Made by a program: the position numbers and the translations under genes
DNA from: a bacterium
Lineage (GTDB): Bacteria > Patescibacteriota > Minisyncoccia > 2-02-FULL-40-12 > IGHO2-12-FULL-4
DNA length: 37,887 bases
Assembly: GCA_030647955.1 (NCBI GenBank)
Contig: JAUSIQ010000026.1
Span: 1 to 37,887, forward strand
Direction: 5' to 3'
The notes under the pieces: generated by a model
Told to the model about the DNA's origin: nothing
The model's database searches: none
Seen by the model: the letters and a program-made list of their open reading frames with translations, nothing else
Shown here: piece by piece, positions 1 to 37,887 of the stretch
How the letters are laid out: the number at the start of each line of letters is the position of its first letter
How positions within the stretch are numbered: position 1 is the first letter of the stretch

Positions 1-3000
1 TGAAGTTTACGCATCTCCACACTCACTCCCATTTTTCTTTGTTAGACGGACTCTCCAAAATTAAAGATCTAGTCGAACACGCCAAAGGACTGGGGATGGA
101 GTCTCTCGCTCTCACCGACCACGGCAGTCTATATGGCGCCATCGAGTTTTATCAGCGCGCGAAGAAGGTGGGCATAAAACCCATCATCGGCTGCGAGATG
201 TACATTTGCGAAAATCGCTTCGACAAAAACCCCAGTGCCGACAACCGCAACTATTTTCACCTTGTCTTATTGGCGGAAAACAATACGGGCTACCAGAATC
301 TCTTAAAACTTGTCACCGCCGCGAACCTGGAGGGTTTCTATTATAAACCCCGTATCGACCGGGAGCTTTTACGCCAACACTCCGAAGGCTTAATTGCCCT
401 CTCCGCCTGCTTAGGAGGAGAAATTTCTCGCGCCTTGCTTTCCGATCAATACGAAAAAGCCAAACGCATGGCTTTGGAGTATCAGGAGATCATGGGCAAG
501 GGTAATTATTTCCTAGAATTACAACAGCACCCCAACATCGAAGATCAAAACCTGGTTAACCCCCGCCTGATCCAACTCTCCCAAGATACCGGCATTCCCC
601 TCGTTGCCACCCAAGACTCTCATTATCTCCGCAAAGAAGACGCCCACGCTCACGACGTGCTTTTGGCGGTGCAAACTGGAAACAAAGTGACTGACACAAA
701 TCGCCTTACTCTACGCAACGAAGATTTTTCACTTTTGAGCCCCGAAGACATGGCCAAGAAATTTTCCTCCACACCCGAGGCCATCGATAACACCCAACTG
801 ATCGCCGACCGCTGTAATGTAGAAATTGTTTTGGGCAAAACTCAGCTTCCCCTCTTCGCTCTTCCAGATGGCCACACTGCCAACTCTTTCCTGGCCGAAC
901 TCTGCCAAAAAGGCTTACCCATTCGCTACGGAGATAATATCCCAGCTAGCACCCTCGAACGATTAGATTATGAGTTGGGAGTAATTAAGGAAACCGGTTT
1001 TGCTTCCTATTTTTTGATTGTGCAAGACTTAGTAAACTGGGCCAAAGATCGAGGGATCATTGTCGGCCCGGGACGTGGTTCAGCCGCGGGCAGTTTAGTG
1101 ACTTATCTCTTGAGAATCACCAACATCGATCCCATCAAGTACGATCTGATCTTCGAGCGCTTCTTAAATCCCTCCCGTATTGAGATGCCTGATATCGACT
1201 TAGACTTTGACGATGCGCGCCGCGGAGAGGTTTTTGGATACGTTCGCGAAAAATATGGCGCTGATCGCTTTGCTCAAATCATCACCTTCGGAACGATGGC
1301 CGCTCGCGGCAGTATTCGCGACGCGGGACGAGCTTTGGGCATGCCTTACGACTTCTGCGACAAACTCGCCAAGCTTGTGCCGTTTAATCCCAACCAAGGA
1401 AAAAAAGAAGGCTTCCTCAAGCAGTGTGTCCAAGACGTTTCGGATTTGAAGCAACTCTACGTCACCAACAATGACGCCAAAGCCGTGCTGGATGCAGCGA
1501 TGCAACTAGAAGGAGTGGCTCGTCACTCTTCCACTCACGCCTGTGCCGTGGTGATTACTCCCGAACCGCTCACCAATTACTTGCCTCTACAGAAAGGTAC
1601 GGAAGACGAAGATGTCATCACCCAATACGAAATGCATGCCGTAGCCGACTTGGGTTTATTAAAAATGGACTTCTTAGGTTTGGCCAACCTCACTATCATT
1701 AACGACACTCTCCGCCTTATCCAAGAAAACTATGGACACAAAATTGATATTGACCAGCTTCCCCTCGAAGATCAGAAAACTTTTCAGCTTTTACAAAAGG
1801 CTCAAACCACCGGTGTCTTCCAGTTAGAAAGTGCCGGCATGAAGCGCTATCTCAAAGAGCTCAAGCCGACCAGCATCGAAGACATCATCGCCATGGTCTC
1901 TTTGTATCGTCCCGGTCCGATCGAACTTATTCCTGATTTTATCGCTCGCAAACACGGCAAGAAAAAAGTGGAATATCTTTACCCCTCCCTGGAGCCAATT
2001 TTAAAAAACAGCTATGGCGTTATGGTTTATCAGGAACAGCTTTTGGCCGCCGTGCGCACCTTGGCCGGCTTTACTCTGGCCGAAGCCGATGTTTTACGTA
2101 AAGCCGTCGGTAAGAAAATCAAAAAGCTTTTAGACGAGCAGGAGGAAAAATTCCGTTCCGGAGCCAAGAAAATGGGTACGCCCGACAAAATCGCCAACGA
2201 ATTCTGGAAATTAGTCGAGCCTTTCAACCGCTACGCCTTCAACCGTTCTCATGCGGCCTGCTACGCTATGATCGCTTACCAAACGGCTTATCTTAAAGCG
2301 AACTATCCTGTCGAATTCATGACCGCTTTCTTAAATTCTGAAGCCGGTGACGTTGAACGTGTCGCTTTTCTAATTGAAGAGTGTCAGGCTATGGGCATCC
2401 CGGTCTTGCCGCCTGACATTAACGAAAGCTTCCAAAAATTTGCCACGATCGGCAATACTAATATCCGCTTCGGATTAACCGCGGTTAAAAATGTGGGCGA
2501 GAATGTAGTTAAGACTATTATCCTCGAACGCAAACATGGTGGGACATTCAAAAATATTGAAGAATTTGTTACGCGCGTACACAGTAGAGATTTAAATAAA
2601 AAATCCCTCGAGAGTTTGATAAAGTGCGGAGCTCTGGATAATTTCGGGGAACGCAATGCTTTATTGGTTAATTCCGATCAGTTATTGAACTACTCCCGCG
2701 AAGCCCAGCGTAATTCCTCGGTGGGCCAGATTAGTTTGTTCGGGGGAGAATCGAATAGTATTCAGCTACCGTCTTTAAGACTATTGCCCGCCGAACCCAT
2801 CTCCATGATCGAAAAATTAATGTGGGAAAAAGAATTGATCGGCCTCTTTGTTTCGGGTCATCCTCTAAAAAACTACCAACCCCAATTAGCTCTCGAAACT
2901 GGCATGACCGCCATTAAAGACGTTACTGTTCAGCAAAAAGGCATGATCAAAGTCGGCGGAATGGTCACCAAAGTCCAGCGCATCGTCACCAAGGCCGGTA

Positions 3001-3194
3001 AGCCCATGCTCTTTTCCTGGATCGAAGATCTCACTTCCAAGATTGAGATCGTCGTCTTCCCTGGTGTTTTAGAAAAATATCCTTTGGCCTGGCAGGAGAA
3101 CTCTGTCCTAGTGGTCAAAGGCAAACTTAATGAACGCGATGGCCTCCCCAAAATCCTCTGCGACGAGGTAAAACTCCTCACCGCCACGGCTTAA
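1..3194 (+). CDS. dnaE: DNA polymerase III alpha subunit (5' end one base outside window)
   Basis: Catalytic subunit of the replicative DNA polymerase. The reading frame is open from base 3 and reads KFTHLHTHSHFSLLDG, the N-terminal PHP-domain signature. Bases 1-2 are TG, so the start codon is very probably an ATG whose A lies just before the window. Starting at the internal TTG at 39 would cut the PHP histidines. Full length would be about 1064 residues, slightly short of the usual ~1160. The palm motif PDIDLDF with catalytic aspartates is near residue 397, and a C-terminal OB fold lies around residues 975-1050. The PHP metal-site histidines are largely kept, so proofreading activity is conceivable but not shown. 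The gene ends at a hairpin shared with the convergent HAD gene. Confidence 0.97.
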   Translation, partial: KFTHLHTHSHFSLLDGLSKIKDLVEHAKGLGMESLALTDHGSLYGAIEFYQRAKKVGIKPIIGCEMYICENRFDKNPSADNRNYFHLVLLAENNTGYQNLLKLVTAANLEGFYYKPRIDRELLRQHSEGLIALSACLGGEISRALLSDQYEKAKRMALEYQEIMGKGNYFLELQQHPNIEDQNLVNPRLIQLSQDTGIPLVATQDSHYLRKEDAHAHDVLLAVQTGNKVTDTNRLTLRNEDFSLLSPEDMAKKFSSTPEAIDNTQLIADRCNVEIVLGKTQLPLFALPDGHTANSFLAELCQKGLPIRYGDNIPASTLERLDYELGVIKETGFASYFLIVQDLVNWAKDRGIIVGPGRGSAAGSLVTYLLRITNIDPIKYDLIFERFLNPSRIEMPDIDLDFDDARRGEVFGYVREKYGADRFAQIITFGTMAARGSIRDAGRALGMPYDFCDKLAKLVPFNPNQGKKEGFLKQCVQDVSDLKQLYVTNNDAKAVLDAAMQLEGVARHSSTHACAVVITPEPLTNYLPLQKGTEDEDVITQYEMHAVADLGLLKMDFLGLANLTIINDTLRLIQENYGHKIDIDQLPLEDQKTFQLLQKAQTTGVFQLESAGMKRYLKELKPTSIEDIIAMVSLYRPGPIELIPDFIARKHGKKKVEYLYPSLEPILKNSYGVMVYQEQLLAAVRTLAGFTLAEADVLRKAVGKKIKKLLDEQEEKFRSGAKKMGTPDKIANEFWKLVEPFNRYAFNRSHAACYAMIAYQTAYLKANYPVEFMTAFLNSEAGDVERVAFLIEECQAMGIPVLPPDINESFQKFATIGNTNIRFGLTAVKNVGENVVKTIILERKHGGTFKNIEEFVTRVHSRDLNKKSLESLIKCGALDNFGERNALLVNSDQLLNYSREAQRNSSVGQISLFGGESNSIQLPSLRLLPAEPISMIEKLMWEKELIGLFVSGHPLKNYQPQLALETGMTAIKDVTVQQKGMIKVGGMVTKVQRIVTKAGKPMLFSWIEDLTSKIEIVVFPGVLEKYPLAWQENSVLVVKGKLNERDGLPKILCDEVKLLTATA

Positions 3195-3213
3195 TTGAGA
3201 ATTTGGCCAATTT

Positions 3214-3240
3214 AAAACTCCGCCATGGCGAAGTTATTTT
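3214..3240. terminator. Bidirectional terminator between dnaE and the HAD gene
   Basis: Imperfect hairpin (AACT, mismatch, CGCC / GGCG, mismatch, AGTT) with A-rich and T-rich flanks between two convergent genes. Confidence 0.6.
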
Positions 3241-4003
3241 ACAACTGGGAATATATTTTTTCAATCTCGTTTATGGTATCGATCTGCCAAAATCGTTCTC
3301 TCTGTTCCTTGGGTAATTTTCCGATCTCGATAGATTCGAACCCCCAAGTATAACAAGGGATGAAGATCCCTCCGCAACCCGCTTCCAGGGCGGGCTTAAT
3401 ATCAGAAGCGGAATTACCGATGCTAAAAACACCATGCCCCTTCCACTTTTCCAGATAGGCGGCAAACAGCGCCACATCTTTTTCCGGCACGATTTGGGCG
3501 TCGTCGAAAAGTTTATCTAATCCCAAAGCAATAATTTTTTGTTCCTGAACCTCCGGATCACCCTTGGTCAAAAGAGCAAGATGATCTCCCCGTTTCCTTA
3601 AAGACGAAAGGATTCTCCTCGCCCCCGGAACCAATCCAGCTTTTTTATATTCCTTGAGATCAAAGGTCATTAAGCCGATTTTATAAATCTGCTGGGCATA
3701 TCCCTGCAGATACGTTCCCCAGCCTTCGGTGCAAAGCGCCTCATAGAGCTTCACCAAAGATGATGGAAAACGAGTACCGCTAAAGCCGAATCTTTTTCCG
3801 GTTTTTGGATCTATATCATTGATCAATTCTCGATCAATCTTTTCCGCCAGAGTTAAAACGTACAACGCATTGGGCACGCGGCGATTAAATATTTTCATCA
3901 GAAAGTTAAGAAACTCTATTCTGGCCCGATCATAATTGTACTGATTCCACATTAGAGTATCGTCAAGATCGATGATAAAAACTTTCTTATCACTGGCAGT
4001 CAT
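3239..4003 (-). CDS. HAD-superfamily hydrolase
   Basis: Probable phosphatase of the haloacid dehalogenase superfamily, substrate unknown. Motif I is FIIDLDDTL near the N-terminus (nucleophile and acid/base aspartates). Motif II is LLTKGD in the middle. A motif IV-like segment SIGNSASDI near residue 195 supplies the late acidic residue. Length is 254 residues from the ATG at 4003, which has GGTGAG about 8 nt upstream; an upstream GTG at 4018 would overlap the preceding stop and is less likely. It follows the YunG-like gene by 8 nt on the same strand, so the two are probably cotranscribed. HAD sequences do not allow a substrate call. Confidence 0.85.
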   Translation of the reverse strand: MTASDKKVFIIDLDDTLMWNQYNYDRARIEFLNFLMKIFNRRVPNALYVLTLAEKIDRELINDIDPKTGKRFGFSGTRFPSSLVKLYEALCTEGWGTYLQGYAQQIYKIGLMTFDLKEYKKAGLVPGARRILSSLRKRGDHLALLTKGDPEVQEQKIIALGLDKLFDDAQIVPEKDVALFAAYLEKWKGHGVFSIGNSASDIKPALEAGCGGIFIPCYTWGFESIEIGKLPKEQRERFWQIDTINEIEKIYSQL

Positions 4004-4011
4004 TGAACAGC

Positions 4012-4407
4012 TCACCACAGCTCACCTAATCTTTCCAGTAGAAGCTCGTGTCTCTGAACAGTGGGCGCATAAGACAATACATATTCTCTTGTTCTTACTT
4101 CTGCTTTCAGCTCGCCCGGGCCGCTTTCCCCAAACTGTGCTCGCGTAAAGTCCACTTCTCTACCGTCAGGTAGCCTGTTCCAATAGTGTGACCGCATCTT
4201 AGCAAACGGTGTACCATCCAAAGAAGCACGTAGCAGGTCTCCGCCAAAAATACCCTGGACCACAAGCGATACTACCGCACAATGTCCCCACAGCGGATTT
4301 TCCGGCGTCCAGCCCTCCGGATCTTGCGAAGTTTCTTGGTCACAAACCTTTAATAATAAGACCTCGAGCAATATCTTCCCAAATTCATCCAAGACTGGTT
4401 CTTTCAC
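4012..4407 (-). CDS. YunG-like conserved protein
   Basis: Protein of 131 residues resembling the YunG family, whose function is not established. Visible conserved elements are WGHCAVVSLVVQ (a central Cys-containing helix), HYWNRLPDGREVDFTR and a late YVLS segment, in the order I recall for the family. The frame opens with GTG-GCC-GTG. The second GTG at 4407 is chosen because AAAAGGAG sits 5 nt before it, while the first GTG would abut the Shine-Dalgarno. First gene of a likely two-gene unit with the HAD hydrolase downstream. The Cys and His could suggest a small thiol enzyme fold, but that is inference. Confidence 0.7.
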   Translation of the reverse strand: MKEPVLDEFGKILLEVLLLKVCDQETSQDPEGWTPENPLWGHCAVVSLVVQGIFGGDLLRASLDGTPFAKMRSHYWNRLPDGREVDFTRAQFGESGPGELKAEVRTREYVLSYAPTVQRHELLLERLGELW

Positions 4408-4468
4408 GGCCACTCCTTTTAAAAGATCTATGCCTATATTGATAACAGAGTGTAGCGATTTTAAAATA

Positions 4469-4519
4469 TTGACCCGCCAAAGTTTTTATTGCTAAAAATT
4501 TAGGCGGGTTGACCCGCCT
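4469..4519. repeat. TTGACCCGCC repeat copies with perfect hairpin
   Basis: Two direct copies of TTGACCCGCC (4469-4478 and 4509-4518). The second is the right part of a perfect hairpin, AGGCGGGT-TG-ACCCGCCT, at 4502-4519. A third copy is found inverted at 37866-37875 inside another GC-rich inverted repeat. The pair sits between the divergent YunG-like gene and thrS, upstream of the thrS promoter. Confidence 0.6.
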
Positions 4520-4523
4520 CAAC

Positions 4524-4542
4524 AAAATCATTCTGATTTTTT
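4524..4542 (+). terminator. AT-rich hairpin with T-run
   Basis: AAAATCA-TTC-TGATTTT followed by TT, just upstream of the thrS promoter. It looks like a weak terminator that would insulate thrS from readthrough; nothing is obviously transcribed toward it. Confidence 0.3.
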
Positions 4543-4567
4543 AGCCCTTTCTGAAAAACAAGGATTT

Positions 4568-4576
4568 TGCTAGTAT
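4568..4576 (+). promoter_or_regulatory. thrS extended -10 box, near-leaderless start
   Basis: TGC-TAGTAT is an extended -10 whose last base is 13 nt before the ATG, predicting a leader of only about 6-7 nt. No Shine-Dalgarno is visible before the ATG. The -35 is weak. Confidence 0.55.
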
Positions 4577-4589
4577 AAAAGCTACGCCT

Positions 4590-6332
4590 ATGAAAACGGA
4601 CAACATGGAACAACTTCGTCACTCTCTCGCCCACCTCTTAGCGGCGGCGGTTTTGGAATTATGGCCGGATACCAAACGCGCGATCGGCCCCGCCATCGAC
4701 AACGGCTTCTACTACGATTTCGAATTTCCACAACCAATCAGCGAGGAGGACTTACCCAAAATCGAAGAGAAGATGCGGGAAATTTTAAAATCCTGGGATA
4801 AATTTGAACAAACCGAAGTTTCCACCGAAGAAGCCAAAAAAATCTTTTCTGGCAATCCCTACAAATTAGAACTGATCAAAGAATACGCCGCCTCTGGTTT
4901 AACTACCGTAAAATCCGGTGACTTTGTCGACTTGTGCCGTGGTGGCCATATTGATTCAGCCAAAGATATCAAGCCCGATGCTTTCAAATTGACCCACATG
5001 GCCGGAGCTTATTGGAGAGGCAGTGAGAAAAATAAAATGCTCACTCGCATTTACGGTGCCGCTTTTGAAAACAAGAAAGCATTGGAAGAATATTTGAAAA
5101 TCCAGGAAGAAGCCAAGAAGCGCGATCATAAAAAACTTGGAGTTGATTTGGATCTGTTTACTTTTTCAGATTTAGTTGGCGCAGGACTCCCCCTGTGGAC
5201 ACCGAAAGGAACAATCGTCCGAAACCTTTTGGATGATTTTATCTGGGACTTGCGACAAAAGCGCGGCTACCAAAAAGTTGAAATTCCGCATATCACAAAA
5301 AAAGATCTGTACGAAAAAAGTGGGCACTGGGACAAATTTGCTAACGAGCTGATGAAAATCGAGACTAGGGAAAAGCATCTGTTTGCCATGAAACCGATGA
5401 ACTGTCCGCACCATACGCAAATCTTTGCCAGAAAGCCTCATAGCTACCGGGATATGCCGCAACGCTACTCAAATACCACCATGGTCTACCGGGATGAACA
5501 AACCGGAGAGTTATCTGGTTTATCGCGCGTAAGAGCTATTACCCAAGATGATGCTCATGTTTTCGCAAGACATAATCAAATTAAAGAAGAAATCCTAAAA
5601 ATTTGGGACATTGTTGATGAATTTTACGGAGCATTTGGTTTTCCTCTGGAAGTAAGATTATCTTTGCATGATCCCCAACAAAAAGAAAAATACTTAGGAA
5701 GTCCAAAACTCTGGAATGACGCCGAAGACACTTTGCGCGAAATAGCAAAAGGCAAAAAAGTTACAGCCCTTGAAGCACTGGGTGAAGCTGCTTTTTACGG
5801 ACCAAAGGTTGATTTTGTAGCACGCGACTCGCTCGGCAGGCAGTGGCAAGTTGCGACTATTCAGCTTGATATGAATATGCCCGAACGGTTTGATTTGTAC
5901 TGTATAAATGAAAATGGCGAGCAAGAACGAGTAGTCATGCTGCATGCCGCGACAATGGGTTCAACAGAAAGATTTTTATCGATCATTATCGAACACTTTG
6001 CCGGTGCTTTTCCGGTATGGCTCGCTCCGGTGCAAGTTATTATCGCTCCTATCTCGGATAAGTTTTCGGATTATGCTAAAAAGATTAAACAGGAGTTAGT
6101 TGATGCTGGCCTGCGAGTTGAACTCGATGAGCGCCAAGAATCAGTAGGTAAGAAAATTCGCGAAGCGGAATTGCAAAAAATCCCTTACACTCTTGTCGTC
6201 GGCGAAAAGGAGCAAACCGCTAACACTGTCGCTGTCCGTAAGCGTGGCACAGGAGATTTGGGCGCTATCCCCGTAGAAAAATTCATCCAAAATATTCAAG
6301 AAGAGTCGCAACAAAAAAAGAGCTCCCAATGA
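4590..6332 (+). CDS. thrS: Threonyl-tRNA synthetase (no TGS domain)
   Basis: Charges tRNA-Thr with threonine in the cytosol. 580 residues against ~640 usual: the N-terminal TGS domain is absent and the protein begins directly in the editing domain. The editing site is visible as RHSLAHLL and VDLCRGGHI, giving the His, Cys and His residues that clear mischarged Ser-tRNA. The class II core follows, with the zinc cysteine in MKPMNCPHH (usually NCPGH) and motif 2 around YRDEQTGELSGLSRVR; the C-terminal anticodon-binding domain starts near residue 475. The ATG at 4590 lacks a Shine-Dalgarno and lies just after an extended -10 box. The stop codon overlaps the loop of the following terminator hairpin. 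Confidence 0.97.
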   Translation: MKTDNMEQLRHSLAHLLAAAVLELWPDTKRAIGPAIDNGFYYDFEFPQPISEEDLPKIEEKMREILKSWDKFEQTEVSTEEAKKIFSGNPYKLELIKEYAASGLTTVKSGDFVDLCRGGHIDSAKDIKPDAFKLTHMAGAYWRGSEKNKMLTRIYGAAFENKKALEEYLKIQEEAKKRDHKKLGVDLDLFTFSDLVGAGLPLWTPKGTIVRNLLDDFIWDLRQKRGYQKVEIPHITKKDLYEKSGHWDKFANELMKIETREKHLFAMKPMNCPHHTQIFARKPHSYRDMPQRYSNTTMVYRDEQTGELSGLSRVRAITQDDAHVFARHNQIKEEILKIWDIVDEFYGAFGFPLEVRLSLHDPQQKEKYLGSPKLWNDAEDTLREIAKGKKVTALEALGEAAFYGPKVDFVARDSLGRQWQVATIQLDMNMPERFDLYCINENGEQERVVMLHAATMGSTERFLSIIIEHFAGAFPVWLAPVQVIIAPISDKFSDYAKKIKQELVDAGLRVELDERQESVGKKIREAELQKIPYTLVVGEKEQTANTVAVRKRGTGDLGAIPVEKFIQNIQEESQQKKSSQ

Positions 6333-6340
6333 GCTCTTTT
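6316..6340. terminator. Bidirectional terminator after thrS
   Basis: Perfect 10-bp stem AAAAGAGCTC / GAGCTCTTTT with loop CCAAT. The A- and T-tails serve both strands, between convergent genes. The thrS stop codon straddles the loop and the 3' arm. Confidence 0.85.
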
Positions 6341-6342
6341 GC

Positions 6343-6897
6343 TTAGAATCCAGAAAAGATTAGATTCCATAAACCCACCACATAAGCCACATGGACCACA
6401 TTACCCAAAGCCAAGGTGTAAAAACCTCGCTTCCAGCCGGTCGCTCCACAAAAAATCACTCCAACCGTTCGCCCTCCAGGCCACGGCTCTGCTCCCATCA
6501 AGAACATCACCACATGCCCACCTCGTCTAATCTTCTTAAAGAGCCGGCTATTCTCATCCGTCGCACTGGAGAAAGTCCGAAAGAAATATTCGACAATTTG
6601 CTGCAGTCTTCCGCTTTGCTTTAATTCAATTTTAATTTCCTTGCCGAGACTGATCGCTTCTTGCACTCGCTCATCCTGAGCGATTTTTTTGGCCACCATT
6701 TCCGGTACGGCTACTTTCCGAAACCAATCCCAGAACCAGTACCAGGCATAGAGCTCGATCAAAGCAAGCGGCAAAACAACAAGAAAAAGGTTTAAACCAC
6801 CCACCCCCAGACTACGAATAAGAGGCAAAACCACAAAATCGATGTTGGCGAAGATCGAGATGATTGGAATAATGTATTGCCAACGCCAACTAAACAC
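6343..6897 (-). CDS. Small integral membrane protein of unknown function
   Basis: 184 residues, function not recognised. Two hydrophobic helices are visible in the first ~60 residues (IIPIISIFANIDFVVLPLI and a Leu/Val/Ala-rich segment). A charged, probably cytosolic middle with two Lys/Glu-rich helices follows, then one or two C-terminal hydrophobic stretches after PWPGGRTVGVIF. The gene starts at GTG 6897 behind a strong GGAGGAG Shine-Dalgarno. It converges on thrS and shares its terminator, and diverges from miaA. The segment GGHVVMFLMGAEPWPGGRTVG suggests a conserved loop, but I cannot name a family. Confidence 0.7.
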   Translation of the reverse strand: MFSWRWQYIIPIISIFANIDFVVLPLIRSLGVGGLNLFLVVLPLALIELYAWYWFWDWFRKVAVPEMVAKKIAQDERVQEAISLGKEIKIELKQSGRLQQIVEYFFRTFSSATDENSRLFKKIRRGGHVVMFLMGAEPWPGGRTVGVIFCGATGWKRGFYTLALGNVVHVAYVVGLWNLIFSGF

Positions 6898-6955
6898 GAT
6901 CTCCTCCTCTCCCTGAAGTAGTTTTCAAAGTCCCACCTTCCCAAATACTACCCTT

Positions 6956-6966
6956 TGCTATATAAT
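6956..6966 (+). promoter_or_regulatory. miaA extended -10 box, near-leaderless start
   Basis: TGCTATATAAT contains a consensus TATAAT whose last base is 10 nt before the miaA ATG. This predicts a leader of a few nucleotides and no room for a Shine-Dalgarno. It resembles the thrS promoter. Confidence 0.6.
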
Positions 6967-6976
6967 ACCACGAATC

Positions 6977-7882
6977 ATGACCATCGACAACGCCAAACCA
7001 AAACTAGTCGTTATTGTGGGACCAACCGCTTCAGGCAAAACTGCCCTCTCTTTAAAATTGGCTAAAAAATTTCGAGGCGAGATCGTTTCCGCCGACTCCC
7101 GCGCGGTTTACAAATATTTAAACATCGGCAGCGCCAAACCCAGTCCCAAAGAACGCCAAGGCGTTCGCCACCACCTCCTTGATGTCGTAAAGCCAAACGA
7201 AACTTTGAGTTTGGCGCAATATAAGGAGTTGGCGACCAAAGCGATCCTCGACATTCAACGTCACGGTAAATTACCAATACTAGTGGGCGGAACCGCATTA
7301 TATATTTACGCCGTCATCGACAACTGGCTCATCCCCGAAGTACCACCCAATGAAAAATTGCGTGCACGTTTGGAAAAACAATCCGCCGCCAAACTCTTTC
7401 AACAGCTTCTCAAGAAAGATCCGGAAGCGAAAAATTTTATTGATCCGCAAAACAAAAGACGCATCATTCGCGCCCTGGAAATTATTGCCGCCACCAAAAA
7501 ACCATTTTCTCAACAACGCGCACATGGACCGCAACTTTTTGATACTCTCATTTTGGGAGTAAAAAAAGAAGCAGATGAAACTAAAAAGAATATCACCAAA
7601 CGCACCCAGCAGATGCTCAAAACCGGCTTAGTAATCGAGGTTAAAAAATTATTGAAAAAGGGATACTCGCCAAGTTCCCCCGCTCTTTCTGGGATTCATT
7701 ACAAGGAAATAATTGATCACCTCGAAGGAAAAATGACTCTCGCTAAGGCCGTGGCTCTTATAAACAAAAACGACGAACAACTTGTTCGTCGCCAGATGAC
7801 CTGGTTTAAGAAAGATTCTCGCATCAGATGGGTTAAGAATCAAAAAGAAGCAGAAAAGTTGGTTAAAAAACTCGCTCGCTAG
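6977..7882 (+). CDS. miaA: tRNA dimethylallyltransferase
   Basis: Transfers a dimethylallyl group to N6 of A37 in tRNAs that read UNN codons. 301 residues, normal length. The P-loop GPTASGKTALS is at residues 15-25. The family signature VSADSRAVYKYLNIGSAKP follows, then HHLLDV and GGTALYIYAVID (substrate-tRNA region), and the C-terminal SGIHYKEI motif. The ATG at 6977 lies 10 nt after a TATAAT box with no Shine-Dalgarno. The 3' end overlaps the convergent downstream gene by 20 bp. Confidence 0.97.
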   Translation: MTIDNAKPKLVVIVGPTASGKTALSLKLAKKFRGEIVSADSRAVYKYLNIGSAKPSPKERQGVRHHLLDVVKPNETLSLAQYKELATKAILDIQRHGKLPILVGGTALYIYAVIDNWLIPEVPPNEKLRARLEKQSAAKLFQQLLKKDPEAKNFIDPQNKRRIIRALEIIAATKKPFSQQRAHGPQLFDTLILGVKKEADETKKNITKRTQQMLKTGLVIEVKKLLKKGYSPSSPALSGIHYKEIIDHLEGKMTLAKAVALINKNDEQLVRRQMTWFKKDSRIRWVKNQKEAEKLVKKLAR

Positions 7883-8282
7883 GGTCCTCTTGCCTTGTCA
7901 TCTCCGCCTTAAACTTTCCAAGGACTCCGCGTTGTCTTTCGTATTCTTTTCTGTAAGCTTCTGAACAGTTTTGGCACTGCCGTGCATGACGAGCCATTTC
8001 TAAATTATCCCTACCTAGTATCAGTAGAAAATAGATATCTCCACGCCATCGAGAACAAGCTCCAAAATATTCTAATGACTCCAATACGACTGCGATATTT
8101 AAACGCTTCTCTATTTCGATTTTTGCGTTTTCGATCCTGTGTGCTAATTGTTGCAAAAACAACAGTGCTTCGCCTGGCCCAAGCTCTGATAAGGAAGTAT
8201 CTACCTCTCTATTAATTCTATCGCCCACCGCTCCAAGCGCGGATTCACACAATATCTTGAATCTCTCTTCGCGAGTTTCCAT
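7863..8282 (-). CDS. Hypothetical protein with a His-x3-Cys-x2-Cys motif
   Basis: 139 residues, not recognised. Largely helical and charged, with no membrane segment or signal peptide. Near the C-terminus H99, C103 and C106 form HARQCQNC, the spacing of the zinc-binding anti-sigma (ZAS) motif, but in ZAS proteins this is usually near the N-terminus and followed by a membrane helix. A zinc-binding regulator is possible but unproven. The ATG at 8282 has AAGGAG just upstream. The gene overlaps the 3' end of miaA by 20 bp and follows gatB on the same strand with a 38-nt gap, so it may share the gatB transcript. Confidence 0.65.
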   Translation of the reverse strand: METREERFKILCESALGAVGDRINREVDTSLSELGPGEALLFLQQLAHRIENAKIEIEKRLNIAVVLESLEYFGACSRWRGDIYFLLILGRDNLEMARHARQCQNCSEAYRKEYERQRGVLGKFKAEMTRQEDPSERVF

Positions 8283-8320
8283 TGCAAGGCTCCTTTTTTA
8301 AGATCTGCAATATTCTAACC

Positions 8321-9763
8321 TTATTTTAAAAATTTGTCAAGAAGACTCTGGGCTACTTGCGGATTGGCTTTGCCTCTGGTTTTGGCCATCACTTTGCCCA
8401 CCAAAAATTTGAGCACTTCAGTTTTGCCTTTTTTGTAATCCGCCACCGGACCAGAGTTTTCAGCGATCACTGCTTGAATCGCTTTTTCCAGTTCACCGAT
8501 ATCCGAAACTTGGAGAAGATTTTTCTCCTTAGCAATCGCCTCTGGATGTAAGCCCGTTCCCGCCATTTCTTTTAAGACTGCCTTCGCCGCAGTGGAGGAA
8601 AGTTTTTGATGAAAGACCATCACCATTAGTTCGGCAAAAGCCTCCGGTTCAATTTTAAATCCGGCCAAATCATCGATTTCAAAGCCCTGCGCCTGCATCA
8701 AAGGCGGAAACTCGGTAATCATGTAATTGGCGGCTAGGGTATGCAGCTTCTGATCTACCTCTCCCAGTTCACTGGCCACTTTTTCATAGTAATCTCCGAG
8801 GTGTTTAGCAATAGCAAAAATTTCTAATTGCGAATCATTTAATCCATACTGTTCTCGAAATCTTTGGCGACGTTGCTCGGGCAACTCCGGCATCGTGCGT
8901 CGAATGGTTTCCAGGTAATTTTCGTCAAAATTCAGCACTGGTAAATCCGGTTCCGGGAAGTAGCGATAATCATGCGCTGATTCTTTTAATCTTTGACTGA
9001 ACGTTTTTTGCTTTCCCTCGTCCCAGCCCCGTGTTTCTTGTACAACTTTCTTTCCTTCTTCGATCAATTCCGCCTGTCTCTTTACTTCGTAATCTACCGA
9101 GCTGGCCGCCGCTTTAATCGAATTTAAATTCTTAACCTCAACTTTCGTCCCCCACGCTTCTCCCTCTTTCGCCACAGAAATATTCACCTCCACGCGCATC
9201 TGTCCTTTCTCCATGTTGGCTTCGGAAGCCCCCGCATAACGCAAAATCAACCGCAATTTTTCGGCGAATTCTTTCACCTCTTCGGGAGTAGTTAAATCCG
9301 GCTCGGTCACCAATTCCATCAACGGCACTCCGGCCCGATTGAAATCAACTAAGCTATGATCGCCACGCGCATCATGTTGAGAACGTCCCGTGTCTTCTTC
9401 CAAATGAATGCGATTGATGCGCACTTTTTTACCAGACACTTCTAAAAATCCGTTGGAGCAGAGGGGACGCTTGTATTGAGAAATTTGATAACCTTTTGGC
9501 AAGTCCGGATAGAAGTAATTCTTGCGATCAAAGTTGGTTTCCGTGGCAATAGTGCAATTCAAAGCCATCCCCACCAAAATCACCTTCTTGACCGCATCCT
9601 CATTAATAACCGGAAGTGTTCCCGGAAATGCCATACAAATCGGGCAGACGTTAACATTCGGATGCTTTTCATCTGGATCGTTGGCGCAAGCACAAAACAT
9701 CTTACTCTCAGTTTTAAGTTCTGAATGTATTTCAAGTCCAATTGTGGGTCTGTAACTAGACAT
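8321..9763 (-). CDS. gatB: Asp-tRNA(Asn)/Glu-tRNA(Gln) amidotransferase subunit B
   Basis: Subunit B of GatCAB, which phosphorylates and amidates mischarged Glu-tRNA(Gln) or Asp-tRNA(Asn). 480 residues. The N-terminal kinase core opens with YRPTIGLEIHSELKTESKMF and keeps the zinc-site cysteines FCACAN and CPIC. The YFYPDLPKGYQISQY signature is intact, as is DYRYFPEPDLP around residue 270. The C-terminal helical and YqeY-like tail binds the tRNA elbow. gatB lies about 22 kb from gatC-gatA in this window instead of next to them. The ATG has no Shine-Dalgarno and is preceded by an extended -10 (TGATAAATT) ending 7 nt before it. Confidence 0.97.
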   Translation of the reverse strand: MSSYRPTIGLEIHSELKTESKMFCACANDPDEKHPNVNVCPICMAFPGTLPVINEDAVKKVILVGMALNCTIATETNFDRKNYFYPDLPKGYQISQYKRPLCSNGFLEVSGKKVRINRIHLEEDTGRSQHDARGDHSLVDFNRAGVPLMELVTEPDLTTPEEVKEFAEKLRLILRYAGASEANMEKGQMRVEVNISVAKEGEAWGTKVEVKNLNSIKAAASSVDYEVKRQAELIEEGKKVVQETRGWDEGKQKTFSQRLKESAHDYRYFPEPDLPVLNFDENYLETIRRTMPELPEQRRQRFREQYGLNDSQLEIFAIAKHLGDYYEKVASELGEVDQKLHTLAANYMITEFPPLMQAQGFEIDDLAGFKIEPEAFAELMVMVFHQKLSSTAAKAVLKEMAGTGLHPEAIAKEKNLLQVSDIGELEKAIQAVIAENSGPVADYKKGKTEVLKFLVGKVMAKTRGKANPQVAQSLLDKFLK

Positions 9764-9770
9764 ATCTAAG

Positions 9771-9779
9771 AATTTATCA
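9771..9779 (-). promoter_or_regulatory. gatB extended -10 box, leaderless start
   Basis: On the minus strand TGA-TAAATT lies 7 nt before the gatB ATG, placing the predicted transcription start at the start codon. No Shine-Dalgarno is present. Confidence 0.45.
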
Positions 9780-9853
9780 TGTTTTCAACAAAAATAGAAG
9801 TTGCAAAATGATTTTTTTAATCCATGATGGATCTAGGGTTTTAGGGAGGAGAA

Positions 9854-10336
9854 ATGTTAAAGCGCTTCTTTCGTTTAGTTTTTTACTTAACTGTTTCTTA
9901 TCTGGCTGTCGTTTATCTTTTCGCCATCCTTTCCTGCCCAAGTTTAATAGGACAAGATTCTCTACCCGCACATTTAAAATTAAAAAAGCATGGTGACTAC
10001 ACTATGCCCGGAACAAAATGGATTCCTTTTAGCGTAACGGCCTGGAGTATAGTTGAGCCGCCCATCATGTTACTAGGCAACCAGACTCAAAAAGCGACTT
10101 CTCTTCAGAACCAAACCGGCCCCTCGCCCATTCCCGAACCGGGAACATGGCAACTGTCAGCCATTCAGCTTAAAAAAAGCTGGCCCCTATTCTTACCCTA
10201 CTTTGCCCTTACCACAAAAAGCGGCTGGCACTTCCGAATCAGTTGCCGCTGGGATGACATTGATCATTATTACGTCTTCCCCAGCTTATCCGCACGCTAC
10301 CTAAAAGAATATCGCCAGAAAAAGTTGATAAAGTAA
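9854..10336 (+). CDS. Hypothetical exported or membrane-anchored protein
   Basis: 160 residues, function not recognised. Residues 5-30 form a single hydrophobic helix ending at ILSCPSLIG, which could be an uncleaved anchor; the Cys in LSC could be a lipobox cysteine, but the context is poor. The rest is outside-type sequence rich in Pro, Trp and aromatic residues with a C-terminal Lys-rich tail. The start is secure: GGGAGGAG lies a few bases upstream of the ATG. A 13-base inverted repeat ATCCAT-G-ATGGAT (9820-9832) lies between this gene and divergent gatB and could be an operator. Confidence 0.65.
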   Translation: MLKRFFRLVFYLTVSYLAVVYLFAILSCPSLIGQDSLPAHLKLKKHGDYTMPGTKWIPFSVTAWSIVEPPIMLLGNQTQKATSLQNQTGPSPIPEPGTWQLSAIQLKKSWPLFLPYFALTTKSGWHFRISCRWDDIDHYYVFPSLSARYLKEYRQKKLIK

Positions 10337-10338
10337 AA

Positions 10339-10366
10339 TTGACGCACAATCTGCAATTGATAAAAT
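10339..10366 (+). promoter_or_regulatory. folA-thyA promoter
   Basis: TTGACG, 16-nt spacer, TAAAAT, with an extended TGA directly before the -10. The leader to the TTG start is about 24 nt and carries AAGGAG. Confidence 0.7.
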
Positions 10367-10396
10367 TAAATCCGCGCACTTTAAAAAGGAGACGCC

Positions 10397-10915
10397 TTGG
10401 ACATAGTCAACAATCTGGCCATCGTCGCCGCCGTTGCTCGCAATGGAGTAATTGGTAAATGCAACAAGCTACCCTGGAAGCTCAGCACCGATCTGCAATA
10501 CTTTTCCAGACTCACCACCGGTCACACCGTGATTGTTGGCCGCAATACCCATCAATCAATTATCAAAAGACTGGGCCACCCTTTGAGCAACCGCAGGACG
10601 ATCATCATCAGTACCAGCTTACACTATGATCATCCTGATTGCCTGGTAGTTCCTTCGTTCACTCTGGCATTAGAAATCTCCAGGCGCGACAAACACGTTT
10701 TCGCCATAGGTGGATTCAAAGTTTACCAAGAAGCCCTGCCCAAAGCTTCTCATCTATTTATTACTCGTGTTTTAGCTGAACCCGATGGAGATGTTTTCTT
10801 TCCTCCATACAGCAATACAGACTGGAAATTATTTAGTTCGGCGGAGTTCAAGGAAGGCGCAAAAAACGAATTCCCATTTCGCTTTGAGGTGTACAACCGA
10901 AAGGAGAAACAATGA
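10397..10915 (+). CDS. folA: Dihydrofolate reductase
   Basis: NADPH-dependent reduction of dihydrofolate to tetrahydrofolate, regenerating the cofactor that thyA oxidises. 172 residues. Hallmarks are [21 protein letters not shown] (Trp loop), [16 protein letters not shown] (cofactor loop, with VGR where MGR is usual), the IIIST strand and [13 protein letters not shown]. The start is TTG at 10397, with AAGGAG 5 nt before it. The last four bases, ATGA, overlap the thyA start, so translation is likely coupled. The acidic residue that protonates substrate is the Asp of STDLQYF, at the usual helix position. Confidence 0.95.
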
Positions 10916-11706
10916 AGCCATACCTAGACCTTCTAAAAGATATCCGCGACCATGGCATCGTCAAGAAAGACCGTACCGGAACTGGCACTGTCAGTGTTTT
11001 TGGTCGCCAGTTACGATGCGATCTCAGTGAGGGCTTCCCTGCTCTCACCACCAAGCGTATTTGGATGAAAGGGGTCATTCACGAATTACTATGGTTTTTA
11101 CAAGGCAACACAAATATTAAATATTTGGCCGACAACGGAGTACACATTTGGGACGAGTGGGCTGATGCCAACGGAGAATTGGGACCAGTTTACGGAGCAC
11201 AATGGATTCGCTGGGAAGGTCCGGACGGCCGTACTCATAATCAAATCGCCGAATTGATTGAAATGATCAGAAATAACCCGGACAGCCGTCGATTGATTGT
11301 CAGCGCTTGGAACGTTCCCCATATCAATCAAATGAAGCTGCCCCCATGCCACTGTCTCTTTCAATTCTATGTGGTTAATAAACAGCTCTCCTGCCAGTTG
11401 TACCAGCGTAGTGCGGATGTGTTTCTCGGTGTTCCGTTCAATATCGCTTCCTATGCGCTCTTAACCATGATGATTGCCCAAGTGACCGGGTTAGGTTTGG
11501 GGGAATTTGTACACACTTTTGGAGATGTCCACATTTATCTTAACCACCTCGAGCAGGTGGCGACTCAACTTTCTCGAGAGTCTCGACCTTTACCTAGGAT
11601 GCGACTCAATCCTAATGTCACCTCTATCTTTGATTTTCGCTATGAAGATTTTACACTGGAAGGATATGATCCGCATCCCGCGATTAAAGCCAAAGTCTCG
11701 GTCTAA
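10912..11706 (+). CDS. thyA: Thymidylate synthase (ThyA type)
   Basis: Methylates dUMP to dTMP using methylene-tetrahydrofolate. 264 residues, the same length as the E. coli enzyme. Visible motifs are the phosphate-binding KDRTGTGT near the N-terminus, [11 protein letters not shown], the [11 protein letters not shown] segment, the nucleophile in [11 protein letters not shown] (usually PPCHAFFQF), the [20 protein letters not shown] motif and C-terminal [13 protein letters not shown]. Overlaps folA by four bases. Forms a dTMP unit with folA and with the convergent tmk. Confidence 0.97.
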
Positions 11707-11712
11707 ATTTAA

Positions 11713-11737
11713 ACCCCGCCTAAGCGGGGTGTTTTTT
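11713..11737 (+). terminator. Terminator after thyA
   Basis: ACCCCGC-CTAA-GCGGGGT followed by GTTTTTT, a classical rho-independent terminator. The convergent tmk stop codon lies in the T-run. Confidence 0.9.
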
Positions 11738-12386
11738 AAATTAAGATCTTTAATAGAGCAGCAACCTCACTTCTCACTTGCACAAAAACTTCTTTTTCAT
11801 CTCGCATCGCGTCAATGACGATCGCGCCTGGCCATTCTTTAGCTAATTCCAGATAAAGCTCTCTAGTTCGAGCAATCTCCGGCAGAGTTTCTTGTTCATC
11901 CAACTTTACGCCTTTTTTGTGAAGCCTCTTCATGGCTTCTTCGGGGGTAACATCGAAAATAAAAGTGAGGTCCGGTTTCAGAAAATCGGATCCTAAAATA
12001 GTCGCGTTCAAATCCAGCAAAGAGGCAATATCTTCTTTACGCAAAGCACTGTGTACTAGCGACGGCCTATATCGATCCGAAATGACAATCTCGCCTCTCT
12101 TCAGTGCCGGAACAATTTGCTCCTGCATGTGCTGATGACTATCCAAAGCATACCAACTCTGCAAACCGATTGGTCCCAATGTTGCTAAAAGGGCTTTGTC
12201 CTGAAGAGCCTGCCGGATGTGCCGACCTACGAATTCAGTGGTCGGTTCTTTGGTGTGTAACACCATCTTACCCAAAGCTCTTAACAAATTACTCAAACGC
12301 GTCCCTTGAGAACTTTTCCCGCAACCGTTCACTCCCTCGACAGTAATGAAACGTCCGTTATGAAAATTTGGATGGAGGTGAGACAT
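11736..12386 (-). CDS. tmk: Thymidylate kinase-like protein
   Basis: Phosphorylates dTMP to dTDP. 216 residues. The P-loop is in FITVEGVNGCGKSSQ near residue 20. KEPTTEFVGRHIR gives the substrate-binding glutamate/proline segment, and ISDRYRPS gives the DRY motif; the usual following S-x-A-Y-Q is altered to SLVHSALR. A lid-like region follows FIFDVTPEEAMKRL. The sequence is more divergent than the neighbouring enzymes, so another deoxynucleoside monophosphate kinase is possible, but the convergent folA-thyA pair favours dTMP. The ATG at 12386 is preceded by AAAGGAG, and its promoter overlaps the rplK terminator. Confidence 0.88.
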   Translation of the reverse strand: MSHLHPNFHNGRFITVEGVNGCGKSSQGTRLSNLLRALGKMVLHTKEPTTEFVGRHIRQALQDKALLATLGPIGLQSWYALDSHQHMQEQIVPALKRGEIVISDRYRPSLVHSALRKEDIASLLDLNATILGSDFLKPDLTFIFDVTPEEAMKRLHKKGVKLDEQETLPEIARTRELYLELAKEWPGAIVIDAMRDEKEVFVQVRSEVAALLKILI

Positions 12387-12408
12387 AAGCTACTCCTTTC
12401 AAGGAACT

Positions 12409-12448
12409 AAAAACAGAAGGTTTAATCATTTTAAACCTTCTGTTTTTT
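12409..12448. terminator. Terminator downstream of rplK, usable on both strands
   Basis: Long near-perfect hairpin: AAAACAGAAGGTTTAA pairs with TTAAACCTTCTGTTTT around a short loop, with T-runs on either strand. It ends the secE-nusG-rplK unit on the minus strand. Confidence 0.85.
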
Positions 12449-12455
12449 AAATCAA
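12428..12455 (-). promoter_or_regulatory. tmk promoter embedded in terminator hairpin
   Basis: Minus strand TTGATT, 16-nt spacer, TAAAAT. The -10 lies at the loop and the spacer covers one arm of the rplK terminator. The predicted transcript starts within the other arm and reaches the tmk Shine-Dalgarno. Confidence 0.55.
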
Positions 12456-12470
12456 TGTTGATATTCTATT

Positions 12471-12893
12471 TTACTTCACCTCAATCCCCATGGAGCGAGC
12501 GGTGCCTTCGACGATTTTCATAGCAGCCTCTACGTCGTTGGCGTTGAGATCTTCCATTTTGATTTGAGCAATTTCGCGAACCTGATCCCTGGTAACCTTG
12601 CCGGCTTTCTTTTTATTCGGTTCACCAGAACCTTTTTCCGCTCCCGCAGCTTGGCGAAGCAAGAAAGCGGCCGGAGGAGTTTTTAATACAAAAGTAAACG
12701 TGCGATCTTCGAAGATGGTGATTTCCGCTGGAATAACCTGTCCCATTTTTTCTCGAGTCGCTTCGTTAAACTTCAACACGAACTCCTGGATATTTATTCC
12801 GTGTGGTCCCAAAGCCGTACCGACGGGAGGAGCGGGGGTGGCTTTGCCGGCATCAAGCTGCAGCTTTAAAATTATTTTTATTTTCTTTGCCAT
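12471..12893 (-). CDS. rplK: 50S ribosomal protein L11
   Basis: Binds the GTPase-associated centre of 23S rRNA. 140 residues, normal length. The signature [20 protein letters not shown] is at residues 9-28 (three prolines), followed by [28 protein letters not shown] and the C-terminal RNA-binding [20 protein letters not shown]. The ATG is preceded by GCGAAGAGC, nearly the same as before nusG. It follows nusG with a 93-nt gap holding three ATAAAGT direct repeats. Unusually, rplA does not follow: rplK is terminated at once and tmk is next. Confidence 0.98.
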
Positions 12894-12986
12894 GCTCTTC
12901 GCGCAAGTTCATCAAGTGAAAAGTTCTTAAAGTTTTAGAATATGATCTCTACTTTATGAACTTTATAACCTGATAAACTTTATAAA

Positions 12987-13532
12987 CTATAGTTTCTTTA
13001 TCTGCAGAAAATCGAGTTCCACTGGGGTCTCGCGACCGAACATTGTGACCAGTACTTTAATGCGACCTCTTTCCTCATCTACCTCCGAAACTCGGCCATC
13101 AAAGTCTTTGAACGGTCCGTCCACGATCTTAACATTATCACCCACTATGATGTCAAATTTATATTTCGGTTCATCCACACCCATGCGCTTCATTAAAATA
13201 TCCACCTCGTCCTTGGACAGCGGGGTCGGGATAACTCCGGCACCGATAAATCCGGTGACATTCGGAGTATTGCGCACCACATACCAAGAATCATCGGTAA
13301 CAATCATTTCAACTAAAACATATCCGGGATAAATCTTTTCTTCGACAGTTTCGCGCTTACCACCTTTGATCTTGATCTTCTTTTCTTTGGGAACTAATAC
13401 ATTAAAAATCTTATCCTCGTAACCCAAAGATTCAATACGCTGTCGAAGACTGTTGGCCACATTATCCTCATACCCGGAATAGGTATGGATTGCGTACCAT
13501 TCTCTTACACCTGTGGAAACTTGTTTAGCCAT
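12987..13532 (-). CDS. nusG: Transcription termination/antitermination factor NusG
   Basis: Elongation factor that contacts RNA polymerase and couples it to Rho or ribosomes. 181 residues. The NGN domain begins with EWYAIHTYSGYEDNVANSL, followed by KIYPGYVLVEM and WYVVRNTPNVTGFIG. The KOW domain starts near residue 128 with GDNVKIVDGPFKDFDG and ends with TPVELDFLQIKKL. Located 11 nt after secE. Common secE-nusG-rplK order. Confidence 0.98.
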   Translation of the reverse strand: MAKQVSTGVREWYAIHTYSGYEDNVANSLRQRIESLGYEDKIFNVLVPKEKKIKIKGGKRETVEEKIYPGYVLVEMIVTDDSWYVVRNTPNVTGFIGAGVIPTPLSKDEVDILMKRMGVDEPKYKFDIIVGDNVKIVDGPFKDFDGRVSEVDEERGRIKVLVTMFGRETPVELDFLQIKKL

Positions 13533-13543
13533 GCGCTTCGCTG

Positions 13544-13720
13544 TTAGTTTAAAATAAATCTGTTTAAAACGATCGTAAAAAGGGCATCCACTCCACCCAA
13601 GAATAAGGACATCACTACACTAAAAACCACTACGATACCGGTGTATTTAATAGTGTCCTGCTTGGTAGGCCAGTTAACCCGGCTCAACTCTAATTTTACA
13701 TCCTTCAAAAAATCCATCAT
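13544..13720 (-). CDS. secE: Preprotein translocase subunit SecE
   Basis: Stabilises SecY in the protein export channel. 58 residues, the minimal one-helix form. The N-terminal amphipathic helix is MMDFLKDVKLELSRVNWPTK, containing the conserved VNWPT, followed by a single membrane segment from YTGIVVVFSVVM onward. It starts at tandem ATG codons (13720 or 13717). No Shine-Dalgarno is visible, though the leader is about 33 nt. First gene of the secE-nusG-rplK unit; the promoter lies between it and the gyrB 3' end. Identification rests on the VNWPT motif, size and position before nusG. Confidence 0.95.
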   Translation of the reverse strand: MMDFLKDVKLELSRVNWPTKQDTIKYTGIVVVFSVVMSLFLGGVDALFTIVLNRFILN

Positions 13721-13750
13721 TGTTGTATTTTAAAACCCCCGCGGGGCATC

Positions 13751-13789
13751 AATGGACCCAGTATAGCATTCACTTGGTCCATTCGTCAA
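13751..13789 (-). promoter_or_regulatory. secE-nusG-rplK promoter with flanking inverted repeat
   Basis: Minus strand TTGACG (13784-13789), 18-nt spacer, TATACT (13760-13765) with extended TGC. Perfect 8-bp inverted arms AATGGACC / GGTCCATT (13751-13758 and 13776-13783) bracket the -10 and abut the -35. A palindromic CCCCGCGGGG lies in the leader. Confidence 0.75.
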
Positions 13790-13795
13790 TCCCCT

Positions 13796-15910
<2,115 letters not shown>

Positions 15911-15982
15911 TTAGAAACAGAAACGGACCGAGAGAGTGATATTCGCGAGACTACTACCTATAACAATAACAAAAATTTAAAC

Positions 15983-16013
15983 AAAAAACAAGCATAATTT
16001 CGGCCTGTTTTTT
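15983..16013 (-). terminator. Possible terminator after pheS
   Basis: AAAAAACA pairs with TGTTTTTT around a loop carrying a further GC/GC pair, just past the pheS stop on the minus strand. AT-rich and weak. Confidence 0.4.
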
Positions 16014-16021
16014 GCCACTTT

Positions 16022-17164
16022 TTAACGCACTTGCGCGTTAAATTGCTTGATAGTTTCTTCGGTTATTTTGCTTTGGATTGGATCAATCTCTTCCGTCTTT
16101 AGAGTACGCTCGTTACTGCGATAAATAATCCGATACATATAACTTAATTTATCCGCACCAAATTTCTCCGCGTTTTCGTATTTATCCATAAGCTTAACTT
16201 CCTCCACCAAATCCCCGCCCAAATCCCGAATTAAATCGAAATAGTTGTTCGGCACAAAGTCTTTGTTCACCAGAAAAGAAATATCACGCGTAATGGGCGG
16301 AAACTTGGAAACTTCTTTAAATTTATTGCCCAATACCAACTGCCTTTTAACCCGCTCGTCCTCGGACCACAGCAAGCGAATATCGGGCAAGTCCATACTA
16401 ACAATCGCCAGTCGTTCCAAGCCAAAGCCAAAGGCCCATCCGGTGTAGTTTTTAGAATCAACTCCTAATTTATCTAAGACGCTATCCTTAACTACCCCAC
16501 AACCCACTACCTCCACCCATTTGCCCCCGATCTCCACTTCCATTTCTAGTGAAGGATCGGTATAGGGAAAAGTATCAGGGTTCAGACGATATTTAATATC
16601 CGGACCGAACACTGCTTTGGCAATGTTACTAAGCGCCTCTTCCAAATCATTTTGTCCGATGGTTTTAACTGCCTTGGGTACCAGATACCAGCCATCGATT
16701 TGATGAAAGACATTCATGTGCTTACGATCGATCTCGTCTTTGCGATAAACCTTCCCAAAGCTAAAAGCACCGACCGGCTCGTTCTGCGCAATGCTGTTTT
16801 TTACGCCTTCATCATTTAAGTAGTAGTACCACATCACTGTAGTGTGGGTGCGTAAAATGTTTTCATCATCAATGTAGTAGGTGTCGGATTTACTTCGCGC
16901 GGGATGATTGGCAGGAAAATCGAACAAATCAAAACTCACTTTGGCCGGTACAATCTCGGGAGTTTGAATCACATCCAAGTCTTTAAAATACGGACTGGAT
17001 AAAATCCTTTGCACAATTTCCGCAATCGGACTACCTGGCTTGCGCGACAAATCGGGCATATCCAAAAACCGCTTCATACGCAAGCTTTCCGGATCGGTTT
17101 TCGATTCGAGAGTTTTTCTTAATTTCTCTGCTTCGGGAGATTGAATGGTAATATTATTAATCAT
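16022..17164 (-). CDS. pheS: Single-chain phenylalanyl-tRNA synthetase (PheS core fused to FDX-ACB domain)
   Basis: Charges tRNA-Phe. 380 residues from the ATG at 17164. The class II core is clear: FDFPANHPARSKSDTYY, ILRTHTTVMW (motif 2), GKVYRKDEIDRKHMNVFHQIDG and GWAFGFGLERLAI (motif 3). The last ~95 residues, from FPPITRDISFLV to the end, match the ferredoxin-fold anticodon-binding (FDX-ACB) domain. In bacteria that domain normally sits at the C-terminus of PheT. The N-terminal tRNA-binding coiled coil of ordinary PheS is missing, so the layout matches mitochondrial monomeric PheRS. No pheT is in the window. The start follows an extended -10 box and avoids a 30-residue low-quality extension. 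Confidence 0.93.
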   Translation of the reverse strand: MINNITIQSPEAEKLRKTLESKTDPESLRMKRFLDMPDLSRKPGSPIAEIVQRILSSPYFKDLDVIQTPEIVPAKVSFDLFDFPANHPARSKSDTYYIDDENILRTHTTVMWYYYLNDEGVKNSIAQNEPVGAFSFGKVYRKDEIDRKHMNVFHQIDGWYLVPKAVKTIGQNDLEEALSNIAKAVFGPDIKYRLNPDTFPYTDPSLEMEVEIGGKWVEVVGCGVVKDSVLDKLGVDSKNYTGWAFGFGLERLAIVSMDLPDIRLLWSEDERVKRQLVLGNKFKEVSKFPPITRDISFLVNKDFVPNNYFDLIRDLGGDLVEEVKLMDKYENAEKFGADKLSYMYRIIYRSNERTLKTEEIDPIQSKITEETIKQFNAQVR

Positions 17165-17177
17165 GGGATTTACACCT

Positions 17178-17186
17178 AACCTAGCA
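17178..17186 (-). promoter_or_regulatory. pheS extended -10 box
   Basis: Minus strand TGC-TAGGTT ending 13 nt before the ATG, the same spacing as at thrS. The -35 is poor and overlaps the T-run of the upstream terminator. Confidence 0.4.
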
Positions 17187-17197
17187 AAAAACATGGA

Positions 17198-17227
17198 ACA
17201 AAAAAAGGCCTCGCTCCCCGCGAAGCC
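17198..17227 (-). terminator. Terminator of the secreted wall-binding protein gene
   Basis: Minus strand GGCTTCGC-GGGGA-GCGAGGCC-like stem (one G-T pair) followed by seven T, about 110 nt after the stop of the upstream gene. Confidence 0.8.
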
Positions 17228-17338
17228 CCCACAAATGATTTCAGATGAAGACACCTATGGAAGTGATCAGAAGCTATTGAACTTTATTCGTGGCGCACTG
17301 GACAGGACGGCTTTTGAGCAATGGATCGATCGGGTAGG

Positions 17339-19159
17339 TTAATTGGATATCAACGCTTTCAACGCTTGGCGAGTGATTTCGCCAAAGTAGCCGGATATTG
17401 GTTTAACACCATACTTCTCCTGAAGTTTTTTTACGGCTTCGCGAGTAATGTTACCGAAATAACCGGTAATCAAATTGACTGGATAACTTACCTCGTTTAC
17501 CAAAAGAGCCTGGAGTTGTTTCACATCAAGGCCGCTTGAACCTATGGTTAAGTTTCGTGAGATAGTAGCAAGATTACTGGATCTGCCATTTGTTCCAGAG
17601 AACGTATGTACAAACGTCACTGGACTTGACTGCTCCGACACATTCCCCGCCGCGTCATAGGCGGCGACGGTATAGCTGAATGGCGTCGAAGAACCAAAAA
17701 GGAAGCCGTCCTCGGCGGGAATACAACACACCGATTTCAAATACATGCCGTTGCGATATATGTTGTACCCTACAACGCCTATGTCGTCTGTTGATGCCGT
17801 CCAGGAAAGGAAATTTCGGTTGTCTTGAGGCCAAACTGTAAGGCCGGTCGGTTTTGAGGGCGGAATGGTATCAGAACCACTACCCATCGCCAGGGTTGTA
17901 GTCATTATGTTTGAATCGGGACCACAATCATAGGGCGCCGCGTAAGAACCAGGAGGACTGGAGCAAGCGCTCACTTTATAAGAATATGTTCCCGCTCCTA
18001 TATTAAGGTCATAAACATTATTGGGTTGGCCGATATCTATAAGCATCCAGTCCCCGTCGCCAAACTTTCGCCATGTTTTTTTATAATTGAGGTTACTTGC
18101 CGTCGTGTTCCATTTTATTTCTATGGACGATATCAAGCGACTACTAGGAGCTATGGGAGAATAGGGCGTGACAGAGGTAATGGTTACAGTTAGTGGCGCG
18201 AGTGGAGTCGGAGTTGGGGTCGAAGTGGGAGTTGGTGTGGAGGTCGGTGTAGATGTAGGCGTTGGTGTGGGAGTAGGGGTAGAAGTCGTTGTCGGTGTTG
18301 ATGTATTAGAAGTAGGGGTGGGGGTCGGCGAATATGACAGAGAAGCAGTGGGTGATGGTGAGGTAGAAACCACTGGCGTCGGTGTTGGAGAATAAGAAGT
18401 CGAGGCCGTCGGGCTTGGAGAAACACTAACTAGAGGCGTTGGTGTGGGAGAAACCACTGCTACTGGACATATTCCCAATGTATCGCCATGATCCAAATGT
18501 GCCTTCAGGGCAGACACGCCAACATTAATAGTTGTAAAAGCAGTAAGATTCCCCGGTGGATAATGACAAATGACGGCTTGGCCAACATCCTTAAACTCTG
18601 CTTTGGTTTCTAATTTTTCTTTGGTCGAAACTTCGTCTACTTCTGGTATGCGGTCGTATTTGGGCACCTCTTTCACAGAATTAAACGAAACTACGGCTTT
18701 GGGATACCAATCAAATTCTTTCTTGTTGATACAAAAAACTTTTTTGAAAAAATTGGGGTCGTCTTTGACAGCCTGTTCTCCGGAAGTATTTACCCAATGA
18801 ATCCGGCCATTATCTTCCCCGCCAACTTCTATGCCATAGACCTTCTTGTCGTTGTCTTCACAGTTTCTAAACAGACCGGAGGTGGGAAAAGAATCACGAA
18901 CTTCGGTAGTGACCAATTTAACATTAGCAAAACCGCCTAAATGGCTGTAAAACTTGAAAATATCCGGATTTAAGAAAAGACGCTTGAAACCCTGATCATT
19001 CACAATGTAGACATCAGGGTCAGAGGAGAAGATGGCGCTGATGAGATCCCCCTCTTTGAGGCCGAAGGTGGAGGGGAAGGCGGCATTAGAGAATCTCGAA
19101 CTGATAACGATGCCCGCGGAGATTAAAACAAAAACCATCAAAAGTGATGTTCGCTTCAT
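17339..19159 (-). CDS. Secreted modular surface protein with peptidoglycan-binding domain
   Basis: 606 residues. Signal peptide at residues 1-27 (hydrophobic core, ending SNAAF). Residues ~33-105 form an N-terminal domain (LKEGDLISAIF, VYIVNDQGFKRLFLNPD) of a type I associate with surface proteins of Parcubacteria. Around 198-232 is a Cys-bounded motif, ICHYPPGN then AHLDHGDTLGIC, known from many secreted bacterial proteins. Residues ~235-320 are a Pro/Thr/Ser linker of SPTPTP repeats. Two Ig/fibronectin-like domains follow (the second with PPSKPTGLTV and YNIYRNG). The C-terminus, from LTIGSSGLDVKQLQALL to the end, is a PG_binding_1 domain carrying GYFG twice. Likely anchored to the wall; ligand unknown. 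Monocistronic, with its own terminator. Confidence 0.85.
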   Translation of the reverse strand: MKRTSLLMVFVLISAGIVISSRFSNAAFPSTFGLKEGDLISAIFSSDPDVYIVNDQGFKRLFLNPDIFKFYSHLGGFANVKLVTTEVRDSFPTSGLFRNCEDNDKKVYGIEVGGEDNGRIHWVNTSGEQAVKDDPNFFKKVFCINKKEFDWYPKAVVSFNSVKEVPKYDRIPEVDEVSTKEKLETKAEFKDVGQAVICHYPPGNLTAFTTINVGVSALKAHLDHGDTLGICPVAVVSPTPTPLVSVSPSPTASTSYSPTPTPVVSTSPSPTASLSYSPTPTPTSNTSTPTTTSTPTPTPTPTSTPTSTPTPTSTPTPTPLAPLTVTITSVTPYSPIAPSSRLISSIEIKWNTTASNLNYKKTWRKFGDGDWMLIDIGQPNNVYDLNIGAGTYSYKVSACSSPPGSYAAPYDCGPDSNIMTTTLAMGSGSDTIPPSKPTGLTVWPQDNRNFLSWTASTDDIGVVGYNIYRNGMYLKSVCCIPAEDGFLFGSSTPFSYTVAAYDAAGNVSEQSSPVTFVHTFSGTNGRSSNLATISRNLTIGSSGLDVKQLQALLVNEVSYPVNLITGYFGNITREAVKKLQEKYGVKPISGYFGEITRQALKALISN

Positions 19160-19211
19160 AAATAAAAAAAGTTAATTGTACGCTTCAATTATACCCCCCA
19201 TCTCTCTGAAT

Positions 19212-19240
19212 AAAAACCGGGGTTATCAACCCTGGTTTTT
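19212..19240 (-). terminator. Terminator of tRNA-Asp
   Basis: AAAAACC, mismatch, GGGTT-ATC-AACCC, mismatch, GGTTTTT hairpin just downstream of the tRNA on the minus strand. Confidence 0.75.
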
Positions 19241-19250
19241 ATACTAACTG

Positions 19251-19325
19251 CGCGGGCGGCCGGATTCGAACCGGTGATCTCTGCCGTGACAGGGCAGCGC
19301 TTTAAACCAGCTAAGCTACGCCCGC
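19251..19325 (-). tRNA. tRNA-Asp (GTC)
   Basis: Minus strand cloverleaf: acceptor GCGGGCG / CGCCCGC (7 perfect pairs), D arm TAGCTTAGCTGG, anticodon stem CTGCC / GGCAG around loop CTGTCAC (anticodon GTC), and T loop TTCGAAT. Discriminator is G, as expected for tRNA-Asp. CCA is not encoded. Confidence 0.95.
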
Positions 19326-19364
19326 AAATTGTGTGATTAATATAACACAGGTTTCGTAAATACA

Positions 19365-19383
19365 AAAGGCCCCAAGGGCCTTT
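19365..19383 (-). terminator. Terminator after pyrH
   Basis: AAAGGCCC-CAA-GGGCCTTT, a perfect 8-bp stem followed on the minus strand by TTTTGTATTT. It separates pyrH from tRNA-Asp. Confidence 0.8.
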
Positions 19384-19390
19384 AAAAGAG

Positions 19391-20101
19391 CTAACTAATT
19401 TCCGAACCGATGTCACCGTCTACCAGTACTCGCCGCAAATTTCCCTTCTTGAAAATATTGAACACCCTGATCGGCAGCTTACACTTGCGAGCAAAGGCAA
19501 TTGCCTCGGCATCGATAATACCCAGGTTCATCTCAATAAAATGCTGGTAGGATACATGCGGCAAAAGCTTAGCATCAGCATGAGTAACTGGATCCTTATC
19601 GAAGACGCCGTCAACCTTGGTGCCCTTCAGAATATGCTTGGCCTCTAATTCGTGCCCGCGCAAAGTCATCGCGCTGTCGGTGGATGTAAAAGGATTGCCA
19701 GTTCCACCAGCCAGAATAATAACCCGACCCTTCTCTAAGTGACGCACCGCTCGGCCAATAATGTACGGCTCAGCGACCCGATTCATGTCAATGGCCGACA
19801 TCACCCTTACATCTAATCCATAATGCTTCTTTAATAGCACCCCCAAAACTTTAGCATTAATGACCGTAGCCAGCATGCCGGCGAAATCAATCTCACTCTG
19901 ATCCTTCAAGTTAAGCTTAGGCATTAAATCTTTGCCTCTAATCAAATTTCCACCACCAACCACTATCGCTAACTCAAATCGATCTTCAACTGAAACAATC
20001 TCTTGGGCTTGATTATGGAGACTCACTGGATCAAAATTGCCATTCCCCAAAGTACCCAAAGTTTCTCCAGAGATTTTCAAAAGAGCTCGCTCTTTCCGCA
20101 T
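19391..20101 (-). CDS. pyrH: Uridylate kinase
   Basis: Converts UMP to UDP; hexameric amino-acid-kinase fold, unrelated to eukaryotic UMP kinase. 236 residues. Motifs are LLKISGETLG at the N-terminus, IVVGGGNLIRG, the DFAGMLATVINAKVL helix, GRVIILAGGTGNPFTSTDSA (phosphate loop) and KGTKVDGVFDKDP. The ATG at 20101 has AAGGAGG four bases upstream, and a strong promoter lies 28-56 nt upstream. The common neighbours tsf and frr are not present here. Confidence 0.97.
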   Translation of the reverse strand: MRKERALLKISGETLGTLGNGNFDPVSLHNQAQEIVSVEDRFELAIVVGGGNLIRGKDLMPKLNLKDQSEIDFAGMLATVINAKVLGVLLKKHYGLDVRVMSAIDMNRVAEPYIIGRAVRHLEKGRVIILAGGTGNPFTSTDSAMTLRGHELEAKHILKGTKVDGVFDKDPVTHADAKLLPHVSYQHFIEMNLGIIDAEAIAFARKCKLPIRVFNIFKKGNLRRVLVDGDIGSEIS

Positions 20102-20129
20102 TCCCCCTCCTTATCAAGTTACTTCGCAG

Positions 20130-20157
20130 ATTCTAACATAAATTCAAAAATCGTCAA
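20130..20157 (-). promoter_or_regulatory. pyrH promoter
   Basis: Minus strand TTGACG, 16-nt spacer, TAGAAT with extended TGT. The leader carries a strong Shine-Dalgarno. Confidence 0.75.
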
Positions 20158-20208
20158 TATTATGACTACTTTTCGCAAAGTTTTTAGGAGAGCTTCTTAC
20201 TTTAATTT

Positions 20209-21339
20209 TTACTGCACCGTGAACTGTTGGAGCTTGTTGTGCCAGCCCATCAGGTTACCCCACGAAGGTGCAAAGATGCCAGCGGAGAAGTAGTAGTTAC
20301 CGGGCGGCAAAGTAGGAGAGGTAGTAATACTAATGTCCTGATGCGCGCCCGCGGGCACGGCCACATGATCTACAAAGCGCTGGTCAACTTTTTGGTTGGC
20401 GGAATTATAGATTTCCAAGTCCGCCAAGACATCACTAGAAGCGGCCCCCAGATTAGCCACTCGTGCAGTTAAAGTGTTTGTCTGCCCAGCACTGATCGTC
20501 GAAGAAGTTTGCGAGCTAGACAAAATGATCGTCTCCGATCCTCGCGCCCCCGCGGGAGTAACCGTAAAGACTTCTTGATCATGGTTCCACTGCAGAACCC
20601 CATTCCAGCCCGGATTAAAGATACCTACAGAATAACCATAAAATCCTTCCGAGCTCAAAGTCGATGGTGAATCCAAGGTAAATGTTTTCTGCTCCCCTTC
20701 AACCAGGGACACATTATCGGTGTAGGTTTGAGCCACTTTAAAGCGTCCTGAGGAAGTTACGTGCCACAATTCTATATCCACCAGAACATTAACCATTGTC
20801 GAACCCTTATTGGTTATTGCCGCCGATAATTGCGTGGTCTGGTCCGGAGCTTCGATAGATTTTAAGGTAAGTGCACTCCTCGCAATGGTTACCTCGTTTC
20901 CAGGATGACTATTGGTGACGGTAAAATTATTTTGCTGTTTATGCCAATGCAGAAGTCCGTTCCAGCCCGAATTAAAAACTCCCACAGAGAGGGCATAAAA
21001 ACCGCCAGAAGAAAGCGTGTTGGCCGGAGCGCTGGTAATCGAAAAGGTTTTACTTTCACCCGGCGCAAAAGTCTGGCTATCCCAGAAACTTTGCTGGACT
21101 TTCTTCACGCCGTAAGCCGCGATGTGCCAAATTTCCAAATCAATTAAAACCGTGCTTTCGGTGACGCTATTATTGGTAAAAGTGGCAAAGAGTTCGGTAG
21201 TCTGACTACCGCTGATCGCGGAGAGGGTCTGACTCGTATTATTTAAAACGACCTCGGAATTGGCCGCCTCCGCGGAAGGCACTAAAAATACCGCCCCCAA
21301 CCCCAACAGAAGAACCAGGGCTAAAAGTTTATTTTTCAT
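20209..21339 (-). CDS. Secreted protein of three tandem beta-sandwich-like modules
   Basis: 376 residues. Signal peptide at residues 1-25 (LLALVLLLGLGAVFLVPSAEA). The rest is three repeats of ~110 residues (about 27-140, 148-258, 266-376). Each begins with a Ser/Thr-rich strand, carries DLEIWH / DIELWH / DLEIYN, and ends in a conserved segment such as SVGVFNSGWNGLLHWH, SVGIFNPGWNGVLQWN or SAGIFAPSWGNLMGWH, followed by FTV. I recall similar GWxxxxxWN-ending modules as accessory domains of secreted glycoside hydrolases, so carbohydrate binding is a reasonable guess. No catalytic domain is present. No Shine-Dalgarno precedes the ATG, which follows an A-rich tract. Confidence 0.8.
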   Translation of the reverse strand: MKNKLLALVLLLGLGAVFLVPSAEAANSEVVLNNTSQTLSAISGSQTTELFATFTNNSVTESTVLIDLEIWHIAAYGVKKVQQSFWDSQTFAPGESKTFSITSAPANTLSSGGFYALSVGVFNSGWNGLLHWHKQQNNFTVTNSHPGNEVTIARSALTLKSIEAPDQTTQLSAAITNKGSTMVNVLVDIELWHVTSSGRFKVAQTYTDNVSLVEGEQKTFTLDSPSTLSSEGFYGYSVGIFNPGWNGVLQWNHDQEVFTVTPAGARGSETIILSSSQTSSTISAGQTNTLTARVANLGAASSDVLADLEIYNSANQKVDQRFVDHVAVPAGAHQDISITTSPTLPPGNYYFSAGIFAPSWGNLMGWHNKLQQFTVQ

Positions 21340-21444
21340 AAGTTTTTTTATGCTTTATTTATATTTTTAAATGAAGTATATAGAGAACAGATGAAAACAA
21401 ACTGAAAGTCCTTAAAGACCAGTTCAAACTTGCGAATTCCTTTC

Positions 21445-21520
21445 TGGTGCTGGCGGCAGGAATCGGACCTGCGACCTAAGCGTTATGAGTGCTTCGCTCT
21501 AACCACTGAGCTACGCCAGC
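21445..21520 (-). tRNA. tRNA-Met (CAT), elongator-type, CCA encoded
   Basis: Minus strand: acceptor GCTGGCG / CGCCAGC, D arm GCTCAGTGGTTAGAGC, anticodon loop CTCATAA (anticodon CAT), T arm GCAGG-TCCGATT-CCTGC, then A and encoded CCA. Elongator Met is likelier; tRNA-Ile2 (lysidine-modified CAT) cannot be excluded. One A-C mismatch closes the anticodon stem. Confidence 0.9.
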
Positions 21521-21568
21521 CTTATATCTATTCAGTTTCCGCAACACAATTATGTTATTTTACACTAC

Positions 21569-21597
21569 TTTACTAGTTTTTTCAAATATGCTACAAT
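21569..21597 (+). promoter_or_regulatory. Initiator tRNA promoter
   Basis: TTTACT, 17-nt spacer, TACAAT with extended TGC, about 20 nt before the tRNA 5' end. Confidence 0.7.
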
Positions 21598-21617
21598 CCA
21601 TAAGACAAATTGAATAT

Positions 21618-21691
<74 letters not shown>

Positions 21692-21698
21692 CAAATTG

Positions 21699-21730
21699 AC
21701 AATACGCCAGAAATGGCGCATTGTTGTTTT
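21699..21730 (+). terminator. Terminator of initiator tRNA
   Basis: ACAAT, mismatch, CGCCA-GAAA-TGGCG, mismatch, ATTGT then TGTTTT; GAAA tetraloop. Confidence 0.8.
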
Positions 21731-21750
21731 ATAGTGATTGAGGAGGATTT

Positions 21751-21978
21751 ATGCCAGCCACACCTGAGTCAGTTCTTCGTGAACTTGCCCTTCATCTATC
21801 CTATGATGCCGAGGTAAATGGAACCAAGCACACAGCAGATCCTGTCGGTACCTTGCCTCTATGCACCAAGAAAGGTGCTCTTTGGAAGAGAATCGTCGAT
21901 GTCTTAGGTGTAGAACCTGAGATGATAAGGGATGTCGTTGCGCCCACGATCAGAAGGCGTATAAACCAGAACGGCTAA
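21751..21978 (+). CDS. Small hypothetical protein
   Basis: 75 residues, not recognised. Predicted mostly helical and soluble, beginning PATPESVLRELALHLSYDAEV and ending in the basic TIRRRINQNG. The helix-rich, Arg-rich C-terminus might bind nucleic acid, but no named fold is visible. The coding call is well supported: GAGGAGG lies 6 nt before the ATG, and a strong terminator follows 10 nt after the stop, giving a tidy single-gene unit between the initiator tRNA and a gene-free stretch. Confidence 0.7.
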   Translation: MPATPESVLRELALHLSYDAEVNGTKHTADPVGTLPLCTKKGALWKRIVDVLGVEPEMIRDVVAPTIRRRINQNG

Positions 21979-21988
21979 CAGCCTGCCA

Positions 21989-22014
21989 GAGCCCGCTCAT
22001 CGCGGGCTCTTTTA
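21989..22014 (+). terminator. Terminator after the 75-residue protein gene
   Basis: GAGCCCGC-TCATC-GCGGGCTC followed by TTTTATT. Confidence 0.9.
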
Positions 22015-22099
22015 TTACCACGATTTAACAAAATTAAACCTCGGATTAATACAGTAACCCATCAAAGCAGTTCTAATGTCCTCCATGCCCCGCAACATA

Positions 22100-22141
22100 A
22101 GTAAAATTGGAACCGCTCTTTTGGGCGGTTTTGATTTTACT
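22100..22141 (+). terminator. Long two-part hairpin with terminator form
   Basis: Inner stem ACCGCTC-TTTT-GGGCGGT followed by TTTGATTTT, and outer stem AGTAAAAT / ATTTTACT. No gene ends just before it, so it may terminate an unannotated small RNA or be a second stop for the unit upstream. Confidence 0.5.
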
Positions 22142-22150
22142 TTATGCTTG

Positions 22151-22247
22151 CGCGGAGAGAGTCGACTATTCTACTCTCGAGTGGATTTGAACGCCGGAGC
22201 ATGTCGCAGGCACTAAACTGCGACGCGAGGCGAGAACGGTCTTTTTT
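22151..22247 (+). ncRNA. Candidate structured RNA, unidentified
   Basis: GAGAG / CTCTC hairpin at about 22155-22177, then CGCC ... GGCG enclosing the perfect stem GTCGCAG-GCACTAAA-CTGCGAC (22203-22223), and T7 downstream. Parts resemble reversed tRNA arms (GGATTTGAAC), but no cloverleaf can be built on either strand. Purely a structural call. Confidence 0.3.
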
Positions 22248-22258
22248 TATTAAACACA

Positions 22259-22286
22259 TTGCTTAAATCTTTAAACGTGCCATAGT
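22259..22286 (+). promoter_or_regulatory. Possible promoter of the hydroxylase-like gene
   Basis: TTGCTT, 16-nt spacer, CATAGT with extended TGC. Moderate match. Confidence 0.4.
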
Positions 22287-22320
22287 CAATTCAGCGTTTT
22301 TGACAACATGAGGAAAAAAG

Positions 22321-23211
22321 ATGGACACATCGATTCTATCCTGGAAGGCCCGGTGGGGATTAATTTCTACTTTATTGGCTATGCTTTTTATCGCCGGTCA
22401 ACTGGCCGCTCTTTTTTTAAGCATTAAGTTTTTAATGCCTGAATTTTTGGCTAGGCAGTGGAGCGCGAGCTGGTTCGTGCTCATCCCCCTCTTTCTGCTT
22501 ATCGTCATCTCCACTTGTTTTATCGAATGGTTTGTCCATAGAGATATTCTCCACACCGTAGTTTATTCTTTTTTTAGAGACATCTATCGCCGCCACGGAC
22601 GACACCACGGGTTTACACTGATTTATCTAGAAAAAATTAATTCAAACCTGACGAGAATCAAAAGTCTCTATACGATCAAAGAGCACCGACAAAACGAATC
22701 GGTTTCATTTCCGGACTATATGCTCCTGGCCTTCTTTGCTGCTTATACTATCCCCCTCATCTTATTGCAGGTTATATTTAGCGGACTACCTATCCTGCTC
22801 ACCGGTTACGCTGCCGTAGCCTGTTCTTATGCCTGCTACGAAGTTTTTCACCCCCTCGAACACAAGCCGAACGAGTGGTGGGAAAAGAGAAAAAATAATC
22901 CCATCGCCCGCCTCTTACGCTGGTATCTCTGGCCCATCCAACGCTTTCATGAGTATCACCATCTCTATCCTCAATACAACATGGCCATTGCCGGATTCTT
23001 TGGCATGCCCCTAGCCGATATCGTTTTAGGAACTTACAAAATGCCGCCGCAATCGTTATACGATGGCTTGCTAATTGAGCCAGAGAAACTGACTCCTCCT
23101 CGGACCAATCGCTTTGTACAAAAGCTAGACCGTTGGGCTAGGACCCGTTCAAAGAGACTCTTGGCCGAATTTCATGGCAGAGAGCAGCTACAATTGACGA
23201 CTCAACCATAA
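22321..23211 (+). CDS. Fatty-acid-hydroxylase-superfamily-like membrane protein
   Basis: 296 residues. Two membrane helices at about residues 13-40 and 48-68, and a second pair near 140-180. Histidine clusters typical of membrane di-iron oxygenases lie between and after them: EWFVHRDILH, YRRHGRHHGF, YEVFHPLEH and FHEYHHLYP (the H-x2-HH box). This matches the fatty acid hydroxylase / sterol desaturase superfamily in box type and order. Substrate could be a lipid or carotenoid. The ATG at 22321 follows GAGG. Next to it, on the same strand, are a small membrane protein and the TonB-type receptor. Unexpected in a lineage usually poor in lipid biosynthesis. Confidence 0.75.
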   Translation: MDTSILSWKARWGLISTLLAMLFIAGQLAALFLSIKFLMPEFLARQWSASWFVLIPLFLLIVISTCFIEWFVHRDILHTVVYSFFRDIYRRHGRHHGFTLIYLEKINSNLTRIKSLYTIKEHRQNESVSFPDYMLLAFFAAYTIPLILLQVIFSGLPILLTGYAAVACSYACYEVFHPLEHKPNEWWEKRKNNPIARLLRWYLWPIQRFHEYHHLYPQYNMAIAGFFGMPLADIVLGTYKMPPQSLYDGLLIEPEKLTPPRTNRFVQKLDRWARTRSKRLLAEFHGREQLQLTTQP

Positions 23212-23254
23212 TACGTTAATCTATGGCACGGTTGTTTATTAAAAAGGAGTCGGC

Positions 23255-23572
23255 ATGATAACTTACCTTATATTCGGTTTGGGTATGCAAGGTAGTCCAT
23301 ACTTTGCTGTATTCTTGATTGCCATCCTCGGTATTCTGATCGGTCGCTATTTAAAAACTTGGATCTGCATGGGTGTTTCCATAATAACTTTTTCGGCCAG
23401 CCTATTGATGCTTGCGACCACGCAAGAGATTACTGCCCTATTCGCTGTTAGTGAAATATTCTATTCTCTAGTTTTATCTATATCAATGTGGGTAACCGTA
23501 CTGGTAACCACTCGCAACGAATCTGGTTCTAAAAATATCGTCCAAAGTCTAAAGACAAAATTTCTTCGGTAA
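23255..23572 (+). CDS. Small membrane protein of unknown function
   Basis: 105 residues with three hydrophobic helices (about residues 4-30, 34-56 and 62-85) and a short basic C-terminal tail. No family recognised. The start is supported by AAAAAGGAG six nt before the ATG. A terminator begins right after the stop. It lies 43 nt after the hydroxylase-like gene on the same strand and is probably cotranscribed with it. Confidence 0.7.
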   Translation: MITYLIFGLGMQGSPYFAVFLIAILGILIGRYLKTWICMGVSIITFSASLLMLATTQEITALFAVSEIFYSLVLSISMWVTVLVTTRNESGSKNIVQSLKTKFLR

Positions 23573-23574
23573 CG

Positions 23575-23595
23575 CCTCCTTCGGGAGGTTTTTTG
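23575..23595 (+). terminator. Terminator after the small membrane protein
   Basis: CCTCC-TTCG-GGAGG followed by TTTTTTG; stable TTCG tetraloop. Confidence 0.9.
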
Positions 23596-23625
23596 TTGCA
23601 AATATAGGAATGAACATCCGACTAC

Positions 23626-23653
23626 TTGTAAATAGATTAAAAATTGTTAAAAT
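23626..23653 (+). promoter_or_regulatory. Promoter of the TonB/Oar-like receptor gene
   Basis: TTGTAA, 16-nt spacer, TAAAAT with extended TGT. The leader is about 26 nt with a consensus Shine-Dalgarno. Confidence 0.65.
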
Positions 23654-23685
23654 CATCTTGCGTTCATTAACAACAAGGAGGATAT

Positions 23686-26600
23686 GTGATTAGATCGAAA
23701 TTTGGTTTAGCCGTTATCTCGCTGGCTATGGCCTTGATCTTCCCGGCTAAGAGCTGGGGCCAAGCCGACACCGCTCGCCTTTCTGGAACAGTCCAGGATA
23801 GCAGCGGTGGCGTTATTCCGGAAGCTAACATTACTATTATCAACGAGAAGACTAATGAAAAAAGAGTACTGCGGTCTGATGCCATCGGCAATTTCAGAGT
23901 CCTCGATCTCCTGCCGACCATTTATACTATTCACATCGATCGAGAAGGTTTTGCTAGCGCTCAATACAAAAAAATTACTCTGGCCCTGGGCCAGGAGGTA
24001 AAAATCACGGTTATCCTTCAGCCTAGTTCGGTAAATACCACGATTTTTATTTCGAGTGGAACAACCGTGGTAGATACTAGTTCTGCTTCGATGAGCTCCA
24101 ATGTCGGCGCCGAATATATCTCTACTCTGCCGGCCAATGGCAGACAAATGTCACAGTTTGCGCTTTTGGCCCCCGGAGCGATTACGTCCGGTGGAGGTTC
24201 GTACGATAATATCCGCTTTAACGGCAGAGCTAACCAGCAAAACGCTATTCGTTTTGACGGCGTAGAAGGATCCTCGATCATCGACAGTTCGCCCGGCAAC
24301 CTCAACGGAGAAACCTCGACCAGCTTTCGACTGCATTCTAACATTGAAGGCATCCAAGAATTCCGCGTCGACTCCAGCAGTTATCCGGCCGAATTTGGAA
24401 CCGGTACCGGTGGACAGATCAGCATCATCTCCAAATCAGGAGGGAACACTTTTACTGGCGCCGTCTTCGAGTATCTGCGCAATGACAAACTGGATGCGCG
24501 AAACTTCTTCGATGGTGATAAGAAGTCTGCCTTGAGACTGAATCAATTCGGCTTCTCTTCTGGCGGTCCAATCATTAAAGATAAGTTTTTCTTTTTCGGC
24601 AGCTACGAAGGTCTGCGACAAGGATCAGGAGTAAATTTTATTGAAACCGTTCCATCGGCGACCGCGCGCGCGACAGCCGTACCGACCATTCGTCCTCTGC
24701 TGGCGGGTTACCCCCTGGGCAGCCCCACCGCCAATCCAGAACTGGATGTTGCTCAGCTTAATACCAAGACAGCGCTGACCGAAAATTACGCGCACTTGAG
24801 ATTGGACTATAAGTTCAACTCGAATTACAGCTTATATTTTAGGTACTTTCGAGACCAGGGCTATTCCGAAACTCCGCAGGGAGTAACCGGAAACTATTTT
24901 CTGGTTACAGCTGTCCCGCAGAATGCGGTCCTGAATTTTCAGCAGATTCTTTCTTCCTCTATGATCAATGAAACGAAGGTGGGCTTAAACGCCAGCAAGA
25001 CTCGTGCTTCGGGATTCGCCCCGGCCATTCCAGGAGTAGACACTTCTGCCTTCCGTATCGACTTTACGGGTAACACCGCGATCGCCGGTATCGGTGGGCA
25101 AGGCGCTTCCGCTTCGGCCGCCAGCTTGGGAAATTTGATTCGTTCCAACAGTACCCAAAACGGACGAGGCCAGCCCTACACCAACTATTCCCTGTCTTTC
25201 ATTGATAATCTCAGTAAAATTTCCGGCTCTCACACTTTCAAATTCGGGGCGGAAGTTCGTCCCCTGCGTATTACGACCGATCGTCTCGGCGGGACTACTT
25301 ACGCTTTCTCGAACGTGAGCGACTTCATGGCCAATCGGCCCTCGAACATTCAGTTCTTGGGTGATTTAAGTGACCCTAGTCCATTCAACAATGGGGCCAT
25401 AGGCCGAAGACAATTAAAACAAACCTATTATATCGGATACGCGCAGGATGAGTGGAAGATCAAACCAAATTTCACCATGAACTATGGATTGAGATATGAA
25501 TATTACTCTGTCATTAAAGAGGATCGCAATCTGATCACTTTCTTCGATACGGAGAATGGCGGACTACTACCCAACACTACTGCATTTTACCAAAGCTCGA
25601 AATTAAACTTTGGTCCACGCCTGGCTCTGACCTGGGCTCCGAAAATATTCAAGAATAAAACGCTTTTGCGCCTTGGTTCCGGTTACTACTACGGACCAGG
25701 ACAAACTGAAGATCAGATCCAACCGATCGAAACCGATCGACAAAGCCGCGCCTTAACCAATGCTTTATTCCCTATCGATCTTGCTCAAGTTAAAGCCAGC
25801 TACAATATCAACGATCCTAATCTGGGGTATCAGCCTCGTGCTTATGCCCCCGGTTATACCCTGCCCGAACAGATTCTCTCCTATACTCTTTCCGTTCAGC
25901 AACAATTACCCGGAAACATCAGTTTAACTGTGGCCTATGTTGGCAGCCAGGGTAGAAACTTATTCCTGCGCAGTTGGACCAATCGAGTCATTGGTGTAAA
26001 CATGAATCCCACTACTGGAGCGGGTATCCCTGTCTTACAATTTGGAAACCGCTTCTCGCAGATCGACTTCAAAACCAGTGGCGGAACAGATCATTACGAT
26101 TCCATGCAGACCTCCCTCTTTAGAAGGTTTAGCAACGGCTTCACCTTTGGTTCGCAATGGACCTGGAGTCACAGCCTAGGAAATACCGGCGGATCAAACG
26201 AAGCTCAAACCGCCACCAATCCTCTAAACTTCGAGCTAGATCGAGGCAACAACGCATTCGACGTTCGACATAGCTTTAATTTCAGTGGCCTTTACGCCAT
26301 GCCTTTTGGTAAGAGCAAAAACCGACTACTCAATTCTCTGCTGGCTAATTGGGAAATTGGCAGCACCGTGAATGGTAGAACCGGATTGCCTATCGATGTT
26401 AAAATTACCCGCCCGGATCTGGTTTACCAGGTCCTAAGCACCGGCGAATACGTTAGTAACCCCCTGGTTTCCGGCGGAGTGGTTTTAACGAGACCGGTCA
26501 TCAATGTTCCCAGCGGCGGAGCATTCCGTAATCAGCGCCGGCCGGATTTTGTGCCGGGAATGAGTCCCTTTCTGGAAACCCGCGATCGAAGATATATTCT

Positions 26601-26964
26601 TAATCCTGCGGCCTTTGCCATTCCCAGACCGGGAACCTATGGCAACCTGGGAAGATATGCCTTGCATGGTCCAGCCCTATTTCAGATGGATCTAACCATC
26701 CGACGTACCTTCAAAATCGTAAAGAAAGTTAAGATGGATTTGGGCGCAGAAGTCTTCAACATTTTTAACCGCGCCAACTTCACCAACCCTCCCACCACCC
26801 TGGCGAATGCCTTAGGTACAGGGACTAACAGATTACAGCCCGGTCAGCCTTTTACTTTGGCGGCTGCGGGCGGCAACTTCGGTATTGCTAATTCCACCGT
26901 GGAGAAAACCATCGGACTGGGAACAAGCCGACAGATACAGCTTTCCTTACGCCTCAGTTTCTAA
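23686..26964 (+). CDS. TonB-dependent-receptor/Oar-like outer membrane beta-barrel protein
   Basis: 1092 residues, apparently complete. Signal peptide at residues 1-25 (ends KSWGQA). A carboxypeptidase-regulatory-like domain follows (~29-110), with LSGTVQDSSGGVIPEANITI and GNFRVLDLLPTIYTIHID. A plug-like region comes next (~120-240), with LPANGRQMSQFALLAPGA, RFDGVEGSS and YPAEFGTGTGGQISIISKSG. A long beta-barrel fills the remainder, ending RQIQLSLRLSF with the C-terminal Phe of outer-membrane proteins. This layout is the Oar/Cna-B type TonB receptor family I associate with Acidobacteria and Myxococcota. It starts at GTG with AAGGAGG upstream and ends at a terminator. Monocistronic. No TonB box is evident. 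Insertion would require an outer membrane and BAM machinery, unexpected here. Ligand unknown. Confidence 0.9.
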   Translation: MIRSKFGLAVISLAMALIFPAKSWGQADTARLSGTVQDSSGGVIPEANITIINEKTNEKRVLRSDAIGNFRVLDLLPTIYTIHIDREGFASAQYKKITLALGQEVKITVILQPSSVNTTIFISSGTTVVDTSSASMSSNVGAEYISTLPANGRQMSQFALLAPGAITSGGGSYDNIRFNGRANQQNAIRFDGVEGSSIIDSSPGNLNGETSTSFRLHSNIEGIQEFRVDSSSYPAEFGTGTGGQISIISKSGGNTFTGAVFEYLRNDKLDARNFFDGDKKSALRLNQFGFSSGGPIIKDKFFFFGSYEGLRQGSGVNFIETVPSATARATAVPTIRPLLAGYPLGSPTANPELDVAQLNTKTALTENYAHLRLDYKFNSNYSLYFRYFRDQGYSETPQGVTGNYFLVTAVPQNAVLNFQQILSSSMINETKVGLNASKTRASGFAPAIPGVDTSAFRIDFTGNTAIAGIGGQGASASAASLGNLIRSNSTQNGRGQPYTNYSLSFIDNLSKISGSHTFKFGAEVRPLRITTDRLGGTTYAFSNVSDFMANRPSNIQFLGDLSDPSPFNNGAIGRRQLKQTYYIGYAQDEWKIKPNFTMNYGLRYEYYSVIKEDRNLITFFDTENGGLLPNTTAFYQSSKLNFGPRLALTWAPKIFKNKTLLRLGSGYYYGPGQTEDQIQPIETDRQSRALTNALFPIDLAQVKASYNINDPNLGYQPRAYAPGYTLPEQILSYTLSVQQQLPGNISLTVAYVGSQGRNLFLRSWTNRVIGVNMNPTTGAGIPVLQFGNRFSQIDFKTSGGTDHYDSMQTSLFRRFSNGFTFGSQWTWSHSLGNTGGSNEAQTATNPLNFELDRGNNAFDVRHSFNFSGLYAMPFGKSKNRLLNSLLANWEIGSTVNGRTGLPIDVKITRPDLVYQVLSTGEYVSNPLVSGGVVLTRPVINVPSGGAFRNQRRPDFVPGMSPFLETRDRRYILNPAAFAIPRPGTYGNLGRYALHGPALFQMDLTIRRTFKIVKKVKMDLGAEVFNIFNRANFTNPPTTLANALGTGTNRLQPGQPFTLAAAGGNFGIANSTVEKTIGLGTSRQIQLSLRLSF

Positions 26965-26985
26965 CCGCTCTTAGCGGTTTTTTTA
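26964..26985 (+). terminator. Terminator after the receptor gene
   Basis: ACCGCT-CTT-AGCGGT followed by TTTTTTT, overlapping the stop codon. Confidence 0.9.
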
Positions 26986-26997
26986 TACCAAATACCA

Positions 26998-27041
26998 GAA
27001 TCACAAAACTGCTGCCTTTAAAGGCAGCAGTTTTGTGATTC
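26998..27041. repeat. 44-bp perfect palindrome
   Basis: Each 22-nt arm is the exact reverse complement of the other with no spacer; the centre is TTT|AAA at 27019/27020. It lies between the convergent ends of the receptor gene and the Ser/Arg-rich gene. It could act as terminator of the latter because its arms contain A/T runs beside a GC core, but that gene already has little space and the receptor gene has its own terminator. Confidence 0.8.
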
Positions 27042-27046
27042 GAAAC

Positions 27047-27232
27047 TTACCTTGCTCCCCGGTCTTCAATCTGAGGGCTTTTAGATCTAGAAGAGCGGCC
27101 TCTTCCCTTGCTCCCACTGGAGCTTTGGGAAGTGGCTTTGGATCCGCCAGATTTGCCTCGATCACTCCCCGATCTAGATCGGGGTGACGAAGACGAAGAA
27201 GACGAACTAGATCGCGAAGATTTTCTTACCAT
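27047..27232 (-). CDS. Ser/Arg-rich disordered micro-protein
   Basis: 61 residues, of which about 25 are Ser and 10 Arg, with Lys and Gly. It contains a run of nine Ser after residue 7 and several SRS / SKS / GRGRSS units. Strongly basic and certainly disordered. No family assigned; it looks like an SR-type nucleic-acid-binding or phosphorylatable tail standing alone. Coding is supported by a TATAAT box 12 nt before the ATG (no Shine-Dalgarno, as at other starts here) and by a hairpin just after the stop. Divergent from the KGG stress protein gene. A chance frame in a purine-biased region is the alternative. Confidence 0.55.
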   Translation of the reverse strand: MVRKSSRSSSSSSSSSPRSRSGSDRGKSGGSKATSQSSSGSKGRGRSSRSKSPQIEDRGAR

Positions 27233-27244
27233 AGGCTTGAATTA

Positions 27245-27250
27245 ATTATA
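27245..27250 (-). promoter_or_regulatory. -10 box of the Ser/Arg-rich gene
   Basis: Minus strand consensus TATAAT ending 12 nt before the ATG; predicted leader about 6 nt. Confidence 0.45.
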
Positions 27251-27367
27251 ACTATAAAAAAATTCGACCATTCTTATGTTAAGATCATACCCCAATGCGA
27301 ATGAACCAAGCATGAACATTTATATAAACCTTTAATCTAAAATTCATTGCCTATCAGGTATCATCTG

Positions 27368-27373
27368 TAATAT
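27368..27373 (+). promoter_or_regulatory. Possible KGG-gene -10 box
   Basis: TG-TAATAT with TTGCCT 15 nt upstream; a second candidate extended -10 (TGT-TAAGAT) lies at 27277-27285. Which one is used cannot be decided by eye. Confidence 0.35.
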
Positions 27374-27416
27374 AGAAGGTCGAAAAAGTAGTCCTTAAAA
27401 ATGGGCAGGAAATCAT

Positions 27417-27674
27417 ATGGCTACAAACAACAATAAAGAAGATGTGACTGGCAGTAAAAACCCAACCCTCGATAATCAAGACGATAATGAGGGCCAAGGT
27501 TTTGGTAACATGACTCCTGAAGAACGCCGCAAAGCGGGTTCAGAGGGAGGAAAGGCCGCTCACCGAAAGGGCACCGCTCACGAGTATAATTCCGATACCG
27601 GCAAAGAAGCGGGCCGTAAAGGTGGTAGTGCCAAAAACAATACCGAGGACAAAAAAGAAGATCGCAACTCTTAG
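27417..27674 (+). CDS. KGG-repeat general stress protein
   Basis: 85 residues, hydrophilic. Carries the KGG (stress-induced bacterial acidophilic repeat) motif: MTPEERRKAGSEGGKAAHRKG at about residues 32-52, and a second unit TGKEAGRKGGSAK near 66. The ends are rich in Asn, Asp, Glu and Lys. Family members such as GsiB-like and Con-10-like proteins accumulate under desiccation, heat or starvation; the molecular role is uncertain. Start ATG 27417 has a weak AGGAA six nt upstream. Followed by a strong terminator and divergent from another disordered small protein, suggesting a stress locus. Confidence 0.85.
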   Translation: MATNNNKEDVTGSKNPTLDNQDDNEGQGFGNMTPEERRKAGSEGGKAAHRKGTAHEYNSDTGKEAGRKGGSAKNNTEDKKEDRNS

Positions 27675-27685
27675 TACAAATCCAT

Positions 27686-27721
27686 AATACTAAAGCCCCG
27701 CATCTGCGGGGCTTTAGTATT
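27686..27721. terminator. Bidirectional terminator between KGG and ClpP-like genes
   Basis: Perfect 16-bp stem around loop ATCT (GC core GCCCCGC / GCGGGGC with AT-rich ends). Overlaps the stop codon of the ClpP-like gene. Confidence 0.9.
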
Positions 27722-28367
27722 ATATTATTTGATCAGCGAGTCCAAATCGGAGCGCTTCCTTCGGTTCCAAAACCATCCCCTTTTCCATAAACCGCAGAGC
27801 TCGAGCATGACTTAATTTGCCCTTTGAAGCTTGAGCTAATAAAGCTGCATATTGGTTATCTTTCAGTGTATCTTCCTTTAGAATCGAGCTGATTTCAGTG
27901 GTCGTAAATCTTTTTGAACTGTTAAAGGTGCGCCCTGCCTTATGTAGGAGCAAAGTAGTGTTTTTAGTCAGGATTCTTTTTTGTCCTGCCAAAAATACAA
28001 TGATTGCTGCGGAATCAACATCTCCCGATCCAATCGTACACAAGTTTGGTCTGATCACTTTCGTCATGAGATCGTAAAAACTCATCCCTACTCCGGTCGG
28101 TCCACCCGGGGAGGTAATAATTAAGTTTATGTTCTGATGTGGATCCTTGCGTATGAGAGTTTTTATTTTAGACGAAATTTTGTTGGACATTTCCTGATCA
28201 ATACTTCCCGTCCACTCCACGGTTCTTTCCAAATTTGTTTTTGGAAAAGATGAATTTCGTGAATATTTTTTTGACTGAGTTCTTTTCATAGAAGCCAGCT
28301 TAACAGAAACCCCTTGCATAGCAAGCTCAAGCATGGTGCTATTTATTTCACTTTCTTCATCTTGCAT
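27720..28367 (-). CDS. ClpP/crotonase-fold protease-like protein lacking the catalytic Asp
   Basis: 215 residues from the ATG at 28367 (GGGAG 9 nt upstream). A longer frame exists but runs antisense into msrA. ClpP landmarks are LIITSPGGPTGVGMSFYDLM (oxyanion-loop region, residues 83-101), SGDVDSAAIIVFLAGQKRIL with the serine at S119, and LLLHKAG with H142 (usual MHQP). Where ClpP has its Asp in an ERDRF-like motif, this protein reads MEKGMVL, so the Asp appears to be Gly. The N-terminal ~45 residues are an extra charged segment. A regulatory or non-Clp peptidase role is possible. Divergent from msrA with a 27-bp gap. Confidence 0.75.
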   Translation of the reverse strand: MQDEESEINSTMLELAMQGVSVKLASMKRTQSKKYSRNSSFPKTNLERTVEWTGSIDQEMSNKISSKIKTLIRKDPHQNINLIITSPGGPTGVGMSFYDLMTKVIRPNLCTIGSGDVDSAAIIVFLAGQKRILTKNTTLLLHKAGRTFNSSKRFTTTEISSILKEDTLKDNQYAALLAQASKGKLSHARALRFMEKGMVLEPKEALRFGLADQII

Positions 28368-28389
28368 TTTGATCCGCTCCCGATAGAAT
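28362..28389 (+). promoter_or_regulatory. msrA promoter, leaderless
   Basis: TTGCAT, 16-nt spacer, TAGAAT ending 5 nt before the msrA ATG, so transcription should begin at the start codon. The -35 overlaps the start codon of the divergent gene. Confidence 0.55.
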
Positions 28390-28394
28390 AAACT

Positions 28395-28946
28395 ATGAAT
28401 CAAAATCATTCGATCAATTCTCGACAGATTGCCGTTTTTGGCGGAGGGTGTTTTTGGTGCACCGAAGCCATATTTCAAAGATTAAAGGGAGTTAGTGCGG
28501 TCATGCCCGGCTATACCGGAGGAAAAAATGCTAATCCAACTTACGAGCAGGTTTCTACCGGAGCTACGGGTCACGTAGAAGTCATTCGGATTGAGTTTGA
28601 TGCCACCAAAATTTCTTTTGAAGACCTCCTCACAGTATTTTTTGCCACGCATGATCCCACTACTCTCAATCGCCAAGGAAATGACATCGGTACTCAATAC
28701 CGCTCCGTAATTTTTTACACCAACCCCGAACAGAAAACACAGGCCGAAACATTTATTAAAAATCTCAACGACGACGATAAAGGAAAACCGGCGGTTACGG
28801 AAGTTGAACCACTTAAGAAATTTTACCCCGCCGAAGACTATCATCAGCAATATTATCTTCAGCACCAAGACGAACCTTACTGTCAGATTATTATTAATCC
28901 AAAATTAGATAAGCTGGAAGAAAAATTTGAATCTCTCCTTAAATAG
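28395..28946 (+). CDS. msrA: Peptide methionine-S-sulfoxide reductase A
   Basis: Repairs oxidised methionine in proteins using thioredoxin-type reductants. 183 residues. The catalytic motif GGGCFWCTE has nucleophile C19 and C22. GYTGGKNANPTYEQVSTGATGHVEVI is the substrate-pocket signature, followed by THDPTTLNRQGNDIGTQYRSVIFY and the C-terminal KFYPAEDYHQQYY. The MsrB domain often fused in other bacteria is absent. ATG 28395 has no Shine-Dalgarno and a -10 box immediately upstream. Confidence 0.97.
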   Translation: MNQNHSINSRQIAVFGGGCFWCTEAIFQRLKGVSAVMPGYTGGKNANPTYEQVSTGATGHVEVIRIEFDATKISFEDLLTVFFATHDPTTLNRQGNDIGTQYRSVIFYTNPEQKTQAETFIKNLNDDDKGKPAVTEVEPLKKFYPAEDYHQQYYLQHQDEPYCQIIINPKLDKLEEKFESLLK

Positions 28947-29065
28947 CTTACTTTACTGAGCAAGGAGCAAAATGGAAGATTCTTATCTTCATATACAGCT
29001 CATAGTCAAACCGCATACTCGGGTAAATTCGTGGTCGAAAAATAGTCAATTTTAACCCTTTTACC

Positions 29066-29398
29066 ATGAGAATTACAATTAGATTCATTAACTTAGTAGT
29101 AGGAATTTCCGAACTAGTGCTCGGTTTTCGTTTTTTGATGCGTCTTTTTGGAGCTAATCCGGCCACCCCCTTTGTACGCTGGATTTATGAAACTAGCCAA
29201 CCCATCTTATACCCCTTCCGCGGCATCTTTCCCCCGCAAGTTATCGAATCCGGATTTGTCTTTGAGTTTACTACCCTCTTTGCCATGGTCGCCTATGCCG
29301 TCTTGGGATTTGTGATTATCGAATTAGTGCGTCTTATCCATGCTTCTGTTCATCGCCATCATCACCACGAAGATCTTGGCGCTAGAAGAAGTGCCTAG
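29066..29398 (+). CDS. YggT-family membrane protein
   Basis: 110 residues with two membrane helices (about 8-25 and 65-90) flanking the YggT signature region FLMRLFGANPATPFVRWIYETSQPILYPFRGIFPP. The C-terminus is His-rich (HRHHHHED). Family members are small membrane proteins implicated in envelope or osmotic functions, not biochemically defined. No Shine-Dalgarno before ATG 29066; the 119-bp gap after msrA may carry its promoter, but none is clear. Confidence 0.85.
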   Translation: MRITIRFINLVVGISELVLGFRFLMRLFGANPATPFVRWIYETSQPILYPFRGIFPPQVIESGFVFEFTTLFAMVAYAVLGFVIIELVRLIHASVHRHHHHEDLGARRSA

Positions 29399-29414
29399 TC
29401 ATTAATCAATACCT

Positions 29415-29876
29415 ATGACAAAAAATAAAGAGACTAAAACAAAAATTACTACCGACCACGACGAAATTAGAAAATGGGCGGAAAAGCGCGATGGTATTCC
29501 AAGTAAGGTAAAAGGTGTCCGAGGCGGAGGAATTATTCTGCGCATCGATTTCCCCGGATTTAGCGGAGAGGACACTTTAGAGGAGATAACCTGGGACGAA
29601 TGGTTTGAGACCTTCGAAGAACAAGACCTTGCTTTCCTCTATCAAGATAAAATAGATAACGAGCCAAGTCACTTCAATAAATTAGTTTCCAGAGAAGGAA
29701 ACATTGATGAGGATAACGATGCAGAAGACGAAGAAGCGGATGATGAAGATAAAGAGGAAAAAGAAGAAGAGGATGAGCGGAAAAAAGAAGACGATCAAAC
29801 AGAAAGACGCGAAGAGGCGGCCGAAACTAACTTAGCACGCCCAGCTCACGCAGAGCCTTCTCAAATCCTTCGATAG
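29415..29876 (+). CDS. Small conserved protein with long acidic tail
   Basis: 153 residues. The N-terminal ~95 residues (TTDHDEIRKWAEKRDGIPSKVKG, ILRIDFPGFSGEDTLEEITWDEWFETFEE, FNKLVS) match a conserved small protein that I recall being mislabelled as 1,4-alpha-glucan branching enzyme; it has no glycosidase fold and its role is unknown. Residues ~98-140 are almost all Glu, Asp, Lys and Arg, a disordered polyampholyte tail. The last 16 codons overlap the convergent HEPN-like gene by 50 bp. It lies 16 nt after the YggT gene, so is likely cotranscribed. Confidence 0.75.
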   Translation: MTKNKETKTKITTDHDEIRKWAEKRDGIPSKVKGVRGGGIILRIDFPGFSGEDTLEEITWDEWFETFEEQDLAFLYQDKIDNEPSHFNKLVSREGNIDEDNDAEDEEADDEDKEEKEEEDERKKEDDQTERREEAAETNLARPAHAEPSQILR

Positions 29877-30456
29877 CTCTCAAAGCATCGCGATACTGCA
29901 CTAGAACATTTGGGTCATGCGCAATAAGATTTCGCAATTTATGAGCCGCCCAGAGATCATCCAATGATTGCAGTTTGCTTTTATCGATAGCCATGAGCTT
30001 TTCTCCTAAACCTTTGCCCGGAAATCCGGATTGCTCCATCACGTCTTCGATCATCTTATCCGCCTCAATGACGGCAAACTTCCACTCGGCATCACGAATG
30101 GAGCTGAGGTGTTCTCGCACTTCTTTCCATTTGGCATCGTAAGAGCTTTCCGCTGGCTTCGGTGGATTCCATTCCACTTTCAGTCGGACCGCCCGTTCGG
30201 CGAAATAACGATTCATCTTTAATAAAATCCATACAAATAAAACCCCAAAAACAATGGTGGCGATAATACCGATGGTTCGCAACACACTGACAATCGGAGA
30301 AACATCTACTGTATTCAATATATGAGCTGCCTGCCCGGTGAAATCGACACGACCCGGAGCATCATTAGAGCTAAGAGAACTCAAAGGATCGACATTCCTG
30401 TAAAGATTGCCGAGTACTTGATTATAGATTTCTGATATATTGAAATCGAGAGCCAT
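29827..30456 (-). CDS. Membrane-anchored HEPN-like protein
   Basis: 209 residues. One membrane helix at about residues 58-80 (IVSVLRTIGIIATIVFGVLFVWILL) is followed by a cytosolic helical domain. That domain has EADKMIEDVMEQSGFPG and AAHKLRNLIAHDP, where R175-N-x3-H180 fits the R-x4-H motif of HEPN-fold proteins, many of which are RNases or nucleotide-binding partners. Coupled to gatA: its ATG directly follows the gatA stop (TAA-ATG). Whether the HEPN motif is catalytic or structural is unknown. Overlaps the convergent acidic-tail gene by 50 bp. Confidence 0.7.
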   Translation of the reverse strand: MALDFNISEIYNQVLGNLYRNVDPLSSLSSNDAPGRVDFTGQAAHILNTVDVSPIVSVLRTIGIIATIVFGVLFVWILLKMNRYFAERAVRLKVEWNPPKPAESSYDAKWKEVREHLSSIRDAEWKFAVIEADKMIEDVMEQSGFPGKGLGEKLMAIDKSKLQSLDDLWAAHKLRNLIAHDPNVLVQYRDALRAIEGFEKALRELGVLS

Positions 30457-31845
30457 TTAGATGTTCTCTAAATTATACCCTACTTGAAGAATTTTTTCTT
30501 CATCGAATTTTTTACCGATAATTTGCAAACCTACCGGCAAGCCATTTACTGCTCCACAAGGCATAGAGAGAGCCGGCAATCCCGCTAAGTTGACTGGTAC
30601 AGTGTAAATATCAGAAAGATACATTGAGAGCGGGTCCTCTTTTTCCCCAATCTTAAAAGCGGTGGTCGGGGTGGTCGGTCCAACAATCACATCAAATTTC
30701 TCAAAAACTTTTTCAAAATCGTTCGTAATCAAAGTACGAACTTTTTGCGCGCGTAGATAATAGGCATCGTAGTAGCCAGACGACAAGGTGTACGTTCCCA
30801 AGACGATGCGGCGGCGAACCTCATCCCCAAATCCCTCTGATCGGCTTTGTAAATAACCATCGAGCAGGTCTTCTCCTTTTTTGTACAGACCATAGCGGAT
30901 TCCATCATAACGCGCCAGGTTAGAAGAAGCTTCAGCGGGCATTAAAATATAATACGTCGCTAATGAATACTTGGTGTGCGGCAAACTAACTTGATCCACA
31001 TGCGCTCCCAGCTGTTCGAGCTTACTAATCGCCTGCTCCACTACCTTATTCACCTCTCCATCTAAACCCTCCCCGAAATATTCTTTCGGCATGGCAATTT
31101 TTAAACCTTTGATGGGTTTAGAAAGATTGGCCGTAAAATCCGGCACGGGCAATTGCGCCGCGGTGGAATCCATCGGATCCGCTCCGCTCAATATATTCAT
31201 TAACAGCGCGGCATCATAGATATTTTTAGTCATCGGTCCGATCTGATCCAGGCTCGAAGCCAAAGCCAGTAAACCATAACGAGATACTCGGCCGTAAGTG
31301 GGCTTCAAACCAACGATGCCGCAAAAAGCTGCGGGTTGCCGAATTGATCCGCCTGTATCTGAACCCAAAGCGGCCACCGCCAAACCGGCTGCCACGGCTG
31401 CGGCTGATCCCCCACTAGACCCTCCCGGCACTCGAGAATGGTCGTGTGGATTTTTCGTTACACCAAAAGCGGAGTTTTCAGTAGAAGAACCCATCGCAAA
31501 CTCGTCTAAATTAGTTTTCCCTAAAATAACCGCTCCGGCTTCTTTGAGTTTACGCACTACCGTGGCGTCATAAACCGCCACGTGATTTTTTAAAATCTTG
31601 GAAGCGGCTGTCGTCACACTTCCCTGCAAAGACATATTGTCTTTCAAAGCCAGTGGTACTCCGCCTAGAATACCTTCGGGACGATCTTCTTTGGTGACCG
31701 TTTCGTTCAAGCTTAAGTAGGAGTGCAAACTTTTGTCCTCCTCTTCGATTAGCTTTAAAAATTTCTTATGGAGTTCGTGGGCAGAAAATTCCCCCTTCTC
31801 AATACCCTCTCGAACACTTTTGATAGTCAGATTCTTGAGATCCAT
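30457..31845 (-). CDS. gatA: Asp-tRNA(Asn)/Glu-tRNA(Gln) amidotransferase subunit A
   Basis: Glutaminase subunit of GatCAB, supplying ammonia through the channel to GatB. 462 residues. The amidase-signature triad is visible: Lys in GVPLALKDN, Ser in [16 protein letters not shown], and the nucleophile Ser in [31 protein letters not shown] and the glutamine pocket residues near [11 protein letters not shown] follow. It starts one base after the gatC stop and ends directly before the HEPN-like gene start. Confidence 0.98.
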
Positions 31846-31846
31846 A

Positions 31847-32146
31847 TTATTCCTGCTTCAAAATCGCTTTCACTTTAAGAAAACCATCTTTAGTCTCCGG
31901 CGCCTGCTCTAACATGGCCCGCACTTGTTCGGTATTATCTTCCTCTCTCTTTTTATCTGGTCGCATAATATTAATGGCTCCAATTCCACTGGTCGTTGGG
32001 GACACATTTTCGATCGGTAGTTCGTTTAATTGAGCCACATAATCCAAAATCAAAGAAAGCTCCTTTTGGAACTTTTGCTTTTCTTTTTCATTGAGTTTTA
32101 ATCGGGCCAAAGCCGCGATGCGCTCTACTTCGTTCTCGCTAATCAT
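31847..32146 (-). CDS. gatC: Asp-tRNA(Asn)/Glu-tRNA(Gln) amidotransferase subunit C
   Basis: Small clamp between GatA and GatB. 99 residues from ATG 32146; a TTG one codon earlier is possible. Sequence features are [41 protein letters not shown] and the C-terminal [14 protein letters not shown], as expected for GatC. No Shine-Dalgarno; a TATACT box ends 7 nt before the ATG. First gene of gatC-gatA-HEPN; gatB is elsewhere. Confidence 0.96.
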
Positions 32147-32153
32147 CAAAAAC

Positions 32154-32182
32154 AGTATATAGTATTTTGTATTTTGTATCCA
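32154..32182 (-). promoter_or_regulatory. gatC promoter, leaderless
   Basis: Minus strand TGGATA, 17-nt spacer (containing two ATACAAA repeats), TATACT, then 7 nt to the ATG. Confidence 0.6.
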
Positions 32183-32227
32183 GTATCTTTAATCTTGAGC
32201 TTTATACCATATACCCAACGCAAAGAC

Positions 32228-33238
32228 CTATTTTCCAAGGTATTTGACTCTATTGCGCTCGTGCTCCTCGGCCGTCTTACTGAAAATAGTCTTACCGTCC
32301 GGAGCGGAAAGATAGAAGAGATAATCGCTTTGTTGAGGATTTAAAGCGGCCTGAATGGCTCGTTCTCCCGGGTTAGAGATTGGCCCAGCCGGTAAACCAA
32401 CCCGCATATAAGTATTGTAAGGAGAGTCAATCTTCAACCACTTTAATAAGTTGATCTGAGAAGCATCGCAAAACACTTTCCGAGAAAGGCGCGGTGGAAC
32501 TTCTTCTCCCGCCCCTTGCAAGCACGCCCCATAAGCGACGCTCGCGTCAATTTGCAACAACATTTTTAGAGCCAAGCGTCTTTCGATAATCCCAGCCACT
32601 AGAGCCATGTCTTCGGACTTTTGCACTTCTTTTTCTAACATAGCTGCGACAATGATTTGCTCTCGATTGGGAGATTTACCAACTTGATCCTGAAAATGTT
32701 CGGTCATTTTTGCAAACAACTCGTCGACTATTTCTGTTGCCAATCGCGGTTTATCATCCTGTGGTCCCTGGAGACGATAAGTGTCCGGAAAAAGATACCC
32801 TTCTTTGGCTTGAGCCTTCTTAACAAACTCTCCTCCTTTAATTAAACCCTGCTCCGCTAAGCGGCGGTCAATTTCCCAGACATTAAACCCCTCTGGGATG
32901 GTAATGACAATATCATTGGTCTCTCCCTTTCCCTCTGACAAGATTGAAACTAACTTAGGAATGTTCATCCCCGGAGAAAGAAGGTAGCGTCCCGCTTTAA
33001 ACTCCCTTTCCTTTCCCACTAAAAGCGTATACAGCAAAAACCAATAGCGATTCCGGACTAAATCTTCTTGCGCCAAAAGACGGGCCACCGTAGAAGACCC
33101 GTCTCCTTCTGAAACTATAAATTCTTTTTTAGGGCTATCCGCTTTTCCTGCTGGAACGTAGATGACGATCGTGATCCCCGTCAGGGCAATGGCGATCACC
33201 AAAACAAGGATAAGCGCTCGCCGATTTACTTCAGTCAT
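32228..33238 (-). CDS. mltG: Endolytic murein transglycosylase MltG (YceG-like)
   Basis: Cuts nascent glycan strands and sets their length. 336 residues: one N-terminal membrane helix (about 8-28), a LysM-like domain with FIVSEGDGSSTVARLLAQE, and the catalytic domain with IPEGFNVWEIDRRLAEQGLI, KEGYLFPDTYRL and AAMLEKEVQ, where E202 is the expected catalytic Glu. C-terminal NTYMRVGLPAGPISNPG and YLFYLSAPDGKTIFSKT are typical. It starts 4 nt after the polytopic TPR gene, so the two are coupled. Supports an active peptidoglycan wall. Confidence 0.96.
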   Translation of the reverse strand: MTEVNRRALILVLVIAIALTGITIVIYVPAGKADSPKKEFIVSEGDGSSTVARLLAQEDLVRNRYWFLLYTLLVGKEREFKAGRYLLSPGMNIPKLVSILSEGKGETNDIVITIPEGFNVWEIDRRLAEQGLIKGGEFVKKAQAKEGYLFPDTYRLQGPQDDKPRLATEIVDELFAKMTEHFQDQVGKSPNREQIIVAAMLEKEVQKSEDMALVAGIIERRLALKMLLQIDASVAYGACLQGAGEEVPPRLSRKVFCDASQINLLKWLKIDSPYNTYMRVGLPAGPISNPGERAIQAALNPQQSDYLFYLSAPDGKTIFSKTAEEHERNRVKYLGK

Positions 33239-33242
33239 TAAA

Positions 33243-35864
33243 CTATAGCGGCGGTCGGTTAGTTACTTTGACGGGCGGAATTTCCTTTTTACCTGCCTCG
33301 AGAGCAGCGAGCTTCTGCTGTACGACTGTATTCTCCTTATTTACTTCAGTTCTCACGATCTCTTGAAGTTGCGCGATGGCTCCGTCAACATCTCCTTTTT
33401 CTTCCAACATGAGGGCAAGATACCAACGGGCATTGGCGTAATCTTTAAATAATGTCACCGCTCGCTCCATTTCCACTAAGGCTTTATCCTTAGCACCATC
33501 TCGATAGTAAAGCAGTCCCAGCTCAAAGGCTAACCCCGGATTATTCTCATTATTAGCCTTAATTAATTCTAATTGTTTAATAGCTTCTTTGACCCGATTT
33601 TGCCGCTCATAAACCAATCCAAGATTGTACAAGGCATTAGCCAAATCAGCTCTTAACTCCGCGGCTTTTTTAAAGCTATTTTCAGCACTCTTGTAATCAT
33701 TAGCAACAGCCTCTGTTAACTCTTTTTCGTTCTTAACAACAATTTTTTTATTCTTAGCATCAATCAAAGAGGCCGAGGTCCGATCCGCACGAGCCATAAA
33801 GAGATTGCCCAGTTTCAAATATCCGTTTGGATCCTTAGGAGCCAGCGCCACGTACTGCTGGTAGGCAGAGATAGCCGCCTGATCCGCACCAGATACGATT
33901 TTGACTAGATTTTCATAAATAAATGCAGCCGTAAATGAATCCATGGAGTTGTTTTTCTTCTCCAAAAGCCCATTGGCGATCTTCACCGCTTTTTGAGTCA
34001 ACTCCTCTAGTCTGACTCGAATAACTTCCGGTTCATCCGTTTTATTGTTCAACTCCGTATCAATCTGGCGCAATAAAGCTGTCGCAAAATTATTAACATA
34101 GCCAATATTATCCCCATCAATATCTACCGCTTTACCGAATAAAACTGCGGCCTGTTTAGAATCTGGCTTTTCCGCATTAGCCAAGCGCATCCCGTGAGCA
34201 GCATAGATACTGGCTCGATAATCCTGAATAAACGCATAGCCTCTAGCCACTCCCGCCACTAATACCAGCACCACCACTAAAGAAGCGGCCAAAGAAGATG
34301 CGGAAAGTTCTTCCATTCTGACCTTTATTTTTTCAGGGGCACTGACGGCCACCCCCATCGCCGCCACCAAGAACCAGAACGCCATTAACAGCGTAAGATC
34401 AAATGGATAAAGGAAAAAGAGAGTGAGCGCCGCAAGAAAAGCCGGAAAGAAAGTCCATAAATAACCGGCTCTTTTAACCTGCTCCAATCTTTCCTCTTCG
34501 CTCAATTCGCCACCTTTTTTACTGAAGGCCTCTTTGAAGACATAAAAAAGAAAGAAAGCAAAAGCCGCTAACCCCAAAGCTCCTCTTTCAATAAGTAGAT
34601 TAAAGAATTCAGATGTAGCGTTGGTGAAGCGCGTATTCCAGAAAGCTGTTTGATTAATAGATTCTGGTTTAAAACTATCGAAAGCAGAAATAAAGTTCTC
34701 ATCTCCTAGTCCAAAAATAGGTTTAATATTAATGACTTCCTTACCAATATCCCAAGAAGCTTTCTGGGAAAGAGCTGGCTCAACCGGAATAGCGTTTCTT
34801 TCCTGCAAAGATTGGAAAGCATAAAAATCAAAATATTTAGTAGCCACAATCAGACCCAGCGAACTAACCAAGAAAGCCATCGGTAAAACTAATTGAATCG
34901 CTTTTAACTTAGTTCTCTTTGCATTTAATTTAGAAATAAACAACAAGCCTAAAATCACTCCAGCCATTCCCACCACTACGACGGTATAAAACATTAGGCT
35001 GTTAACGATCAGAAGCCAAAGAGAAAAAACTACGAAGCAAATCATATATACCACTGACCAGTATTTTTCGCTGGAAGATACTCTCTGCCCGTCTGTTCGA
35101 TGAGTAAATAGGGTAAAATAGCGCGCCACCAAAAGCACCAAAGACAAGGCGGCTAATCCTGCTAACGCGCCAAAAGAGCCTACCGTATTAAATTTCTCCA
35201 GCCCAGCAAGCGCAGACAGACCCAGCCACTTAAAAACAGGAACGCCGAAAACAGCTAACATACCACCCAACACCGCCAAACCCGATCCAAGAGTGAAAAA
35301 ATTAATCAGCCGCCCAAGATCCTCCTTTTCAAAAAAATTAATAACCAAGAAGGAAAATAAAATCAAAGCCGCCCCAGTAGAAAACCCATTACTAGCCAAA
35401 AAGCTATTATGGATCTGCATGGAAAAAAGAGCCGAGAGAAGACCGGAACCCAAGAGCGCCAAGATACCCCATTCCCAGCCACTGCGTTTGAGAAATGCCC
35501 CACCCTGCTTGCCAACAATTATCAACCAGACTATGAAAGCCGCCACCACTAGGCCATAAAGCAGCATCTGTTTGGGCATCACCAGTACATCCCCAGGGAC
35601 AGTAAAAGACATGAACCAAAGTGGCACCAGCGTGACAAGCGTCAGCAATAGACATCTTCCAATCTTACGTAATCCTATAATCGGCTTCTCTTCAAAGGGT
35701 TCCTCGTCAACGATTTCTTCTTCCCGCCCCTTTTGCTCGACACTTTCCAAAGCTACCGACTCTTCCGGATAAGAACTGTTGTTCTCAGTCGGCTCTTCGT
35801 AACTGACATACTCTAGTTGATCTAAAAGACCATCTGTTCCTTTTTTCTTAAAAGGATTCCACAT
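33243..35864 (-). CDS. Polytopic membrane protein with O-antigen-ligase-like core and TPR domain
   Basis: 873 residues. Residues 1-~62 are an acidic cytosolic tail. About ten or more membrane helices follow (~70-530), with a Wzy/ligase-like periplasmic loop around GLGDENFISAFDSFKP and the NTRFTNATSEFFNLLIERGALGL segment, where O-antigen ligases have their glycan-binding loop. After a last helix near 545, tetratricopeptide repeats run from ~600 to 860 (YLKLGNLFMAR, ALYNLGLVYERQNRVKEAIKQL, ARWYLALMLEEKGDVDGAI). Probably attaches or polymerises a surface polysaccharide, but this is inference. No Shine-Dalgarno at ATG 35864; a promoter lies ~100 nt upstream. Confidence 0.8.
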   Translation of the reverse strand: MWNPFKKKGTDGLLDQLEYVSYEEPTENNSSYPEESVALESVEQKGREEEIVDEEPFEEKPIIGLRKIGRCLLLTLVTLVPLWFMSFTVPGDVLVMPKQMLLYGLVVAAFIVWLIIVGKQGGAFLKRSGWEWGILALLGSGLLSALFSMQIHNSFLASNGFSTGAALILFSFLVINFFEKEDLGRLINFFTLGSGLAVLGGMLAVFGVPVFKWLGLSALAGLEKFNTVGSFGALAGLAALSLVLLVARYFTLFTHRTDGQRVSSSEKYWSVVYMICFVVFSLWLLIVNSLMFYTVVVVGMAGVILGLLFISKLNAKRTKLKAIQLVLPMAFLVSSLGLIVATKYFDFYAFQSLQERNAIPVEPALSQKASWDIGKEVINIKPIFGLGDENFISAFDSFKPESINQTAFWNTRFTNATSEFFNLLIERGALGLAAFAFFLFYVFKEAFSKKGGELSEEERLEQVKRAGYLWTFFPAFLAALTLFFLYPFDLTLLMAFWFLVAAMGVAVSAPEKIKVRMEELSASSLAASLVVVLVLVAGVARGYAFIQDYRASIYAAHGMRLANAEKPDSKQAAVLFGKAVDIDGDNIGYVNNFATALLRQIDTELNNKTDEPEVIRVRLEELTQKAVKIANGLLEKKNNSMDSFTAAFIYENLVKIVSGADQAAISAYQQYVALAPKDPNGYLKLGNLFMARADRTSASLIDAKNKKIVVKNEKELTEAVANDYKSAENSFKKAAELRADLANALYNLGLVYERQNRVKEAIKQLELIKANNENNPGLAFELGLLYYRDGAKDKALVEMERAVTLFKDYANARWYLALMLEEKGDVDGAIAQLQEIVRTEVNKENTVVQQKLAALEAGKKEIPPVKVTNRPPL

Positions 35865-35961
35865 AATGAGAAAGCATTAGTTACTCACTCAATGAGCGTT
35901 CCTCGGACATTGAATCAATAACTAAGACTAAAGTTAGTTTTTACTCGACTCTGCTTTTTAC

Positions 35962-35996
35962 ATTTTAACTTGGTCAAAAATCCAGTCAATATTGAC
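35962..35996 (-). promoter_or_regulatory. Promoter of the TPR-membrane-protein/mltG unit with palindrome at -35
   Basis: Minus strand TTGACT, 16-nt spacer, TAAAAT. The -35 overlaps the palindrome GTCAATATTGAC (35985-35996), and a further TTGACC sits in the spacer. The leader is about 90 nt and the rest of the 209-bp gap shows no gene. Confidence 0.6.
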
Positions 35997-36073
35997 CGAT
36001 AATCGATTTCTAATTGCACTTACACTACCCCACCACTTCACTCTTATCATCTATTTTACAATATTTTTTCTTT

Positions 36074-36574
36074 CTACCAATTGACTGCTCCGGAAGTATA
36101 AAGGGCATAAGAAGAATAGACATGCCCTAGATCATGAAAAGGATCAGTACTAGGCACTAGAGTAGGCCAAGAATATTTTTCAATTGTACCATAAGCCACA
36201 ATCTTATAATCCTTCCCATCTGATATATACTTATACCCTGCCTCAGGAAGACCCTCTATCTTTCCGACTAAAGGGTCGTTGGGTAGACGCGCCAAGTAGG
36301 TCGGGGTGATGCCAAGAATATAATCGATGGGATGCTGATATTCAAACGCATACCAACCACCACTCGAGAGCGGATAAGCACCGTGATCATCATAATATAG
36401 CTCTAAGGCTTTTTTAATCTGGACCAAGTTTTGTTTACGAACAGCATCACGTGCTTTAGATCTGGCGGCATTGATCGACACAAATAGGAGGGTACTCAGA
36501 AGACCAATGATCAATGCAACAGTTAATAACTCCACCAATGTAAAACCCGCTGTATGTTTATTTTTTCGCCTCAT
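36074..36574 (-). CDS. Type IV pilin / pseudopilin (GspG-like)
   Basis: 166 residues. The prepilin cleavage site is clear: a basic leader of 10 residues ending in Gly, then FTLVELLTVALIIGLLSTLLF with Phe+1 and Glu+5. The mature N-terminal helix continues into RSKARDAVRKQNLVQIKKALELYYDDHGAYPL, the usual pseudopilin pattern. The globular part has APTY-like ITPTYLARLPNDPL and GYKYISDGKDYKIVAYGT. No other pilus genes are nearby. The ATG has no Shine-Dalgarno; it follows the anchored-protein gene by 31 nt and may share its transcript. Confidence 0.9.
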   Translation of the reverse strand: MRRKNKHTAGFTLVELLTVALIIGLLSTLLFVSINAARSKARDAVRKQNLVQIKKALELYYDDHGAYPLSSGGWYAFEYQHPIDYILGITPTYLARLPNDPLVGKIEGLPEAGYKYISDGKDYKIVAYGTIEKYSWPTLVPSTDPFHDLGHVYSSYALYTSGAVNW

Positions 36575-36605
36575 CTAAAATAAATCGATTGGAAACAACT
36601 TTAAT

Positions 36606-37175
36606 TTATTTAAACTTCATGGTCTTCAACATTTCTTCCATTTGTGATGCAAAAGCACGATAAGTAGTGGCTTGATAAAGATAACCATTGTGTAAAAACC
36701 AAACCTCAAAGGTATCTCCAATATATTCGTCCGTAGATGCAAAGGATAAGGCCGAGACACCCTCAATGATGCTGACATTCTGCGGGTTATTAATAACAGC
36801 ATCCGGCAAATCTTGCTTTATCCTCTCCGGAGTAATTGATCCAGATTCATCAAATGGAATCACGGATATTTCCATGCCTCGGCCAGGATCTTTGGATTCA
36901 AACACGAACTTTTTACCTTCTTCGCCGATGGGAAATTCTTGAATCGTAAAATCTTTAGGGTACTTCATAGAGAATGAACCATCAGAAGTTCCGCCACCGT
37001 CATAAGTCTGCGCATCGCCGGCCAAAATCTTTGCATTAGAAGAATCACCGCGCCAAGACAGGAGCCCCCCTAATCCCGAACTGTCTTTATCATTATGCCA
37101 AAAATAAAAACCGCCTAAGCTAGCCAGAAACAGGCCCATAAATATTATTTTAGGGAAAATTGTTTTTTTATTCAT
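36606..37175 (-). CDS. Membrane-anchored extracellular protein of unknown function
   Basis: 189 residues. N-terminal membrane anchor at about residues 8-26 (IIFMGLFLASLGGFYFW), a Gly/Ser/Asp-rich linker to ~68, then a compact domain beginning FSMKYPKDFTIQEF and ending AFASQMEEMLKTMKFK. That shape (strand, YP, long hydrophilic middle, final helix with a hydrophobic TMKF) recalls PsbP-like small domains of anchored proteins, but the match is loose. Its ATG overlaps the end of the frameshifted hicA by eight bases, so it lies in the same transcript as hicBA and upstream of the prepilin gene. Confidence 0.65.
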   Translation of the reverse strand: MNKKTIFPKIIFMGLFLASLGGFYFWHNDKDSSGLGGLLSWRGDSSNAKILAGDAQTYDGGGTSDGSFSMKYPKDFTIQEFPIGEEGKKFVFESKDPGRGMEISVIPFDESGSITPERIKQDLPDAVINNPQNVSIIEGVSALSFASTDEYIGDTFEVWFLHNGYLYQATTYRAFASQMEEMLKTMKFK

Positions 37176-37411
37176 TATAAAAGTGGGGCATAAGCTCTGA
37201 TGCTAAGATATATTTTGAGGCTTGCTTAAAAACAGCCCTAAGAGTCCCCTTATCCAGCTCTTTATGATTTGGAATAGTAAGAATCTGACTAACTCTTATT
37301 TATAATTCTTCGAAGTTTAACATGACTGCCCTTTTGAGAAATCACGGCAAAACTAAAAGACTCAAAAATCTTTATCACGTCTTTACCTGATAAGACCTTG
37401 AGTCTAGGCAT
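37168..37411 (-). pseudogene. hicA: HicA-type toxin with a single-base frameshift
   Basis: Two adjacent frames together give a HicA-like protein of ~80 residues. The first (from ATG 37411) reads MPRLKVLSGKDVIKIFESF, then VISQKGSHVKLRRIINKS, then hits TAG at 37289-37291. One base out of phase, the second frame continues SQILTIPNHKELDKGTLR, then KQASKYILASEL, and stops at 37168. The GSHVK motif carries the catalytic His of the HicA RNase, and the second half is the normal C-terminus. Removing one T near 37290 would restore a single frame. It overlaps hicB by 8 nt. Could be a true mutation, an assembly error or programmed frameshifting. Confidence 0.8.
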
Positions 37412-37637
37412 GAATTTTTGTAGGTATAGGTAGCTCGAAATTCAATAAAACAGATGGATTTGGAGCAATATCGAAATCAGCAGCGTTTTCTCCTTCGAGA
37501 TGCAACTCTACAGCTTCTTGTATATTTTTAGCCAACTCGTCTAAGGTCTTACCCTGAGTCACTATGGCTAAATCAGCACCCTCAGCAATATAGTACTTAT
37601 CACCTTTAGAGATGTGAAACTGGATGATTCTTTTCAT
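37404..37637 (-). CDS. hicB: HicB-family antitoxin
   Basis: 77 residues from ATG 37637. The partial RNase-H-like HicB fold is visible: IIQFHISKGDKYYIAEGAD, AIVTQGKTLDELAKNIQEAVELHLEG, ending in LLNFELPIPTKIHA. No separate DNA-binding domain is seen. It precedes hicA with an 8-nt overlap. A TTGTAT-17-TATAAT promoter ends 6 nt before the ATG and there is no Shine-Dalgarno, so an upstream start at 37679, which lies ahead of this promoter, is unlikely. Intact, while its toxin partner is interrupted. Confidence 0.85.
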   Translation of the reverse strand: MKRIIQFHISKGDKYYIAEGADLAIVTQGKTLDELAKNIQEAVELHLEGENAADFDIAPNPSVLLNFELPIPTKIHA

Positions 37638-37643
37638 GGATGA

Positions 37644-37672
37644 ATTATAACAAATAAAATATGAGCATACAA
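37644..37672 (-). promoter_or_regulatory. hicBA promoter, leaderless
   Basis: Minus strand TTGTAT, 17-nt spacer, TATAAT with extended TGT, then 6 nt to the hicB ATG. The best-scoring leaderless promoter in the window by eye. Confidence 0.7.
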
Positions 37673-37711
37673 TGGGCAATCCTTTTCAGCGAGTTCGGGT
37701 TGAGCACCTTA

Positions 37712-37885
37712 TTACTCCACCTGACTTCCAGTTGCATAGTAATCAAACTCCGTCTTGTTCACCATCACAATCTTGTTCCAATCGAGTTTCAGCCTATTAA
37801 AGACAGCGATGTCTTTAACTAATCTTTTGGTTTGAGTTCCTTCGCCCGCCGTAGCCTTTGGCGAAGGCGGGTCAATCAGGTAAAC
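37712..37885 (-). CDS. C-terminus of an unidentified protein (N-terminal part outside window)
   Basis: Open minus-strand frame of 57 residues entering from the right edge and ending in TAA at 37712. Readable segments are VYLIDPPSPKATAGEGTQTK and RLVKDIAVFNRLKLDWNKIV, ending EFDYYATGSQVE. I cannot name the family. The stretch PPSPKATAGEG is encoded by a GC-rich inverted repeat and may be an inserted element rather than original protein. The 74 bp between this stop and hicB hold the hicB promoter. Confidence 0.5.
   Translation of the reverse strand, partial: VYLIDPPSPKATAGEGTQTKRLVKDIAVFNRLKLDWNKIVMVNKTEFDYYATGSQVE
37839..37875. repeat. GC-rich inverted repeat with TTGACCCGCC, inside a coding frame
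   Basis: CCTTCGCC (37839-37846) pairs with GGCGAAGG (37860-37867); nested alternative pairing CCCGCC / GGCGGG. The minus strand carries TTGACCCGCC (37866-37875), also present twice near 4.5 kb. Read through in frame by the partial gene as PPSPKATAGEG. Confidence 0.6.
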
Positions 37886-37887
37886 CT

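Follow-up and report, generated by a model that had tools for sequence, protein, structure and literature searches.

A single-chain, mitochondrial-type phenylalanyl-tRNA synthetase is very probably the only PheRS of a Patescibacterium

Domain organization of the synthetase gene

The DNA analysed here (the window) comprises 37,887 nucleotides of contig JAUSIQ010000026.1 of a Patescibacterial genome assembly (GCA_030647955.1). It carries a gene for a protein of 380 aa, the features of which are collected in Table 1. The initial annotation had read this gene as a PheS catalytic core followed directly by an FDX-ACB anticodon-binding domain, in a chain of about 380 residues from which the N-terminal coiled coil of PheS is missing. 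The coordinates proved exact, and the coding strand is the minus strand. A longer GTG-started frame extends to 17254, but the ATG at 17164 was taken as the start because the relatives (374-390 aa) begin at the same place. In Pfam searches the protein matched tRNA-synt_2d (PF01409) with an E-value of 6.2e-56 (190 bits; cut-off 19.8) and, at its C-terminus, FDX-ACB (PF03147) with an E-value of 1.9e-22 (79.9 bits; cut-off 31.1), the two being separated by about ten residues. Both matches are far above chance level and bear out the reading as a one-chain enzyme. As had been claimed, the coiled coil of PheS is absent, since just about 45 residues precede the core.

Table 1. Features of the synthetase locus and of related loci
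Feature	Position	Strand	Remarks
Single-chain PheS-FDX-ACB phenylalanyl-tRNA synthetase (CDS)	16022..17164	minus	380 aa; ATG at 17164, stop ends at 16022
N-terminal ~45 residues	17030..17164	minus	Modelled as two short helices; PheS coiled coil absent (model secondary structure and alignment)
Class II PheRS catalytic core, PF01409	16340..17026	minus	Pfam match
FDX-ACB anticodon-binding domain, PF03147	16025..16309	minus	Fused directly to the core; Pfam match
Motif 2 region	16700..16756	minus	GKVYRKDEIDRKHMNVFHQ; pattern common to FARS2 (GDVYRRDQIDSQHYPIFHQ)
Phe-pocket loop F-P-Y	16562..16570	minus	Replaces F-P-F of PheS and FARS2
Motif 3	16412..16441	minus	GWAFGFGLER; contains the pocket Ala
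gyrB	13796..15907	minus	Directly downstream of the synthetase gene
Terminator-like hairpin with T run	17204..17230	minus	In the intergenic region preceding the synthetase gene
B2/YtpR-like genes upstream of the single-chain gene	L048:1784-2212; L045:4100-4510; L051:4111-4518; others		Related loci

In the alignment the window protein retained an intact Phe pocket and motifs 1-3. Motif 3 has the pocket Ala that restricts para-substituted Phe. The FPY form of the pocket loop, a signature of the clade, was present in 78 of 80 related loci.

Neighbouring genes and upstream sequence

The arrangement with gyrB downstream on the same strand recurred in 39 of the 70 related loci that had enough flank, and in another 12 of these 70 gyrB was found upstream on the opposite strand. 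Upstream of the synthetase gene no T-box or other known leader gave an Rfam match above the gathering score. The terminator-like hairpin could represent the end of the transcript of the upstream gene; three such sites were found where 2.2 are expected by chance. Two further observations were made on neighbouring genes. In Yanofskybacteria and relatives gyrB frames of about 1,105-1,160 aa occur (L122:5326-8808; also L091, L118, L127, L132, L148 and L155), and in L122, the sole frame checked, GyrB is interrupted at the Toprim domain by an intein splicing domain (PF14890). In the window, positions 17339-19159 of the minus strand encode a protein of 606 aa that looks secreted, contains a long SPTPTP linker and ends in a peptidoglycan-binding domain (PF01471).

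Relationship to known PheRS families

Compared with the PDB by sequence, the window protein scored 206 bits with human mitochondrial FARS2 and 131 bits with the best PheS; by family profile these values were 255 and 155 bits. An AlphaFold2 model of the protein (pLDDT 92, pTM 0.87) was compared with the PDB by Foldseek, and ranks 1-7 were all occupied by human FARS2. The TM-score was 0.78 to the apo structure 3cmq and 0.58 to the tRNA-bound open structure 3tup, with 31% identity in the structural alignment.

FARS2/PheRS-M (TIGR00469; PDB 3cmq, 5mgh, 3tup) resembles the window enzyme in its single chain of two domains, the position of the junction, the catalytic motifs and the lack of an editing domain, and ranks first in the sequence and fold comparisons alike. 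Differences are the FPY loop, which is FPF in FARS2, and the junction, which is about five residues shorter in the window enzyme. The heterotetrameric PheS/PheT (TIGR00468/TIGR00472) has a homologous catalytic core in PheS and a homologous C-terminal FDX-ACB in PheT (B8); the window enzyme, in contrast, is encoded by one gene and has no coiled coil, no B1-B7 and no editing site. The layout is that of organelle PheRS, as originally proposed: a PheS core with a C-terminal FDX-ACB and no other domain of PheT.

The curated family models gave intermediate scores. With TIGR00469 (pheS_mito) the window protein reached 245.9 bits, under the cut-off of 258.35 (two relatives, 238 and 219 bits), and with TIGR00468 (bacterial PheS alpha) 165 bits, under the cut-off of 237.45. 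Because the former score lies just under the curated cut-off, the protein is placed on a sister-like bacterial branch and not as a formal member of TIGR00469. The gene is filed here as a new bacterial variant of single-chain PheRS, predicted to work in a PheRS-M-like manner and scoring below the TIGR00469 cut-off.

The highest raw NCBIfam score, 249.4 bits, was obtained with NF051887, the model for SrmL (PheS-related mystery ligase), under its cut-off of 300. SrmL shares the PheS-like core and FDX-ACB in one chain. This score and the common layout would fit a PheS-derived ligase of another function, as SrmL is, with Phe being charged by something else. However, three true SrmL proteins scored 423-524 bits with the same model. 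SrmL has altered Phe-pocket motifs, lacking HPAR and the FP(F/Y)T.PS loop (it has H-P-Y-T and no PS), whereas the single-chain enzymes keep both motifs. Moreover, no other PheRS was present in their genomes. SrmL, in this study, turned up on a phage of 635 kb and two plasmids and not as a sole PheRS. Score and pocket residues rule out that the window protein is SrmL itself, and a different function of this kind is considered extremely improbable.

The following mode of action is proposed for the window enzyme; its catalytic activity, monomeric state, tRNA mode and error rate are inferred. The class II core would take ATP and phenylalanine to form Phe-AMP. The FDX-ACB domain, hinged straight onto the core, would recognize the GAA anticodon and, as in FARS2, would swing on its hinge to grip it, and the acceptor end of the tRNA would enter the active site of the very chain whose FDX-ACB holds its anticodon. 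The (alpha-beta)2 scaffold, the coiled coil and the B3/B4 editing site would all be dispensed with. As there is no editing site, the synthetic pocket would be the only barrier to tyrosine, unless tyrosine is tolerated. Unlike FARS2, a single-chain enzyme in a bacterium would have to serve all of that bacterium's protein synthesis.

PheRS content of the genome

Domain searches of the genome to which the window belongs (943 kb, 42 contigs, 97.8% complete) revealed a single FDX-ACB and a single strong PheS core. The B3/B4 editing domain (PF03483) gave no match in this genome even at E<=1, whereas all 14 control genomes matched. A search of the genome with the pheT profile yielded three matches, none of which was a pheT. 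The first was the FDX tail of the single-chain gene itself. The second, on contig C32, was a complete free-standing ORF of 108 aa of the MetRS-beta tRNA-binding type and no pheT fragment; the third, on C21, was weak (13.6 bits) and fell in an unrelated short frame, at a site with no pheT-like ORF. One other PF01409 match exceeded the cut-off, an ORF of 437 aa that on inspection looks like HisRS; the remaining ones were weak and under the cut-off. The absence of pheT, on which the initial annotation had made its interpretation depend, was thus confirmed for this genome, as was that of the editing domain, and neither a complete pheT nor a separate canonical pheS was present.

A pheT might nevertheless have been lost in assembly gaps, in which case the window protein would be a normal alpha subunit carrying one more domain at its C-terminus. 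This would agree with the fragmentation and the completeness of the assembly, from which genes for tRNA-Phe and tRNA-Val are likewise missing. Against it stands G371, a genome of the same order that consists of one contig of 615,149 bp. Its whole sequence was analysed, and matches to local PheS and PheT models were confined to its single-chain PheRS of 408 aa and one weak tRNA-binding ORF. In addition, 30 genomes were first picked by ORF length. The single-chain form was present in 26 of these (one copy runs into a contig end and another is divided by a frame change), and none of the 26 had a canonical pheT, nor a second pheS scoring above the cut-off; in the other four the PheT genes were small or split. 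Within the order all eight genomes examined had the single-chain form with one FDX-ACB each, and the core is, by the family-profile scores given above, nearer to FARS2 than to PheS. Loss of pheT in assembly gaps is ruled out by the single-contig genome together with the 26 others, and that the protein is an ordinary alpha subunit is highly improbable. The gene very probably encodes the organism's only PheRS; this protein, one chain of about 43 kDa, would most likely work like human mitochondrial FARS2.

tRNA-Phe

In the single-contig genome G371 ARAGORN detected a tRNA-Phe(GAA) with A73 and CCA. In the assembly of the window, pattern matches did not resemble tRNA-Phe, and a covariance search found 40 tRNAs, none for Phe or Val. 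For tRNA-Phe a gap is likely because tRNA-Val is missing too; either both genes fall in assembly gaps or they are interrupted or unusual. Bacterial tRNA-Phe usually has A at position 37. G37 was seen in all 21 genomes with a single-chain PheRS and a pattern match (including G371:C1:369236-369310), and in Patescibacteria with canonical PheST eight tRNA-Phe had G37 and six A37 (Fisher p 0.002, kinship not corrected for). Two A37 matches were excluded from this count, that of G318, which has both PheRS forms, and a second match in G388.

Distribution in Patescibacteria

Of 286 Patescibacterial genomes, about 26 carried FDX-ACB on an ORF of roughly 380-410 aa. In the own class of the window genome, of which 148 genomes were sampled, about 37 carried FDX-ACB on ORFs of 377-431 aa, as counted by this ORF length and the FDX span of 285 nt that is typical of the single-chain form; most other genomes of the class had a PheT of 610-860 aa. 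The trait is patchy, since families contain both the single-chain and the canonical form. A scan of genome contigs returned at least 338 loci with relatives of the single-chain gene, and the best 80 of these 338 were labelled Doudna-, Yanofsky-, Nomura-, Zambryski-, Giovannoni-, Brenner-, Colwell-, Harrison-, Lipton- and Vogelbacteria or were unclassified. Single-chain PheRS is a widespread and recurrent enzyme of Patescibacteria and not the property of one odd genome.

In Doudnabacteria and allies a separate gene for a protein of 117-184 aa lies directly upstream of the single-chain gene (in 10 of the 78 evaluable loci of the scan). The protein resembles the tRNA-binding domain B2 of PheT (TIGR00472 positions about 40-152, 90-118 bits) and is close to YtpR (NF045760). 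Possibly it represents a PheT remnant that acts in trans. No stand-alone gene of this kind was found in the genome of the window or in the single-contig genome G371. A survey reported that many Patescibacterial PheT lack B2 and that B2 occurs fused to other synthetases (PMC5370408).

Some unusual arrangements were noted besides. Genome G318 has both a single-chain-like frame of 387 aa and a PheT frame of 668 aa, and is either a mixed bin or a case of replacement under way. Two genomes of the own class (L064:2234-4209 and L065:2836-4751) encode a further minimal PheRS, in which the alpha subunit (235-246 aa) has no coiled coil and the beta subunit (392-421 aa) no B3/B4 region. In genome G127 (L066:2409-4519) pheT is divided between two neighbouring frames of the same contig, one of about 380 aa and one of 264-355 aa; this is a frameshift or a real split.

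Phylogeny and origin

Three trees were calculated with IQ-TREE (LG+C20), one of the core domain, one of the FDX-ACB domain and one of both domains joined with PheS and PheT, without an outgroup root. They contain one eukaryotic sequence, human FARS2, which was taken from printed alignments and lacks residues 169-198; FARS2 and SrmL form long branches. In the core tree the single-chain enzymes, FARS2 and SrmL were split from all PheS including the Patescibacterial ones (support 97/99), in the FDX tree from all PheT including the Patescibacterial ones (96/91), and in the joined tree likewise from all PheS/PheT (97/97). The AU test rejected a grouping of the single-chain enzymes with Patescibacterial PheS (p 0.0005) and of FARS2 with alphaproteobacterial PheS (p 0.005). 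The comparison suggested at the outset therefore places the window enzyme with FARS2 and not with bacterial PheS. Judging by these trees, the term 'mitochondrial-type' appears to apply to more than the layout, as each of the two domains falls together with FARS2 and SrmL. FARS2 as the nearest relative of the single-chain enzymes was not significant: a group of the two alone received 93/49 in the joined tree, and the alternative core tree did not differ (p 0.41), with FARS2 as the one eukaryotic sequence.

Core and FDX-ACB are joined at the identical place in the single-chain enzymes, FARS2 and SrmL. On the simplest reading, one fusion would have been ancestral to all three. The single-chain enzyme could instead have arisen independently of FARS2, from a Patescibacterial PheS core and the last domain of PheT, its likeness to FARS2 being convergence after loss of the beta subunit. 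The branches are long, the same interface constraints are gone in both enzymes, and loss of the alpha-beta interface could draw separately fused enzymes together in trees. Furthermore, the FDX tree puts PheT domains of the own class beside the fused group (96/91), and the small alpha and beta subunits of relatives can be seen as stepwise shrinking. Yet the core tree rejects a grouping with Patescibacterial PheS, and the same split was obtained from each domain separately, with the same junction. An independent fusion is accordingly regarded as unlikely, though worth keeping in mind. Patescibacteria could also have acquired the gene from a eukaryote, as mitochondrial PheRS-M, instead of the reverse or a common bacterial source. 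FARS2 nests near some of the single-chain enzymes in the FDX tree, weakly (85/62), and the patchy distribution would fit transfer; but many Patescibacterial families have the gene, its order relative to gyrB being conserved, and the bacterial SrmL lies inside the same fused group. A eukaryotic donor seems distinctly improbable.

The reading with a common bacterial source is put forward tentatively. A fused PheRS without editing might have been present in bacteria beforehand and have given rise to FARS2, which would then not be a bacterial tetramer trimmed in eukaryotes. That fused enzyme might survive as the sole PheRS of Patescibacteria, where it would serve the whole proteome without Tyr proofreading and with an FPY pocket, and SrmL might be a repurposed offshoot of it on plasmids and a huge phage.

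A 2010 review (Klipcan et al.) distinguished three forms of PheRS, of which the monomer was mitochondrial only and the sole known monomeric example of class II, and described the tetramer as conserved across all known prokaryotic and cytoplasmic species (PMC3275996). AARS Online, a 2024 database, treats PheRS-M as an organellar form and names it accordingly (PMC11580382). In a study of Patescibacterial protein families the only remark is that PheS clusters with PheT (PMC6744442), and a study of domain translocation noted movement of FDX-ACB between bacteria and eukaryotes (PMC8409312). In the open-licence literature searched no description of a bacterial single-chain PheRS was found. A lineage of bacteria dependent on a one-chain PheRS without editing would be an exception to the rule that the monomer occurs only in mitochondria, and would offer a natural test of the tolerance of a whole proteome for Tyr-for-Phe errors. 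It would likewise make a bacterial relative available for tracing the origin of FARS2, and would account for the absence of pheT from otherwise complete Patescibacterial genomes.

PheRS-related genes on plasmids and phages

The single-chain form was not found in viral contigs. The phage-borne SrmL is encoded at L164:4986-6065 (LR745206.1, an uncultured phage of 635 kb) and scored 423 bits with the SrmL model (cut-off 300); two plasmids, one of Glutamicibacter (L161) and one of Azotobacter (L162), likewise carry SrmL genes. Ruminococcus phage NatCom_28775 (PV036440.1) carries a pheS-pheT pair at L165:3105-6538, annotated as hypothetical proteins.

Follow-up and report, generated by a model that had tools for sequence, protein, structure and literature searches.

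A bacterial genome of monoderm type carries a complete Oar-type TonB-dependent receptor gene. As far as sequence can show, the gene came by lateral transfer from Bryobacterales-type Acidobacteria, entered a variable chromosomal segment associated with tRNA-Met, and has since been maintained by purifying selection. Our tentatively preferred reading is that this acquired and selected receptor leaves the cell through Sec and does its work in a diderm partner's envelope, the partner plausibly being an acidobacterium.

The receptor gene and its chromosomal setting

The stretch of DNA analyzed (the window) is the entire contig C1, 37,887 bp, of a 0.94-Mb draft genome (G000) in 42 contigs, with 97.8% completeness and 2.85% estimated contamination. 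Genes neighboring the receptor form a bacterial housekeeping set of the reduced-genome type, and nearly all genomes in the sampled class and phylum (more than 200 families) measure 0.4 to 2 Mb, which fits Patescibacteria. The size of the genome, the genes it contains, and the composition of the phylum sample together indicate a patescibacterial host, as a preliminary description of this DNA had proposed.

The receptor (Table 1) matched the OMP_b-brl_4 barrel family (PF25183) at an E value of 2.6e-142 (476.5 bits against a curated cut-off of 30), and its CarboxypepD_reg match (PF13620) was also far over the cut-off; PF00593 was matched only below threshold. The plug segment lies between these two domains and aligns with acidobacterial plugs, although it was modeled at low confidence. 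At the TonB-box position the receptor reads NTTIFISSG, versus (S/T)EVNVSGG in its relatives, and the protein ends in IQLSLRLSF. Pfam searches detected no anchor, sortase, or PG-binding domain. Open reading frame and Pfam results thus agree with the preliminary description of a complete 1092-residue Oar-type receptor with signal peptide, CarboxypepD_reg domain, plug, barrel, and C-terminal Phe. Its account of the expression signals held for the Shine-Dalgarno sequence and for the terminator, terminator-like sites being commoner in the region than in shuffled sequence (22 observed versus 8.6). The extended -10 promoter did not survive the same comparison: promoter-like sites showed no excess (8 observed versus 11.3), and the motif is therefore no evidence by itself. 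Directly 3' of the receptor gene lies a gene for a KGG-repeat stress-type protein (27417-27674).

An AlphaFold2 model of the receptor from 28 sequences had a mean pLDDT of 66.8 and a pTM of 0.62, with a plug too poorly modeled to support the proposed count of 22 strands for the barrel. In Foldseek searches of the PDB, the top matches of this model were the TonB-dependent receptors YddB, FusA, and SusC (E values down to 2.7e-19). In predicted fold, the receptor appears to resemble SusC/RagA and siderophore receptors (YddB, FusA, PfeA, and BT2261 among the best matches), but identity to them is only ∼10%, and a sequence profile found no PDB chain for it.

Table 1. Features of the window, and loci of related interest in other genomes of the order
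Feature	Position	Strand	Basis
Left conserved backbone: rplK, nusG, gyrB, pheS-like, pyrH; common to G004 (pyrH also to G003)	12471..20101	-	
tRNA-Met	21445..21520	-	
tRNA-Met, left border of variable segment	21618..21692	+	
Variable segment: receptor, TrhA-extension membrane protein, KGG protein, ClpP-like protein, MsrA, YggT	22321..29398	.	
Promoter-like TTGTAA-16-TAAAAT with TG, not above chance	23626..23653	+	motif scan vs shuffles
Shine-Dalgarno AAGGAGG	23675..23681	+	sequence
Oar-type TonB-dependent receptor CDS (C1), 1092 aa, GTG start, TAA stop	23686..26964	+	ORF, Pfam, relatives
Signal peptide, ~residues 1-26	23686..23763	+	inspection; hydrophobic helix 3-23 in structure model
CarboxypepD_reg, residues 32-111	23779..24018	+	PF13620 E=2.6e-16; fastest-diverging part vs relatives
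Plug domain, ~residues 113-255	24022..24450	+	alignment with acidobacterial receptors; low model confidence; relaxed vs barrel
Beta-barrel, residues 256-1092, C-terminal Phe at end	24451..26961	+	PF25183; Foldseek TBDRs YddB, FusA, SusC
Terminator-like stem-loop, overlaps receptor stop codon	26963..26979	+	motif scan vs shuffles
Right conserved backbone: 209-aa protein, gatA, gatC, mltG, TPR protein; order same in G003 and G004	29827..35864	-	
PD40-Omp85 / ~213-aa / GWxTD cassette loci	L129:6830-10237, L130:4508-7480, L131:8880-11984, L132:8039-9577		
TonB loci	L137:13591-14490, L136:10512-11498, L162:6089-7003, L163:6864-7790, L164:6297-7223, L159, L160, L161		

Two genomes from the host's own family, G003 and G004, served for comparison of gene order. 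Content varies between the tRNA-Met and the gene for the 209-aa protein: the window holds the receptor segment there, and G003 and G004 hold a TonB gene and nadA. No homologue of the genes at 22321..29398 was found in the corresponding interval of either genome. In G003, the end of a serine recombinase gene (L136:4665-6242) overlaps tRNA-Met at a site matching that of the variable segment in the window. Farther to the left, positions 16022-17254 encode a PheS-like protein joined to an FDX-ACB domain in one chain, a mitochondrial-type layout that is also present in G004; its best NCBIfam match, "PheS-related mystery ligase SrmL," fell below the cut-off.

Acidobacterial relatives, codon usage, and constraint

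The best of the 80 closest loci in the genome collection were all from Acidobacteriota, with L001 first (64% identity over residues 10-1092). In a maximum-likelihood tree, the receptor was nested in a Bryobacterales-type clade with L001 nearest, on a long terminal branch (0.6). Acidobacterial Oar-type receptors, which combine PF25183 and PF13620, are like the receptor in domain order, length, full-length sequence (as compared with L001), and C-terminal Phe. Unlike them, it is carried by a monoderm-type genome in which Omp85, ExbD, and TonB had no match, its plug and CarboxypepD_reg domain have diverged beyond its barrel, and its codon usage is that of the host. Relatives on viral contigs were not found, and relatives among plasmid TonB-dependent receptors were distant (∼25%); carriage by phage or plasmid was dropped on these grounds.

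Third-position GC content (GC3) of the receptor gene was 0.52, versus 0.67 to 0.85 in the acidobacterial clade. Scored as log2 odds per codon for host usage, the receptor gene reached +0.20, other genes of the window +0.16 to +0.55, and acidobacterial relatives -0.19 to -0.43. Two checks named in the preliminary description, protein search with phylogeny and codon usage, were thus informative: the nearest relatives are acidobacterial and the receptor lies inside their clade, and its codons fall within the range of the host's window genes and outside the acidobacterial range. Despite this drift in codons, the receptor retains 135 of the 138 residues that are invariant in 27 acidobacterial relatives. 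Simulated neutral drift to the GC3 of the receptor gene introduced at least 33 stops in 200 of 200 runs; the actual gene has no stop codon. Selection has therefore acted on the gene, either in its present host or in an earlier carrier with a comparable base composition. Because the flanks are collinear, the relatives acidobacterial, the codons host-like, and 135 of 138 invariant residues kept in a frame free of stops, these data argue for an old transfer maintained under selection and not for contamination.

Constraint was unevenly distributed along the protein. The ratio of plug to barrel divergence was 0.83 for the C1 receptor versus 0.50 to 0.59 in its clade, values that come from related sequences, so that the outlying position of C1 does not translate into a probability. 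The C1 barrel has diverged from its acidobacterial relatives hardly faster than these have from one another; the plug has diverged faster. For the receptors related to a second copy in G000 (C13-type, described below), the ratios were 1.01 to 1.06 versus 0.92 to 1.02. Since plug relaxation is not clear in these copies, it is no general rule. The pattern in C1 hints at a barrel maintained by selection and at weaker constraint on energized, plug-gated transport.

Outer-membrane proteins elsewhere in the order

The second and older Oar-type receptor of G000 (832 aa; L087:11516-14014) follows groEL/groES on contig C13, which carries many foreign-looking genes. Beside it, between groEL and uvrC-type genes, are a GH5-like protein, a trypsin-like protein, and a MoxR/DUF58/VWA (Bat-like) cluster. 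Its structure model, with a pLDDT of 33, was set aside. Full matches to a combined CarboxypepD_reg and plug profile were found in 4 of 45 genomes of the order (G000, G005, G247, and G350). Across 380 genomes of the phylum, G000 alone gave a full match, CarboxypepD_reg-only matches occurred in ∼130, and a plug-only match fell on a 3-kb contig of G479. This last, from another class, is a classical TonB-dependent receptor (L124:3-1952) and possibly bin contamination.

G247 and G350 represent two genera of another family in the host's order. Their receptors and that of C13 form one clade (support 100/100) nested among Bryobacterales-type receptors, and the G247 and G350 loci have eight neighbor genes in common in the same order. 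Clade and gene order together mean that the C13-type receptor was, by this evidence, acquired long ago and inherited vertically, with losses. The G247 and G350 receptor genes (L092:8236-10869 and L123:8446-11148) adjoin, in a conserved block, a gene for a ceramidase-like protein with a subthreshold PF04734 match. The idea that C13-type copies have lost the C-terminal BAM signal was dropped, since their acidobacterial relatives likewise end in RFLGKK. The G005 receptor belongs to a third subfamily and lies at contig ends, making it a weaker case.

Two further kinds of outer-membrane gene were present in the order. Matches to PF01103 in 4 of the 45 genomes, from four genera of one third family, were proteins of 990 to 1135 aa (one clipped by a contig end) that join a PD40 propeller to an Omp85 barrel. 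Adjoining dnaG, each such gene is followed by one for a secreted protein of 200 to 217 aa and one for a GWxTD-type protein, and all three are homologous in the four genera. TonB_C (PF03544) was found in 7 of the 45 genomes, in 3 of them beside an aspS-like gene; none of the seven has an Oar-type receptor. Receptor, Omp85 barrel, and TonB are three kinds of gene of which no sampled genome had two.

Outer-membrane machinery and the likely site of action

Possession of beta-barrel outer-membrane receptors is generally regarded as a sign that a cell is diderm. In profile searches, Omp85/BamA and ExbD had no match in six genomes of the host's family, G000 and the TonB-bearing G003 and G004 among them, and TonB had none in G000. 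Across the 45 genomes of the order, canonical BamA was not found, Omp85 barrels being limited to the 4 PD40 proteins, and no genome encoded the secretin of type IV pili. The searched genomes were drafts (G000 97.8% complete), and control genomes gave matches in each search. G000 thus yielded neither member of the TonB and ExbD pair that functional TonB-dependent transport takes in one cell, and neither BamA/Omp85 nor secretin, two markers of a classical outer membrane.

A barrel depends on an outer membrane to sit in and on BAM to put it there; neither was detected in G000, which makes the envelope of another cell the likeliest site for the receptor. The receptor would be exported by Sec through its own signal peptide from a symbiont in close contact with a diderm partner, or inside that partner's periplasm. 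The partner's own BAM could then fold it into the partner's envelope, where the barrel might serve the symbiont as a pore, receptor, or contact site. That the partner is an acidobacterium is plausible, judging from the donor only. Against action in a partner's envelope we count the patchy distribution of Oar-type receptors, present in 4 of 45 genomes. Bdellovibrio-type predators, which live in the prey periplasm, offer an analogy only, Bdellovibrio itself being diderm: in such a location, barrels that a symbiont exports through Sec might reach the BAM of a partner.

In an order that yielded neither canonical BamA nor secretin, complete receptors and other barrel proteins have persisted, in some cases across genera and families. 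Either these proteins work in the envelope of a different organism, or the current picture of the order's own envelope is wrong. A wider proposal, possible but doubtful, is that this monoderm order arms itself with proteins borrowed from Acidobacteria (Oar receptors, PD40-Omp85 barrels, and TonB) and deploys them in trans in the envelope of a diderm partner, so that the partner's BAM would fold them and its outer membrane be opened or modified. Judging from the donors, the order's partners are likely to be Acidobacteria.

Of the alternatives to action in a partner's envelope, reuse at the symbiont's own monoderm surface ranks first, although we consider it rather unlikely. The exported protein would sit in or on the cell wall as an adhesin or ligand binder, working through its CarboxypepD_reg domain and plug or its loops and not as a membrane barrel. 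A signal peptide, a conserved reading frame, the frequency of CarboxypepD_reg-only proteins in the phylum, and the undetected outer-membrane machinery are all consistent with such reuse. However, it is the barrel, a structure of no use to a cell that lacks an outer membrane, that is held at acidobacterial constraint while the CarboxypepD_reg domain and plug diverge; the C-terminal Phe is retained; and the receptor lacks the surface-attachment domains searched for with Pfam.

An unrecognized outer membrane of the lineage's own, assembled by noncanonical factors, comes second and is improbable. The preliminary description had raised an unrecognized outer envelope, and the several diderm gene kinds in the order (Oar receptors, PD40-Omp85 barrels, and TonB) would favor one. 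However, its suggested search of the genome for BamA and TonB-ExbBD brought up no Omp85/BamA, TonB, or ExbD; canonical BamA and secretin were missing from all 45 genomes and ExbD from six; and the three gene kinds never occurred two together. We therefore rejected it as the main reading. Patescibacteria are, moreover, described as monoderm and without an outer membrane (PMC11665869, PMC12102498), and surveys find TonB and outer-membrane proteins generally absent from them (PMC7137472, PMC11665869). A limited literature search found no report of Patescibacteria retaining TonB-dependent receptors.

Third, the receptor may be a passenger. Many genes would have come in from Acidobacteria, natural competence being one conceivable route, and this one would have persisted temporarily despite having no function. 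The tRNA-Met beside the variable segment, the foreign-looking genes on C13, and the relaxed plug would all suit a passenger; the amelioration of codons without stops, the retained invariant residues, and the persistence of the C13-type receptor across two families and of the Omp85 cassette across four genera make it very unlikely. An assembly chimera or acidobacterial contamination, conceivable for a draft metagenome-assembled genome with some estimated contamination and donor sequences from Acidobacteria, is so improbable that we reject it, given flanks collinear with G003 and G004, host-like codons with a GC3 below that of the donor clade, orthologues elsewhere, and independent relatives in which outer-membrane genes were passed on vertically; the preliminary description had likewise argued against a simple contaminating fragment.
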